Assembly: GCA_033065855.1 (NCBI GenBank)
Contig: JAVXUO010001562.1
Span: 186,001-250,000 of the forward strand
Direction of reading: 5' to 3'
Length of the DNA: 64,000 nucleotides
DNA from: Escallonia rubra
Taxonomy: Eukaryota; Streptophyta; Magnoliopsida; Escalloniales; Escalloniaceae
Part shown: positions 1 to 64,000 of the stretch, one piece after another
How positions within the stretch are numbered: the stretch's first letter is position 1
How the letters are laid out: every line of letters begins with the position of its first letter
Made by a program: the position numbers and the translations under genes
The notes under the pieces: generated by a model
Databases searched by the model: none
Told to the model about the DNA's origin: nothing
What the model saw: only the letters and a program-made list of their open reading frames with translations

Positions 1-1267
1 GAACACTAGCCTTGTTGTACGAGGTGCCCCCAATGCTTCAACAACAAATTAACTAATTAATGCTTCAACAACGAACTCCCTGCGTTACTATCTTCAGAGG
101 GTGCCCCCAATGCTTAATAACTAACTAATTAACTAAGTTTGCACCCAAATCATGTACGAGTTGCCCCCAATGCTTCACTCACCTCCCATCATGTATGGGG
201 TTACGATAGAAACCACTTTCGAGTCTTATCCCAAACCTCTCAAAGCTACTGCTTGAACTAATAATTTCCTTTATTTACAGCTCTACTATTTGCTAGACCA
301 TATACCTCACTTCAAAGATACATCACCCTTAATAGGGTGAACTAAGAATCTGCAGAAGGAAGCAGCAAAGGCTGTGGCAACTGGCAAAGCCTAAAATATC
401 TAGCCAACCACCTGGATAAAGCTTAGGCTACCCAAAAGGTTAATATCTAAAAAAATTCAGATAATGTTTATGGCACACCATAATCACATCACTGTGTCAA
501 AAAGGTACAAAGTAATTTATTTAGTATGAATAGGAGACACTTATGTCATCAAACAGATGTCCAGAAAATTTCCTTGTAAAAATAATTGTTGTGCCAAGTA
601 TCACAATTAAAGGAAACTATTAATTTCCAGAGACATCAAATTTTGTGCTCACTCTCAGGAATAAGTATACCAAGTGTACAGACATGCAAGTTAGTAACTA
701 TCGTCATCTGTTTTCGGCCTCCGAAGGTACTAATGCAATCAATTTGTCAACACCTGCAATAATAGTATACTTACATCAACAAATTAACTAGGAGAAGCTT
801 TTCATTTATAAGTAATTGGTTCAAATGCAACATAAACAACACAATTCTCTTAACATATTGTTATACAAACAACCTGACATCCTTCATAACACCGCAATAA
901 TAGTATACTTATAGCAATAATATAAGATCTCAAGCATTGCCTCTTTAAGAACTTGAAGTGGAAGCTGGTTACCTCTTTCTTATAAAAATCCAAGAAGCAT
1001 TTCATCCTGCCATAAACAACTAATCACCATCAGAAATTCAGTCGCCACAAACACCACCGATGATGTGGGTCAGTTTTTTCTCTAAGTGAAAACTAACAAA
1101 TTAAACAAAATTAGGTAAGCAAATAAACCAAATCATTTGAATAAAGAAAGAACACAAGTATGAATAGGAATATACAATCAAATAAGAACATATAATCAAT
1201 ACATCTATGAGTAAATAAATAGACTACTTTATATTCACATATTTATAAGATCTGTGTACATACATGA
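1..1267. other. Intergenic sequence, no gene recognised
   Basis: No reading frame with a recognisable domain lies here. The sequence is AT-rich and of ordinary complexity apart from a short motif repeated three times near the left edge. It could be intron or flank of a gene outside the window, but nothing in it decides this. Confidence 0.5.
25..175. repeat. Three copies of a 14-bp motif
   Basis: TGCCCCCAATGCTT occurs at 25-38, 102-115 and 162-175. The intervals hold variants of AACTAACTAATT. The copies are irregularly spaced, so this is a local duplication rather than a clean tandem array. Function unknown. Confidence 0.6.
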
Positions 1268-1860
1268 CTATATATAGGTATATATTTTGAGATTAGAGAG
1301 AGAACCAGAGCCCAAAGGAGTAATAAATGGTTGAGTGGTCATGCGTGCGCGCCGGGGGGTGGGGGTAGTAATTGGGAATTTCAATGAAGATAGTGATGGA
1401 TTAGGGCTCAATTCTTCATCCTCTGTTGTCTTGAGCAGCGGGGCCAAAGGTTGGATTTCTTTTCTTATAGATGAACTTCCAGATAAATTGATCAGTCCAA
1501 TCAAGCGCCCTTGCTCTCGATTGCTGTCCAGGAGTTAAATCAGTGAGGAATTGGTTGAATCTAGCTATATTGTAGGGTTGTTGAGCCTAGTGGTGAATGG
1601 TTACAGGAAACGTGGTGGTTGCGAGATTGAGATGTTGGGGCTTTACTTGAATGACGAATGTGAAAGAGAGACAAACACGGTGTGAGAGAGAGGGAAAGAA
1701 GGGCAAATCTGGTTGGTTCTAAATAAGTTAGAAAGAGTGTAGTTCGGCTTCTTAAATCAGGCAACTTTATTGCAACGGTATCGAAATGGCCGGTTGTAAA
1801 GCCCATGTATGAAGGCGGGTTTTTAGGGCTGCTGACATAAAGCGCTGCTATAGGCATGTT
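1268..1860 (-). other. Possible leader or first exon of an unidentified minus-strand gene
   Basis: On the minus strand a CT-rich stretch (about 1690-1640) resembles a plant 5' leader. It is followed by open frames of 45-80 codons, one of 78 codons at 1504-1268 and another around 1565-1430. Neither shows a known domain, and I see no convincing splice donor to extend them. The opposite strand has an overlapping frame of similar length, which weakens the coding case. This is a placeholder, not a gene call. Confidence 0.15.
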
Positions 1861-1872
1861 TTCTTATAGTAC
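1858..1872 (-). repeat. CACTA-like terminal motif
   Basis: Read on the minus strand, GTACTATAAGAAAAC resembles the CACTA(C/T)AAGAAAAC terminal inverted repeat of En/Spm elements, with two mismatches at the outer end. No partner TIR or 3-bp target duplication was found, so this may be a decayed end or chance. Confidence 0.2.
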
Positions 1873-2292
1873 CGTTGTTGAATTTCAATGGCCGTGTATG
1901 GCACAGAGAGAGTAAGAGAGTCATGTCAGAGAGTAGCACGAAACATAGCGGGAGAGATGGAATAAATTGGGGAGAAACTGGGAAAGAAGACTGATTTGGA
2001 GAGAAAGATCTGATTTGGAGAGAGCAAATCAGAAGGGTAATTATTTTGGAGGGAGCAAATCAGGCGTGGGGAAGGGACTACAACAGGGGGGTCATTCTTT
2101 TGGGGGCAGGGGTAATTTGGGAAGAGCAAATTAAAAAAGTAAAAAAAACCCATTTTTTTCCTAACCTCTTCCCTTGTTCAGAAATTTAAAAAAACTGCCC
2201 TACTTTTTCATAATTTTTCAAAACAAACCCACCTTCTATTAAGTTTTTACCCCAAAACCCCTCATTTCCTAATTTTCCCCTTTGTAAATGGT
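1873..2292. other. Low-complexity purine-rich spacer
   Basis: GAGA-rich and then G-rich stretches, with runs of A and T, separate the left region from the LINE 1 break point. No coding signal or RNA gene is visible. Confidence 0.5.
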
Positions 2293-3726
2293 ACTATTAC
2301 TTAAGCGTAAAGGTCTGAAGTCTAAGGGATGCTCTGGGTGAGGTTTTTAGGTATAAACGAAATATAAGAGAAGTTTGATTTCGAGAGTAGATGACTGGAG
2401 TTACGGAAGGAAATAACTCTTGCAGTGATGTCATGTTCCATGAAATCCCAATAATTCTGGTACATCACAGGAGGAATGTTGTCTGTGCCAGGGGTTTTAA
2501 GACATGCTAGGTTGAAAAGGGCCATTTTGACTTCTTTGCTAGTAAAAGGTTGATTAAGAAGGTCAGCGTGTGAGGTACATAGGGAGGTATCCGAAGCACT
2601 AAGTAGGCAGAGATCTTCATAAATTGATGATTGGTTAGCAAAGCAGTGAAAGAGGTTGTAGAAGTGGTTTTCGAAGGTAACTATGACGTCGTTTTCAGAA
2701 GTCCACCACAGGTTGTTACCGTTGTAAATTCCTTCTATGCGATTATGAGATATATGACTACAGGTTATGGAAAATTTTAATGTTTCCATCCCCATCTTTA
2801 ATCCATCTCGCTTTCATTTTCTGAGCCCACAAAAGTTCTTCATAGTCTAGTAACTAGCCTAAGTGTTGGGATAGTTGATGACTAGTTTCCATTGCCTGAG
2901 GGTTCGGTAGGCAGCTTGAGCATTACAAAGAAGCTGACGCGTTTCCCCCATTTGAGTAGGTATGTGACCAAAAGTTGCAGAACGCCAGCTTCTCAAGCTT
3001 TTCATAATAGCTTTATCTTTTGGCACTATACCAAAAAGGGGTAATCCTCGTACTTTGGTAATCCAAATATTTTCAATTCTGCTTTTACTGTCAGGATGGG
3101 GAACCCAGAAAGCTTGGAAGATTTTTGGACTTCTAGCCAGGGCTCAGGGTCTAAAGAGATCCCAAAGGATGGGAGCATGATCAGAGACTTCATTACCTAA
3201 GTTCTGAATCGAGGCTTGGGGGAAGAGTTGTAACCAATCTGCATTAGCCATGGCGTTGTCTTGTTTTTCAAATGTACATGCGGAGCTGATTCTATTGCTA
3301 GTTCAAGTGAAAGGGGGGCCGACCCAAGATATGTCAATTAATCCCAGATTATCAAGGAAGTCCAGCAGATGTTAACGTCCAAGTATGGCAGAAGAGTTAT
3401 GGCAAAATTTATCTGACAGTTTTTTTTTAACTTGGTTGAAGTCGCCAATTATTAGGAGAGGATCGAATGTTGATACAGAACATCTAAAACACATGCCCAT
3501 GCTCTTGCCGACAGGCTATCTTGGGGTGACCATAAATAAATGTACCCCCACCAAACTTGTGAAGATATGGTAATAAAGATAAGAAAGATAGAAATAGGAC
3601 AGACTATAGTATGCAATGAGGGAAAAAAGTATAAAATGACAAAGCTCGGGTGTGAAGGAACCTGTTTTGTCGCAAGAAAGCTAGAAACATAAGAGGTTGA
3701 GTTACTTGAGGTGGTGACGATGAAAT
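2293..3726 (-). pseudogene. LINE 1 ORF2 remnant: endonuclease and start of reverse transcriptase
   Basis: Read right to left, this stretch carries AP-endonuclease motifs FIYGHP (near 3530), GDFN (3435-3446) and SDHAP (3171-3185). The beginning of a non-LTR RT follows: a degenerate TPGTDN in place of APGPDG near 2490, and DFRPLRLSN near 2293-2320. The longest clean frame is 157 codons (2795-2322); the rest needs frameshifts and has stops. The RT stops abruptly after its first motif, so palm and RNase H are missing. Losing the 3' part is not normal LINE truncation and points to a later deletion or rearrangement. The copia element at 3727-8638 interrupts the same LINE. Confidence 0.8.
3722..3726. 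repeat. Copia target-site duplication, left copy (GAAAT)
   Basis: GAAAT directly precedes the left LTR, and an identical GAAAT follows the right LTR at 8639-8643. A 5-bp direct repeat is expected from copia integrase. Confidence 0.9.
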
Positions 3727-4150
3727 TGTTACGAAACGCAGCAACTACAAAGCAATATATTTGAAGAAAAAAGAAACGAGAAATTTAAGTAAAAATAAAC
3801 CAAACGCATAACACAAGAATTACGAGGTTCACCAATATGGCTACGTCCCCGGAGTATGACCAGATTTCGATTTCACTATTCAGCAGTGTTACAACCAAAA
3901 TCTTAACCCCTACTTTATGTTGTGGTTTTCTCTCTTGACCCAAAACAATACAAGACCATGTATATTTATTTAGAGCTAAGAGGTGATCTTTTCCTAAATA
4001 ACCAATGTGGGACAAGACACTTATATACTTGGGCTAAGTTATGACCTTCTTTCAATAAGAAATGTGGGACAACCTCACAAAAATTTGCTTTCGGGTCACT
4101 ATCTCATTGTAACAATGTCTCTGGATTGAAATCAGGCTCCACATACAACA
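3727..4150 (-). repeat. Copia 3' LTR
   Basis: This 424-bp LTR starts and ends with TG/CA on the element strand. It matches 8213-8638 along its whole length with about 5% differences. In the element's orientation it is the downstream LTR because the polypurine tract adjoins it at 4151. Confidence 0.93.
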
Positions 4151-4169
4151 ATCTCCCACTTGGAGACTG
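4151..4169 (-). other. Copia polypurine tract
   Basis: On the minus strand the bases just before the 3' LTR read CAGTCTCCAAGTGGGAGAT. Its AAGTGGGAGA core is the plus-strand primer typical of Tnt1-type elements. Confidence 0.8.
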
Positions 4170-4226
4170 ATACAACTCCAATGCTGAAACTCCACACAAA
4201 TGTTGGTCATACTCATCCAAGAAGCA

Positions 4227-7200
4227 TCAACGAAGACTAATCAAAGTTGAGCATAGACTCAACTTTTGCCTGTCAACCACCTTCGTTAACATGTCCGCTG
4301 GATTCTTGTTACCTTCAATCTTCTCTAAGTTCAGCTGTCCATCCTCTAACAGAGACCGTATAAAGTGATACCTCAACTGAATATGCTTGGTCCTCGAATG
4401 AAATGCTGAGTTCTTGGCAAGATGTATTGCACTCTGACTATCAATCCATAGCTTACAATCTACTTGCCCATATCTCAACTCTGTCAACAACCTCTGAAGC
4501 CAAATTATTTCCTTGCTTGCTTCTGTCACAGCAACATATTCTGCTTCTATTGTAGACAATGCAACAATCTTCTGTAACTTAGAGATCCAGCTTACTGCAG
4601 TCCCTCCTACAGAAAAAACATATCCCGTGGTGCTTCTCCCGTTGTCTCTATCACCGCCATGGTCTACATCTACATAGCCTCGCACATCTATGTTATTACC
4701 CTCAAAACATAAGCAGAACCTGGATGTTCCTCTCAAATACCTGAGAATCCACTTCACTGCTTGCCAATGTTCCTTTCCTGGGCTTGTCATGAATCTACTC
4801 ACAACTCCAACTGCATGTGCAATATCTGCCCTTGTACTGACCATGGCAATAATGAAACTTCCCACTGCAGAGGTCTACGGTACCTGTGCCATGTATTCTT
4901 CATCCTCCCTATTCTTGGGACTCAACTCCTTTAAAAGCTTGAATTGGGCTGCTAAAAGAGTCGTCACAGGTTTAGAGGCTTCAAAACCTTCTCAATGTAC
5001 TCTTCATGTGACAACCATAACTTTTTCTATTTTCTGTCCCTGGTTATCCTCATGCCAAGAAGTTGTTTTGCCTCTCCCAAGTCCTTCATAGAGAAAGTAC
5101 TTGCCAACTTCTTCTTGAGTTCATTAATCCTTCCCATGCTTGAACCTGCTACAAGCATATCATCTACATACAAAGTAAAAATAATGAAGTCCTCACTATT
5201 AAACTTCTGAAAATAAACACAGTGATCAGAGTCGCATCTAGTGAAGTTTGTCTGCTTCATGAAACTGTCAAACTTCAAATACCATTGTCTAGGAGCTTGC
5301 TTTAGGCCATACAAGCTCCTCTTCAACCTGCAAACCATTCCCTCCTTACCCTTGACTTTAAAACCCTATGGTTGATGCATGTAGATTTCTTCCTCCAAAT
5401 CCTCATGGAGAAATGTTGTCTTAACATGCAGCTGCTCCAGATGTAAGTCCTCTATAGCTACAATGCTCAATATCGTACGAATTGAAGTCATCTTCACAAC
5501 AGGAGAGAAGATTTCTTGGAAATCAATACATTTCCTCTGTCGTTACCCTTTCACAACTAGTCTTGCCTTGTATCTCTGTGTTCCTCCAGCTTCATTTTTA
5601 ATCCTGTATACCCATTTATTGTACAGAACATTTTTACCTGTAGGGAGCTTTACCAAATCTCAAGTTTGGTTTTGCTCAAGTGAAGCCATCTCATCTTTCA
5701 TGGCTTGCTCCCACTACAACCTGGATTCATCCTGTATCGCTTCTTGATAACATTCTGGCTCTCCAGAATCAGTATACAAAATATAATCGAGTGGAAGACA
5801 AAGTCTGTCACGAGCTTTCCTTACCCGACTACTTCTTCTAAGGTTAAGAGTTTCAGGCACTTGCTGTTGATCACCAGCTCCAATTTCAGTATCAGTTGTC
5901 TCATCAAGGACTTATGGACTTTCTATCCTGGGTATATGTCCATCTTCTGGCTCATCAAGTTTCATGTATTCCTTGTCTTCTTTTTCAATTCCATGTTCTT
6001 GTAACCTATGCTTATACAACCGTGATTCATCGAATATGACATCCCTACTCCTGATGATTTTGTTATGTTCGTAGTCCCATAAACGATAACCATATTCATC
6101 ACCTCCATATCCAATAAATACACACTTCTGAGATTTAGAGTCAAGTTTCTTTCTTTCCTCTTTATCAATATGAGCATAAGCAATACATCCAAAAACTCTC
6201 AGAAAAGAATAATTTACTGGTTTACCTGACCATTCTTCTTCAGGAATACCACCATTTAGAGCACTGGCCGGACTTCTGTTAATTAGATATACAGTAGTAT
6301 CAACAGCTGCTGCCTAGAACTATAAAGGTAAATCAGCATGTATCCTCATGCACCTTGCTCGTTCCATGTTGGTTCGATTCATCCTCTCTACCAAGCCATT
6401 TTCTTGAGGTGTCCTCTTAACAGTTCTTATTAACCTAATACCGTTATGGGAACAATATTCTTGGAACCCTCCATCACGATACTCACCCCCATTGTCAGAT
6501 TTTAGGCATTTTACCTTGTTCCCTGTTTCATTCTCAACAAGAGCTTTCCACTTCTTAAAAGTGTGATAAACATCAAATTTCTGTTTGATGGCATATATTC
6601 AGGTCTTTCTACTAGCATCATTTATAAAAGAAATAAAGTATAAATTACCTCCAAGAGACTTTACTATAGTAGGTCCGCAAACATCCATATGAACTAACTC
6701 CATTCTTTCAGTCTTCCTCTCTTTACCATCCTTCCGAAAACTGACCCGCTCTTGCTTTCCATAGACACAACCCTCGCAGAAATTCAACTGAATGTTCTTC
6801 ATCCCTGTCAACGGATTCTTTGAGTGTAGAATTCTCATACCACTCTCACTTAAATGTCCCAATCTGTGATGCCATAATGTAGTCCTCAGATTTTCTGTAG
6901 AAGCCAAAGAGATAAAGTGGTTATATGTACCTAAAAGAGTATATAGGGTTCCTACTCTTTCTCCTCTTGCTACCACCATCGACCCTTTGGTCACCTTCCA
7001 CTGTTTTTCACCAAATGCCACAAAATAGCCTTCACGATCCAACCCACTGACGGATATAAGGTTCTTCTGCAGTTCTGGAATATGTCTAACATCATTCAAA
7101 ATTAGGGTTCCTCCATTTGACAGTTTAATTTCAATTTTTTCCTTTCCAACAATGCTGCCCTGATATATATTCCCGACAGTCACATGTCCATAATCACCAT

Positions 7201-7402
7201 GAACATAATCACTGAAACAATCCCTATGAGGTGTACAATGAATCGAGACTCCTGAGTCTACATACCACACTTTGAAATTATCATACACTGTAGCATAAAG
7301 ACATAAATCGTCATATGTCCGTTCGTTTGAACTTACCATGTTTGCCCCTTCATCATCACCTTGTCTTCCCCCTACTCCCTGTTCTTCTTTGGTTCTGTAC
7401 AA
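4227..7402 (-). pseudogene. Copia pol (protease, integrase, RT, RNase H), broken
   Basis: Transcribed right to left. At 7402-6599 lies a 267-codon piece with the protease motif WYVDSGVSIH, the pre-integrase box LWHHRLGHL and the integrase start MDVCGP. The integrase C-terminus follows in fragments to about 5960. RT holds LYGLKQAPRQWY (near 5300) and the catalytic YVDD at 5159-5170. RNase H lies at 4865-4227, with DSQSAIHLAKNS and ADMLTKV near its end. In-frame stops (for example after HQP near 5370) and frameshifts break the polyprotein into at least five pieces. In the protease the usual DSGA is DSGV. The protein would copy and insert the element, but this copy cannot make it. Confidence 0.9.
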
Positions 7403-8151
7403 TCATTCTTCTTATGACCTTCCTTATTACAATTCCAGCGTACTATGGTTCTCCCTTTGGACTTCGACTTGCCTCTTGATTTTGAGCTTCCTCTTGTAGG
7501 ACTTCTTCCCCTGTTATTCTACTTGTTATTTTGTCTACCTCTGGATTCCACGGATAAAGCAATACTAGATGATATATCATCACCAATTGTCTTTCTCCGC
7601 ATTTCATCATTCATCACAGAACTCACAACATCATTAAGTGTTAGTGTTCCAGAGATAGTAGAATTACTCACTGTCGTCACCAAGTTATTCCAACTATTAA
7701 GCAGTGAACACAGAAACAACAAAGCCCTAATTTCATCATCAAAATTAACGTCGACAGATTCCAATTGATTTGTAACACCGTTAAAATCATTTAGATGATC
7801 AACAACTGAACCATTTTCAGACATTCTCATATTAAACAGTTTCTTCATGAGAAATACCTTATTTGAAGCAGAAGGTTTTTCATACAATTTCTCCAATGCT
7901 TTCATCACAGCAGCAGTAGTTTTTTCCTTGGAGATATTGAATGCTACTTGTGGGGTTAGGCTAAGTCTTATTGTAGCTAGCGCCTTTCTATCCAAAATCG
8001 CCCACTCACTCGCATTCATCGCTTCAGGTTTCTCTCCCACCAACAGTAGATACAGATCCTTCTGATACAAGTAGTCTTCAACTTGCATCTTCCACCACTG
8101 GAAATTCATACCACTAAACTTCTCGATCTTTCCTTTACCTTCTTCGGTCAT
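7385..8151 (-). pseudogene. Copia gag with damaged zinc knuckle
   Basis: A 210-codon frame starts at the ATG ending at 8151 and matches the plant copia gag family (UBN2/retrotran_gag_2): an early FSGMNFQWWKMQVEDYL, then helical capsid sequence through DHLNDFNGVTNQL. It stops at 7519, in the basic region. The zinc knuckle lies further on, at about 7440-7395, in a shifted context. Its first cysteine is arginine (RWNCNKEGHKKNDC), explained by a single TGC to CGC transition. Gag would form the virus-like particle; both the stop and the lost cysteine indicate decay. The gag start lies 61 bp from the 5' LTR. Confidence 0.85.
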
Positions 8152-8198
8152 TGCTCCTTCTCAAACGTAGAACCTACGTGAGTAAAACTCGAACCCAA

Positions 8199-8210
8199 GC
8201 TCTGATATCA
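8199..8210 (-). other. Copia primer-binding site (initiator Met tRNA)
   Basis: On the minus strand TGATATCAGAGC lies 2 bp after the 5' LTR. It differs at one base from TGGTATCAGAGC, the complement of the 3' end of plant initiator Met tRNA. Confidence 0.85.
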
Positions 8211-8212
8211 GT

Positions 8213-8638
8213 TGTTATGAAACGCAGCAACTACGAAGCAATATATTTGAAGAAAAAAGAAACGAGAAATTTAAATAAAAATAAACCAAACGCACAACAC
8301 AAGAATTACAAGATTCACCAATATGGCTACGTCCTCGGAGTATGACCAGATTTCGATTCTACTATTCAGCAGCGTTACAACCAAAATCTTAACCCCCACT
8401 TTATGTTGTGGTTTTCTCTCTTGACCCAAAACAATACAAGACCGTGTATATTTATTTAGAGCTAAGAGGTGATCTTTTTCTCTAAGTAACCAATGTGGGA
8501 CAAGACACTTATATATTTGGGCTAAGTTGTGACCTTCTTTCAATAAGCAATGTGGGACAACCTCATAAAAACTTGCTTTCGGGTCACTACCTCATTGTAA
8601 CAATGTTTCTGGATTGAAATCAGGCTCCACATACAACA
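8213..8638 (-). repeat. Copia 5' LTR
   Basis: This 426-bp partner of 3727-4150 is followed on the plus strand by the second GAAAT target duplication at 8639-8643. It would carry the promoter of the element. Confidence 0.93.
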
Positions 8639-9203
8639 GAAATTTTTGAATTGCTACCTGATAGTTCATCCGAATAGAGAGAGTTAAGCTTTCTTTTTTT
8701 GAGGACCGCAACCATAGAGAAAGTAGATTCAATGATGCTCTCAGTAGCTTCTTCATCAGATTTGTTCAAAACTCGTGAAGATGGGTGTGATAGGAGAGTC
8801 TTCAACTAGTTTATTCAAACCCGTGAGAGGGGATATGATATAATTAAAGTCAATCAATTTTAGAGTGGGTTCTTGGGCAAATGTTTCATCACCGTCGTCA
8901 AAGTCCGGAGCTTTACATGAGAGCACCTTCAAAAAGTGTTGGGTAGGCTTTAAGATGCTATTATTCTCAGGTAGATTGTCAATACCTAGATGCTGAGTAG
9001 TTAGAAGGAAATGGTCCAATTGCAGCAGATGGTTCCTCAGCTTAGATGTAAAAGTCAGTTTTGCATCAATAGCTAAGAATTTGTCCGAATTTCTTGGAGT
9101 GAGTTTATTGATGATGTCCATGTGAAGCTAGTCAGGGAACAATCCGAAGTAGAGTTTATGGAAGTGATAGGGTTATTGACGAATATTATACCTTATGTCC
9201 AAT
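8639..9203 (-). pseudogene. LINE 1, upstream part, separated by the copia insertion
   Basis: The minus strand has two overlapping coding pieces, 9121-8756 and 8805-8639, related by a frameshift near 8790. The second piece runs to the copia edge with ...SGSNSKIS, and removing the element and one GAAAT continues the same frame leftward for about 30 further codons. The piece shows no domain of its own; by position it would be the linker between ORF1 and the endonuclease. The gypsy-related element at 9204 cuts it off on the right. Confidence 0.6.
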
Positions 9204-10983
9204 TGTTAGACCCCTCATATTTAAATGCTCAAAAAAAAAAATTAGAGAGTTTATGACGTAATGGGTATTTTAAAATTCTAATTGTTTTGCGAATATATAT
9301 CTTTTAGGTTTCTGATAGTTACTTACATTCATAGGAGCATAGTTAAGTTCATAAAAGCATCCAAAGTTCAGAAAAGTTTCTAGAAAGAGCCTTTTGAGAG
9401 TTTGATCATTACTTCGAGGTAAGAATTTATTTTCGGATATCGAATTGAGGTTTGTAATTGAAATTCTTACAAATTTTTGTTTTGTTGGAACCCTAATTAT
9501 AACTTTTGGGTATCTTAATTTTTTAGGAATTTTGATTTAATTGATTTAGAAGATCAAAGTTTTGGGTTGATTTGCACAATTGAAGGTAAGGGTTTATCGT
9601 TTTTGAATCAGCGTTGGACCGATTATCTTATGATTGTGAAAATTGATTTCTTTTAGCATCTGATCTATTTTTCTGCCTCGGTTAACAGTAATCTCGTGCT
9701 TAACAATTGACACATTTTAACTGTTAACGTGTACATATATATTTGGTCAGCTTGGAATGTTGAATCAGAACGCTTGGATTTGTAAACTTATCATTCTATT
9801 CATAGATCTAGTCGTAATTATGCCAAGTCGTTAAGACCTTTTGGCTATGTACTATACTAATCATATCAGATTCATATTTATTCACGTGGTGGGTCTTGTC
9901 GGTTAACCATTAATCAATCGTAGTTGCTTGAAATCATGTACTGCACATCTATTTTTTATTTTATTTTTACCGTGTCATTTCCTTTACCAAAGGTTTCTTG
10001 TGGTGTCCACATTTGAATTACTTTAAGCTGAACTTGAATTCACTTATCTTTGGTCGTCTATTGTCAAAATATCATAAACTTTTACTTAAATGTTTGGTCG
10101 TTACTCTTGCCACTTGACCTTATCTCACACTTGAGTAGCACCTGACATGAGCTATATGTCTTTAGGTGAGTGTGATCGGTAGCGACGTTGTCTCAGTAAA
10201 ATTTTAGTGTCTGATCCATTTCTTGAACATGAATAATTATGTACTTCTATGAGCCACGTCACAGTGTATGTGACTTTTTCTGTTTCTGACTTACCCACGT
10301 GGATTGGAACGTGGGCTAGCTCAGTGGGATGAACTAGAGATCGCAATCTTATTTTTTCGGACCTGGTTTCACATGTCAGTGATGGCATGTGTCACCTTAT
10401 TCTGAATGGCTCTCTGGTGTCTGTCTCTGTACAATGATGTATTTTTTATATTTTGAAATTCTATCTTTGTATCAAAATATATTTTGACACTTTAAAATTC
10501 TGTCTCGTATCTTATCCGTTAAAGTTTTGTACCTCCGAAATTTCGTTAGTCAGAATTTTTTTTTTTTGTATCCCCTTTTGGTTGGTCTATTGAGCGACCT
10601 TATTGGGCATTTGGCTCACTTTCTTATTATTTTTCTCTCAGGTGATCAGTAAAAGAGGACTGGATTGCAAGACTAGCTGTGTGATTGAGAGCCAGCAATT
10701 TTATATCAGAGTCAGTATTAGTAGTTTAGTTTTGCATTTAGCTTGGTTATTTTTAGAAAGTACAATAGGAGGACCTATGTGGATTTGAAATTTATTTTGG
10801 AACTCCGTGTCGGAGTAATTTTGATTATATAAATGCTTTAGGCTGATGTGGTATTTATTGATGTATCTTTGGGATTAATTAGTACATGCTCTGAATGACC
10901 AGTCAAGGAGATTTTTTGATATTTTAAGGTTTTTCTGACTTTGTATATTTGATATTAACGCTCCAAATATTCGGGGCGTTACA
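9204..10983 (+). repeat. Element 1, 5' LTR
   Basis: A 1,780-bp LTR starting TGTTAGACCCCTCATATT and ending ...GGGGCGTTACA, directly before the primer-binding site. It aligns with 14439-17053 apart from indels. It contains CCCACGTGGATTGGAACGTGGG-like inverted G-box sequence near 10294, also kept in the right LTR near 16378. No coding sequence is visible. Confidence 0.88.
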
Positions 10984-10985
10984 GT

Positions 10986-10997
10986 TGGTATCAGAGC
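10986..10997 (+). other. Element 1 primer-binding site
   Basis: TGGTATCAGAGC, an exact complement of the 3' end of initiator Met tRNA, lies 2 bp after the 5' LTR. This sets the element's strand. Confidence 0.93.
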
Positions 10998-13788
10998 TTA
11001 GGCTAATGATTCTGTAGACTTTAGAAACGTGTACTAGGGAGGTTACTTAATTGACGAGAGTACTTTAGAGAAAATCTTTATATTTTTAGTTGAACGTTAG
11101 GATAGCTTAGATATGTGAATTCATTCACGAAGGTATAACTGGTTTTGCTTTGACATCAGAGTGCGCATCGAAAGCATGATGGTCTTGGGTGTGATGCGTA
11201 AGTGCTTATATAATTGGCTACCCATTTTGGCTAAGTCAAAGCGGTATGTTTCGAAGGGTATTCGACGGTATCAATTTTGGTGACAGATTAATAAAAAGAG
11301 ATGGGCAACTTATTGCGTTCAAGTGATCACATGGTTTTGATAGTGAACTTTATAAACATAGCATTATTACAATTTTAATTTTGCCTTACACATTGAGTAT
11401 GGTCTTGGTAGTCAATAGAATACGACTAAGAAGACTGAGTTTGATGTTGTGTTCAGTAATCACGTGTTTGAAAGATTAAGAAGTGTGTGGTCACAGAATA
11501 TATGACTCAAGAATTTGAGGTTGGCAATAGGATGGGTAATGGATTAGGCTGAGAACGTGCCAATAATGTGGCAGCTTTAGTCACTAGTTAACCTCAATAG
11601 TCAGTGAAATGTTATAATGAGAGTATTGAGATGACTGTAATTGCGGCTTTCTATATGTATAGATTTCAAACATTTACATACTAGTATGAGGCTGGGAAGG
11701 TGATGAGCATGGAAGTTAGAACTGAGGGTTTAGATCTTATAGAGTAGATGTCTCATGTGATGAGGAAATTGCTTTGTATTCTGGTACACCTTCGACTCGA
11801 AGTTAAGCGTGTTATTTAGGCAGCATTTGAGTTCTGAGAGTTCTTTATAATAATTGAACTTTAAAGTTTTATTTTATTTATTTATTTGAACTTTACCCGT
11901 ATGTGGGTGATTTGATTAGATTGTCTAATTGTTTTAGCCGCTACATTGAATTTTTCTTCTGAAGGGGATTATTAAGAGCGTGAGATCTCTTTAATTGTGG
12001 TCTTATATAGACTTTTATTTTTATAGATTTAGATGCTCTGTCTATACGTGGTGTTACCAGTGATATGGTGGGTTAATATTTTATTTTAAGAACTTTGATA
12101 GCATCCACGAGTTCTAATGCAGGTGCGTATATGACAAGGTTAGCTCATGAGTACTTAGAGCTTAAGTAATGATTTGGCTGATTGAGTTCTGAAAACCTAA
12201 GTTGTAATCAAAATCCTATAATATAGAGAAACATTTGAAGTTGCTAAATTGAAATTTTGCGTGTTTGACAAATATTTTGGACAATTATATATAAAGTCAC
12301 GAGAACTTCTAATGTATGGGTGGAACAGGCTTAAGATGGTAAGGATAAATCTGATTATAGTTGGTGAAAATCTTAACTAAGGTTGTCGGATAACATGTAG
12401 CATGATAGTTAGATCGAGCTTTGTAAGCCTGTGGTCGGTACGTTAGAGTGTTGAGATTTTGGAAGTTTTTTTAATGTTATGTGATCTTTTGAAGTTCTAT
12501 AAGTGTTAGGGCGTAAATGATGACCTTAAAGTTTGAGCTTAGCATTAAGGTTTGAAATGGAAATTATGACATTTAATATCCGTTGGTGATACATTTTGGT
12601 ACGAAGGTTAGGCACTGCTCCACTATTATGCTATTTGTATGGGAGTTACGTAGCAAAAACTTAGTGCCTATACGTTGTAACTATTGTGAAATTCGAGGCC
12701 AAGTTTCTTTTAACTGGAGGGGAATGTAATGCCCCAGATCTCAAATTGGGTTTGCGGTGAATTTGTAATTACTTGAATATTAGTGACCATCGCTTGTTTG
12801 GTGAAATTGCATCGTTTAGCGACAATTAGCGATATAAATGGAGATAGGGTTGCATTATCGTGGAGGTTAAGTTAGATATATCTTTCAAGCACGCTGATTC
12901 ATTGAAAACCGATACATGATTTTCGGACCTCAGGTGTATCTATAATCTTTTTGCACACCCTTTGGATTGAACATTTAAAATTATTTTAGGTAAATATTGA
13001 CATATGTATTACATTAATGGAATATAGGCACATTAGCACTTGTTGTTCAAGTTAGGTGTGCTATGCTGAATCTTAAGTGATATGAGTCATGGGTTATTCC
13101 GCTGTTAAAAAACAAGTTGTGTCCAAATATATGGATATGAGGTAAGTCATTGGCTATCTTTAAGTTGATGTGCTCAATACAGTCATGTTTATTCTATAAG
13201 GTGTTTCCAGCTTATAGTGGATATGGCTAGGGTGACTAGAAAACTCACGAGTTTAATTTGTTCGGATAATTGTCATAATATAAGCAGTATCTGGTAGAAG
13301 TTGCCACAACTTTGTTGGTGTTGCAAAACCAAGAGGATATTGATAAAGGAGGTTTTGAAGTTCTAAGTATATTGGAAAGACAACTAAGTCTCAAACTTCA
13401 TAGCCATCCACCTTGAGGTTTTACGAATGTTAAAGCATAAGTGATAGTCGCATAGATCTGAACTAGTGATATGACTTGAATAGGAATTTTAACGTCTGAA
13501 TATTCGTGGGACATAACTTTTGGTGTGGAGTTTAGGCAGTGTACTGATTTTATTTGATTACTACTATAGTTACGTAGTGAAGTGTTGGACATTATCAATG
13601 GTGTGAAATTTGAAGATGACTTTTAATGGGAGAAGGATGTAATACCATGTTACCAAATTAAGATTAAGGTTGACTATTATAAATTTACTTGAACTTTAAC
13701 AACGGTTTAATAGTACAAATGGAGAAAAGGTAAATAGTAGGGATGGCGTATACAGTGTAGCAGAGCTTGTGATTTAAGAGTATTGATA
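10998..13788 (+). other. Element 1 interior, non-coding
   Basis: No open frame over 70 codons and no gag, protease or RT motif. Two stretches, about 12430-12730 and 13330-13640, are diverged copies of each other, each ending in a purine-rich run followed by TGTAATGCCCC (12725) or TGTAATACC (13638). These look like extra polypurine-tract/LTR-start junctions. Interior sequence near 12660-12740 is also similar to element 2 at 26970-27060, so the two elements share non-coding modules. Confidence 0.6.
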
Positions 13789-14404
13789 TTTGAGGCATTG
13801 TATGGACGGAGGTGCAGGACTCCATTATGCTGGGATGAGGTAGGAGAGAGACGGTTGTTGGGACCAGAGTTAGTACAGTTGACTACTCAAAAAGTTGATC
13901 TGATTCGAGAACGTCTCAAAGCAGCTCAAGATAGACATCGCAGTTAGACATCTCACTGTCCCCACGAACTAGAGTTTGTGGTAGGTGAACACATGTTTTT
14001 CAGAGTTTCACCTTGGAAGGGGGTGATGCGTTTCGGTAAGAAGGGCAAGCTTAGCCCTATGTTTGTTAGGCCATTCGAGATTTTGGAGAGGATTGGTCCC
14101 GTGGCTTTTAAAGTTGCATTGCCGCCGGAGCTTTCACACGTTCATAATGTTTTCCATGTTTCGAATATGAGGAAGTACGTTTATGATCCGACGCACATTG
14201 TGCAGTATGAGCGTTTATCAGTACATGAGGACTTTGCAAAAAATTGAGATTCTTGACCGTCATGATCAGGTGTTAAGGACGAAAGTCATTCCCTTATTTA
14301 AGGTTATATGGCAGAACCATGAAATTGAGGAGACTACTTGGGAATCTGAAGAATATATGCGACATACTTATCCGTCTCTTTTTTACACCTTATGTACATT
14401 TTGA
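13789..14404 (+). pseudogene. Gypsy integrase C-terminus with chromodomain-like tail
   Basis: Begins with the integrase core end ALYGRRCRTPLCWDE. It then has the C-terminal domain with GEHMFFRVSPWKG, GKLSPMFVRPFEIL and LSHVHNVFHVSNMRKY, conserved in plant Ty3/gypsy integrases. After a frameshift near 14240 the frame continues with VIWQNHEIEETTWESEEYM, a chromodomain-like end. A stop lies near 13946, before VVGEHMF. The catalytic DDE region, RT and protease are absent, so only this fragment of about 200 residues remains. It ends close to the polypurine tract, the normal position of the end of pol. Confidence 0.88.
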
Positions 14405-14428
14405 TTTCGAGGACGGAAGTTTTATTTA

Positions 14429-14438
14429 GGGGGGAGGA
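14429..14438 (+). other. Element 1 polypurine tract
   Basis: GGGGGGAGGA directly precedes the right LTR start TGCTAGACCCC, preceded by TTCGAGGACGGAAG. This is the usual layout before a gypsy 3' LTR. Confidence 0.85.
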
Positions 14439-17053
14439 TGCTAGACCCCTCATATTTAAATGCTTAAAAAAATTTGAGAGTTTAGGATGTAATGGGTATT
14501 TTGAAATTCTAATTGTTTTAGGAATATAAATATATATTTTTAGGTGTCTGATAGTTACGTACATTCATAGGAGCACACCAAAGTTCAGAAAACTCTCCAA
14601 AAAATTCCTAGGAAGAGCATTTTGAGAGTTTGATCATTACTTCGAGGTAAGAATTTATTTTCGGATATCGAATTGAGGTTTGTAGTTGGAATTCTTACAA
14701 ATTTTCGTTATTGTTGGATCCCTAATTATAACTTTTGGGTATATTGATTTTTAGGGAATTTGATTTAATTGAATTAGAAGATCAAAGTTTTGGATTGATT
14801 TGCACAATTGAAGGTAAGGGTTTATCGTTTTTGAATCATGGTTGGACCGATCATCTTATGATTGTGAGAATTGATTTCTTTTAGCATCTGGTCTATTTTT
14901 CCGTCTAGGTTAACAATAATCTCGTGCTTAAAGCTTGTAGCTCTTTTTCTTGTTAACGGACTGACTGGATTTCATTATTGTTGACCATTCACTATTACCT
15001 TTTTTTTTTGGTCGAAACTGAAAATGCATTATACTAAAACACCAAGTAGAACCTAAAGAGCACAAACAAATATTTGTCTCTAGAAACAGAGTACCCAAAA
15101 GTACAAACAAAAGGAGTACAAGCATAATCTTGACCCTGGAACATAAACCGGCCAACATGGCCTTGACAAAAAATGAAAAAGATAAGTATTACCATTGTTG
15201 GATTTACAAAATTCAGATCAAATGGTAACAGAGTGGAATAGTTGCAGCGAGGCATCAATTTCAAGGGCCGCTTGAAATGGCAATTTAGATTACTGCCACG
15301 GTTTTCTTCGGATCGAAGGGAGGTAGAGCGAAATCCCAAGGTCGGATCTGAAAGATCCGAAGCTCGAAGGGAGACGATATTCTCCATCTCGTCTAGATCC
15401 GTCCTCTTCCTGCCACAAATCCGCCATATCGGACCCGCGTCAGAGAAGTCAACCCAAAGTAACCGGATCGAAAGTTCGGCGACCATGACGGATCTGAAAA
15501 AAGCCTTTCAGATACGGGGATAGCGAGTGGGAGGGAGTAAGATTGTGACTGAAAGGCTCCCGATCCGTGGGTGGACCATTCACGAGTACCTTGTTAGTCG
15601 GCGTATCTAGAATTTTCATGACACATGACAGAAACCCTTTAATTGTTAACGTGTACATATATATTTGGTCAGCTTGGAATGTTAAATCAGAACCTCCTTT
15701 TTGCTTCTTGGAAACTGCCCGGTACTCCTCTCTGTTCATAGATCAAGCCGTAATTATGGCTGACCACTGGAAGCCTTTTATATTATTACTGACACGTGTT
15801 GTTTGACAATTTGGAGTTGTTTCTCATGTACTGAAATCATAAGTTGCTTTCTTTCTCCTTTTTCTTCTGCCAAGTCATTAAGACCTTTTGGCTATCTGCT
15901 TCCTTTATACTAATCAGATCAGATTCATTCTCTTCATTTATCTCACGTGGTGGGTCTTGTCTTGGTGGGTTGGCTTGTTTCCACTTGCACCATTAATAAA
16001 AATCAATCCAAGTAGTTGCTTGAAATCATGTACTGCACATCTATTTTTTTTTTACCGTGTCATTTACTTTACCAAAGGTTTCTTGTGGTGTGCACATTTG
16101 AATTACTTTAAGCTGAACTTGAATTCACTTATCTTTGATCGTCTATTGTCAAAATATCATAAACTTTTACTTAAATGTTTGGTCGTTATTCTTGCCACTT
16201 GACCTTATCTCACACTTGATTAGCACCTGACATGAGCTATATGTCTTTAGGTGAGTGTGATCGGTAGCGACGTTGTCTCAGTAAAATTTTGGTGTCTGAT
16301 CCATTTCTTGAACATGAATAATTATGTACTCCTATGAGCCACATCACAGTGTATGTGACTTTTCTGTTTTTGACTTACCCACGTGAATTGGAACGTGGGC
16401 TAGCTCAGTGGGATGAGCTAGAGATCGCGATCTTATTTTTCTGAACCTGGTTTCATGTGTCAGTGATGGCACGTGTGACCTTATTCTGAATGACTCTCTG
16501 ATATCTATCTCTGTACAAGGATGTATTTTTTATATTTTGAAATTCTGTCTTTGTGCCAAACTATATTTTGACACTTTAAAATTGTGCCTCGTATCTGTTC
16601 TGTTAAAGTTTTGTATCTGAAATTTCGTTCTTCAGTCATTTTTTTTGTATCCCCTTTTGGTTGGTCCGTTGAGTGACCTTACTGGGCATTTGGCTCACTT
16701 CCTTATTGTTTTTCTCTCAGGTGGTCAGTAAAAAGGGGATTGGATTGCAGGTGATTGAGAGCTAGCAATTTTATATCAGAGTCAGTATTAGTAGTTTAGT
16801 TTTGCATTTAGTTTGGTTATTTTTAGAAAGTACAATAGGAGGACCTATGTGGAATTGAAATTTATTTTGGAACTCTGTGTCGGAGTAATTTGGATTATAT
16901 AAATGCTTTAGGCTGCTGTGGTATTTATTGATGTATCTTTGGGATTAATTAGTACATGCTCTGAATGACCACTTAAGGAGAGTTTTTGATATTTTAAGGT
17001 TTTTATGACTTTGTTTATTTGATATCAACGCTCCAAAAATTCGGTGGGTTACA
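14439..17053 (+). repeat. Element 1, 3' LTR, enlarged by an insertion
   Basis: A 2,615-bp LTR that matches 9204-10983 at both ends. The excess is mainly a retroposon at 15002-15573, plus about 120 bp around it and smaller indels near 15800-15880 that the 5' LTR lacks. It ends GGTGGGTTACA, followed by CCGAT. Confidence 0.85.
15002..15573 (-). mobile_element. Truncated retroposon inside the element 1 LTR
   Basis: On the minus strand the segment ends in an A run (15002-15009 on the plus strand is T). It is flanked by GACCATTCACTATTACCTT (14983-15001) and GACCATTCACGAGTACCTT (15574-15592), a 19-bp target duplication with two differences. A long TSD and A tail are the marks of LINE-driven retroposition. 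Its body holds a 150-codon minus-strand frame with no domain I recognise. It could be a 5'-truncated LINE end or a retroposed transcript. Confidence 0.7.
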
Positions 17054-17364
17054 CCGATGACAATCATCCAATGAGCATGAGGTAGGAATAAATGTCCAAA
17101 AAAGGGCCATGCAATATATCTTTTGGCTAAATAATTAACCGGTGCAGAGGACTTTTTTATTGAAAAGAAATTAGTTAAACTATCAGATAAAATTAATGGA
17201 AGAGGGTGGCTGGTACCACTCTTAGTTAGAGCAGCAACTATAGGGGGAAGAGTAAGAGAAATGATTTTCTGACAAAATAAAAAAAACATGGTTAGACTGA
17301 GTACCTTGGTTGCCGCTGCCTAGAGAAAGATATTGGGGCCCCATGCGAGGGATGTTAGGGTCTT
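17054..17364 (-). other. Right flank of element 1, possibly more of LINE 1
   Basis: A minus-strand frame crosses from this flank into the LTR but shows no recognisable domain. If the CCAAT/CCGAT duplication is real, this sequence was once continuous with the LINE 1 piece ending at 9203. I could not confirm a shared reading frame. Confidence 0.3.
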
Positions 17365-17367
17365 TAA

Positions 17368-18151
17368 TAGCCTGTTTGCGAGTTTTTTTTAGGAGAGAAA
17401 TGGAAGGAAAAGAAAGGAAAGTGACTACTTTCCTCCCTTTTCTTTAGTTTGTGAGTTTTTTTAAAGAGAGAAAAGAAGAGAAAGGGGAGGAAAGTTTGGG
17501 CTTCTTTCGTCTCTAAATCTTTCCTCCCAAAATTGGGAAGAAACGGAGAGAAAGGAAACTCTCATAAGTAATATTTTAATAATGCCCATATTACCCTTGA
17601 GACAATGAAGACTAAATTTTGAATGACTTCTAGGTTTTGAGGTTTCTTATGGAAGTTTATCACTTTATTTACAATTAAGTGATTGTTTTAGATATTAGAG
17701 TTGACTCGTAACTGATTATTTTACTTTTGGTGTGACATTAATTAGATTTAGATGCTGGGATGCTTGCCGTAATCTCATGGCTATTTTTGTTTTTTACATG
17801 ATGAAATTAATCAACTATGTAAAGCTTATGACATTAGTATGATATGTATTTTGTATGATTTATCGATAACTAAATTATTTTACCAACAAAATCATGTTTT
17901 TTTTAGGATCATACATTCATAATCTTTGTTAGAATTATCACAATTTATTATAAGGGTATATACGTAATCATGTATCTTTTCTTTTATTTTCTACTGAACT
18001 CACAAACAAAAGAAAAGGATGATATTTTCTTTTCTCTCTCAAACTCACAAACAAGAGGAAGTATAATTGTCTTCCCTTCTCTTTTTTTCTCTTTCCTTCT
18101 CTTCATTTCTTTTCTTAATTTTCTCTCATCTCAAAACTCGCAAACATGCTA
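17368..18151. mobile_element. 784-bp TIR element (non-autonomous, TAA target site)
   Basis: Left end TAGCCTGTTTGCGAGTTTT and right end, read in reverse, TAGCATGTTTGCGAGTTTT: 18 of 19 identical. TAA flanks both sides (17365-17367 and 18152-18154). A 3-bp TAA/TTA duplication suits PIF/Harbinger elements, though the ends are not the canonical GGC. Subterminal regions are purine-rich on the left and pyrimidine-rich on the right, with repeated ACTCACAAAC and GAGAAAGG blocks that extend the inverted symmetry. No transposase is present. Confidence 0.72.
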
Positions 18152-18242
18152 TAAGAGTCCTGTCAGCTGTGGTGGTTGGCGGCATGCATATCTCCTCTTT
18201 GTTGACTTGCTGTATGATAGAGTCTTTTTTTTTGCCATCATT

Positions 18243-18257
18243 TGATGGGGGTAGCAG
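18243..18257. repeat. LINE 2 target-site duplication, 5' copy
   Basis: TGATGGGGGTAGCAG here and TGATGGGGTAGCAG at 33856-33869 differ by one G. They flank LINE 2, so they give its limits. Confidence 0.75.
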
Positions 18258-18403
18258 CCTCAAAGATTCGCACAGTTTCAAGACCATCCATTCCATTGCA
18301 ATGGTATCTACATGCATCTGATGCTCTGACTCCTCGTACATACAACTCGAGCATACAAAATCTGCTGCATCTGCAAACCATCGCACGCCTTCCTGTGTGC
18401 ACC

Positions 18404-19351
18404 ATGGGAGAAGCTACCATGATCACCGATCACCCGTTTTCAGGGATTATCGACCCGGGAGATCCCCCTCCATGTACAGAATCTGAAATCTCATGGGGAG
18501 ATGGAGAACGCAGTCCCAAGAAACTCAAGAACTCTATTATTGAAACCTCTAACCTATTGCTTCACACTCTCCCCTCTGGTCCAAACTTAATCCATGAAAT
18601 CTTTAAGCCAAAATCTTATCATGACGTCATCTCATCATCCCAACAAAGGGATATCCCCTTCGACATCCACACAGAGGAGGATGAATCATCGGATGATGAA
18701 ATAGAGGATAGGGATCCGGAATTGGACCCTGAATCCATCAATATGCCCAACGAAGACAACCCTTTAAAACCCAACATTGTTCTGTCCCCGACTCTCATTC
18801 GCAAAATTCGAAAAAAGTGGGAAAACTCTTTGATTATCAAACTTCTCGGGAAAACGATTGGATACAGAGCCATGATGACCAGAATACGTGCAATTTGGAG
18901 CCTACAGGGAGATTTTGAACTAATTGACTTGAATGGGGGCTTTTTTCTCATAAAGTTTGATTACACGGAGGATCACCACCTGGTTTCCCATGGTGGCCAT
19001 GGATAATCATGAACCATTACCTGACTGTGAGAAATTGGGAACATGATTTCAAGCCTTCTGAGGCTAAGGCCACCAAAACGGCAATTTGGGTCAGATTGCC
19101 GGAATTACCGATAGAGTATTACGAAGAAAAAGCCCTGGAAAAAATAGCAAAGAGATTTGGTACATCGCTGAAATTGGACCTCAATACTGCTACCTCTACC
19201 CGTGGCCGATATGCCAGAATATGTGTGGAAATGGATTTGAACCTACCTTTGATTCCATCCTTTACAATTAGAGGAAGAGAATACAAGGTGGAATACGAAT
19301 ATATCAACAATCTATGTTTCAACTGTGGATGTGTTGGCCATCGCCGGAAAA
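18404..19351 (+). pseudogene. LINE 2 ORF1, N-terminal part (DUF4283 and zinc knuckle start)
   Basis: The likely start is the ATG at 18404 in a good plant context (CACCATGGG), in the 254-codon frame. Acidic sequence follows (EEDESSDDEIEDRDPELDPE), then a DUF4283-type domain from about NSLIIKLLGKTIGYRAM through GGFFLIKFD. A stop near 19004 splits it from a second frame (19009-) with AIWVRLPELPIEYYEEKAL and the zinc knuckle start CFNCGCVGHRRK. ORF1 proteins bind the LINE RNA. The MITE begins three bases before the position of the last zinc-binding cysteine. Confidence 0.82.
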
Positions 19352-19955
19352 CAGTGGCGGAGCTACCACCTGACGGGAGGGGGCCATGGCATCCCCCCAA
19401 TTTTTTGGGATTTCTTTACTAATTTTCTATATAAATGATATTCATATTTAACATATATACAAAAATACCATTATATCATAAAAGTAATTAATTAGGGATT
19501 CAATTTTTTTTTACTCTTTATTCCATCGGCCGTCATAATCTTCTTCTTTCTCATTCATTTGCTTCATCTTCACTCTTTCAAATTTCAAATTTTTGGATTA
19601 CAAAAAAATACAAATGATCAAAGTTAATTCTTTTCTTTTTTCTTTTTAAGTTTGAATTATTGTAAAATGTTAACTTATACTACATGCACTATTGTACTCA
19701 TATAACTAATAATCATATTAATAATACATATACATAGTAAGCACTAAGCTTTATTCATGCAAGATTAGTATTTTGTTGTTGATTCACCTTATCAAGTTAA
19801 ACAAATCACTATGAATAGTAAATAAAAATAATTAGTAGTCAATTGATTCTTTATTATGCATTTAACGTATTCAAGGAGTTACGCTAATTATAATATGATA
19901 AAAAAAATTATGTCTTTTTTGCCCCCCTCGATTAGATTTTCTAGATCCGTCCCTG
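19352..19955. mobile_element. hAT-like MITE inserted in the LINE 2 zinc knuckle
   Basis: 604 bp, AT-rich, non-coding. The left end is CAGTGGCGGAGC and the right end, reversed, is CAGGGACGGATC; both ends then carry a run of G. The 8-bp flanks CCGGAAAA (19344-19351) and CGGGGAAA (19956-19963) agree at six positions, suiting an aged hAT target duplication. Removing the element and one flank brings the TGC for the last knuckle cysteine back into frame. Confidence 0.72.
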
Positions 19956-20981
19956 CGGGGAAATGTGCCCAAAAATCTTACGTTTGGGAACGAAATCTAC
20001 AGGCCCGGTTAACAGGAAAACAAGGGAAGGAGATGACGACAGCAACATGACTAGTAACGGTAAAAAAACTGGGGATATCCCCCAACGGTCAACTGATGTT
20101 ACAACTGATGAGGCCTTCGAACCCTAGATGATAGCTAAAAGAAGACCTAGGAAACCTATCCAGAACAAAAACCAGGGAACGAGTTACTACCTGAATCGTT
20201 TTTGAAGCCATCCAAAAGGGACCCACGGATAATGGAGGGAAAAACGGGAAAATATAGATAAGGACTAACCCTGTTGCAACAAAGCCAATGGAACCCGTGT
20301 CGCGGCCCAAGACACAAGCAAGGCAAATCACTGTTGAGACGAAGCAAGCTGCAAATAACGATTTGCACCCCCCCCCCCCTCAATAAGGCCCAGGAATCCA
20401 TCAGTGTCGATGCCCAATTAGAACCTACTGGAAACCCTATTCGCCGAAAATTCTGGCCCATAGCCCTTTCCACCTCCTATATGGATTTAGACGCGAATCC
20501 AACCGTTGAAATTAACCCTATTGATCTTGATCAGCTTGGCACCCCTTTGGCTGCCGCTTAATCTCACCTGTCACAAACCCAGTCCTTACCCTTCCTTCCC
20601 TCGCCCCCCAACATACCTATCCAAAACCCTGGAACCCTCATCCCAGAATCTAATCATCATGGAGTCGATGGAAGAGAATTCATCGAATGCCTGGACCATG
20701 GGGGCAACATCGCAGACATCAATTCACAGCCTTCGTCGCAACGTTATCGATTTGTGTCTCCCACAACTAGAAGAAGCCTGCCAACTAATTCTAGTCCACT
20801 GGACAAATGAGGAGGTAAGCTTCCAGATTCATCCTCACCTACATCAGCAAACCGTCAACGACATCGTACACAGAGTGTGCGTAGCGTTGATACGAAGCCA
20901 AATCCAAGAAGAAGCCCGAATCAAGCAGATTATGGCCATACCTGAGTTTTTCCCGCTCCCGTCATCCCCCTATTTTCATTA
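19956..20981 (+). pseudogene. LINE 2 ORF1 C-terminal part and inter-ORF region
   Basis: The zinc-knuckle frame continues from 19964 to a TAG at about 20127, giving a short basic, polar tail. After that, frames at 20274-20561 and 20506-20980 hold proline-rich, low-conservation sequence typical of the end of plant LINE ORF1, joined only by frameshifts. An 11-bp C run near 20370 is a plausible slippage site. The endonuclease of ORF2 begins at the end of this stretch. Confidence 0.6.
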
Positions 20982-22311
20982 TATGGATTTGTTGGTTTGG
21001 AATTGTAATGGAGCCTCCAAAAATAAGTTCAAGATGGACTTCAGAGAAATTGTTAGAAGATTTAGGCCTTGCGTTGTTGCGATTTTGGAACCCATCATCG
21101 GGTACGATCAAATGGGGACTTTTTCCATGACCTTGACTATAGCGCATCGTGTATTGTCAACCCGGATGGAAGGTCTGGTGGCATCTGGTTGCTGTGGGAT
21201 TCAACACAAGTCGCTCTTGCAATTATTCAAGCTTCAAATCAGGTTATACATGCTACAGTGTCGAGAAGAGATTATGCGGACTGGATCTTCTCAGCTGTTT
21301 ACGCAAGTCTGAACCCGGCAAAGCAAAAACATTTGTGGGAAAACTTAACAACTTTTGTAGCCAATAACCACATGCCTTGGATGCTTTGCGGAGACTTCAA
21401 CGACATCAGTGACTCAAATGAAAGAAAAGGCAAGGCAGATACGCTATAAGATGCCAGAATGAGGAGATTTCGGGACAACATTACTAAATGCAACTTGGTG
21501 GACCTTGGCTGCAACGGCCCCAAGCTTACTTGGACGGATGGTCAAAAAGGATTTGCAAACACTCATAAAAGACTTGATCAAGCCCTAGCGTGCCCGGACT
21601 AGTGCCTTCAATTTCCTGATGCTCAGGTGTACAACCTTCCCATAACTTCCTCTGACCATTGTCCTTTATTTATCAACTCTCCGTGTAAGTTCTCTACTCA
21701 CCGTTTTTATTATAGACCCTTCCGTGTTGAGGCTGCTTGGACGACTTATGAGGATTTCCAAAGAATCGTTCAGGAGGCCTGGAGCACGAACTTCTTGGAT
21801 TTGAACAAGGCTATTCTCACAATTTAGAATGCCTTGAAGCTGATCTTAGAAAGGATTACTTAAATATCCTTAACCAAGAACAACTGTTTTGGTTCCAGAA
21901 GTCAGTCCCTTGAATTTGGTGACCACAACGCCCGTTATTTTCATATCTTGACCATTATAAGAAGGAAAAAGAATACTATCAAAACCCTAAAGACTCCTGA
22001 GGGTAGATGGTTGACCAACCATTCTGAGATCACTAACCATATTTGTGACTACTTTAGATCCCTCTTCAATCCTGGGATTGACATCTTGGATAGGCACAGA
22101 ACCAACTCTGAGAATGTTAACTTCCCTAAATTAAGTGAGGATGATTCGAAGGGTCTTGGAATGCCTATATCGGATATTGAGATTAAGAAAGCATTTTTTT
22201 GATATCAAGGCCTTCAAAGCTCCTGGCCCTGATGGGCTAAATAGCCTATTTTTCCATAACTTCTGGGATACTGTGGGGCCTTCATGTTGTAATTTTGTTA
22301 AGGAATGTTAC
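20982..22311 (+). pseudogene. LINE 2 ORF2, endonuclease and start of RT
   Basis: ORF2 likely starts at the ATG at 20982: MDLLVWNCNGASKNKFK is the usual endonuclease N-terminus. Further motifs are GGIWLLWD (about 21175), FSAVYASLNP, the catalytic GDFND (about 21400), KRLDQAL and SDHCPL (about 21650). The RT follows with WFQKS, FHILTIIRRKKN and the core motif FKAPGPDGLN (about 22215). At least four frameshifts or stops break it (near 21120, 21450, 21825 and 22195). LTR element 2 interrupts it at 22312, inside the RT fingers. Confidence 0.85.
22307..22311. repeat. Element 2 target-site duplication, left copy (GTTAC)
   Basis: GTTAC directly precedes the TGTGATGCCCC start; an identical GTTAC follows the far end at 31260-31264. 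Confidence 0.9.
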
Positions 22312-22739
22312 TGTGATGCCCCGAACCTAGGTTTACGAGGTTATTATTATTAGCGACGATTGTTGTAAGTAAGACGAATTTAGACCTTATGTTAAGATCT
22401 TGCGAGCGATATTAATTGAATCTTTAGCCATGGTCGTTATGAGTTACGTTAATTGGAAATTTTTGGGGGCTATTGTTGAAGCGATACTATTGGATCTTTA
22501 GTATCAATTGTAGTGAGAAATATTATTTGTTGCATTTAGCAAAATATTTTAATAATGACATAAGTTATGAATAATAAAGTTTGTACAATAGATAAATTTA
22601 TGAAAGTGAGTGGGTTGCCTTAGATAATTTATAACTGATGAAGTTCTACTGTTATAATATGATTTGGTCTTAAATATTTATACATATTAAAGCATAAAGC
22701 AAAAAAAAAAAAGAACAGAAAATGAATAGAAAAGAGAGA

Positions 22740-23700
22740 AGAGGGAGAGAAGAAGTGAGGAGGCAGCAGGCCCTAATCGGCAGCGCCACTTCCATCTCCG
22801 GCGTCCCCATCGCCAGCCACGCTCCTCACCGGCAAGAAACTCCGCGGTCCTTCACCGAGCGCCATTGCAACGCCTCCAAATCGCCGTGTCGCTGCCACCG
22901 CCGTATGGGACTCATCGCCGGTCTTCACCGCTGCGATGGCCTTGGACCCAACCCCTACCGATCTCGCCTTTGGCCACCGGCGGCGGCGACACCAAAGGGC
23001 CACCGGGGACGACGTCGGAATAGTCAACAGCCCACCCACCCAAGGGCTGCCGTCGCTAAGCCCAATGTCAGCAGATTGCGAAGGCAGCGCCGACGTGCTT
23101 CGTCGTCGATGGGCATTGAACAGCCATGTCCGGCAACCAACTCATCGATGGCCGCTGACGCAGAGAGAGCGAGAGAGAGAGAGAGAGAGAGAGAGTATAG
23201 GTGGGGTGACCGGTAGGTGAATCGGCAGTGGCGATGCCGATTTAATTGATAGTTGGAGATCGCGGCAGGTGGTGCTTTAGGCGATCGCGATTTGGTGGTC
23301 GATGCGTTGTGATGACGTCGCACCGGTGGATGACGGCGACGATGTTGGTGATTCGCCGGTTTGTGAAGATCGCTAAGGTTGGTGCGTGGCTTGTGACGGT
23401 GGGTTAGCAGTGGTGGTCTTGTTGGTATTGGGTGCACCGGCAACAGTTGGTGCCTAGGAGTTCGCACTAGGATGGAGAGGGAGATTAGGGTGGCCGATCC
23501 TTGCGCCGCGTTCTGCTATGAGACTGGCGATAATTGCAGTGAAACCATGGGTTTGTGGTGATGATGGTTGACGGCAACAACACGGCGGCTTGACACGACG
23601 GTAGAGAACGTTTTATGTTATGTTACCTCCAGTGAGTTGGGAGGTGGAACAGTGGTCGAGAGTGTGGCCGATTAGTGGTAATTGGGGATTGGGGGTGCAT
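22740..23700 (+). other. GC-rich block inside the 5' LTR
   Basis: About 1 kb of clearly GC-rich, CpG-rich sequence in an otherwise AT-rich LTR. Open frames of 90-165 codons exist on both strands, with compositions dominated by Arg, Pro, Ala and His. That is what GC-rich DNA gives by chance; no domain is visible. The other LTR has no counterpart block at the matching position. It may be the transcribed leader or captured host sequence. Confidence 0.5.
23162..23195. repeat. GA microsatellite
   Basis: A (GA)n run with one GAGC interruption inside the GC-rich block. Confidence 0.9.
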
Positions 23701-24836
23701 CTAAGGTGGAACTTGGTGGTTGAGGCGGCGTTAGCACTTAATATTATTTTGATTTAATGAGTTAAGATTAAAGAATTTTGGTAGCACTCTGTATAAATTA
23801 TGAAATGGGTTGTTGTGGGTGCCTTTGCTCTTGGTGAATGAATTGGAATGAACGAGATGGTTATTTGGGTGTGGAATCGTAGCAACGATGGTGGTGGGCG
23901 TGCGTGCATGTTTGTATGTGCGTGAATGTGTACTATGTACAAGGTGTATATACAGAGTGTGTCGGTAGGTAACAGGGTACAATAGTTTTGTGTGCGCGCA
24001 CCGGTAGGTGTACGTGTTTCATGTGTTTAGGCAAGTGTGAATATTGTGTAGGCGTGGTTGTGGCTGGACGATAACGCGTAACAGGAGTACATGTGGGACA
24101 CTATTGCATGAGGAGTGCGGTTGTGTATATTATAGCAATATGACATGCTCGATGGGTTAGTGACTTCAAGTTAGTTGAGAGAGGCTCGAAAACAATGATG
24201 AAATGCAGTGAATGGCATGGTGAACTGAGCACGATTTTGGAAGGGTTGTGTAGCGGGCGGTCAGATGCGGCGTCGGAGTCGTTTGAGGAAATAACCAACA
24301 TGAATCATCAATGATGCCTTCGGGTCATAGTAAAGCTGGGAATATGGAGATAAAAAGAATGGCCCTAACCATTCTTTTAGCTAGATGTAGCAGTGAGATT
24401 GTTGCTCCAGAGACTTCGATGCGGGAAGTGCGTAGCGTCAAGTAAGTGACCCTTGATTCAACTAGTATTTTTATATGCAACGTATATGTTTATCTACTGT
24501 TAAAAATATGTTATTTATTAGTATTGACCGTTTTAAGTACGTTTAACTGCTCTGGCATAAATTACCAAAAAGGTTTTAGTGTTTTATTCTCGTCAAAGAA
24601 AAATCGGACCAGCATGTAAATGATGTTTTGCCTAGAAACTGAAATGGAACTCGGATTTGAAATAATCAGTGCAAGTGAGATGTCTTGGTATTTGACATTT
24701 TTGTGAATATTGAAGAGCTTGAAAACTATCAAAATGAGAATGGTTTAGCATCAATTGATGAGTAATTGTATTTACGATGAACCAAAAGATCTTATTGTTG
24801 ATTCGATTGCTGTGCCCCATATCCACGGGGGAAAGT

Positions 24837-24978
24837 GGATTCCGGGTCCTGGTCAACGGGACCATACGTTGACGCACAGTACTGTTGCACCGTGGTTCGC
24901 CCTTGCGTCCACACTTTGTTATCCTGGGTGGAGGAGGGATTTTGGGTCCTAGTCAGTGGGACCATACGCTGACCGCAG
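24837..24978 (+). promoter_or_regulatory. Duplicated stem-loop motif in element 2, 5' LTR
   Basis: Two related copies of about 43 bp start exactly 100 bp apart (24837 and 24937). Copy 1 can pair GTCAACG (24852-24858) with CGTTGAC (24867-24873) around an 8-nt GGACCATA loop. Copy 2 pairs GTCAGTG (24952-24958) with CGCTGAC (24967-24973) around the same loop. Between copies one A-T pair becomes G-C, and one C-G becomes T-G, so pairing survives. Role unknown: RNA fold, packaging, transcription end or enhancer are all possible. Confidence 0.55.
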
Positions 24979-25618
24979 TATACATGTTATGATTAATTGT
25001 GATAGTCCTTGGTGAAAACTCTTTATTGATCCCATTCTAATTCGAGAATCTTTTGTTGCAAGTACATATATATACGTGGATATGTTGAGCATATTTATTT
25101 TGGTAACATTGAAATTTTATTGTGAAAAAAGGAAAACCATGGCATAGTCGAAGCCCCCAAAATTTTATTTTAGGGATATGGCATGTGTATTTACTGGGCC
25201 CCCAGCTCACCCCTTTTTATAAATGTTTTCAGGTGAACACCTAGATGAACCTCAGTACAATGAGAGTAATGAACATGGAGCCGCAAGAGGTGTTCGTTAG
25301 GATGTTGGTTTAAGCCTTGAGAAATTTGTAGAACTGCCAGTTTATTACTTGAATTGTTCGTAGCTGAATCCCAGGAGGTCTCCTCTTAAATAAGTGCTAT
25401 TAGTCTTTATGGAGTAATTTAGTTGAGATAATTTTGGAAAGAGTTGTAAAGGTATCTTTAGAAATTCATGTTATGGTATTGGTTTAATGTATGGTTTTAA
25501 AATTGTGTACATGCTTAAGTAAGGCCTGGCAGAACCCTAATTAGTTGTCTGAATGGGTCTGCGGCCGGTCACGTGCCTAGCACATGGGCTTACCCGTGGG
25601 TTTGGGTCGTGACAGAAA

Positions 25619-25630
25619 TGGTATCAGAGC
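25619..25630 (+). other. Element 2 primer-binding site
   Basis: TGGTATCAGAGC, exact for initiator Met tRNA, lies 4 bp after the LTR end. It fixes the plus orientation and the LTR boundary. Confidence 0.93.
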
Positions 25631-27560
25631 ATTACGGTTTTGGGATATTAGAGTTTAAGTAATGATTTCGCTGGTTAGGTTTTAGAACCCTAAGTGATGA
25701 TCCAATTTTATTGGTGAAGTTTCTTTAAGTTGCTATTGGTGATTATGACTTATGTTTCGAAGGTTATAGATATCATTAGGAAGACTCATTTTCATTGGGC
25801 GAAGCTGGAGAGATATGCTTCTAGTTGCCAAAAGCTAATCAAGGTTGTAGAACAACATTAGCTTAATAGCTAGATAGAGATAATGTAAGACTGTGGTTTC
25901 TGGAAGTTCTTGTAGCTTGTAACCCGGCGCTCTTAGCTCTTAGTTCGTAGCTCTTAGTTGCTACCGTTAGAGCGCTAACTGAATTTTTTTTTGTTATAGT
26001 GAGGTTTATAAGTTCACAAGTTTTTTTGAAACAAGGTTTCATAGAATAGCAGTACTTTGAATTGAAATGCGAGATTGGGACGAGTAAATATTTGTCTGAG
26101 AGCATAGAGCCACTGGGTTGACTTTGCTATGAATGCACACGAGAATTTGGCTTTAGATCTTATATCCTCATTTCACTAAGTACAAGTTATGTGCATATAT
26201 TGGACTATGGCAAAGGTGAATTGAGATTATGAGTAATGATGTTTTCAGCGTGCATTTTGGGTTTTAGCTGTAGCCCAGGGTCCTACATACATTAATTGGC
26301 GTGCATGACTTTATCTGATTTCGAGGAGTGAACTACCATAGGATAAAGGGATGTAATTGAGGACTAGAACTAGTTGCTCACCATCTTTGACGGGATTAAG
26401 TATTTTATTCTTTTAGGGCAAAAAAAAAATAAAAAAATGCAACTTATGTCTATAGAATGGTTATGATTTGAGCCACGAAGTTAAGAGTATCTATTTTTTT
26501 TATGTGAAATATTTGAGGACTTTTGAATGGTGGAAGTGTCTTTTAAAGTTGGCGACTAGAGGAGTATAAACGGCGATCTAATATGTTCGAGCTAAGCGTT
26601 ACAATTTCACATAAAAATTTTAAAGGTTAGATTTTCATAGGCGTAAATTATGGTGCGGTGTTGATAGGTATATGATTCTATAGAGTCATGACTAGGCTAA
26701 TAAGAGTTATAGATATAACTCAATGTGGGATCCTTTAGAGTGAAAGTCATATGAGATAATTGCTCAGTATCTTAGTATACCATACGCTTAAAGTTAAGCT
26801 TGCTACTATTAAGTAGACCGTGCGAAAGAATATATTGTGGTTTATTATCTGAAAAGCGTAGCAGAAGCATGATGATTAAGAATTTAAATATCTGGTTGTG
26901 TTGGAGTGGAGTAAGTATAAGTGATGACCTGGTAAGTTAGAGCTTAGCGTAACGACTTAAATAGGAACTGTGACGTTTAACGTTGTGAGCATAATGAAAT
27001 TCGAGGTCGAATTTCTTTTAACGGGAAGAAGATGTAATATCCTGGTCTCAAATTGGTCTTGTGGTTGATTTTGATGAATACACCTGATGCTCTAGAAATT
27101 TTGATCACTTGGTGATACTTCAAGGTGTAACGATGATTTTCATTGTATAAATGGAGAAATGTAGAGATAACATTTACAACTGACGAATGTTCTAATTTAA
27201 GATTATTAATCTTAGACGTATTTTTGGTTGGTGAATTGAAGTGAGTTTAAAGTTAAGTGTTATGATGGGAGATGAGATCAGACATCATTGAATGCAGAAA
27301 TCTAATAACACAAAGTTTCGAGGTACGGATTATCAGTGGATTAAAGTGTGTTAAATGCATATCACACATTTCATGCTTTAAGGTCTTTGGGTGCATGTAC
27401 TTATCAAGTCGCTTGAAATTATATCCGAGTTTGATTGTGAACATTTAGATGGATTTAGTCGTGTAGTACACTTGAGGTGTTATGCTGATGGTTATCAGAG
27501 ATTAAAATGATTAAGATCAGCTGTACAGGGAACACCAAATTTCGAGGACGAAATTTCTTT
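25631..27560 (+). other. Element 2 interior, non-coding
   Basis: No gag, protease, integrase or RT motif and no frame above 80 codons. At 27004-27033 there is TCGAATTTCTTTTAA, a purine run, then TGTAATATCC, which copies the layout of a polypurine tract followed by an LTR start. The real junction lies about 540 bp further on. Similar internal junctions occur in element 1. Confidence 0.6.
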
Positions 27561-27573
27561 AAGGAGGAGATAA
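27561..27573 (+). other. Element 2 polypurine tract
   Basis: AAGGAGGAGATAA precedes the 3' LTR start TGTAATACCCC and follows TTCGAGGACGAAATTTC, the same layout as in element 1. Confidence 0.75.
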
Positions 27574-28088
27574 TGTAATACCCCAAACCTTGGCTTAACC
27601 GGTTATTATTACTTTAGCAACAATTTCTAAGAGTGATGTTCTTTTGAGTTTTTAGCGACGAATTTGGGGAGCATTATAATGGTGATCTTTACGACAATTT
27701 TAGAATCATAAGAAAAATTTAACGGTAACAGATATTATTGATATTGATTAATGTCGTTGGCAAGGATTAGCGTTAACTGGTATTTTCTATAGAAACCTTT
27801 AGCAACAAATTTAACATCATAAAATATAAGTTGTGATAACAATTATGAACAACACAGATTGAGGTATTAGTAGCAATTAGCGAATTAATAACTTATGACA
27901 TTTTTTTTAGCGACAGGTAGTGTAGCGGGTTAGCGTAACAGTCTTTAATAAATTTGCTAACATATGGTTCATCGTAAGTATTTTATTCTTTGGACCATTT
28001 TTCGTAATAATAAGTTGGGTTAGAAGTTTTAGCGACAAATGGGTTTATAGGGCTTCTTTGCAATTTCTAACTAGGGTTTTCACCCCCT

Positions 28089-28100
28089 TATATAAATATA
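28089..28100 (+). promoter_or_regulatory. Candidate TATA box of the element 2 LTR
   Basis: TATATAAATATA lies about 515 bp into the LTR, followed by a GA-rich, leader-like stretch (28140-28200). The position suits a U3 core promoter. The transcription start was not determined. Confidence 0.45.
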
Positions 28101-29936
28101 TAAGATTGTGGGGGTGAGCAGCCACCCTTCTAGCCGTCAGACTCCATCTTGTTCACGGTAGAGAGAGATAAAGAGAAGAGAAAGAAGAGAGCTTGAAGGG
28201 GGAAATTTTTCGGCAAGCTCTGGCAATCGCATAGGAATTTCGGTAAGCCCTCTTACAGATTTACTTAGCATATTGTAGGCTTATTGTCGAATCGCATATA
28301 TGTGTATCGCCTGAGTTCGAGAAGTTGTGAGGGGTATCGTTTGGCCAGCCATGGTGGCTGCCGTGTTTATGTGAGTGGGGCTGCAAATTTCAGTATATAT
28401 GTATAGGTTCGTGTGTATGCATGTAATCCGTATGTGGGCTTAAAAGAGAAAGAAAAACGTGGGTTTACAGGGGACGAATCGCTGCCATGAGGCAGTTTAA
28501 ACTGTCGGTATTAATATACATATAGGTAATGGGTCTGTGAGAAATGGTGAGTTATAAGTACTGGTATATGCGGATGGGAACAACTATGTAGGTGTCGTAA
28601 ACATTCGAATGTGTGAGTGGGTATAATAGCGGCGTGAAGGGATATGGGTTTGGAACAGAACCGATGATAAGGGCCTGCTTTGCACCTTGTGGGATTGTTG
28701 TCATGGTAGCCATGGTTGCGCAAAGGATGAGTGGAGCTTGGCGCATGGAAATGCCGTGATAGCAGCTGGACGTGGGAAGGTGTTGGAGAAATAAAGAAGA
28801 GGGAACAGCAGTGGGTTTGTGTGTGTTGTGCGCACAGGTGAGAGGTGTGCGTACGCACTGTGTAGGCTGCTATGCAGCTGTGTATGCAAATGTGCGTGTG
28901 TTTGTAAGAGTGTAATAGGTGGGTGTGATTTGTATTGTTGGTGTGTGGGTTTCGGTGGGATTTGGAATATAGTGTTTAGTGCAATGTGTGTATATATATG
29001 AAGTGGTGAATGAAAAAGGAAGAAAGAAAGAGAGACGTACAGTGGGCATGGTGGCTGAATATGGGAATGTAATGTGTGGGTGTTATTGTATGTGGGTATG
29101 TGTTTAAGAAGGCCAGACAGCCGTGAGAGTGTGGGTGTAATGTATACAGTGAGTGTAACAGCAAGTTGATGGTGTTGCTGTGGGTTGGCAAGGATGATGG
29201 GGTATTAAATGGTGAGGCAGTGATGTTAGAGTAAAAAGATAGATGAATGTGCATTATAGTGGGTGAAACGTGTAGTGTGGGTGTGTGAGAGAAAGTAGCC
29301 AAGGCTGCCTTGGAGCAGGTGTAGTGCTGTGTGTTTTTCTGTGTGGTTTAGTGGGGGTCCAAGAGTGCTTGTAATGGGTACCTGTGTGTTTATAATGTGA
29401 GAAGTGGTCTTGAAGCATGAGTTTGACAAGAAGATGCGGCAGTAGCTTGTAAATGGTGATGAAGAGTTAAAGTAATGGTTTATGAGAATTTGGGTGTAAA
29501 GGCAAGCTAATGGGTATTATGACTGAAGTGAGTTCATGTAAGAACAGTACTGAGTAGGCGTGAAGAAGGAGAAGACCGCTTAGAGAGAGGGAAAGTCCTC
29601 GTTTTAAAGTTGGAGTTAAAAGTGTCGCTAAAAAGCTATCTTATTCCAGCAGTCTCTTTTCGAATTTTTAAAACATATCTAGAAAATGTTTTGGGCAAAA
29701 CTCAAAGAAGTAACTTAGGTTTATTTTTCAAGACCTACACACAGTAAAAATGTTAGAATTTTTGGAGCTTGGGAAGCGTGTTAACTAATTTTATGCGTGA
29801 TAGAGACGTTAGTGTATTATAGAATAGTAAACTAAGTTATTAAATTCTGAAACTCCTACAATAATCTTATGTCGCTAAGATAATGTAGTGTCTAAAGTTT
29901 CGAAATATTTTAAGGTCGTTTGCTATGTTAGCGGCG

Positions 29937-29986
29937 TAACGCCCGAACGGATATAGCGTAACGCCCGAACGGATATAGCGTAACGC
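29937..29986. repeat. 22-bp tandem repeat
   Basis: The unit TAACGCCCGAACGGATATAGCG is present twice, followed by a partial third (TAACGC). It is CpG-rich, unlike its surroundings. Confidence 0.85.
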
Positions 29987-30481
29987 TTCATTATTACGAT
30001 AGTTATTAAATTAGTTCCAAGGACCTCTTCTGAATAGATTCAGACAAAGTACAAATAGGTAATTATACGGAAGTCGGGGGATGGTTGGGAAAAGGTTACT
30101 CATCTATAATTAACATAAATACCTAAGCGTGCCCGAGCGTCAATAAATAACATCTGTATGATTTGTTATTTAGGTTTTGATAGTCAAGAGCTAGGGCCGG
30201 CAAGTGAGCAAATATCAGAAACAGATTTTGAGCGAGGTAAGTACCCCTGCCATGTTCCTCTGTATATTTATTTGCAAAACCTATGATATGTATTTATGAT
30301 TTGATCATTTAAAGTTTAAAGTTCTATTCTGCATATGTTTATTTCTAAAGTGTTTTATTTGAAACATAAATTGAAAAGAAATGCCATGGATTGTTGTATG
30401 AGTATTTGAAATATGATCGATTTCTGTGGAACGAAATGATAGTTGACTGTGTTACTGCGCCCCATATCCACGGGGGAAAGT

Positions 30482-30623
30482 GGATTCCGGGTCCTGGTCA
30501 ACGGGACCATACGTTGACGCACAGTACTGTTGCACCGTGGTTCGCCCTTGCGTCCACACTTTGTTATCCTGGGTGGAGGAGGGATTTTGGGTCCTAGTCA
30601 GTGGGACCATACGCTGACCGCAG
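30482..30623 (+). promoter_or_regulatory. Duplicated stem-loop motif in element 2, 3' LTR
   Basis: Identical in sequence and 100-bp spacing to the pair at 24837-24978, as expected from the shared 801-bp segment. See that entry for the pairing. Confidence 0.55.
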
Positions 30624-31259
30624 TATACATGTTATGATTAATTGTGATAGTCCTTGGTGAAAACTCTTTATTGATCCCATTCTAATTCGAGAATCTTTTG
30701 TTGCAAGTACATATATATACGTGGATATGTTGAGCATATTTATTTTGGTAACATTGAAATTTTATTGTGAAAAAAGGAAAACCATGGCATAGTCGAAGCC
30801 CCCAAAATTTTATTTTAGGGATATGGCATGTGTATTTACTGGGCCCCCAGCTCACCCCTTTTTATAAATGTTTTCAGGTGAACACCTAGATGAACCTCAG
30901 TACAATGAGAGTAATGAACATGGAGCCGCAAGAGGTGTTCGTTAGGATGTTGGTTTAAGCCTTGAGAAATTTGTAGAACTGCCAGTTTATTACTTGAATT
31001 GTTCGTAGCTGAATCCCAGGAGGTCTCCTCTTAAATAAGTGCTATTAGTCTTTATGGAGTAATTTAGTTGAGATAATTTTGGAAAGAGTTGTAAAGGTAT
31101 CTTTAGAAATTCATGTTATGGTATTGGTTTAATGTATGGTTTTAAAATTGTGTACATGCTTAAGTAAGGCCTGGCAGAACCCTAATTAGTTGTCTGAATG
31201 GGTCTGCGGCTGGTCACGTGCCTAGCACATGGGCTTACCCGTGGGTTTGGGTCGTGACA

Positions 31260-33855
31260 GTTACTCTAAGGGGTCTATGCCGAAAGAGAACAACATTGCT
31301 TACTTGACTTTAATCCCTAAAGTGGACAATCCCCAAGATATTTCCAAGTTCCGTCCCATTAGCCTCCTCAACGTGTCTTACAAGGCGGTGTCAAAAATTT
31401 TAGTCTCTAGACTTAGGCCTTTTTTGTCTAATATCCTTAGCCCCACTCAGAATAGCTTTATACTTGGCAGACACACCATTGATAACTCTATTATTGCTCA
31501 AGAAATCATTCATACCCTTAAGTACGCTAAAAGTAAGAAAGGTGGCATGATTTTTAAAATTGATCTTGAAAAGGCTTATGATCGATTAGATTGGGCTTTT
31601 ATTGAACTACATGTTTAATTTTCCTGTTAATTGGATAAAACTCATCATGAGTTGCATATGTGGAGCAACTATATCTAAGCTATGGAATGGTAGTCCTTTG
31701 CCCTATATTCCCCTTGGTAGAGTTTAAGGCAAGGCGACCCCCTTTCTCCTTATATTTTTGCTCTTTGCATGGAGAGATTCTCCCATATGATTGACCTTTC
31801 TAATATAACCAAACAGCGCTTGGGCTTAAAAGCTTCATCCAATGGCTCTTTCATTTCTCATCTTTTTATGCGGATGATTTGTTACATTTTTGCAAAGAAA
31901 GTGATCATAACTGTGATATTTTCATGTCTCTTTTAAATAAATTTTGTAGCATGTCGGGGCAAAAGGTTAATCAAAACAAGTCTAGATTGTTCATTTCCCC
32001 CAATGTGCCTCACCATAGAGTCGTGGCCTTGAGTAGTAGATGTGGTATCCCTTTAACCCCTGACATAAGGGTCTATCTTGGTACTCTCATGGTCCACAAG
32101 AAAGTGTGTCTTTATGATAGTGTGATGAAAAGAGTTCAGAGTAAACTTATGGGTTGGAAAACTAAAATTTTATCCCTGGCAGGTCGCGCCACCCTTGTTC
32201 AGGCTGTCACTTCTTCCATCCCGAACCACGTGATGCAAAGTCATATCCTGCCCAAAAAGGTTACTAACATTCTGGACAGACTTAATAGACAATTTCTTTG
32301 GGGCGACTCCGATAAGGCTAAGAAAATCCATCTCGTTGATTGGTCCAATGTGTGTCAATCTAAAAACAAAGGTGGGCTGGGAATTAGAGAGGCGCATGAG
32401 AATAACATTGCCCTAATTTCCAAACTTAGTTGGAAGCTGATAACTAACGATAATTCTTTATGGGTTAAAGTCATTAAAGCTAAATATTCCAAATCTAACA
32501 ATCCGAGACTTTGGCCCCAAAAAAAGCGGTGTTCTAATATTTGGCGTGGCATCCGCACTACCATCCCGTTTATGACCCAAGGAATCAAATGGAGGATTCA
32601 AGAAGGTCTCCTCATTAACTTTTGGAAGGACTGGTGGGTGGGAGAGAAACCCTTGCAAGCTGATCATAGCGGGGATGATCCTGTGACTGTCAGCCAATTC
32701 ATAAATCCCTTGGGGGGATGGAATATTAATGCTCTCAATCAGAATGTCTCTACTCAGGATCTTGAGTTGATTAACAAGGTGCATCTTCCCATTATGGCTA
32801 TTGAGCAAGATGCCCCCTTTTGGGGTATAAAAAATGGCATATTTTCTACTTCCAGTATGTACAAACTCATTAACAATGAAGATCAACACAGCCCCACTGA
32901 AGAGAAGTTCAAGTGGATTTGGAAGCTCAAGACCCCCCAAAAAATCAAAAATTTTCTTTGGACTATAGCCCACAAAAGACTTCCATCAAACGAGCTCCGA
33001 TGCATCCGAAATATAGCTAGAAGCCCGATATGTGATAGATGTAAAAGAGAAATTGAGACCACGGCGCATATTTTAAAAGATTGCTTGAAAGTTAAATTTA
33101 TATGGCAGAAACTTATTCCCAACCGGGATCTCCAGCTGAGTAATAATGATGATATTTTTGTCTGGATCAAGAGAAACATGACTCAATTCCCTTCCAAATA
33201 CTTCTTGGGCCTCCCATGGAAGCACTGTTTCACTGCTTTTCTTTGGCAAAATTGGAAAGAAAGAAATAAAGAGGTTATTGAAGGCCTGCCTTTTGATCCC
33301 TGGAGTGCCTGGAAAAAAGCCCTTGATTTTGCTAAAGAGTTGTCCAAAATCTTCCAATCTCAGGACCTACGACATGTCAAAGCACCTATACTCATTAAGT
33401 GGTCTTGTCCTTGTGCAGGGAATCTGAAAATCAACATGGATGGAAGCGCTAAAGGTAACTCCCAAGGTGGATTTGGCGGACTTATTCGGGATGAGACGGG
33501 ACAATTCATTGGAGGTTACTTTGGCAACATTCCCACAAATGATGCCCTAGAAGTGGAACTTCATGGAATCCTTCAAGCGCTCCAAATCAGCAAGGATAAG
33601 AACCTGCTATGCGTTACAATAGAGACAGATTATCTCACTGCGGAGCAACTGATATCACAAAGACAAGCTAAGAGAAGCTAATCAATGTGCGGACGTTTTA
33701 ACCACCATGGGTGCTAATCAGGATAAGGCTTTTGTGTATTTTGATCATCCCCCGGAGGAACTTGGAATTCTGCTGAAGGCAGATGCTGACGGGGTTTGTT
33801 ATCCCCGTGTTTAGTCTGGTGTATTTTTAATTTTCCGTGTAACCAATTTTTTTTT
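31260..33855 (+). pseudogene. LINE 2 ORF2, remainder of RT, zf-RVT and RNase H
   Basis: After the GTTAC duplication the RT resumes: NIAYLTLIPK, FRPISLLN, FKIDLEKAYDRLDW (first catalytic Asp, about 31560), RQGDPLSPYIF (about 31725) and the catalytic YADD at 31867-31878. A 600-codon frame (31879-33681) then covers the RT thumb, the zf-RVT zinc region (CDRCKREIETTAHILKDC, about 33030-33080) and an RNase H (INMDGSAKGNSQGGFGG, with a conserved Glu in EVELHGIL). A deletion and frameshift near 33665 lead to DKLREANQCADVL and a stop at 33812. Two further breaks lie near 31617 and 31725. Confidence 0.88.
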
Positions 33856-33869
33856 TGATGGGGTAGCAG
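33856..33869. repeat. LINE 2 target-site duplication, 3' copy
   Basis: TGATGGGGTAGCAG directly after the T-rich tail; partner at 18243-18257. Confidence 0.75.
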
Positions 33870-36180
33870 GGGTAGCATTTAGGACTCATGCCACGAGAGC
33901 TATGGGAGGGATTGAAAACTAAAGTCTTAGTAACTTTTCATCGACCAAAATAACTTTCTATTACACTTTCAGGTTTGCAAAACGCTCATTTTATTCCACA
34001 CAATTCTTCAAATCTTCGTTATCTAGTGCAAGGTTCCTAGAGCAACCTTGATTATTACCATTGTTCGCCCTATGGTTAGATAACCTATGCTACATCTAGT
34101 TGTGATGAGAAGAACACATTAATCATCTTCTAATGAGTGTTCTGAGTGGATTCTTAGTAGATATATACATACACACTCATGAAGAAAAATTTGAGAAGTT
34201 AGATATATGGATTAAAGTCAAAGAAGCTATAGTGGACATGCTATAGAAGCTTTATCGAATCCAATGTCAAATAGTAACAAAAAAATACATAGGTTAAGTT
34301 ACTCTCAATTATGACTGAACTTTAATATTATGTAACTCGTCTTGGTTTGATGATTATAGCCTAAAATGACCTTAGAACACCTTGTGCATTGTATGTGAGT
34401 TTATAACCTTTCAGACAAGTGTGTTTCTTGAAAATGAGTGAACTTTGAAGCTCACTTATATTTTCTCAAGAATGTTTTTGGAACTAATCTTTTCAATTTT
34501 TTTTATAAAACTTTCATTAGCTTTCCAACGAAAAAAACGGCGGTTCAATCCGATTTTTCTAGAGAAAGTTATACCTTAAATAAGAAAGGGAGTTTCGTGA
34601 TGCAATCGAGAAATTGACCATAAGGGAATGCAGTTGACTACACTGTGAATGCAGTTGACTACACTGTGAATGCAGTCGACTTTATTGACCGTTAGGTAAA
34701 AAATAACAACTAATTTTGTAATAAATCATGTCAAATCTTCCCATAACGGCTATATTTGACATACATCCTATAGAAATGATTTGGACTTCATCATACACCA
34801 TGGAAACCGCATTCAAGCCTCCATTCATTAGAGAAACATCAATGTTCATATATTAAACTTTTTCCTTTTCATCTTCATGATTTTACATAATTAAAGAGAG
34901 CATCTTTGTGAGCAATTATTTTATTGAGAGTGAGCATTCTTTAAGTCAACAATTCTCTCATCTCTCTATTATATTAGAACTTCATTTGTACTCATTTTCT
35001 TTCAAGATGGTTTCTTTGTACACATTTGATCTTTGTAAAATGATTGTAATCAAAGCTTGGTTTTTCAAGTCTTAGGTGAGCTTTGTGGATTCAAGGCTTG
35101 TACTTGGTGTGAGATATCACTAAGTGTTGTAAGAGTTTTGATCTTGATCCAGAAGAAGATTGTTGCTAGTGGATTCTAGTGCTCTTGTAAGGAACTTCCT
35201 TTAAGAAGTGGATGTAGGCTTGAAGGTAGTTTAAGGCGAATCATTTAAAACTCTTTGTCAAGTATCTCTAACTCAATCTCTTTACTTATTACTCTATAAT
35301 TGCTTAAGATTGTGTAGTTAACATCTTTATTGAAGGCTTTGATAAGAAAACTTAATTTCCATGTCTAGATTTGGTTCTCCACATAAATGGAAATCAAGAT
35401 CATCATCGTCATGTTTTAGATCAATATTTAGCAGTGGATTGTTGAAAAATCTAGGATATTTGTTCACCAATGTCAAAAGATAGACCCCCCATTTGCCATT
35501 TTAGATGATCAAATATTTTATTAGTAGCTACGGTTCAATACAGAACTCATCGAGTTTGGTTACCAATGATCGGCATAAAGCATAGCCCAGTCACCGGCAT
35601 AACTCATGAGAGGCTCAACACGCATCGTCCATACGATGAGAGGAGAACTTCAACCATTGAAGATTGTTGTTCGTGGATATGGTAAGCTCAAAATCTTTCG
35701 GTCTACGAGGATACTGGGGCACAACATCACCACATATGTATGTGCTTGACAAACTTCTATATTGGTACCTCAATAATTACATAATTTTGTATAATGAAAT
35801 GGTAATGTGACAGCTCATACTACGTCGAGCTTTGGCAAAGCAATACAGTGTATGTTAGTTGTTATTGATCGATGAATATATTTGATTATTTCAAGTGAGA
35901 AAAAAGAAGATCGACAATCTATAAATATTCAATCTTTGTGAAATGTTTGGAACCTCGTCCGGTTAGACCTTCTTATATCGCTAGAAAATACTGCTCTCTC
36001 TATTTCATTTTATTTCTCTTGTTGACTTTTTACCAATTTAAAAAATAGATCTATGATACGTGAACACAGACCGATTTACTCTATGCTTTTACCCTAAGTT
36101 GATTTCTTGATTCAAAAGTGATAATTGAGTTCTATTCAAAATTGACAGCATAAACCTGGCAAAAAGTTAATGGGACAATT
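33870..36180. other. Intergenic spacer upstream of the SNF2-family gene
   Basis: No open frame with a domain. It holds a 21-bp tandem repeat at 34626. The tone of the region (AATGCAGTTGACT motifs, TGTGTTTCTTG, a T-rich end) recalls long copia LTRs, but no matching second LTR or target duplication was found. The promoter of the gene that starts at 36374 must lie in its right part; no TATA box stands out. Confidence 0.5.
34626..34680. repeat. 21-bp tandem repeat, about 2.6 units
   Basis: GAATGCAGTTGACTACACTGT occurs at 34626-34646 and 34647-34667, followed by a partial third unit with one change (GCAGTCGAC). Confidence 0.85.
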
Positions 36181-36373
36181 TTGAGAAAATCTTTCGCGAA
36201 GGATATTATAAGCAGCGACGGTGCACACGGTGAGCAGCAGAGTACGAGTATTGATATCAAACCGCCTTTCTCTTTGAATACACCTCCTCTAACCAAACCA
36301 AACGGTCGAAGTCGGTACACTCCAAAGCCCAAGAAAACCCAAGAAAACACCCCTCAAGAATCTCCTACCCGTC
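36181..36373 (+). promoter_or_regulatory. 5' leader of the SNF2-family gene
   Basis: The frame of about 64 codons here is open but has no ATG that would extend the protein, and the conserved HIRAN start lies after the ATG at 36374. It is therefore read as 5' UTR. The CCCAAGAAAACCC-type, A/C-rich composition fits a plant leader. Confidence 0.45.
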
Positions 36374-39300
36374 ATGTCTTTCCACTGTCGGCCACTCTCC
36401 GCCGTCGCCGATGAAGACGACGAACCAAGCGACGACTCGCAATCCCAGCCCCCCGACACCTGCCTGGTGGGCTTCGTCATTGCAAACATCGTGGCCCTGC
36501 AGCATTACACTGGCACCATCCGCGGCCGGGAAATGGTGGGACTGGTCCGGGAGCCCTCAAACCCAGACGACCCAAACCCCATCAGAGTGATGAACACGAG
36601 AGCCGAACAAGTGGGTTATGTAGAACGCAACGTGGCGAGGGTCCTGGCCCCGTTAGTCGACGAGGAGTCGATCACTATCGAAGGCATTGTGCCCAACACC
36701 CCGGCCGAAGGGGCCCGGTTTAGGGTCCCATGTCAGATTCACGTGTTTGCTAGAATTAAGGCGCTTCGGAGGGTGAAATCGGCGATTATGCGAGGCGGGT
36801 TGGCTTTGATTTCGGAGAATGAAGCCCCGTTTGGCTTGTCCCAGGCGAGTGTGGCGAAGGAGAGGAGAAGTGTGGACGAGTTATTCAGGATGTGGGATAA
36901 GAATGTGAGGGAGAATGAAGGGTTGGAAGCGATGGAGCCGCCGAAAGACGTGATTGTGACGGAGCTTTTATTGCACCAGAAGGAGGGATTAGGGTGGCTG
37001 GTTCGCAGGGAGATAACTTGCGAGTTACCGCCGTTTTGGGAGGAGAGGGATGGGGATTATCTTAACGTTTTGACGAATTTGATGGCGAGGGCGCGGCCAG
37101 AGCCAATGAGGGGTGGGTTTCTTGCTGACGACATGGGGTTGGGTAAGACTCTCATGCTGCTCTCTTTGATTGCGCTTGATAAATGTGGTAGTTTAGAACC
37201 TGTAGATGTTTCAAAGAATGATGAAATACATGATGCCATTGATGACTGTGAGGATTTGGTTGTTTCAAAACGTAGCAAGTCTAAACAGGGAAAACCGTGT
37301 AAGAAGGCTAGTAATTCGTGGAACAAACGGAAAATTGAAGACTCTGTTCTGGATAGAACTGTCAAGGGAAAGTATTTAGGTGGGTTAGATGGATCTTCAG
37401 ATGCTTTGGAGTTGAGAACGACTTTGATTGTGTGCCCACCGGCGGTGTTTTCATCGTGGATTACCCAGTTGGAACAGCATACTAGACGGGGGAAGTTAAA
37501 TATGTATATGTACTATGGGGTACGGACACAAGATGTCGAGGAGCTCAAAAAGTATGATATTGTTTTGACAAGTTATAGTACTCTAGCTGCGGAAGAGCGA
37601 TGGTTGGAGTCACCCATGAAGAAGATAGAGTGGCGGCGAGTCATTTTGGACGAGGCACATGTCATTAGGAATGCCAATACTCAGCAAAGTCGTGCGGTGA
37701 CTAGTCTCAATTCTAAGCGGAGGTGGGTTGTTACAGGAATACCCATACAGAATGGCTTGCGTGGTTTGTACTCGCTCATGTCCTTTTTGAGGTTTGAGCC
37801 ATTTTGCACTAGAGACTATTGGAATAGATTGGTGCGGCGCCCACTTATTCAGGGGGACGAGAAGGGTCTCCTGCGGCTGCTGGTAAGAACAACTGCTTTG
37901 TTCCCACTTTTATATTTCTTCTTTACTCTGACAATGCTTTTGTCTTCGTTCTTGTTTTTAACTATTGTTTACTCTATTATCGGCAATTCTCTGTGTCAGT
38001 TTTTTTCATATTACTTATTCTAAGTGCCTCTTTCTGCTCCAGCGTAGGATGGCAATATCTATCTGCCCATCTTTTGGGAGCAAATATCTGATTTCTTTGT
38101 CGTTATATTTTTTTTAAACCATCTGCAAGTGCAGCACAAAATTGAAAAGAGTGGGTTCAATTCTGTATTAATACGTGTAATTTTCTTGCCCTACTTGTAA
38201 TCCAGGAATAACTGTTGCTCGGAGAATTTGTTGTTTTTAAATTTGTTTGGGCTTTCTCTTAAGATGTTTTACTGTAAGCAAGTATTTCAGGTTTAAGCTT
38301 GTGTGATATGATTGTTTAGTATTAAAGGAACTTTTTATGTATTTCAATGGTATTTTGTCTCAGCATTCCAGGATGTTGTTTTTGCTGAATCATGGCCTCT
38401 TTATTACCTTCTCTTTGAGTTTATATTCTGTCGCTTGCGCGTTATTACCTTCTCTCGCATGCATTTTGCTCCCTGCACAGTTGGCACACCTGTGCACACA
38501 CATGCATGTGAAGATATACTCACATACGGCTCCCTCCACCAACGAGAAGTTTATAAAAGCACAGTCATCAAAAGGGTGTTCGGATGAAGTGCTGTTTTCT
38601 TGGGTCCTTCCAGTTTGCTGGGGATTGTACTTATGATAAAGGGCATAAGATAGGTTTCCATTCTCTATTCGAGTATTTTTACCATTCTACTTGAATAAGA
38701 AGCACAAAAAACATACTTCCTTGTTAGATTTTTCATGGTGCTTGACTTCTTGTTAGGTTTTGTTGGTTACGGATCTCTCTTGCCACGTAACACGAAAGAG
38801 ACATTATTTGCAACTTGAACTTTTGGAGCTACATTTTGTCAAGGGGGTGAGCATTACAGTAGGATAGCGAACTTGATGATTTCTCATTTCGACATACTTT
38901 TTGCAACGTGTCAATTTGTTTCTCACTTCTTGGACAGGGGCGTTGATGTTGTGAAATTCGTGATGGCCTCTCTGTGTTGTTCCTCAATTTCTGGGTTATC
39001 ATAATCAGAACTTCCATATGGGGTGATGTTTATAGGATTATAGGTGTTGTAGGACAACGTAATCAACAGCTAATTATGTCCTCGTGTGGCTTTTGATATC
39101 TTTCTGAATGCTGAAAGAAACTGTGTTGATACGTGATCCATGTTTTGTTTTGACTATTGTTTTGCTTTTACCTGCAAGGGTGTGGGTACTTGGTGCTGGG
39201 TTTTGTTTTTCTTGGAAAACTATGATGGTCACAGTGTCTTCTGCTCAATCTGCTTATATTACTCTGGTTTCATTTCATCTAGGTTCTAATGGGAGCAATT

Positions 39301-42300
39301 TCCTTGAAGAGAAGTAAGGACAACACCTTGATTGGGTTGCCACCTAAAACAGTGGAGACTTGCTATGTGGATCTCTTTGAAGAAGAACGTGAACTCTATG
39401 ATCAAATGGAGGGAGAGGCTAAGAAGTTTGTTCAGGTTTATTTCTCTGCTGATAGAGTAACGAGTAATTTGTTCCCTCTACTCAGCATAATCTTACGTCT
39501 TCGCCAGATATGTACCAATGTAGCGTTATGTCCTTCAGATCTCAGAGCATCAATTCTGTCAAGTAATATTGAAGGTATGTTATGACGATTCCTCTCGGTT
39601 ATATCTTCCATTTTCACATTTTCATGCATTAATATTTTAGGAAATGTTTTGAAGATAATCACAGTTCTTCGATATTCTTCTACGAGGCCAAATATTCCTA
39701 CAAAAAATATGAAGGCCAGATAATGGGGTCCTTCTGTCTGATATGATGGACCTTGATATAGGTTGTTAGACAACAATGAGCTACTATTTTTGGATACATG
39801 CTTATTGCATGAGAGTGGGAACAAATAGCATACTTAGGAAACTCTTAATTGGCTTGTGCCCTATGATAGTTTGGATTCGAAACCTGCAATGTCATGCAAG
39901 ATTTCAGTGTGCAACTAATTGCATAGTGATGAAATATTGAGGTAGTTTTTTTTTTTGGGATGGGGAGTAGTTCTGTTGATGATGATGGCACTTCTTGGCC
40001 GAGAAAGAGAGTGATGGGAGGGTGGCTAATGGTGTGCTGTTCACAGTCGTGTCAGCTGTTGATGATGGTGGGATTGCCGCCAGTTAGGTTTATGTTGAAG
40101 TCAATGCTGTAAACGAATTATCTGTTTCCGGTAGGTAGTGCCCAAGGCATGAGGTTCCTGCAAGTGCAGTTCGCTACCTTAACCCCATTTGTGGAGGCGC
40201 TTTTTGGGTGTTTCAACCCCATGGCCTTCGTGCCACAATGGAGGAACCTTACTGTTACATTAATGGTCATTCTCTTTTCAAGTTCTGGTGGAGATGGAAG
40301 TTCCTTTTTTTTAACTGCACAAGGTAGTGGTTGACTGCGGTTCACCGTGCTTGATTGTTTGTTATGCGTGGAAGGTGATAGATGGTGCTGATGTTTTGGG
40401 GAATGAAGAATTGAAAGAGAAGTGGATAATAAAATAGAAAATGTAATTGAGACAGAACATAGTTAATGAAAGACTTAAATGTCACGCCAAAAATGCTCTA
40501 TATGAGAGATAATTAGCAAAGCATGGTAAAGAATTGATAGTTGTGTTATAAAAAACTCATTCCTGAATCGGAAAATGTTCACAAACAGGTCTTTATACAA
40601 AAGCATTAAGAGAGACGTGATTTTATAAGACGAAAATGAGACATGAGGGATCATTTGGTAGAAAACGATACATGTAGAATTTATAGGCAAGATACCAAAA
40701 ATTGTTAGAAGTTGAAGAAAGAAACCAAATTGATTAATCAAGGTTTTATTTAAATGTCGAGTTGGTGAGAAGGCAAGGAGCTGGTTGGAGAAGACGAAAG
40801 TTAGACAAATGAAAATGAAAGAAGGGTTTTCCCCAGGGTAGAAATGGTTGTTCCCTGTTTTTATGTTTCTTTTTTCTGTAGAGTGGACAGGTGAAGGAAC
40901 TTAAAACAGCGTATTGAAGATGACTGAAAGTCACAATGCTCCAAAGTAGGCAATAATCGAGTAGAATATTAAGAAGCAGAAGGAAGGGAGGTGGATGGAA
41001 GGAAGAAGCAGAAAAGGTGAGGATCAAGGACATATGGAGTGAGAGAGAAGAAAGCTGTAAATGGTTGGAGTTCAGGTATTAGAGAATGAGCCAGCAATCT
41101 GTGTCGTGCTTTAACACACTCCTCAGTCCTCACGTCCAAGCCCTGACTGTTCATAGAGGGATTAGATTAAAGGTGCTGGCCAGGGTACAAAATGAAGTGC
41201 TTAGAAGGCATGAATATAAAGAGGGGCGAAATGCAAAGGCTCTTGGTCTGTCAAGTTACTTTTTACTTTCAAAACTTCATGAAACTGTTGAACGAAGTTA
41301 GAAAACGAGATAATTTTTTTTTTTAATAAGGCATGAATGTGAAAGGGGGCCCAATGCACTTTGAGACTTAGCTTGGAATTAAATTTGAGAAATCTAATGA
41401 AACTGTTCCTTATCCGTTCCTTTGGTACCAATCTAGCAGAACTATTTAGCACATGGGTAGCATTGCTTAAGTACTTGTGTGCCTTGCGAATAACCATCTT
41501 AAAATATCTGAACTTACCCAAAAAGGGCTGCATACAATGAGACATTGAAGGTACATCAGTTGCCAAGTATTTCACCTTGACTAGTTTTATGACATCCTAA
41601 CTTCCTGAATGGTCCACTCTGCGTCTTGGTTGACCGGACAGATATTGAGAGAGCTACTATCACTTTGATGAATTTTTTTTTACTAGAAGCACCTTGTTAA
41701 CTAGTTAGCATAAGAGTTAGAATGCACTGATGAAGTTTGAACTTCTTTGCATGTTTATTTCCATTCTTTGGCCGTAGAATTGTTTGCATGTCAGGTCATC
41801 ATATGAAGTTCTTTGCGAGTTATTTAATTGCACTATACTGAACTTGAGTTTAAAAATTAAGTACCTTAGCAACGTGGATTAGATTCACCAGAGTGATAGG
41901 CCTGATGCTAATTTGGTCTTTTTAGAACGGGGTTGGGATAACCCTTGGGTTCTAGAAATTAAGGGGTAATGTTGAAAGCATTAAGCACTTCAAAGTGCAT
42001 ACACATAGCATCTATGCCGCTGGTGTGGAGTTTTGGCAGAATTATAAGCAGCCTAGAAAAGAGGATTGGGTCTTTCTTTTGTCTGAAAGGTTAGAGCAAG
42101 AGCTGGGCGGCAAGCAGAGAGTTTCAATTTCTGACCAAGTATGATTCTTGGTTGAAAGTGAAAAAGGTTGGGCGAGTTTTTGTTCCGTCAGCTCTTTGTG
42201 CCTTTGTGACTTTTCTTTTTGAAGCATACTTAGTGCACTTGATGGCACTCCATCCTTTCTGTTTCGGAGTAACTGCGTCCTATGCAAAAAGTTATAGCTT

Positions 42301-44855
42301 AGTACTGATATATGGAGTACTAGCAAATACAAGAATAACATGACAAATATGTATCTTTTTCTTTCCGTCTGTGTGTTTGTACTTGGAAATGAGATTATAT
42401 GGGCACAGGTTCTTTATTGTTAAGTAGTGAAATGCCACCTGACATACTTGGGCGTCGTACGACCTGCACCAGAATCCTTCTTTTCTCTGGCTAAAATTAT
42501 GCACATATCAGAAGTTTACTCTTATCCTTATCCAGGAGATAGCTTGTAGGATTATGAACATCTAAGAACGAATGACCATACCCTACTCATATCTCACAAT
42601 TTTGGTTGGTGCTCCCTGAGACTCCCTATTACAAGCAAGATCTTGATCGTAATGGTTTGGTTGAATGTTGTCTCCTTATATTGGACTATGACATCAAAAC
42701 GTTGCCTTAGAGCTGCTAACATGAAAGCGCTTTTCATACAATCTTGAGTAGACAATAGACTTGATACGCATTGATTGAGAGATTTTCCTGCTTATTTTGA
42801 ACCTAGTTTAACCTTAGCAGAAAGTCGAAAGCACTAAGAGAAATGTATTTACTCTTTAAGTTGCACTTCTTTGATATTGAGAATAACTTAGGTAATTATC
42901 TTTTTGATTATACCTGTTGTGGGGAGTTCTCAGCATGTATGTTAGCTTAGATCTAGTAGGCAAGAGATTCTACACCAAGTAAATCATCTCCTTGGTTTTT
43001 TAGTGACAATGTACCATTTTGGAGTTTGAACTTTGTCGATTTAAGGCTAGTTAGATAAAATTAGTTTACTGACTTGTTACTTGGCCAGTGAAAAGTTTTA
43101 GCAATTCACATATATCTACATTGTAGATTCTTAGAACCTCTCTCCCTGAATGTTACTAGCTCAGGATTCTAATGAACAAATGCCGCAACGGAAAAAATAG
43201 AGGATAAACTAGTTATGAACCAGCGTAATGAAGCGTAATGACACGAATGAATTTACAGATCTTTCTGTTTCCTTGGAGGTGAACAATAAACTATTATTTT
43301 TTTTCATTTTTGACTAGTATGGAGTGTTCTAAAACGTACAAGTGACATGTGTGAGTTTACAAAATTTTCAGTTGCTTGGAAGGTGAATTGCATGTTAGAA
43401 TATTCTCTTCTTGGAATTACGTTTAGTGTTCTAAATGCTTAAACCAGCACAGTTGCGGTTTCATTGGGACATGGATTTGGCTTTGACTTTGTATTCTCTG
43501 ATTTTTATTTTCTGCCTTATTATGTTTTTTTCCGAGTAGCAGTACTGTGAAAAACTAAGTAAAGACCTTCACGTGCCATGTTTGGAACTTTTGAGCACGT
43601 GCTCCTGCCATCCTGTTCTGTTCTTTTGATGTGATCTTTGCTTGTCTTTACTAGCTTGTAAGAGCCATGGTAATTCATGTACTGACAGCTGGTACTCTGC
43701 TCAGACCATCATGGCAACTAATCATTGATATCAGATGTACTTTATATGGTATGCTGAATGTACATTCTGCTGGGCTTATAGTTTTCTATTCTAACAATAG
43801 GTTTTAGGGGGCCTAGAAGTTTAGAACACGTTATAGAAAAAAGTAATGACACTGATGCAACTCGAAGAAACGTGATTATATTAGAGGGTTGATATTTTGT
43901 TCCTTGTTGCTTGCTTATTTGCTAGTTGCTGTTATTGACAAGGGCTTTGATGCTGTCATTGGCAGAGTTTGTGTTTGTAACTATATACGTTTACACTTTT
44001 GGTGTTATTTACTTATGATGGAGTACTTGAAGTTTGTAAATTTATCTTAAAGCAGATGTATCTAACAACCCAGAGTTGCTGAAAAAGATGGTATCTATCC
44101 TACAAGATGGGGAAGATTTTGACTGTCCAATTTGCATTTTGCCGCCAACTGATATCATTATTACATGCTGTGCTCACGTCTTTTGCCGCTCCTGCATTCT
44201 CAAAACGCTAAGACGCTCTAAACCCTGCTGCCCACTCTGCCGCCGTCCACTCTCGGAATCTGATATCTTCTCATCCCCACCAGAAACTTCGAATGTTGAT
44301 AACACTGGATCTCTGTCTTCAGCAATTTCCTCCAAAGTGGCCGCTCTCTTGAAACTTCTTAGCGCATCAAGGGATCAGTCCCCAGCAAAAAAATCTATCG
44401 TGTTCTCACAATTCACGAGGATGCTGATTTTACTCGAAGAACCACTAAGAGCAGCTGGCTTTAAGACATTGCGTTTGGATGGGTCAATGAATGCAAAACA
44501 GAGAGCTCAAGTAATAGATGATTTTGGTGTTCCGACATCTGATGGTCCCACAATTATGCTTGCAAGTCTCAAAGCATCCAGTACTGGCATAAATCTTACC
44601 GCTGCATCTTATGTTTACTTGATGGAGCCTTGGTGGAACCCAACAGTTGAGCAACAGGCCATCGACCGGGTCCACCGAATTGGGCAGAAAGAGGACGTAA
44701 AGATTGTGAGAATGATTGCACGAAACAGCATTGACGAGAGGATATTGGAGCTGCAAGAAAGAAAGAAGCTCGCACGAGAGGCTTTAAGCGGGGAGGGCTC
44801 GAAGGATCAGAAGGAGGTTAACATAGATGACCTTTGGAGCTTGATGTTCTTCTGA
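36374..44855 (+). CDS. SMARCA3L1: HIRAN-SNF2-RING helicase, HLTF/RAD5 class (SMARCA3-like 1)
   Basis: Three coding exons: 36374-37882, 39283-39574 and 44056-44855. All junctions are GT-AG and phases match, giving 866 residues. Domains in order: HIRAN (about 30-125, GFVIANIVALQHYTG) for DNA 3' ends; SNF2 ATPase with GFLADDMGLGKTL (248-260), DEAH (426-429) and TGIPIQN (454-460, where TGTPIQN is usual); C3HC4 RING (624-662, CPIC...CPLC), which sits inside the helicase as in HLTF and yeast Rad5; and helicase C (about 700-835) with SIVFSQF, RLDGSM and HRIGQK. By family knowledge such proteins are nuclear ATP-dependent DNA translocases and ubiquitin ligases acting in replication-fork repair; this copy's role is inferred. 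The exon 1 frame stays open 47 codons into intron 1, but the next exon joins exactly at the GT. No break is seen, so it should be functional. The closest named relative I recall is Arabidopsis At5g05130. Confidence 0.93.
37883..39282 (+). other. Intron 1 of the SNF2-family gene
   Basis: 1,400 bp, starting GTAAGAAC and ending TTTCATCTAG, phase 0, T-rich. Joining its flanks gives RLL|VLMGAISLKR, continuous with the family sequence. No other gene or element is recognised in it. Confidence 0.85.
39575..44055 (+). other. Intron 2 of the SNF2-family gene, 4.5 kb
   Basis: Starts GTATGTTATG and ends TCTTAAAGCAG, phase 1; the split codon becomes GAT. The intron is long for a plant. Around 39950-40380 it has a somewhat GC-richer stretch with GATGATGG repeats, and near 40960-41020 a GGAAGG-rich stretch. 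No transposase, RT or clear TIR was found, so any inserted element is decayed. Confidence 0.85.
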
Positions 44856-45300
44856 GTACTACTGTGTCTACAATCATATGCACGCACTCTGTGACAGTTG
44901 TTCAGTAGATGTATATGTTTCCTATAACAACACAGCTTTTGACGTGCATTACCACCCATGCATAAAAACTTGCAATTTTTTAAAACGTGGCGACTGGAAA
45001 ATTCCGAGCTCATAACCAGTCGAGCCCTAATTCGACCAGTCGGTGGCACCGAGAAGAAGGGTCGTGTCTAATGGTGACTGATTTAAAACCCCTGAACTAG
45101 CGAAAGCCAGGAAAAACAAGGGAATCCGAAAAGTGGTGCGTTGTGGCCAGAGACCTCTTTCAGTGTCGAGGCATTTTTGGTGTCTATTTGGGGCGAGGAC
45201 GATCATGGGTTTGAGATTGGAAAATGACTTGCTGGTTTCAAAACCGTAAGTTATTCTTCTGTATTTTTGCTGTGATTTGGGGCGAGGACGATCATGTTAT
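44856..45300. other. 3' flank of the SNF2-family gene
   Basis: Contains the presumed 3' UTR. A 20-bp phrase, TTGGGGCGAGGACGATCATG, occurs at about 45187 and 45277, 90 bp apart. Nothing else is recognised. Confidence 0.4.
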
Positions 45301-46575
45301 TTTAAAGTGTTTTTGAGGTGTTAATAATCAAAATTAGGGCCGAATGTACGAGTGTATTGATTAGGTAGAGTTTTATAAGGTGTATGATTGGTTTCTTAGT
45401 TTTATAAAGTTTACAAATACTGGATAAATTATACCTACGAAATTTTCAATAGTAAATGATAGGCTAAAGTTAAATAATAAGGGAAAAAAAGAAAAGAACA
45501 TCAAAACAAAGGTGGAAAAAGAAAAGAATACCAAAACAAATAGGATTTTTGAATAATCAAAATTAGGGCTTAATATACGAGTGTATGAGTATAGTGATTA
45601 TGTAGAGTTTCATAAGGTGTATGATTGCCTTTTTATTTTGTAAGGTTTACAAATATAGGGTAAATTATACCTACAAATTTTCTAATAATAAATCATAAGA
45701 AAGAGTTAAATATGGTAGAAAAGAAAAAGGACATCAAAACAGATATGATTCTTGAATTGTATATATCCAATTTAAAAAAGTTGGTCTCTAAATGAAGAGA
45801 TTAATTAAGTTGGGGAGACTATCACATGTAAAGTTGAAGTATATGTGACAAAAGGAGAAGATTCCTAAACAAATCCTATGTGGCGCAAAGATAGAGTTCT
45901 AAAAATCATGTTACTCTAAAGTGCTTTTGAGGTGTTAATAATCAAAATTAGGGCCTAATATACAAGTATAGTGATTAGCTAGAGTTTTATAAGGTGTATG
46001 ATTGTCTTCTTATTTTTATAAAGTTTATAAATAAAGGATAAATTATACCTACGAATTTTTTAATAATAAATTATAAGAAATAGTCAAATAAATAAGGTAG
46101 GAAAAGAAAAAAACACCAAAACAAAGGTGGGAAAAGAAAAGAACACCAAAGCAAATAGGATTCTTGAATCCTATAAGGTATTAATAATCAAAATTAGGGC
46201 CTAATATATAAGTATAGTGATTAGGTAGAGTTTTATAAGGTGTATGATTCGCTTCTTAATTTTATAAACTTTACAAATATAGCGTAATTATACCTACGCA
46301 TTTTCTAATAATAAAAATCATAGGAAAGTGTTAAATAGGGTAGAAAAGAAAAAAGATACCAAAACAAATAAGATTCTTGAATTGTACATATCTAATTTAA
46401 AAAAGATGGATTCTAACGAAGAGATCTATTAAGTTAGAGAAGTATTAAATGCAAAGTTGAAGCTTACGTGGCAAAAGGAGAAGGTTCCTAAAAAATTCTA
46501 CGTGTCGCAAAGATAGAGTTCTAAAAATCCTACATATCACAATTTTAAACGAAAGTTTCAGCTATATATATATAT
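45300..46575. repeat. AT-rich repeat cluster A (four diverged copies)
   Basis: The phrase TTAATAATCAAAATTAGGGC and what follows (GTATAGTGATTAGGTAGAG, TTATAAGGTGTATGATTG, TAAATTATACCTACGAATTT, then an ACACCAAAACAAA block) recurs starting near 45317, 45550, 45935 and 46180. Copies are about 75-90% similar by eye. The array is non-coding and may be Helitron-derived; see 46576. Confidence 0.75.
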
Positions 46576-46620
46576 ACTAGTTCAGTAATTCGGACAATGC
46601 CTGGGTGAGTTATATTTAAA
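46576..46620 (-). repeat. Possible Helitron 3' terminus
   Basis: Read on the minus strand, a degenerate hairpin (CCCAGGCATTGTCCG) is followed by AATTACTGAACTAGT. Plant Helitrons end in a short hairpin then CTRRT next to a T, often in TA-rich DNA as here. No Rep/helicase gene and no matching TC start were found, so this is tentative. Confidence 0.3.
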
Positions 46621-48600
46621 GGTTATGACTATGTTTGAGTTTTAACATATTTTGGTAGAGTTAAGGTTGGATATTTACGCGTCATGTTGATGGTTTTGAA
46701 CAATATGATTTCTTCGTATTCGCTTGAAGTGAATCATCAAATTCAAAACATATCGCATTCATGCATTTCACATATAAGCAGTATCATAATCAAGAGAAAT
46801 TTAATGAAAGCATAATCTTGAAATTATTTCATAATAGTAAAGCATTTTATAGTTCTTAAAAAATTAGTATGATTCAGAAAGTTCAAAATAAAGTATTCAA
46901 AAAGTGAAGCATATAATGAGTAATTAATTAATTCACATGAAATTGGAATGTTACTTTGTTCTTTAGTATTTAAGATAATAATTTTGTTTTTGTACGAAAA
47001 AGTTAAATTTCAAGAATTTATATACAAATTATATTTACGCTGTTTATTTTGCTTACAATATCTATATAAGTGTGAGACAATTTTTAGTTTTCCATGTTAT
47101 GTGGCGGATCATTGATCAACAGTTTTATTTTATAAGTACCTCTGATAGAACTCCTTACCATGTATTAAATTAGACATCTATTACAATCCTCTACAATAAA
47201 ATTTAAAGTCTATAAAAGAAAGTACAAAAAAGGTACAATATTTTTTTAGTAAATTATTGTCTAGACTGAATAAATCTACTCATAAGCATGCCATTAAAAC
47301 CTTAGAGCAAAAATAGAAGTAAGTGGAGCTATTTTACTTCCTTTCTGACAACCAACCTTTTAAAATGTACTAGAAATAACCCTGAAAAGAGAGACTATAA
47401 CGTTATAGTGACAATATCTGTATTCTAATTGCTTTACTTCATGATCATGTTCGGCGCTTTTTCGACCATCTATTTAATTTTGAATATTTTTTAAGACAAT
47501 TAATTTTAAAATATGTGTGCATTGTACAGTTAATTATTGTCTAAATGATCATAAAAAAATTATATCATTTTATAAAACCTTTTTCTATGTTTGAGACTAA
47601 ATAATTATACAGCAGCGAATATTCATACAGTTGTCAAACTATAATAGATGGGGATGTAATTGCGAAAGGTTACAAAATTCTTATACTTCATCTTTGATTT
47701 GTAGATTGTTTATTAAGTTTTAAGCTTATCGTATATTAAGGTGATTATATAAGTTTGTGAAGTTAGAATATCACATATTTAACATTATTTTTTGTAGATT
47801 ACGCTATATACACACATGAATTAAAACGTAAAGAATTAAAAATTAGTCGCAGTAATTTGTATTGGAAAAGAAAAATCCTAAAAAAGGAATTAGTAATTTA
47901 TTGTGTAGACATAAATAGGTAACTAAAAATAGATATTGGAACTGAAATGGAAGCACGTAGAGTAATGAATTATTTTTATCTAACGTCCATAAAGATCCCT
48001 ACAACCCTCTATACAAAACAGTTAATGATCAATAAATATGCTTAGTGTTATTTTTGTTGACACCATAACTGACAACTTTTAAATGTAAATTTAAAGTCAC
48101 TAAGTAAGTGCCACTAAAAGTATATAATGACCATTGAGTTTCACTGTATGGGATGTTGTAGGCATTTTTCTATGACCTGGGTAGTAGCCAAAAAAATTTA
48201 TTTAAGAACCATCATTTTGAAAGATAGAATTAACCCTATAAAAGAAATAGTGTAGCATTACGGTAACAATCTTTGTGTTTAATTGTTTCACTTCAAGATC
48301 ATGTTCAACAATTTTTGGAGGTGCCATTTTGATCTGTTTTTGAAGATTTTCTCAAGTAATCAATTTAAAAATGCGTTATATTTGGTTTTTGTGTTGGGCA
48401 TTCAAAAGAGTATATGATTTCTACTTTAGACTTTGAGTTATTATATTAAAATTAATTTATGAAGTAAACTGCTATTTTGGCATTTCAAAGATATCAAAAA
48501 AATAAATAAATAAAGTCATATTTGTTTCTTATATTGCTTATATGAAAAGATATTGAGTATTAATTTTAATTTTTGACACATGATCTTCGTACCTTATATT
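46621..48600. other. AT-rich intergenic sequence with a diverged repeat pair
   Basis: No open frames of interest. Stretches near 47395-47520 and 48250-48375 resemble each other (both contain TTCACTTCA/TTTACTTCA followed by GATCATGTTC and a TTTTGAA block), about 850 bp apart. Otherwise featureless. Confidence 0.45.
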
Positions 48601-50260
48601 TGTGAGATTTTATTTTGTTATTTTAAAGTGCACTTAAGTATTAACAGTTAAAATTAAGGCCTAATTTGTAAATATATTCATTAAGTAGTATTTTCAAAAC
48701 TTTAGAGTTAGTTTCCTAGTTTTAAAAGGTTTACGAAAATTAGGGCAATAATATCCATAAATTTTTAAGAATAAATTATAATACATAGTTAATAAGTTGG
48801 GGTGAAAAAAGAAAATGATCAAAACAAATAGGAGGACGTGTCGCATAAGTAAGAGGGATAAATAGAAATAAAAAAATACTAAAAAAGCTAATTTTTTGAA
48901 AATTTAATGTTATATAGTTAAAATTTTAGAATTGTTTTTCTAGTCTTAAAAGGTTCACAACAATTGGGGCAATAAAGTTCACAAAAATATTTTAATAAGA
49001 AATTTTAGTAAAGAGTTGATAAGTTGTGTAAAAAAAAGAAAAGGACATTACAACAAATAAGATGATGTAATGCATAAGTAATAGGGTAAATAAGAAAAAG
49101 AACCTTTAGAAAAGCTTATGCCTTTTAAAGTTTAATGTGATATAATTTGAATTAACTGATGAAGCAAAATCTCATATTGGTATTTTTAATTTTTTTTTTT
49201 ACAACAATTGACTCATATTCTTTTTACATGTTGCTTCTGTATAAAGAAAAGAAAGCTTTTAATTCGTGTCCTAATTTTTTTTCCTTCATAAGTGAGTTAT
49301 ATTTTCTTTATGTTTGAGTGTGTATGTTGTTATTTAAAGTGGTTTTGAGGTGCTAATAGTCAAAATCAAGTTCTAGTATGTTGATCGATTAACTATGTAG
49401 ATTTTTAGAAGGTGTAAATTTGATTTTGTTTCTTTTAGAAGGTCAAATAAATTTATGATAATTATACCTCCGAATTTTATAATAATAAGTTACAATAAAG
49501 AGCCATCATGCATGTGCATGTGACTATAATAAGTAGATGTAGAAGATGAATGGAACACCAAAGCAAACAAAATGATGACGCGTAGTTTATACTTTCTTTA
49601 TATTTGGAGTGTTATTTTATTATAAAAAGTATTTTTGAGGTGTTAATAGTTAAAATTAAGTCCTAATATGTTGATGCATTGATTATGTAAAGTTTTAGAT
49701 GGTGTAGAAGAGATTTGTTACTCTTATACGGTCTATTAAATTTATGGTAATAATTAATACCTCCGAATTTTTAATAATAACTTATATCAAAGAGTAATGA
49801 TACATGTGTGACTTTAACAAGTAGAGGTAAAGGGGAATAGAACACCAAAACAAACATGATGGCTTGTACGTTATGATTTCTTTACGTTTGAGTGTTTATT
49901 TTGTTATTTAAAGTATTTTTGAGATGTTAATAGTCAAAATTAAGTCCTAATATATTGCTACATTGATTATAAAGAGTTTTAGAATGTGTAAAATTGATTT
50001 TCTACTCTTATAAGATCAACTAAATTTATAGTAATAATTACTCCGAATTTTTAAAAAATAAGTTATATTAAAGAGTCATGATGCATGTGAGTGAAACTTT
50101 AATAAATAGAGGTAAAAGAAGAATGAAACACCAAAACAAAGATGATGACGTGTCGCAAAATTGAACAAAGATGATGTGTCGCAAAATTAAAGGGAAAAAA
50201 AGGAAAAAGAGCACTAAAAAAGCTTATGTGTCGCCTCCAAGACGCACAATACTTCGTCTA
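48600..50260. repeat. AT-rich repeat cluster B (further copies)
   Basis: More diverged copies of the cluster A unit begin near 48640, 49345, 49635 and 49915 (GAGGTGTTAATAGTTAAAATTAAG as the recurring lead). They are followed by ATACCTCCGAATTTT and ACACCAAAACAAA blocks and GTGTCGCAAAATT-like ends. Spacing of about 285 bp in the last three suggests tandem growth. Confidence 0.7.
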
Positions 50261-50280
50261 TTATATATTTATATGATATG

Positions 50281-50284
<4 letters not shown>

Positions 50285-50311
<27 letters not shown>
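50285..50311. repeat. TA microsatellite
   Basis: A run of about 13 TA units. Confidence 0.95.
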
Positions 50312-50315
<4 letters not shown>

Positions 50316-50403
50316 AGTCATTCTTATAACTTTGGTGCTTCCTTTCAGCTATTTCAAGGATTTCCTTGTGGTAACATTGATCCTAACCAAATTAATGGTT
50401 GTG

Positions 50404-50920
50404 CAATGCATCTATAGTCTGTCAAATCCACAACAGGTCTGGACACACAAGCGCTTGATTATTGGCATCAATTTGGCAACCGTTACCAGTCAAAGGAAAC
50501 CTCGCAAGCTCTTGTTGCACTGCAAGTTTCTACGGCTGAACAGGTTTATTGGCTCCCTGACACCGGTGCTACCAATCACGTCACTGATGATATCGGTAAG
50601 CTAGCCCATGCTATTCGTCATAAGGGATATGATGGTTGGTATCGATAGTGTTGGCCTATCTTTCACACCGGTGATGGTCAAATTTTAGCCGGCGATCTGA
50701 TAATTCTTCGAGAGCATCTTCTCTTTTGCCTCTCCATAAGAAAGACTTGATCTTTGCCTCACAACTTAGTCATGATCATCCATGTTACTCTAGATTTCGT
50801 GATCATGGTTTTCGAAGTAAGGACAGGGCAACATAGAAGGTTCTAGCTTTGGGAGCTAAACACGGTGGCCACTATGCCATTCGGGAGAGCAAGCCACAAG
50901 CATTTTTCTTATGAAGAAAA
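50404..50920 (+). pseudogene. Ty1/copia fragment: protease and start of pre-integrase region
   Basis: One frame reads LDYWHQFGNRYQ, then VYWLPDTGATNHVTDD, which holds the aspartic protease DTGA. After stops and frameshifts come HTGDGQ, LPLHKKDLIFASQL and HGGHYAI, matching the spacing of copia protease and the following vicinity box. No LTR was found nearby and the copy is short and broken, so it is a relic. It differs in style from the copia element at 3727-8638. Confidence 0.75.
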
Positions 50921-50979
50921 CTAGAAGCCTGTGAAAAAACCCGGCATAGGCACCTTAGACACCCACGCTCTCACCTTTT

Positions 50980-51014
50980 GCACTCTTTGAAGGCGCAACG
51001 CCTTCAAAGAGTGC
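50980..51014. repeat. Perfect 15-bp inverted repeat
   Basis: GCACTCTTTGAAGGC, a 5-nt loop (GCAAC), then its exact reverse complement. CCTAGGCGC-type sequence follows. It may be an internal hairpin of a small element. Confidence 0.8.
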
Positions 51015-51209
51015 CTAGGCGCAAGGCAGGGGTTGAGGGGCAAACAAAAGTCCAAAAAATCAAATCTCTAATTTATTTCATTATGGCATCATCTTAATTG
51101 TTGATTAATTTAATTTTTTCTTTCATAAATTATAAACTAATATCTAAACCAAAAGATAGAACCTAAAACCCTAAAACCCAAGTTTGAAATTGCCAAGTGC
51201 ACATCATGG

Positions 51210-52680
51210 ATGATCCCCTTAATTTCAACCGAATATTCGGCAATCCGACTTCAGAGATCGCCGAATGTTATGACTCCTCTCCAGGAACACCTTGTACGTT
51301 CTGCAAGGATTGACAAAAACAAAGTTCTTGTGGGCAAATTTCAGGATAAGCAAACATTCTCACAAAGAAACATCCAACGGCGTGTAACTGAATATTGGAA
51401 CCTACAAGGTCCGACGATGGTTCGCAAGCTACAGACGGTCTATCTCTTTTTCTTTATGTCCATGGAGGATGCTCTTCTTGTCCCTAAAATGGCCCCTGGA
51501 CTATTTTTGGTGCTCTCTTGCTTCTTCAATTGTGGTTCCCTCATATAATCTATGCTAATGTTCAGTTCCGTACCGTAGACCTGTGGATGCAAGACTTAAA
51601 TATCCCAACTAATTGTTATCACTTTTATTTGGTCGAGATGATAGGAAAAGCTGCAGGCGATCTTCTGGAAATAGATTGGTCTAAGCGTCGAATCCTGAAT
51701 GCGGATTATTTCCAAATTAAAAGCCGACTAGAATTAGATCTTCTCCTGCTACATGCTGTGTTTATTAAACTACTTGATGGAAATGTAACCTATGGTGTGC
51801 ATATGAACGCATTCTAAAATATGCTATCGACGTGGCCGTATTGGCCATATAAACCTCTACTGCAAATTCTCTCTAGTTGAAATTCTCGAGTCCTTTAATC
51901 AACGAACTGCGCACATTACTGGTACACAAAAGTAAGAGACATACTTCATCAATGGCCAACCGATGTTTACTCAAAATCTCAGAGCACTTCTTAACTCCGA
52001 CTGGAACCGAATGTCTCGCATATTCACCTCCATCAATGGCGTCGGAACTCACCTCACCCACTTATATGATGCATACTCGTCGGTCTCCTCTGTAATATCC
52101 AGCGAGGAGGATTTTTTCGCAATGCCATATCCATCTCTTAATCCAAGTGAGGCAAGTAATGATGATACTAATCTAGTGGAAGAATTCAAAAATGAAACTG
52201 CTGCGTCGGAGGCGGTGTGGGCATATGTGGAGCAAGACCCGAAACAACCCTTGGCTGAGAATGAACCTTCCATATTTCCTGAAATTACAATCATGGTATA
52301 AACCTACATGATAAAATGATGAATATCGAACACAATGCAGAAAAAATATATAATCAAATGTTTGACGACGAGGAAGACTTTCTTGATATTGATATGGAGA
52401 TTCTATTCGATGATGACTCTGTGAACCTTCATCTATAACACCTTTCCCATGAAGAGGTGTATCCGCCGAAGAAGCCACCGCTGAAATTTGAGCTCGATTA
52501 TAGTTTGTCGGCGTCGAAAAATTACCGCATGGTCATCACGGATAATGCACATTTCCCAAGGCGCGTGGGACATCTATCTCTTGTAGAACCACTAAATGCT
52601 GGGGATTCTTATATCTTGCCTCATAGGTTCCGAATATATTTAGATGGGCAATACTTGGCTAAATTCACATAGGGATTTGG
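51210..52680 (+). pseudogene. LINE ORF1 remnant (DUF4283 and degenerate zinc knuckle)
   Basis: Frames at 51210-51548 and 51518-51817 together give a DUF4283 domain: KVLVGKFQDKQTFSQRNIQ, an FMSMEDALLV stretch, VDLWMQDLNIP and GKAAGDLLEIDW. A one-base loss near 51820 precedes a zinc knuckle at 51822-51863 whose second cysteine is arginine (CYRRGRIGHINLYC). Frames beyond this (51963-52301 and 52457-52672) are acidic, then polar, with no domain; they probably are the ORF1 tail. No ORF2 follows. Confidence 0.68.
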
Positions 52681-52775
52681 AAGATGGCAGGTCTATTGTA
52701 TCCACTTGTGAGACCATTAAGACCAGTAGGGTGGCCTTCAAAACCTATTGAACCCCTACTCTCGTATACTTGCAA
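52681..52775. other. Spacer between the LINE remnant and hAT A
   Basis: Short non-coding flank; contains CTTGCAAA next to the presumed hAT end. Confidence 0.4.
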
Positions 52776-54756
52776 ATAAACCTGGCAAACGGGTAAACCC
52801 GGCAGGTACGGATAAAAATTACCCGTTTTATTTTCAGGTAGCTATTTCATGTACCCGTATCCTGTTAGGACGGGGCGGGTATGTCCAATTTTTTTAATCT
52901 TTTTTTTGTTTTAAAACCATAGTTTGTCATTTTTACAATTGCCATTTGCCAATCTACTTTCTTATTAATAGACATACATTTTTTAAATCTCATCTTCATA
53001 GTTTGGCAAATTTTCTTCTTTTTCAATCCTTTTGTTCTACTAAAGCATTCTCTGTTTCTACTTTCTTGTTAAAGGTACTTTAATTTCAATTTATGTAAAC
53101 TACTCATAGCACTTACTCTTACTTAATTACTCGTGACTTACTACTTACTACTACTTAGTACACGTTAATATAAGTACCATAAGATCGAACGTTAGCATCA
53201 AGCATGCATCAAGCCCCATCCCCCACACCCACCCACAATCCAAAATTAAACCATTTGACTTGAACATAAAACATCACATGAATAATAATTAAAAAATTCT
53301 TCAAGTCTTCAACTAATTCATTCAACTTCTCAATCCGCATTACTTCAAGTCTTTAGGCATCCGTCAAACTTCTTGCATCCAACGAACCGTCCACGCTCGG
53401 ACTACTCGGCAAACTTAGCACCAATTCACTATCTTCGGGATCTTCACCTACATTTAAACAAATGTGGTTAAACTATATCTCAAAACACATAAATAGATTT
53501 ATAATTTTAATGCTTCACAACTAAAAAATTACTTTGAATTGCATAACCAAACAACCAATTACGTTCGCAAACCAAAGTTTGTGCATTATCGGGAGTAAGT
53601 GAAATCCGATATTTGTTGAGAACTTTTCCACCAATACTAAAAGATGATTCGGAAGCAACTGTGGTTATTAGAATACTCAAGATATCACGTGCCATGTTCA
53701 AAAGAAAGGGATACCTAGAACGATTATCTTTCCAATACTCCAAGATATCCAAGTGTGCATAATCCACGCAGTCATACGGCATCTCCTACAAATAAAGATC
53801 AAAGTCCCACTTCTTCTTGGCCTCACGTCGTCGCTTTTTAAAGTACTCCTATATTTTTAGAACCGCCAATGTAAACAATTAAACAACAAATTTTAAAAAG
53901 TAAGAAAAGAAATGTAAACAAGAAAAGGAAATAACTTACTTCAGTGTCATCTTCTTGCCCAAGAATGTCACTCGTACCAACAAAAGCTTTATCCTTCAGA
54001 GCAACGGAATTTTGGAAAACATATTCTTGATAGAGCTTCTCTATACTCTTTTTGAGTTCCTTTCCCTTTTCTTTCCCATTTATCACATCAATCTTATTAT
54101 AACAATATTCCACAAATTCCAATTTGTACCGAGGATCAAGAACCGTCGCCATAGCTAGAATAACACTATAAGATTTCCAATACTTTAAAAACTTCGGATA
54201 CATTTCAGTAGCCATGCTTCTCAAAACTACATCCTCACTTTCCATCTCTTCCATTAAGCGCAACTGAATTCTCCACACTGAATTAGAATACAAGTTTGTC
54301 GTTGGATACTCAGTCCCAGACACAAGATTGGTCATTACAGCAAATGGGGACAAAAACTTTGCAATTCTAGCCCCCTTATCCCATTCTTCGTTAGTCGGAC
54401 AATACTTGTAGTTTGATTCAGTAAGAGAATAGTTGACAAATGCCAATCGAAATTTAATCACACACTCTAGCATGAAAAAAGTAGAGTTCCAACGAGTGGG
54501 AACATCCATTCGCAAACCCATTGAAGATGACACACTCACGCCAACTTGTTCACAACATTGGGCAAATTTTATCAACCTACTCTCAGATCCTTTGACATTC
54601 TTAATGATCTCCCTAATCTTGTAAATAGCCTCACAACCAACTTTCAATCCATCTTGAACAATGAAGTTCAAAATATGAGCTGAACATCGAGTGTGAAAAT
54701 AATCGCCATTCTCACCAAGGCTTTGTTAACTAGCATTAAGTTCTTCAAATGATCTT
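52776..54756 (-). mobile_element. hAT element A, 3' half (minus strand)
   Basis: The left end TAAACCTGGCAAAC followed by GGGTAAACCCGGCAGGTACGG resembles the start of hAT B (TAGACCTGGAAATT, then GCCC-rich sequence). It is therefore taken as a terminal inverted repeat with GGGTA-type subterminal repeats. The region contains the C-terminal two thirds of a transposase on the minus strand. The element is cut at about 54756, where hAT B begins, and its N-terminal half is not found to the right on the same strand. Confidence 0.65.
53507..54756 (-). pseudogene. hAT transposase, C-terminal part (RICESLEEPER/DAYSLEEPER type)
   Basis: Two exon-like pieces on the minus strand. The first (from about 54756 to 53942) holds GDYFHTRCSAHILNF after a frameshift near 54695, then DVPTRWNSTFFML and ILAMATVLDPRYKLEFVEYCY, and ends at DDTE with a GTAAGT donor. 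The second (about 53787-53507) is the hAT dimerisation domain: LDILEYWKD, SRYPFLLNMARDIL, VASESSFSIGGKVLNKYR and LVCERNWL. The BED finger and first catalytic region are missing. Such proteins cut and paste DNA; some are domesticated, but this one is split and truncated. Confidence 0.85.
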
Positions 54757-56736
54757 TAGACCTGGAAATTTTTGGCCCGAATCCGCGGGTCCACCCAGGC
54801 CCGTTAGGAAATTGCGAGTACGGGCAGCCCAAAATGATACCCGGTAAAATTGGACCCGTACCCGGACCGGCCCGTTTTTGGCAATTTGGTTCGGTTCGGG
54901 TAACGGGTAACCCGAATTTACCCATTTTTCTGAGGTATATATACTACGTCACTCGTCACTTGCCCTAACCCTAAATCACTTCACATTTTTTTATTTCACT
55001 AATTCACTCCCTCCCGTCTGCCGTCTCTGGCCCTCACAACACAGCCATCTCCCATCTCAGACTCTCAGTCTCAACTCTTACCAGTTACCATCGTCCGTCG
55101 CGGCATCGCCCCTCCTCGGCTGACGGCTCTCCTCCTCTAAAGACTGTCGACATCGACGACCATCCAATCCTCCATCTACTTCTCCGACTCCAGCCGACAG
55201 ATCGACCACTGATGCGGGCTTATGGCGCTGCCTATCTTCTCAGAGATCACCAATCGGTGTTACCCGACATCTTCAAGTTCACCTAATCAACTCAAGTCAT
55301 TTCGCCGAGTCGCCGACCGCCGTAATTTTGTTAACAGCTCCACCACCATCGCCGTTCACCTCTGTTCGTCACGGATTTATACGAGCAAGGTTAGTCCATC
55401 TTTAAACTCCTCATTTATTATGAATATCGACCACACCTCAATGAAAATAATTTGGAACTTTGGACTGTTGAATGAATGAATGATGATTTGGAGTTTGCCA
55501 ATATGGATTGTTGAATATTGAGAAGATTTGGAATTTTGGAGTTTGGACAATTGGACTGGTGAATATTGAGAAGATTTGGAACTATGGAGTTTGGACTGTT
55601 GAATATTGATAATTGATTAAATGGTTTCTTGTGTTTGATTGAATTTTTGGGATTGGTATTGCTGAAATTCTGAAAATCATACATCTCTGATTCTCTGTAC
55701 TACATTTGCCACTGTGCTGCCTATGATTCTATGAACTGTGTAATGTGGACTGTTAGTCTGTTATTATGTTAATACTGAAATAAACCACTGAAAGAAGATT
55801 ATAAGAATGACTGGATGACTGAATCAATAAACCACTGAAATACAAAAGTGACCATTCCTGAATCTGTGAATTGCGATAATAAGAATGACTGGATGACTAA
55901 ATCAATAAAATATACCACTGGTAATAGGAAATACTGAAATAAACCACTGAAAAAAGTCCTTGTTTCTTGTTGTTGCTGTTGTAGGATCGATGGAATCTGT
56001 GAACATGAATCCACCTACTGAAAATCCTGACGTTGAGGTTTTAGACATTGATGAGGACTCCCTTGTTTGTACTAATCCTGATGGTATTGAGATTGATTCT
56101 AAGTCTAAAGGTGCTATTTGGGAGAAATTTGACATTGTGAAGGAAAATAATAAACATAGGGCCGTTTGTAGGTCGTGTAGGGAGAAAAGTTTTGCAATGG
56201 GAACCACTCCGGATGGGAAGCCATGCAAGAGTAGTCACGGAACTTCAAATATGCATAAACATCTTAAGGTTTGTAATGCCTACAAGAAGCAATTCATGGA
56301 TATTAAACAAATGCAGCTAGATTACTCGGCAAAATTGAGGACCAAAAAGATTTCTCAACATGTTTATCGTGAAAAAATGGGCATTGCAATCTTGAAGCAT
56401 AATTATCCTTTCTCAATTGTTGAACATGAGGGCCTTAGGGAGGTTCATAGCTATTTAAAAGCGGAGGTCAAGCCGTATACTCTTAATACTGCTAAAGTCG
56501 ATTGTTTGAAAATTGCTTTGAGGGAGAAAGAGGTACTTAAGCTTGCTTTGGCTATAATTAGTTGTAAAATATGTCTCACGGCGGATGTATGGACTTCTAT
56601 TAGATCGGAGGGGTATCTTTGCTTGATTGCACATTTTGTTGATGAAAATTGGAAATTGCATAGAAGAATCCTTAACTTTTCCCATTTTCCTCCACCGCAT
56701 TCCGGTAAATCCAAGTGGCTTCAGCATGGAGACTAG
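54757..56736 (+). mobile_element. hAT element B, 5' half (plus strand)
   Basis: Starts TAGACCTGGAAATTTTTGGCCCG with GGGTAACGGGTAACCCG-rich subterminal sequence to about 54925. A TATATATA at about 54938, a CT-rich leader and a likely leader intron follow (GTTAGT at 55390 to TTGTAG ending 55984). The transposase N-terminus comes next. The element is cut at about 56736 by LINE 3. It appears to begin exactly inside the transposase of hAT A, so it may have inserted there, or the pair may reflect an inversion. Confidence 0.6.
55990..56736 (+). pseudogene. hAT transposase, N-terminal part with BED zinc finger
   Basis: The ATG at 55990 follows a plausible splice acceptor and opens about 248 codons. 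An acidic start leads to a BED finger (about residues 45-100, WEKFDIV...CRSC...HKHLKVC). The transposase then begins: REKMGIAILKHNYPFSIVEH, then CLTADVWTSIRSEGYLCL with the first catalytic Asp region, and RILNFSHFPPPHSG. After this the family sequence stops and LINE sequence begins. The reading frame is clean, so the break is relatively young compared with the other fragments. Confidence 0.85.
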
Positions 56737-57703
56737 AATACAAAAAAAAAATTCAGACGTCCAACCTTATTCATAAGAATAACAACATAATTTTAACTCT
56801 TATGGACTCCGAGGGCAGAATTCCCACCGACCACAGTGGCATAACCTCTAAAATCATCAAGGCCTAATGGAATTCCTGTTGTTGTCTATCAACAATGCTA
56901 CGATTTTATGGAAACTCCGATAACCGATGTGGCTTTATCTTTCTTAAGTTGGCACATATGCTTACAGAAGCTAATAAAACGTTCCTTGTTCTAATCCCAA
57001 AGACTAAAAATCCTGAGCAACCAATAGATTTCCGACCTATTAGCTTATGCAATACCCTCTACAAAATTGTCTCCAAAACACTTGCTAATCGCATCAAGGA
57101 TGCCCTGGGGGACATCGTTTCAAAATTCCAAAATGATTTTGTTAGTGGACACAATATCACGCATAATATCCTTATTGGGCAAGAATTGCTGAACAAAATC
57201 CGTAACACATCTAAGTCGAAATCCATTTTTTGTAATTAAACTAGACATGAGCAAGGCTTACGACATAGTGAACTGGTCCTTTTTGGAGGCCGTTCTACAA
57301 AAAATTAGATTCCTGGCCCACATTATACTCCTTATTATGCAATGTGTAAAATCAATTACCTATGAACTCCTAGTCAATGGATCCCATTCAAAAGATTCAA
57401 GTCAGCTCAGGGTCTGAGGTAAGGCGACCCTCTGTCATCATACCTATTCATTCTGTGCGCAGAGCTCCTCTATTCAAAAGTCACTAAAGCTCAAAAATAG
57501 GGAGATATTCCAGGCATTCAAGCTGGAGTGCAGAGCCCTCCGCTAATCACCTATTATTTGTAGATGACTCCTTGATTTTCACAAAACTCAGCTTCCGCAC
57601 TTGATCCAATTTTCGTAACCTTTTGGAGATACACTGCTCTGAATCGGGCTAAATGATCAACCATGGAAAATCATTGCTCACTCTCAGCCTAAATTCTAGT
57701 ATA
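56737..57703 (+). pseudogene. LINE 3 reverse transcriptase fragment
   Basis: Plus-strand RT beginning near a short A run. It reads LTLMDSEGRIPTDHSG, then NKTFLVLIPKTKNPEQ, FRPISLCN, VIKLDMSKAYDIVNWSF (first catalytic Asp), a QGDPLSS-like block near 57425 and FVDD at 57557-57568 in place of YADD. The longest clean frame is 114 codons; at least five breaks occur. The segment carrying APGPDG appears deleted. Element 3 cuts it at 57704. Confidence 0.8.
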
Positions 57704-57964
57704 TGTCACGACCCGAACCCACGAATGGGCCCATGAGCTAAAATGTCAACCCAAAAAGTATCAAAGGTTCTAAGAGGACTCCAATCCTCTAGCAGTTGCG
57801 TCCCATTACCACATCCTTGTGACTCTCATGAGTGTCGGGTCCATCTAGATAATCGCCTAAAAAGTATAAAAGAATGAGCTAGGGCCCAGTAAGCACACTT
57901 GCCATATCCCAAAATAGTTTTGAATTTTCATTCGCAGGCCATGGTTTTCAATTTAAAACTGGTA

Positions 57965-58567
57965 TACTGACACTCTCATACTAGGGCTGGGCTGTATCAT
58001 TATGGATAGTGAGGGGAACCGCATTGGCACTTTTAGTTTCACGGGAGTAGCCCACAGTGCACTTATAGCTCAAGCTATTTCACTATTCCACGCCTGTCGT
58101 TGGGAATTTGCACATAATGTTACAAATTTTTGGTTTCATACTAATGCCCTCCAACTTTTATTATAAATGATGGGCCTTAAGGAGCTGGGCAGTGAGGTAA
58201 AGCCAGTTTTATATGATATATGTTTTATCTGCTCCTTTTTTGTTCAGTGCGGTCAAACTACCGGAGACCCTGAGATTCTACACGAGGCCAAAGCGTTTGC
58301 GCAAATGATAGTTGCAGCAAACCATTCTACCAACTAGGAGTGGTTCTCGATCTTAGGATGCAAATGGGAGGGGTTGCACTTATGTTCTATCATGATACAC
58401 CGATTATTACAAGAAGTTCTTTTGTATTTTGTAATTGCTGCTTCACCTTCGATAATCTAGACTATGAGTATTTATACTAAGTTGTGTAGTGCCATGGTGA
58501 TCTTATATAATGTAATATGACTCTTTTACTTTTGATATAAATGCAATCCTGATCATTACCGAAAAGC
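57965..58567 (+). mobile_element. 5'-truncated LINE (RNase H end) inserted in the element 3 LTR
   Basis: 603 bp flanked by a perfect 12-bp target duplication, TTAAAACTGGTA (57953-57964 and 58568-58579). The other LTR at 63557-63570 has the empty site (CTAAAACCGGTAAG). The plus-strand sequence encodes an RNase H-like piece, IIMDSEGNRIGTFSFTGVAHSALIAQA, with later ILHEAKAFAQMIVA and a stop, then a 3' UTR ending TAAATGCAATCC. This is the standard product of incomplete LINE reverse transcription. Confidence 0.85.
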
Positions 58568-58720
58568 TTAAAACTGGTAAGTCAGTTAATAAGAGATACT
58601 ATGCATATACTTTGTGAATACATATCATTGTTTGAGAGAAACTACTTTTGAGAGATGGAAAACAATAGCACGTAAATCATCAAGTAATTGTTCGATCAAA
58701 TAATTCTTTACAAGGCATGC

Positions 58721-58855
58721 TGCGATTAGCGTTTGCTTCCACTGACTTGGACCCGAAATCCTACTCATGACATAATTATTGTGGACGCAGGGGCGACCAC
58801 TAGTAGCTACTGTGTGTCAATGTTCAGTCCCTTTGACTAGGACCCGAAGTCTAAC
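58721..58855 (-). promoter_or_regulatory. Duplicated motif in element 3, 3' LTR, matching element 2
   Basis: On the minus strand, copy 1 (58855-58810) contains GTCAAAGGGACTGAACATTGAC and copy 2 (58761-58721) GTCAGTGGAAGCAAACGCTAAT. Both align with the two copies in element 2 and keep the order and roughly the spacing. In copy 1 five pairs of the stem remain (GTCAA/TTGAC); copy 2 is more decayed. Confidence 0.5.
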
Positions 58856-59582
58856 TTTCTCCCGTTAGATCTGGGGCACAACAACCATAAACAGCATTTC
58901 ATTTCATTCTAAAAAACAACATACATAACAACTAGTCGTAAAACATTCCATGGCAACTCATTTTTTTCCTTATCAAAATTAAAACAAAAGCAATAACATT
59001 TCGAAAGGCACGTCTAACTCGTATGAATCATGTATATAATATGCATTGAAAATAGGGTATAAGCGAGGACATGGTAGGAGTACTTACCTGAATCACTAAC
59101 CGGGTTTAGCTCTTGTTTGTAAAAACGGTCCTAACCCTCTTTTACCGGAACCTAAAATGATAAATCACAAAGATATCAATTCTCAACGCTCAATTATGCA
59201 TGTCCACTAAATTTCCCCCAAGTAAGGAAAACTACCAAAACAAAACTTTTCACTGACTGCATCAACTAACTCCTTCGCAGCCTTGGAAAAATCTGAAAAT
59301 TTCTCACATCGTAGATTTCTTAAAAATAACTAGGGTTTCTTCTTTACACTTTATCAGATTCTGCTGTGAATTATTTTTAAAAACTCACGCAATGGATTGT
59401 CGGAAAATCAATGGTTTTAGCGACACTTTGCAATCCAGCGTTAACCCTAACTTAACCTATTGTTTACCCCTTACCTTTCTCCTCTCGGCAGCCCCACCCC
59501 CCTCCCCCTCTAGCTCAAACTACACCATACCCACTTACAGCAAAACCAACTTCCACTTCTCTTTACCCACACACCTATATAC

Positions 59583-60300
59583 ACACTTGCACACACACAC
59601 ACACATCCATCCACATACTGTCACCCACCCACAACTTCACACACCTACTGATGTATCATACATGCATATTGCACGATATAAAACACACACATGTGAACAC
59701 CCATACCTATATACCACGATCACACACATACACACACCCCACGGACCATTTCACACATATACTTCCCACGGTAGATTTTTCTCTCCCATGCCCCTACACA
59801 CACACACACACTGAGAGAGAGAGTTACACAAATAGAACACAGGTACACACACCACCCGCACACGCATACAGTTCACATACACATACCTGCAGACTGTAAC
59901 ACACACACACACATGGTAGACACATACACATACATCACACAACACACCACCCAAGCACACACAGTATAATCTCGTTGCCTGACAGTGTCGCTTTCTTCCC
60001 CATGCAGATAATACCCTCACAGGTACACACCAATAAACATCACATGACATATAACACATGCACATACTCCACACATAAAGAACCAACACACAGAGCCCAC
60101 ACAATCACATACCCCTCATGCGGCGCTTCCATATCACACACCCTACACATCTATTTCTTCACAGTAGTAACCCTTACACAAACACCTTATCTTGGCTGCA
60201 AACCCATACCATGATGCACACAACAAACCCTACGCACACACCCATCACCAGTACACATACTTACCCACCAATACAACGCACATATAACCCACACACCTTA
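59583..60300. repeat. CA-rich low-complexity tract in the element 3 LTR
   Basis: Long irregular runs of ACACAC with CATA and CCAC interruptions (TG-rich in the element's sense). The 80-140 codon frames found here, rich in His and Thr, are by-products of the repeat. TG-rich tracts sit in similar places in both element 2 LTRs. Confidence 0.85.
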
Positions 60301-60418
60301 CGGCCATTCATAGAACACCCAGAAAACAACTATCTCATCCTATATACCCAAAACAATGAGTAAATTTGGAGGAAAATATGGAGATCTTACTGATAAAATT
60401 ATACCACCTGCTCCTCTT

Positions 60419-60443
60419 TCTCTCTCTCTCTCTCTCTCTCTCT
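60419..60443. repeat. TC microsatellite
   Basis: About 12 TC units (GA in the sense of element 3). Confidence 0.93.
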
Positions 60444-60848
60444 GGTTTTACGTAAGAAAGGAAAAAGAGAAGTAGTAGTTGAAACCCATAAGTAGCTATT
60501 AGTATTTTTACCTTAACAGGAAATTTACTAAAACCCCTCCAAACTTTAGTCATCTTTCCCTAGTTCATCCAAAACTTTTTGATATTACGAAAAGACCCCA
60601 AAACTATTCTAATCTTTATTAATTTAATGCTAACCCTAACTATCATGAAAAATATATGCCATCACTCATTTCCTTACTTGTCATCATAAAAACACAATTT
60701 TCCTTTCTGCCCCCAACATTTCCAAAATTAGATTTTGGACCCAAAAGAATTTTAGCCTCTATCAGTGTATACCACTTCCCAAATGTCAATAAAATCATCC
60801 TTTTAACCACCATTAATTATTTAGGCACACTATAGTCGGGGCATTATA

Positions 60849-60861
60849 TTCTTCCTTCCTA
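60849..60861 (-). other. Element 3 polypurine tract
   Basis: On the minus strand TAGGAAGGAAGAA directly precedes the LTR start and follows TTTCGAGGAAGAAATTTTTA, the same layout as in elements 1 and 2. Confidence 0.7.
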
Positions 60862-63085
60862 ATAAAAATTTCTTCCTCGAAATTTGTGTTCCTAATAACT
60901 TTACTCTTAACCATGTCTGATCACAAAAAACCATCGACATAAACTTCAAATTTAAATATTCTTGCATCGTAAGCTCCCCAAGCAAGAGTAAGTTTTATGC
61001 GTGTTTATAGTCACCGCAGTTGTGTAAACCGATCTCTACGCTTCACTCAATCTCCTTTTGTAATAATACTTGACGCTAAACACATGTAGTCTTACCAATA
61101 CGCAATATATGGTTGTTAAAAGTCTCAATGGATTGTCACAATTGACCGTAAGCCCAAGTTGAGACCAGTTATTACATAACACCTCAAGACACGAATCACA
61201 AACATCAGTCGCAAAATTTGGCAAGATTCCATTGTCACCAACTTCATGCTACATGATTCAGATTATAACATAGATTTCTAGAACCAACCAGTTAGATCAT
61301 TGCTTAAGCTTAAAATACCACGGAATCGAAATGCTTTGATGTCACCCAGACCAGTTTAAACTATCACCAAATCCATCACACAGAAAGGTATTACCTAAAA
61401 AGGACCCATAATTTGATTTTACACATACAGACAACCACCTAGGTGTAAGTTCTAAGTCACCACACGACTTATGACTCACAACACAATATTTACCGTCTAT
61501 CACCACTTATTTAATAGAGCTACTCAAGAACACTCACATATCATAATCTTATCCTTCAGTCATTTCCTTTGGTTGACGCTTACAATTCTTGAAGTTTGAA
61601 GCTAAGTAGCAGGGTCCAGTATTGAGTACTTGAACCAAATATCCATCTTGTGCTCTTTATTTTGGACTAATAAGGGAAAAACTTCAAAAAATTGCATGGG
61701 TTATGAGTATGACCCGACCCCTTGACTACCCAAAAATTCTACCCATATCCTTCTCTTTCTATAACATCAATAATTTCTTTGGAAACTTCTACAAGATATT
61801 GATTATGGTCGTCCCAAGAAAGTGAAGTCAAGAGTTCCCTATATGCTGATAACACCTTACATAGAACTGAACATCATGCTAAGCTTATCAATGCAAGAAC
61901 AACCGACGATAAATCTTCTCTATCTGATCGATTTCTTAGGTGAAAATTGAGCTATCGATCAGGATTGCCTACAAGTCAGTAAATGATAAGAACTGGAAAG
62001 GGCTCTTAAGAAACCTATGAGTTACTAGAAGCATAGCCCTAAGATATAGCTCAACCATCATATTATTAGACATTTAATAAACGCATTAAACACTATCCTA
62101 GCTTGGTTTCCAAGTTTTGATCCTAGATAGTGCTAGAGGTTTGATAATCATTATACCAGTCTTTAATGGGTCAAAGTGCTTGACAATGTTGATTTAAGTT
62201 CTTAACCTTCTAAATAGCATAAATGCCAACATCGATAGATTTCTATTTCGTCATTATACTAAAATGATTCAAAGCATAACACTAGAATCCCCTTCATGTG
62301 CCACATTCACCTAATAAAGAATTCTAGGCATGAAGATATGCAGTCTCATAGATTAAGGGAAAAACTTAATTCTCAATCTCTAATCCCCAATGAAGAACGC
62401 ACATCATTTCATTCTCCCCAACTCTTTTATGGTAAAAGATTAAAACTTATGTTTTTAATCCATAAGGCAACCTTGCTGAATTTATAACCTCTACCTAAAA
62501 GGACATACATAAACATCTGATGAAAAGGTCGCTTACAAAGCTTTTAGATACAACTCTCATTATCAATTTGAAACTATAACCTTGTTTGCATTGTCTCATT
62601 TTCCAAATGATATATGGTAGCACAAGCTTAGAATTATTGAAACCATATTTTTAACATGAGCTACAAATATTCATACCTATGACACTTTACGTTTAGATCT
62701 CAAAACTTTGTTTTCCCAAAAGTACCTTTTAACCCAAAAAGTAATTTTGATCAACAAAACCTTGTTCTACAAACTTATAAACTCAGCAACCTCACTATGC
62801 CAGTAAAATGTTCACTTTGCGCTCTATAATCCAAAACGCCATGCAACTAAGAAGAATACTTCTGCAATCATGAGTTTAGCTCAAAAACCTTGAAAAGGGT
62901 ATTAACCTTGGACTTTTGCTCTTGAAACCTCAAGACACAATTATACGTCAGTATACTTCCGAAAACCTAAACCTTTAAGCACATACATCGTGTTTCACCA
63001 GCATCAAACAGATCATTCAAAAATATTTAAGCCTACGCTTTACAATGTACAAAAATCGTTCCCTTGTCAATCCTTAAACCTTAAC
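60862..63085 (-). other. Element 3 interior, non-coding
   Basis: About 2.2 kb with no gag, protease, RT or integrase motif and no frame above 65 codons. Length and emptiness match the interior of element 2. Confidence 0.6.
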
Positions 63086-64000
63086 GACCACGACCCGAAC
63101 CAACGGATGGGCCCATGAGCTAGGTCCGTGACCGGCCGCTGGCCTATGAGACTTCCACCCAGGGCTTTGTCGGGCCTTACTGCAACTTGTACACAAAAAT
63201 CTATTACCAAGCACTAGGTCTAAACCATTCACAAAGTTACCAAGGATCGTACTTATAGATTCCTCAAAGTATGTCTCAAATAACATCCTCAATATTCAAC
63301 TAACAAGACTAACTGAAATAATATGGAGATCTATGCTCCGAAAATTTTTTAAAATATAATTTAAGCACTACAATGTCAACTCAAAAATTAACAAAGGTTC
63401 TAAGAGGACTCCAATCCTCTAGCAGTTGCGTCCCATTACCACATCCTTGTGACTCTCATGAGTGTCGGGTCCATCTAGATAATCGCCTAAAAAGTATAAA
63501 AGAATGAGCTAGGGCCCAGTAAGCACACTTCCATCACCACATGCCATGGTTTTCAACTAAAACCGGTAAGTTTATTTATAAGAGAAACTATTTTTGAGAG
63601 AAACTATTTGAGAGAAACTACTTTTGAGAGATAGAAAACAATAGCACGTAAATCATCGAATAATTTTTCGATCGAATAATTTTTCACGAGGTATGATGCG
63701 ATTAGCATTTGGTCTCATAGACTTGGATCTGAAATCCTACCCACCTCAGGATAATAATTATTGTGGACGCAGGGGCGACCACTAGTAGCTACTGTGTGTC
63801 AATGTTCAGTCCCTTTGACTAGGACCCGAAGTCTAACTTTCTCCCGTTAGATCTGGGGCACAACAACCATAAACAACATTCTTTCTCATTCACAAAAGCA
63901 ACGTACATAACAACTAGTAATAAAACATTCCACGACAGCTCATTTTGTTTTTTAATCAAATAATTAAAACGAAAGTAGTAACATTTTGAAAGGCTTTAAA
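63086..64000 (-). repeat. Element 3, 5' LTR, cut by the window end
   Basis: Begins ACCACGACCCGAACC where the partner has TGTCACGACCCGAACC, so the terminal bases have changed. It contains the segment near 63130-63375 that the other LTR has lost, plus the GAGAGAAACTATTTTTGAGAG direct repeats near 63580-63640 and the duplicated motif at 63697-63837. Confidence 0.75.
63697..63837 (-). promoter_or_regulatory. Duplicated motif in element 3, 5' LTR
   Basis: The same two-copy arrangement as 58721-58855. Copy 1 is at 63837-63792, nearly identical to its partner; copy 2 at 63737-63697 has further changes (GTCTATGAGACCAAATGCTAAT). The right ends of the copies are 100 bp apart, as in element 2. Confidence 0.5.

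What the first reader, a model, noticed from the sequence alone, without database searches (positions are those of the whole stretch)
24837..24978. Duplicated stem-loop motif in LTRs, 100 bp apart, with a compensatory base-pair change
Seen directly: two copies of a 43-bp motif start exactly 100 bp apart, each able to form a 7-bp stem around the same 8-nt loop (GGACCATA). Between copies an A-T pair becomes G-C and a C-G pair becomes T-G, so pairing is kept while sequence changes. The arrangement recurs at 30482-30623 and, diverged, on the other strand in element 3 (58721-58855, 63697-63837). Inference: the fold rather than the bases is selected, so this could be a twin RNA structure in R/U5 (dimerisation, packaging, read-through or 3'-end control) or a paired protein site.
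Basis: partly seen in the sequence, partly recalled or inferred. Interest (0 to 1): 0.72.

Follow-up and report, generated by a model that had tools for sequence, protein, structure and literature searches.

The report
Folded RNA patch in retrotransposon LTRs
A plant jumping gene carries, inside both of its end repeats, a short block that looks able to fold into a forked RNA structure, part of it duplicated; the block is real and oddly well preserved, but that its folding matters is only moderately supported.

Summary
In detail: two motif copies 100 bp apart, each a 7-bp stem with loop GGACCATA, lie in both LTRs of element A and, diverged, in element 3.

Better supported is a ~110-nt domain around copy 1: a three-way junction (P1, HP1, HP2) plus a hairpin. 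It is the predicted minimum-energy fold in both LTRs of A; on a hand-fitted alignment 28 of 30 pairs remain in element 3, including a replaced HP1 stem. The consensus fold beats shuffles on an unfitted alignment (3/500 with three rows, 21/500 with two). A 121-nt identical run between element 3's LTRs covers it. Splice-like signals flank it, and A's two LTRs switch from unrelated to nearly identical within its first stem.

Best guess: a leader signal of unspliced genomic RNA (pairing/packaging, template switching) in a non-autonomous Tekay-like element. No relatives outside the window were found; its own genome could not be searched.

The parts
22312..25614 (+). 5' LTR of element A (TGTGATGCCCC...GTCGTGACA); target duplication GTTAC at 22307-22311 and 31260-31264
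27574..31259 (+). 3' LTR of element A (TGTAATACCCC...GTCGTGACA), preceded by purine tract AAGGAGGAG at 27561-27569
25619..25630 (+). primer-binding-like site TGGTATCAGAGC, four bases after the LTR end
   Evidence: exact match; the scan as a whole, with 2 mismatches allowed, is at chance level, so its position is what counts
24809..24880 (+). module 1, three-way junction: P1 24809-24815/24874-24880, P2 24816-24818/24844-24846, HP1 24821-24840, HP2 24852-24873
   Evidence: part of the MFE structure of the 110-nt domain; energy z -2.9
24892..24912 (+). hairpin between the modules, GTGG..CGC[loop]GCG.CCAC; its 7 pairs are unchanged in element 3
24922..24980 (+). module 2, partial second copy (HP2-like stem 24952-24973; HP1-like stem weak, judged by eye)
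   Evidence: no unusual stability of its own
30454..30625 (+). same block (modules 1 and 2) in the 3' LTR; HP2 copies 30497-30518 and 30597-30618
58714..58882 (-). diverged block in the 3' LTR of element 3; HP1 58869-58850, HP2 58837-58816, weaker second copy 58746-58725
63690..63864 (-). diverged block in the 5' LTR of element 3; module 1 identical to the other LTR, second copy 63722-63701 decayed
30237..30877 (+). intron-like segment of the 3' LTR: donor GAG|GTAAGTA, branch-like CTCAC, acceptor TTTTCAG ending 30877; the block lies inside
   Evidence: motif evidence only
24442..25232 (+). matching segment of the 5' LTR, with weaker donor CAA|GTAAGTG
   Evidence: motif evidence only
57857..59087 (-). 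matching segment of the element 3 3' LTR: donor CAG|GTAAGTA, acceptor TTTTTAG
   Evidence: motif evidence only

Best explanation
The hairpins belong to a conserved structured RNA domain of about 110 nt (three-way junction plus hairpin, followed by a partial duplicate) in the 3' part of the LTRs of non-autonomous, Tekay/Del-like Ty3/gypsy elements of a plant genome. Shown: the sequence block, its island-like conservation, the predicted fold, and the abrupt switch of LTR identity in its first stem. Inferred: that the fold forms in RNA; that the flanking GT...AG signals are a real, optional intron, so that the domain is kept only in unspliced genomic RNA; and that it serves there as a leader signal for RNA pairing or packaging, where reverse transcriptase also tends to switch template.
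For: The proposed 30-pair structure is the MFE fold of the 5' LTR domain of A and, minus one C-A mismatch, of the 3' LTR domain; 28 of 30 pairs are standard in element 3 on a hand-fitted alignment, HP1 being replaced by a different 6-bp stem around an 8-nt loop (P about 0.015 in a simple mutation model). On an unfitted MAFFT alignment 3 of 500 column shuffles reach the consensus energy with three rows and 21 of 500 with two. Between A and element 3 LTRs the significant BLAST matches are this block (74%, E=1e-19; extending ~80 nt further upstream in A's 3' LTR), the acceptor region and the 3' LTR end, besides low-complexity matches. In element 3 a 121-nt identical run covers module 1 and the middle hairpin; 249 of the other 329 columns match (0/20000 shuffles). 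AGGTAAGT occurs three times on both strands of the window, twice at the matching place before the block. From 24814 to the end A's LTRs differ at 1 of 801 columns, upstream they are not alignable, although the insertion is single, with GTTAC on both sides and the LINE frame open when the flanks are joined. A non-autonomous element must keep its cis signals (general knowledge); A's interior gave no Pfam match in the 10 of 13 listed ORFs that were scanned.
Against: Only two independent lineages (A and element 3). HP2 shows no significant covariation, and element 3 has a C-A in P1 and an A-A in HP2. HP1's four double changes depend on aligning from the loop outwards; the more parsimonious alignment gives one double change, one base gained in each arm and one broken end pair. 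The z of -4.95 on the hand-fitted alignment is circular. Element 3's own MFE is another fold, 2.9 kcal/mol lower. The whole A block has z -1.4 and element 3 about 0; sliding windows along the LTRs do not single the block out. Antisense folds are about as stable as sense. The donor match between A and element 3 is weak by itself (26 nt, E=0.01) and two other short matches of like strength were not examined. No transcript, splice or packaging data.
Confidence: 0.33

Rival explanations
1. The inverted repeats are DNA sites: paired binding sites for a host factor that controls LTR activity, and the pairing in RNA is incidental. (GTCAAC/GTTGAC resembles WRKY W-box cores; recalled, not tested.)
For: Antisense and sense folds are about equally stable; the arms hold TTGAC in copy 1 of A and of element 3; an 8-nt spacer would suit a protein dimer (inference).
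Against: HP1 arms differ between A and element 3 while pairing stays, which a sequence-specific protein would not need; G-T pairs (A copy 2, P1) are good only in sense RNA.
Confidence: 0.25
2. The fold has no function: a conserved LTR segment with a partial tandem duplication, in which short stems arise by chance; the identity pattern comes from recombination or gene conversion among family members.
For: 17 perfect 7-bp/8-nt hairpins in the window; HP2 covariation within shuffles; copy 2 loses pairs in element 3; hybrid LTRs form by recombination during transposition bursts of Onsen (PMC5668417, passages).
Against: The island is conserved where most of the LTR is not alignable; consensus fold reached by 3/500 and 21/500 shuffles.
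Confidence: 0.27
3. A splicing or 3'-end control structure: the domain sits in an LTR intron and sets how much RNA is spliced or where it is cut and polyadenylated.
For: It lies between donor-like and acceptor-like motifs in A and element 3; element B, a third family, has a similar acceptor motif and two adjacent hairpins about 300 nt before it.
Against: No evidence that splicing occurs; B's LTRs gave no BLAST match to those of A or element 3.
Confidence: 0.15

Closest known systems
Retroviral packaging/dimerisation leader between major splice donor and gag (recalled, no paper read on it here)
   Same: Structured RNA downstream of a donor, so that it is present only in unspliced genomic RNA (inferred here)
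   Different: Here inside the LTR rather than after the primer site; no palindromic loop in HP1 or HP2 (by eye); plant Ty3/gypsy
RTE of IAP and MTE of MusD (RNA transport elements; PMC12786077, passages read)
   Same: cis RNA structures that export full-length LTR-element RNA; [quoted passage not shown]
   Different: Mouse elements; their place relative to the LTR is not in the passages I saw; no sequence comparison made
Introns of plant LTR elements: Ogre and EVADE (PMC12786077, passages); spliced Tyran and Varan of sunflower (PMC7730604, passages)
   Same: Splicing of plant LTR-element RNA is known
   Different: Reported there as making subgenomic RNAs or truncated GAG isoforms; here the candidate intron lies inside the LTR and is unproven
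Stem-loops in long R regions of retroviral LTRs (PMC3601003, passages)
   Same: Residual conservation in long R regions linked to stem-loops
   Different: Stated there for gammaretroviruses, class III/spumaviruses and lentiviruses
Recombinant LTRs of Onsen/Copia78 (PMC5668417, passages)
   Same: LTRs recombined at the first template switch, in R
   Different: Here the two LTRs of one insertion differ from each other upstream of the junction

Membership tests
Tekay/Del-type chromovirus (Ty3/gypsy) | pol with chromodomain integrase | tested here: not met
   Element A: 0 Pfam matches (E up to 0.1) in 10 of its 13 listed internal ORFs. Neighbour element B shows SH3_Tf2-1 (E 5.9e-24) and a Chromo match below the curated cut-off (18 against 25.1 bits); its third piece gave none.
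Tekay/Del-type chromovirus (Ty3/gypsy) | Primer site TGGTATCAGAGC after the LTR and TTCGAGGACGAAATTTCTTTAAGGAGG tract before the 3' LTR (that these mark the group is recalled) | tested here: met
   25619-25630 and 27541-27567 in A
Large non-autonomous LTR element (LARD-like) | Long LTRs, non-coding interior, target duplication | tested here: met
   LTRs 3303 and 3686 bp, about 2 kb interior with longest listed ORF 89 aa, GTTAC on both sides
Known RNA families (Rfam 15) | Score above gathering threshold | tested here: not met
   0 matches in the window; 0 up to E=5 in 24780-25020
Conserved structural RNA | Covariation beyond relatedness | tested here: inconclusive
   HP2 within shuffles; HP1 suggestive; too few lineages
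H-type pseudoknot | Loop pairs with 5' flank (GGTCC:GGACC at HP2; CCCC:GGGG at HP1) | tested here: inconclusive
   HP2 complementarity complete in both A copies, kept with one G-U in element 3 copy 1, two pairs lost in each element 3 copy 2; no compensatory change. The HP1 one was seen by eye only. The plus-strand scan gave 20 unlisted matches.
Retroviral packaging/dimerisation signal | Needed for encapsidation or RNA dimers | not testable with these tools
   no transcript or particle data

The most novel reading that the evidence does not exclude
Plant chromovirus-type LTRs contain a conserved intron whose interior carries a forked, partly duplicated RNA domain that marks unspliced genomic RNA for pairing and packaging, and at whose base reverse transcriptase switches template, producing insertions whose two LTRs have different front parts.
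Probability: 0.13. Interest if true: 0.75.

Novelty: new variant of a known kind. Interest (0 to 1): 0.42.

Why it matters
A review states that RNA export of plant LTR elements has not been studied directly (PMC12786077, passage); to my knowledge their packaging signals are little known too. A mapped candidate domain with matching donor and acceptor motifs makes this testable by long-read RNA and chemical probing. The two-faced LTRs also warn against dating such an insertion from whole-LTR divergence.

Tried and rejected
Catalogued RNA such as ribozymes: no Rfam match. Further copies in the window: none beyond the eight used. Relatives elsewhere: viral contigs was scanned four times and genome contigs twice. 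The only two pattern hits (L001, L002) were read for about 260-270 bases around the match; they look like GC-rich coding sequence without the rest of the block, so I treat them as chance. The protein query matched 2 stretches by peptide pattern, none confirmed. Element B as a third family: no BLAST match of its LTRs to those of A or element 3, so it was left out of the pair counts; in the six-row alignment it aligns poorly.

Unusual stability of the whole block: not supported (z -1.4 in A, about 0 in element 3). Among 81 windows of 80 nt in A's 5' LTR and 77 in element 3's 3' LTR the block is not the extreme.

Literature: eight searches were answered. In the listings and in the passages read from six papers I saw no description of this block or of an intron inside Tekay LTRs; the listings were cut and most subscription papers are not held.

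Full report
What is there. The window looks like plant DNA (a LINE reading frame and a SMARCA3-like gene, judged by eye; names recalled). Element A is one LTR insertion: 5' LTR 22312-25614, 3' LTR 27574-31259, TG...CA ends, a primer-binding-like site four bases after the 5' LTR and a purine tract before the 3' LTR. GTTAC flanks it on both sides, and joining the flanks gives an open LINE frame, so it is one clean insertion. The interior is about 2 kb; of 13 listed ORFs of 40 aa or more the longest has 89 aa, and the 10 that were scanned gave no Pfam match. Element 3 on the minus strand is built alike and is cut by the window's end. Element B (9.2-17 kb) has an integrase SH3 domain and a Chromo match below cut-off, with the same layout of LTR end, primer site and tract; this is why I call the group Tekay/Del-like, a name that rests on recalled motifs.

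The observation. It is right in its letters and coordinates. The two copies in A are 100 bp apart, each with seven pairs around GGACCATA. In element 3 the copies are 91 and 97 bp apart; copy 1 keeps 6 of 7 pairs and copy 2 keeps 6 and 4 of 7. A covariance model from five distinct copies finds eight places, all used to build it or identical to those used; the next has E=2.5.

Poorly. With three substitutions in the 14 stem bases all pairs survive in 3.7% of random trials, 21% if, as seen, all are transitions. Over five distinct rows, HP2 together with the possible GGTCC:GGACC pairing has 85.0% of cells paired against 83.7% in shuffles (185 of 500 reach it), and the covariation score is reached by 136 of 500.

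A larger fold. Just 5' of HP2 lies HP1: ATCCAC[GGGGGAAA]GTGGAT in A, TCTAAC[GGGAGAAA]GTTAGA in element 3. With an outer stem (GCTGTGC/GCACAGT) they make a three-way junction, followed by a hairpin GTGG..CGCGCG.CCAC. This 30-pair structure is the minimum-energy fold of the 110-nt domain in A's 5' LTR and, less one mismatch, in its 3' LTR; standard pairs number 30 of 30 (A 5'), 29 of 30 (A 3') and 28 of 30 (element 3) on a hand-fitted alignment. Counted from the loop outwards, four HP1 pairs differ on both sides and still pair. A more parsimonious alignment has one double change, one base gained in each arm and one broken end pair; in a simple simulation a six-pair stem survives such changes in 1.5% of cases. 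On an unfitted MAFFT alignment, 3 of 500 column shuffles reach the consensus energy with three rows (two of them nearly identical) and 21 of 500 with two; on my hand-fitted alignment 0 of 500, which is circular. Against this: element 3's own best fold is another one, 2.9 kcal/mol lower; single-sequence stability is notable only for the A junction (z -2.9, 10 of 1000 shuffles), not for the 110-nt domain (z -1.35), module 2 or element 3; and the antisense strand folds about as well.

Conservation. Between the LTRs of A and element 3 the clear BLAST matches are this block (74% over 177 columns; 71% over 257 from A's 3' LTR, reaching about 80 nt further upstream), the acceptor region and the 3' LTR end, besides low-complexity matches; the donor site is a weak match (26 nt, E=0.01), and two other short ones of like strength were not examined. 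Around the block element 3's two LTRs match in 370 of 450 columns; a 121-nt identical run covers module 1 and the middle hairpin, and 249 of the other 329 columns match (0 of 20000 shuffles give such a run). Selection or a local gene conversion could each explain it.

Intron-like setting. AGGTAAGT occurs three times on both strands of the window (13140 plus, 30235 plus, 59089 minus); the last two are matching sites upstream of the block in A's 3' LTR and in element 3. A's 5' LTR has a weaker CAAGTAAGTG. A motif TACTGGGC..CTCA..(T/C)AG follows the block in A and element 3 and occurs, with one change in its 5' LTR, in B. TATA-like sequence lies about 520 bp into A's 3' LTR, well upstream of the block. 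There are no RNA data, so start site and intron are inferences. A review says that plant LTR elements generally lack introns, with Ogre and EVADE as exceptions (PMC12786077, passages); spliced isoforms are also reported for two sunflower elements (PMC7730604, passages).

The LTR switch. From 24814 to the end A's LTRs differ at 1 of 801 columns; upstream they are not alignable apart from about 50 bp at the start (77%). The last mismatch, 24813, is in the 5' arm of P1. Since the insertion is single, the difference probably arose during reverse transcription from two different RNAs, or by later gene conversion. Recombinant LTRs formed at the first template switch in R are documented for Onsen (PMC5668417, passages). 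One element cannot prove that the structure causes the switch.

Mechanism. I favour a leader signal of unspliced genomic RNA (pairing or packaging) that also favours template switching, at 0.33. Rivals are no function of the fold (0.27), a DNA-protein site (0.25) and a splicing or 3'-end control structure (0.15). Attempts to find relatives in other collections failed, and the window's own genome could not be searched.

Noticed in passing
22312-24813 versus 27574-30458: The front 2.5-2.9 kb of the two LTRs of one insertion are not alignable beyond the first ~50 bp, while the last 801 columns differ once: a two-faced LTR pair.
   Followed up: partly
10294-10337 and 16378-16421: Element B's LTRs have two adjacent hairpins (CCCACGT[8 nt]ACGTGGG, then CTAGCTCA[6 nt]TGAGCTAG, the second imperfect in the 5' LTR) about 300 nt before the acceptor-like motif; by eye the stretch CTAG-TCAGTGGGA resembles A's copy 2.
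   Followed up: partly
58569-59009 versus 63558-63994: Element 3 LTRs: 121-nt identical run in an otherwise diverged stretch; by eye the 3' LTR also holds roughly 600 bp (about 57950-58560) absent from the other LTR.
   Followed up: partly
63086-63100: Element 3's 5' LTR end reads GTCGTGGTC instead of GTCGTGACA, and the primer-site scan (2 mismatches allowed) lists no site after it.
   Followed up: no
45291-50153: AT-rich region with many diverged repeats, some 190-290 bp apart.
   Followed up: no
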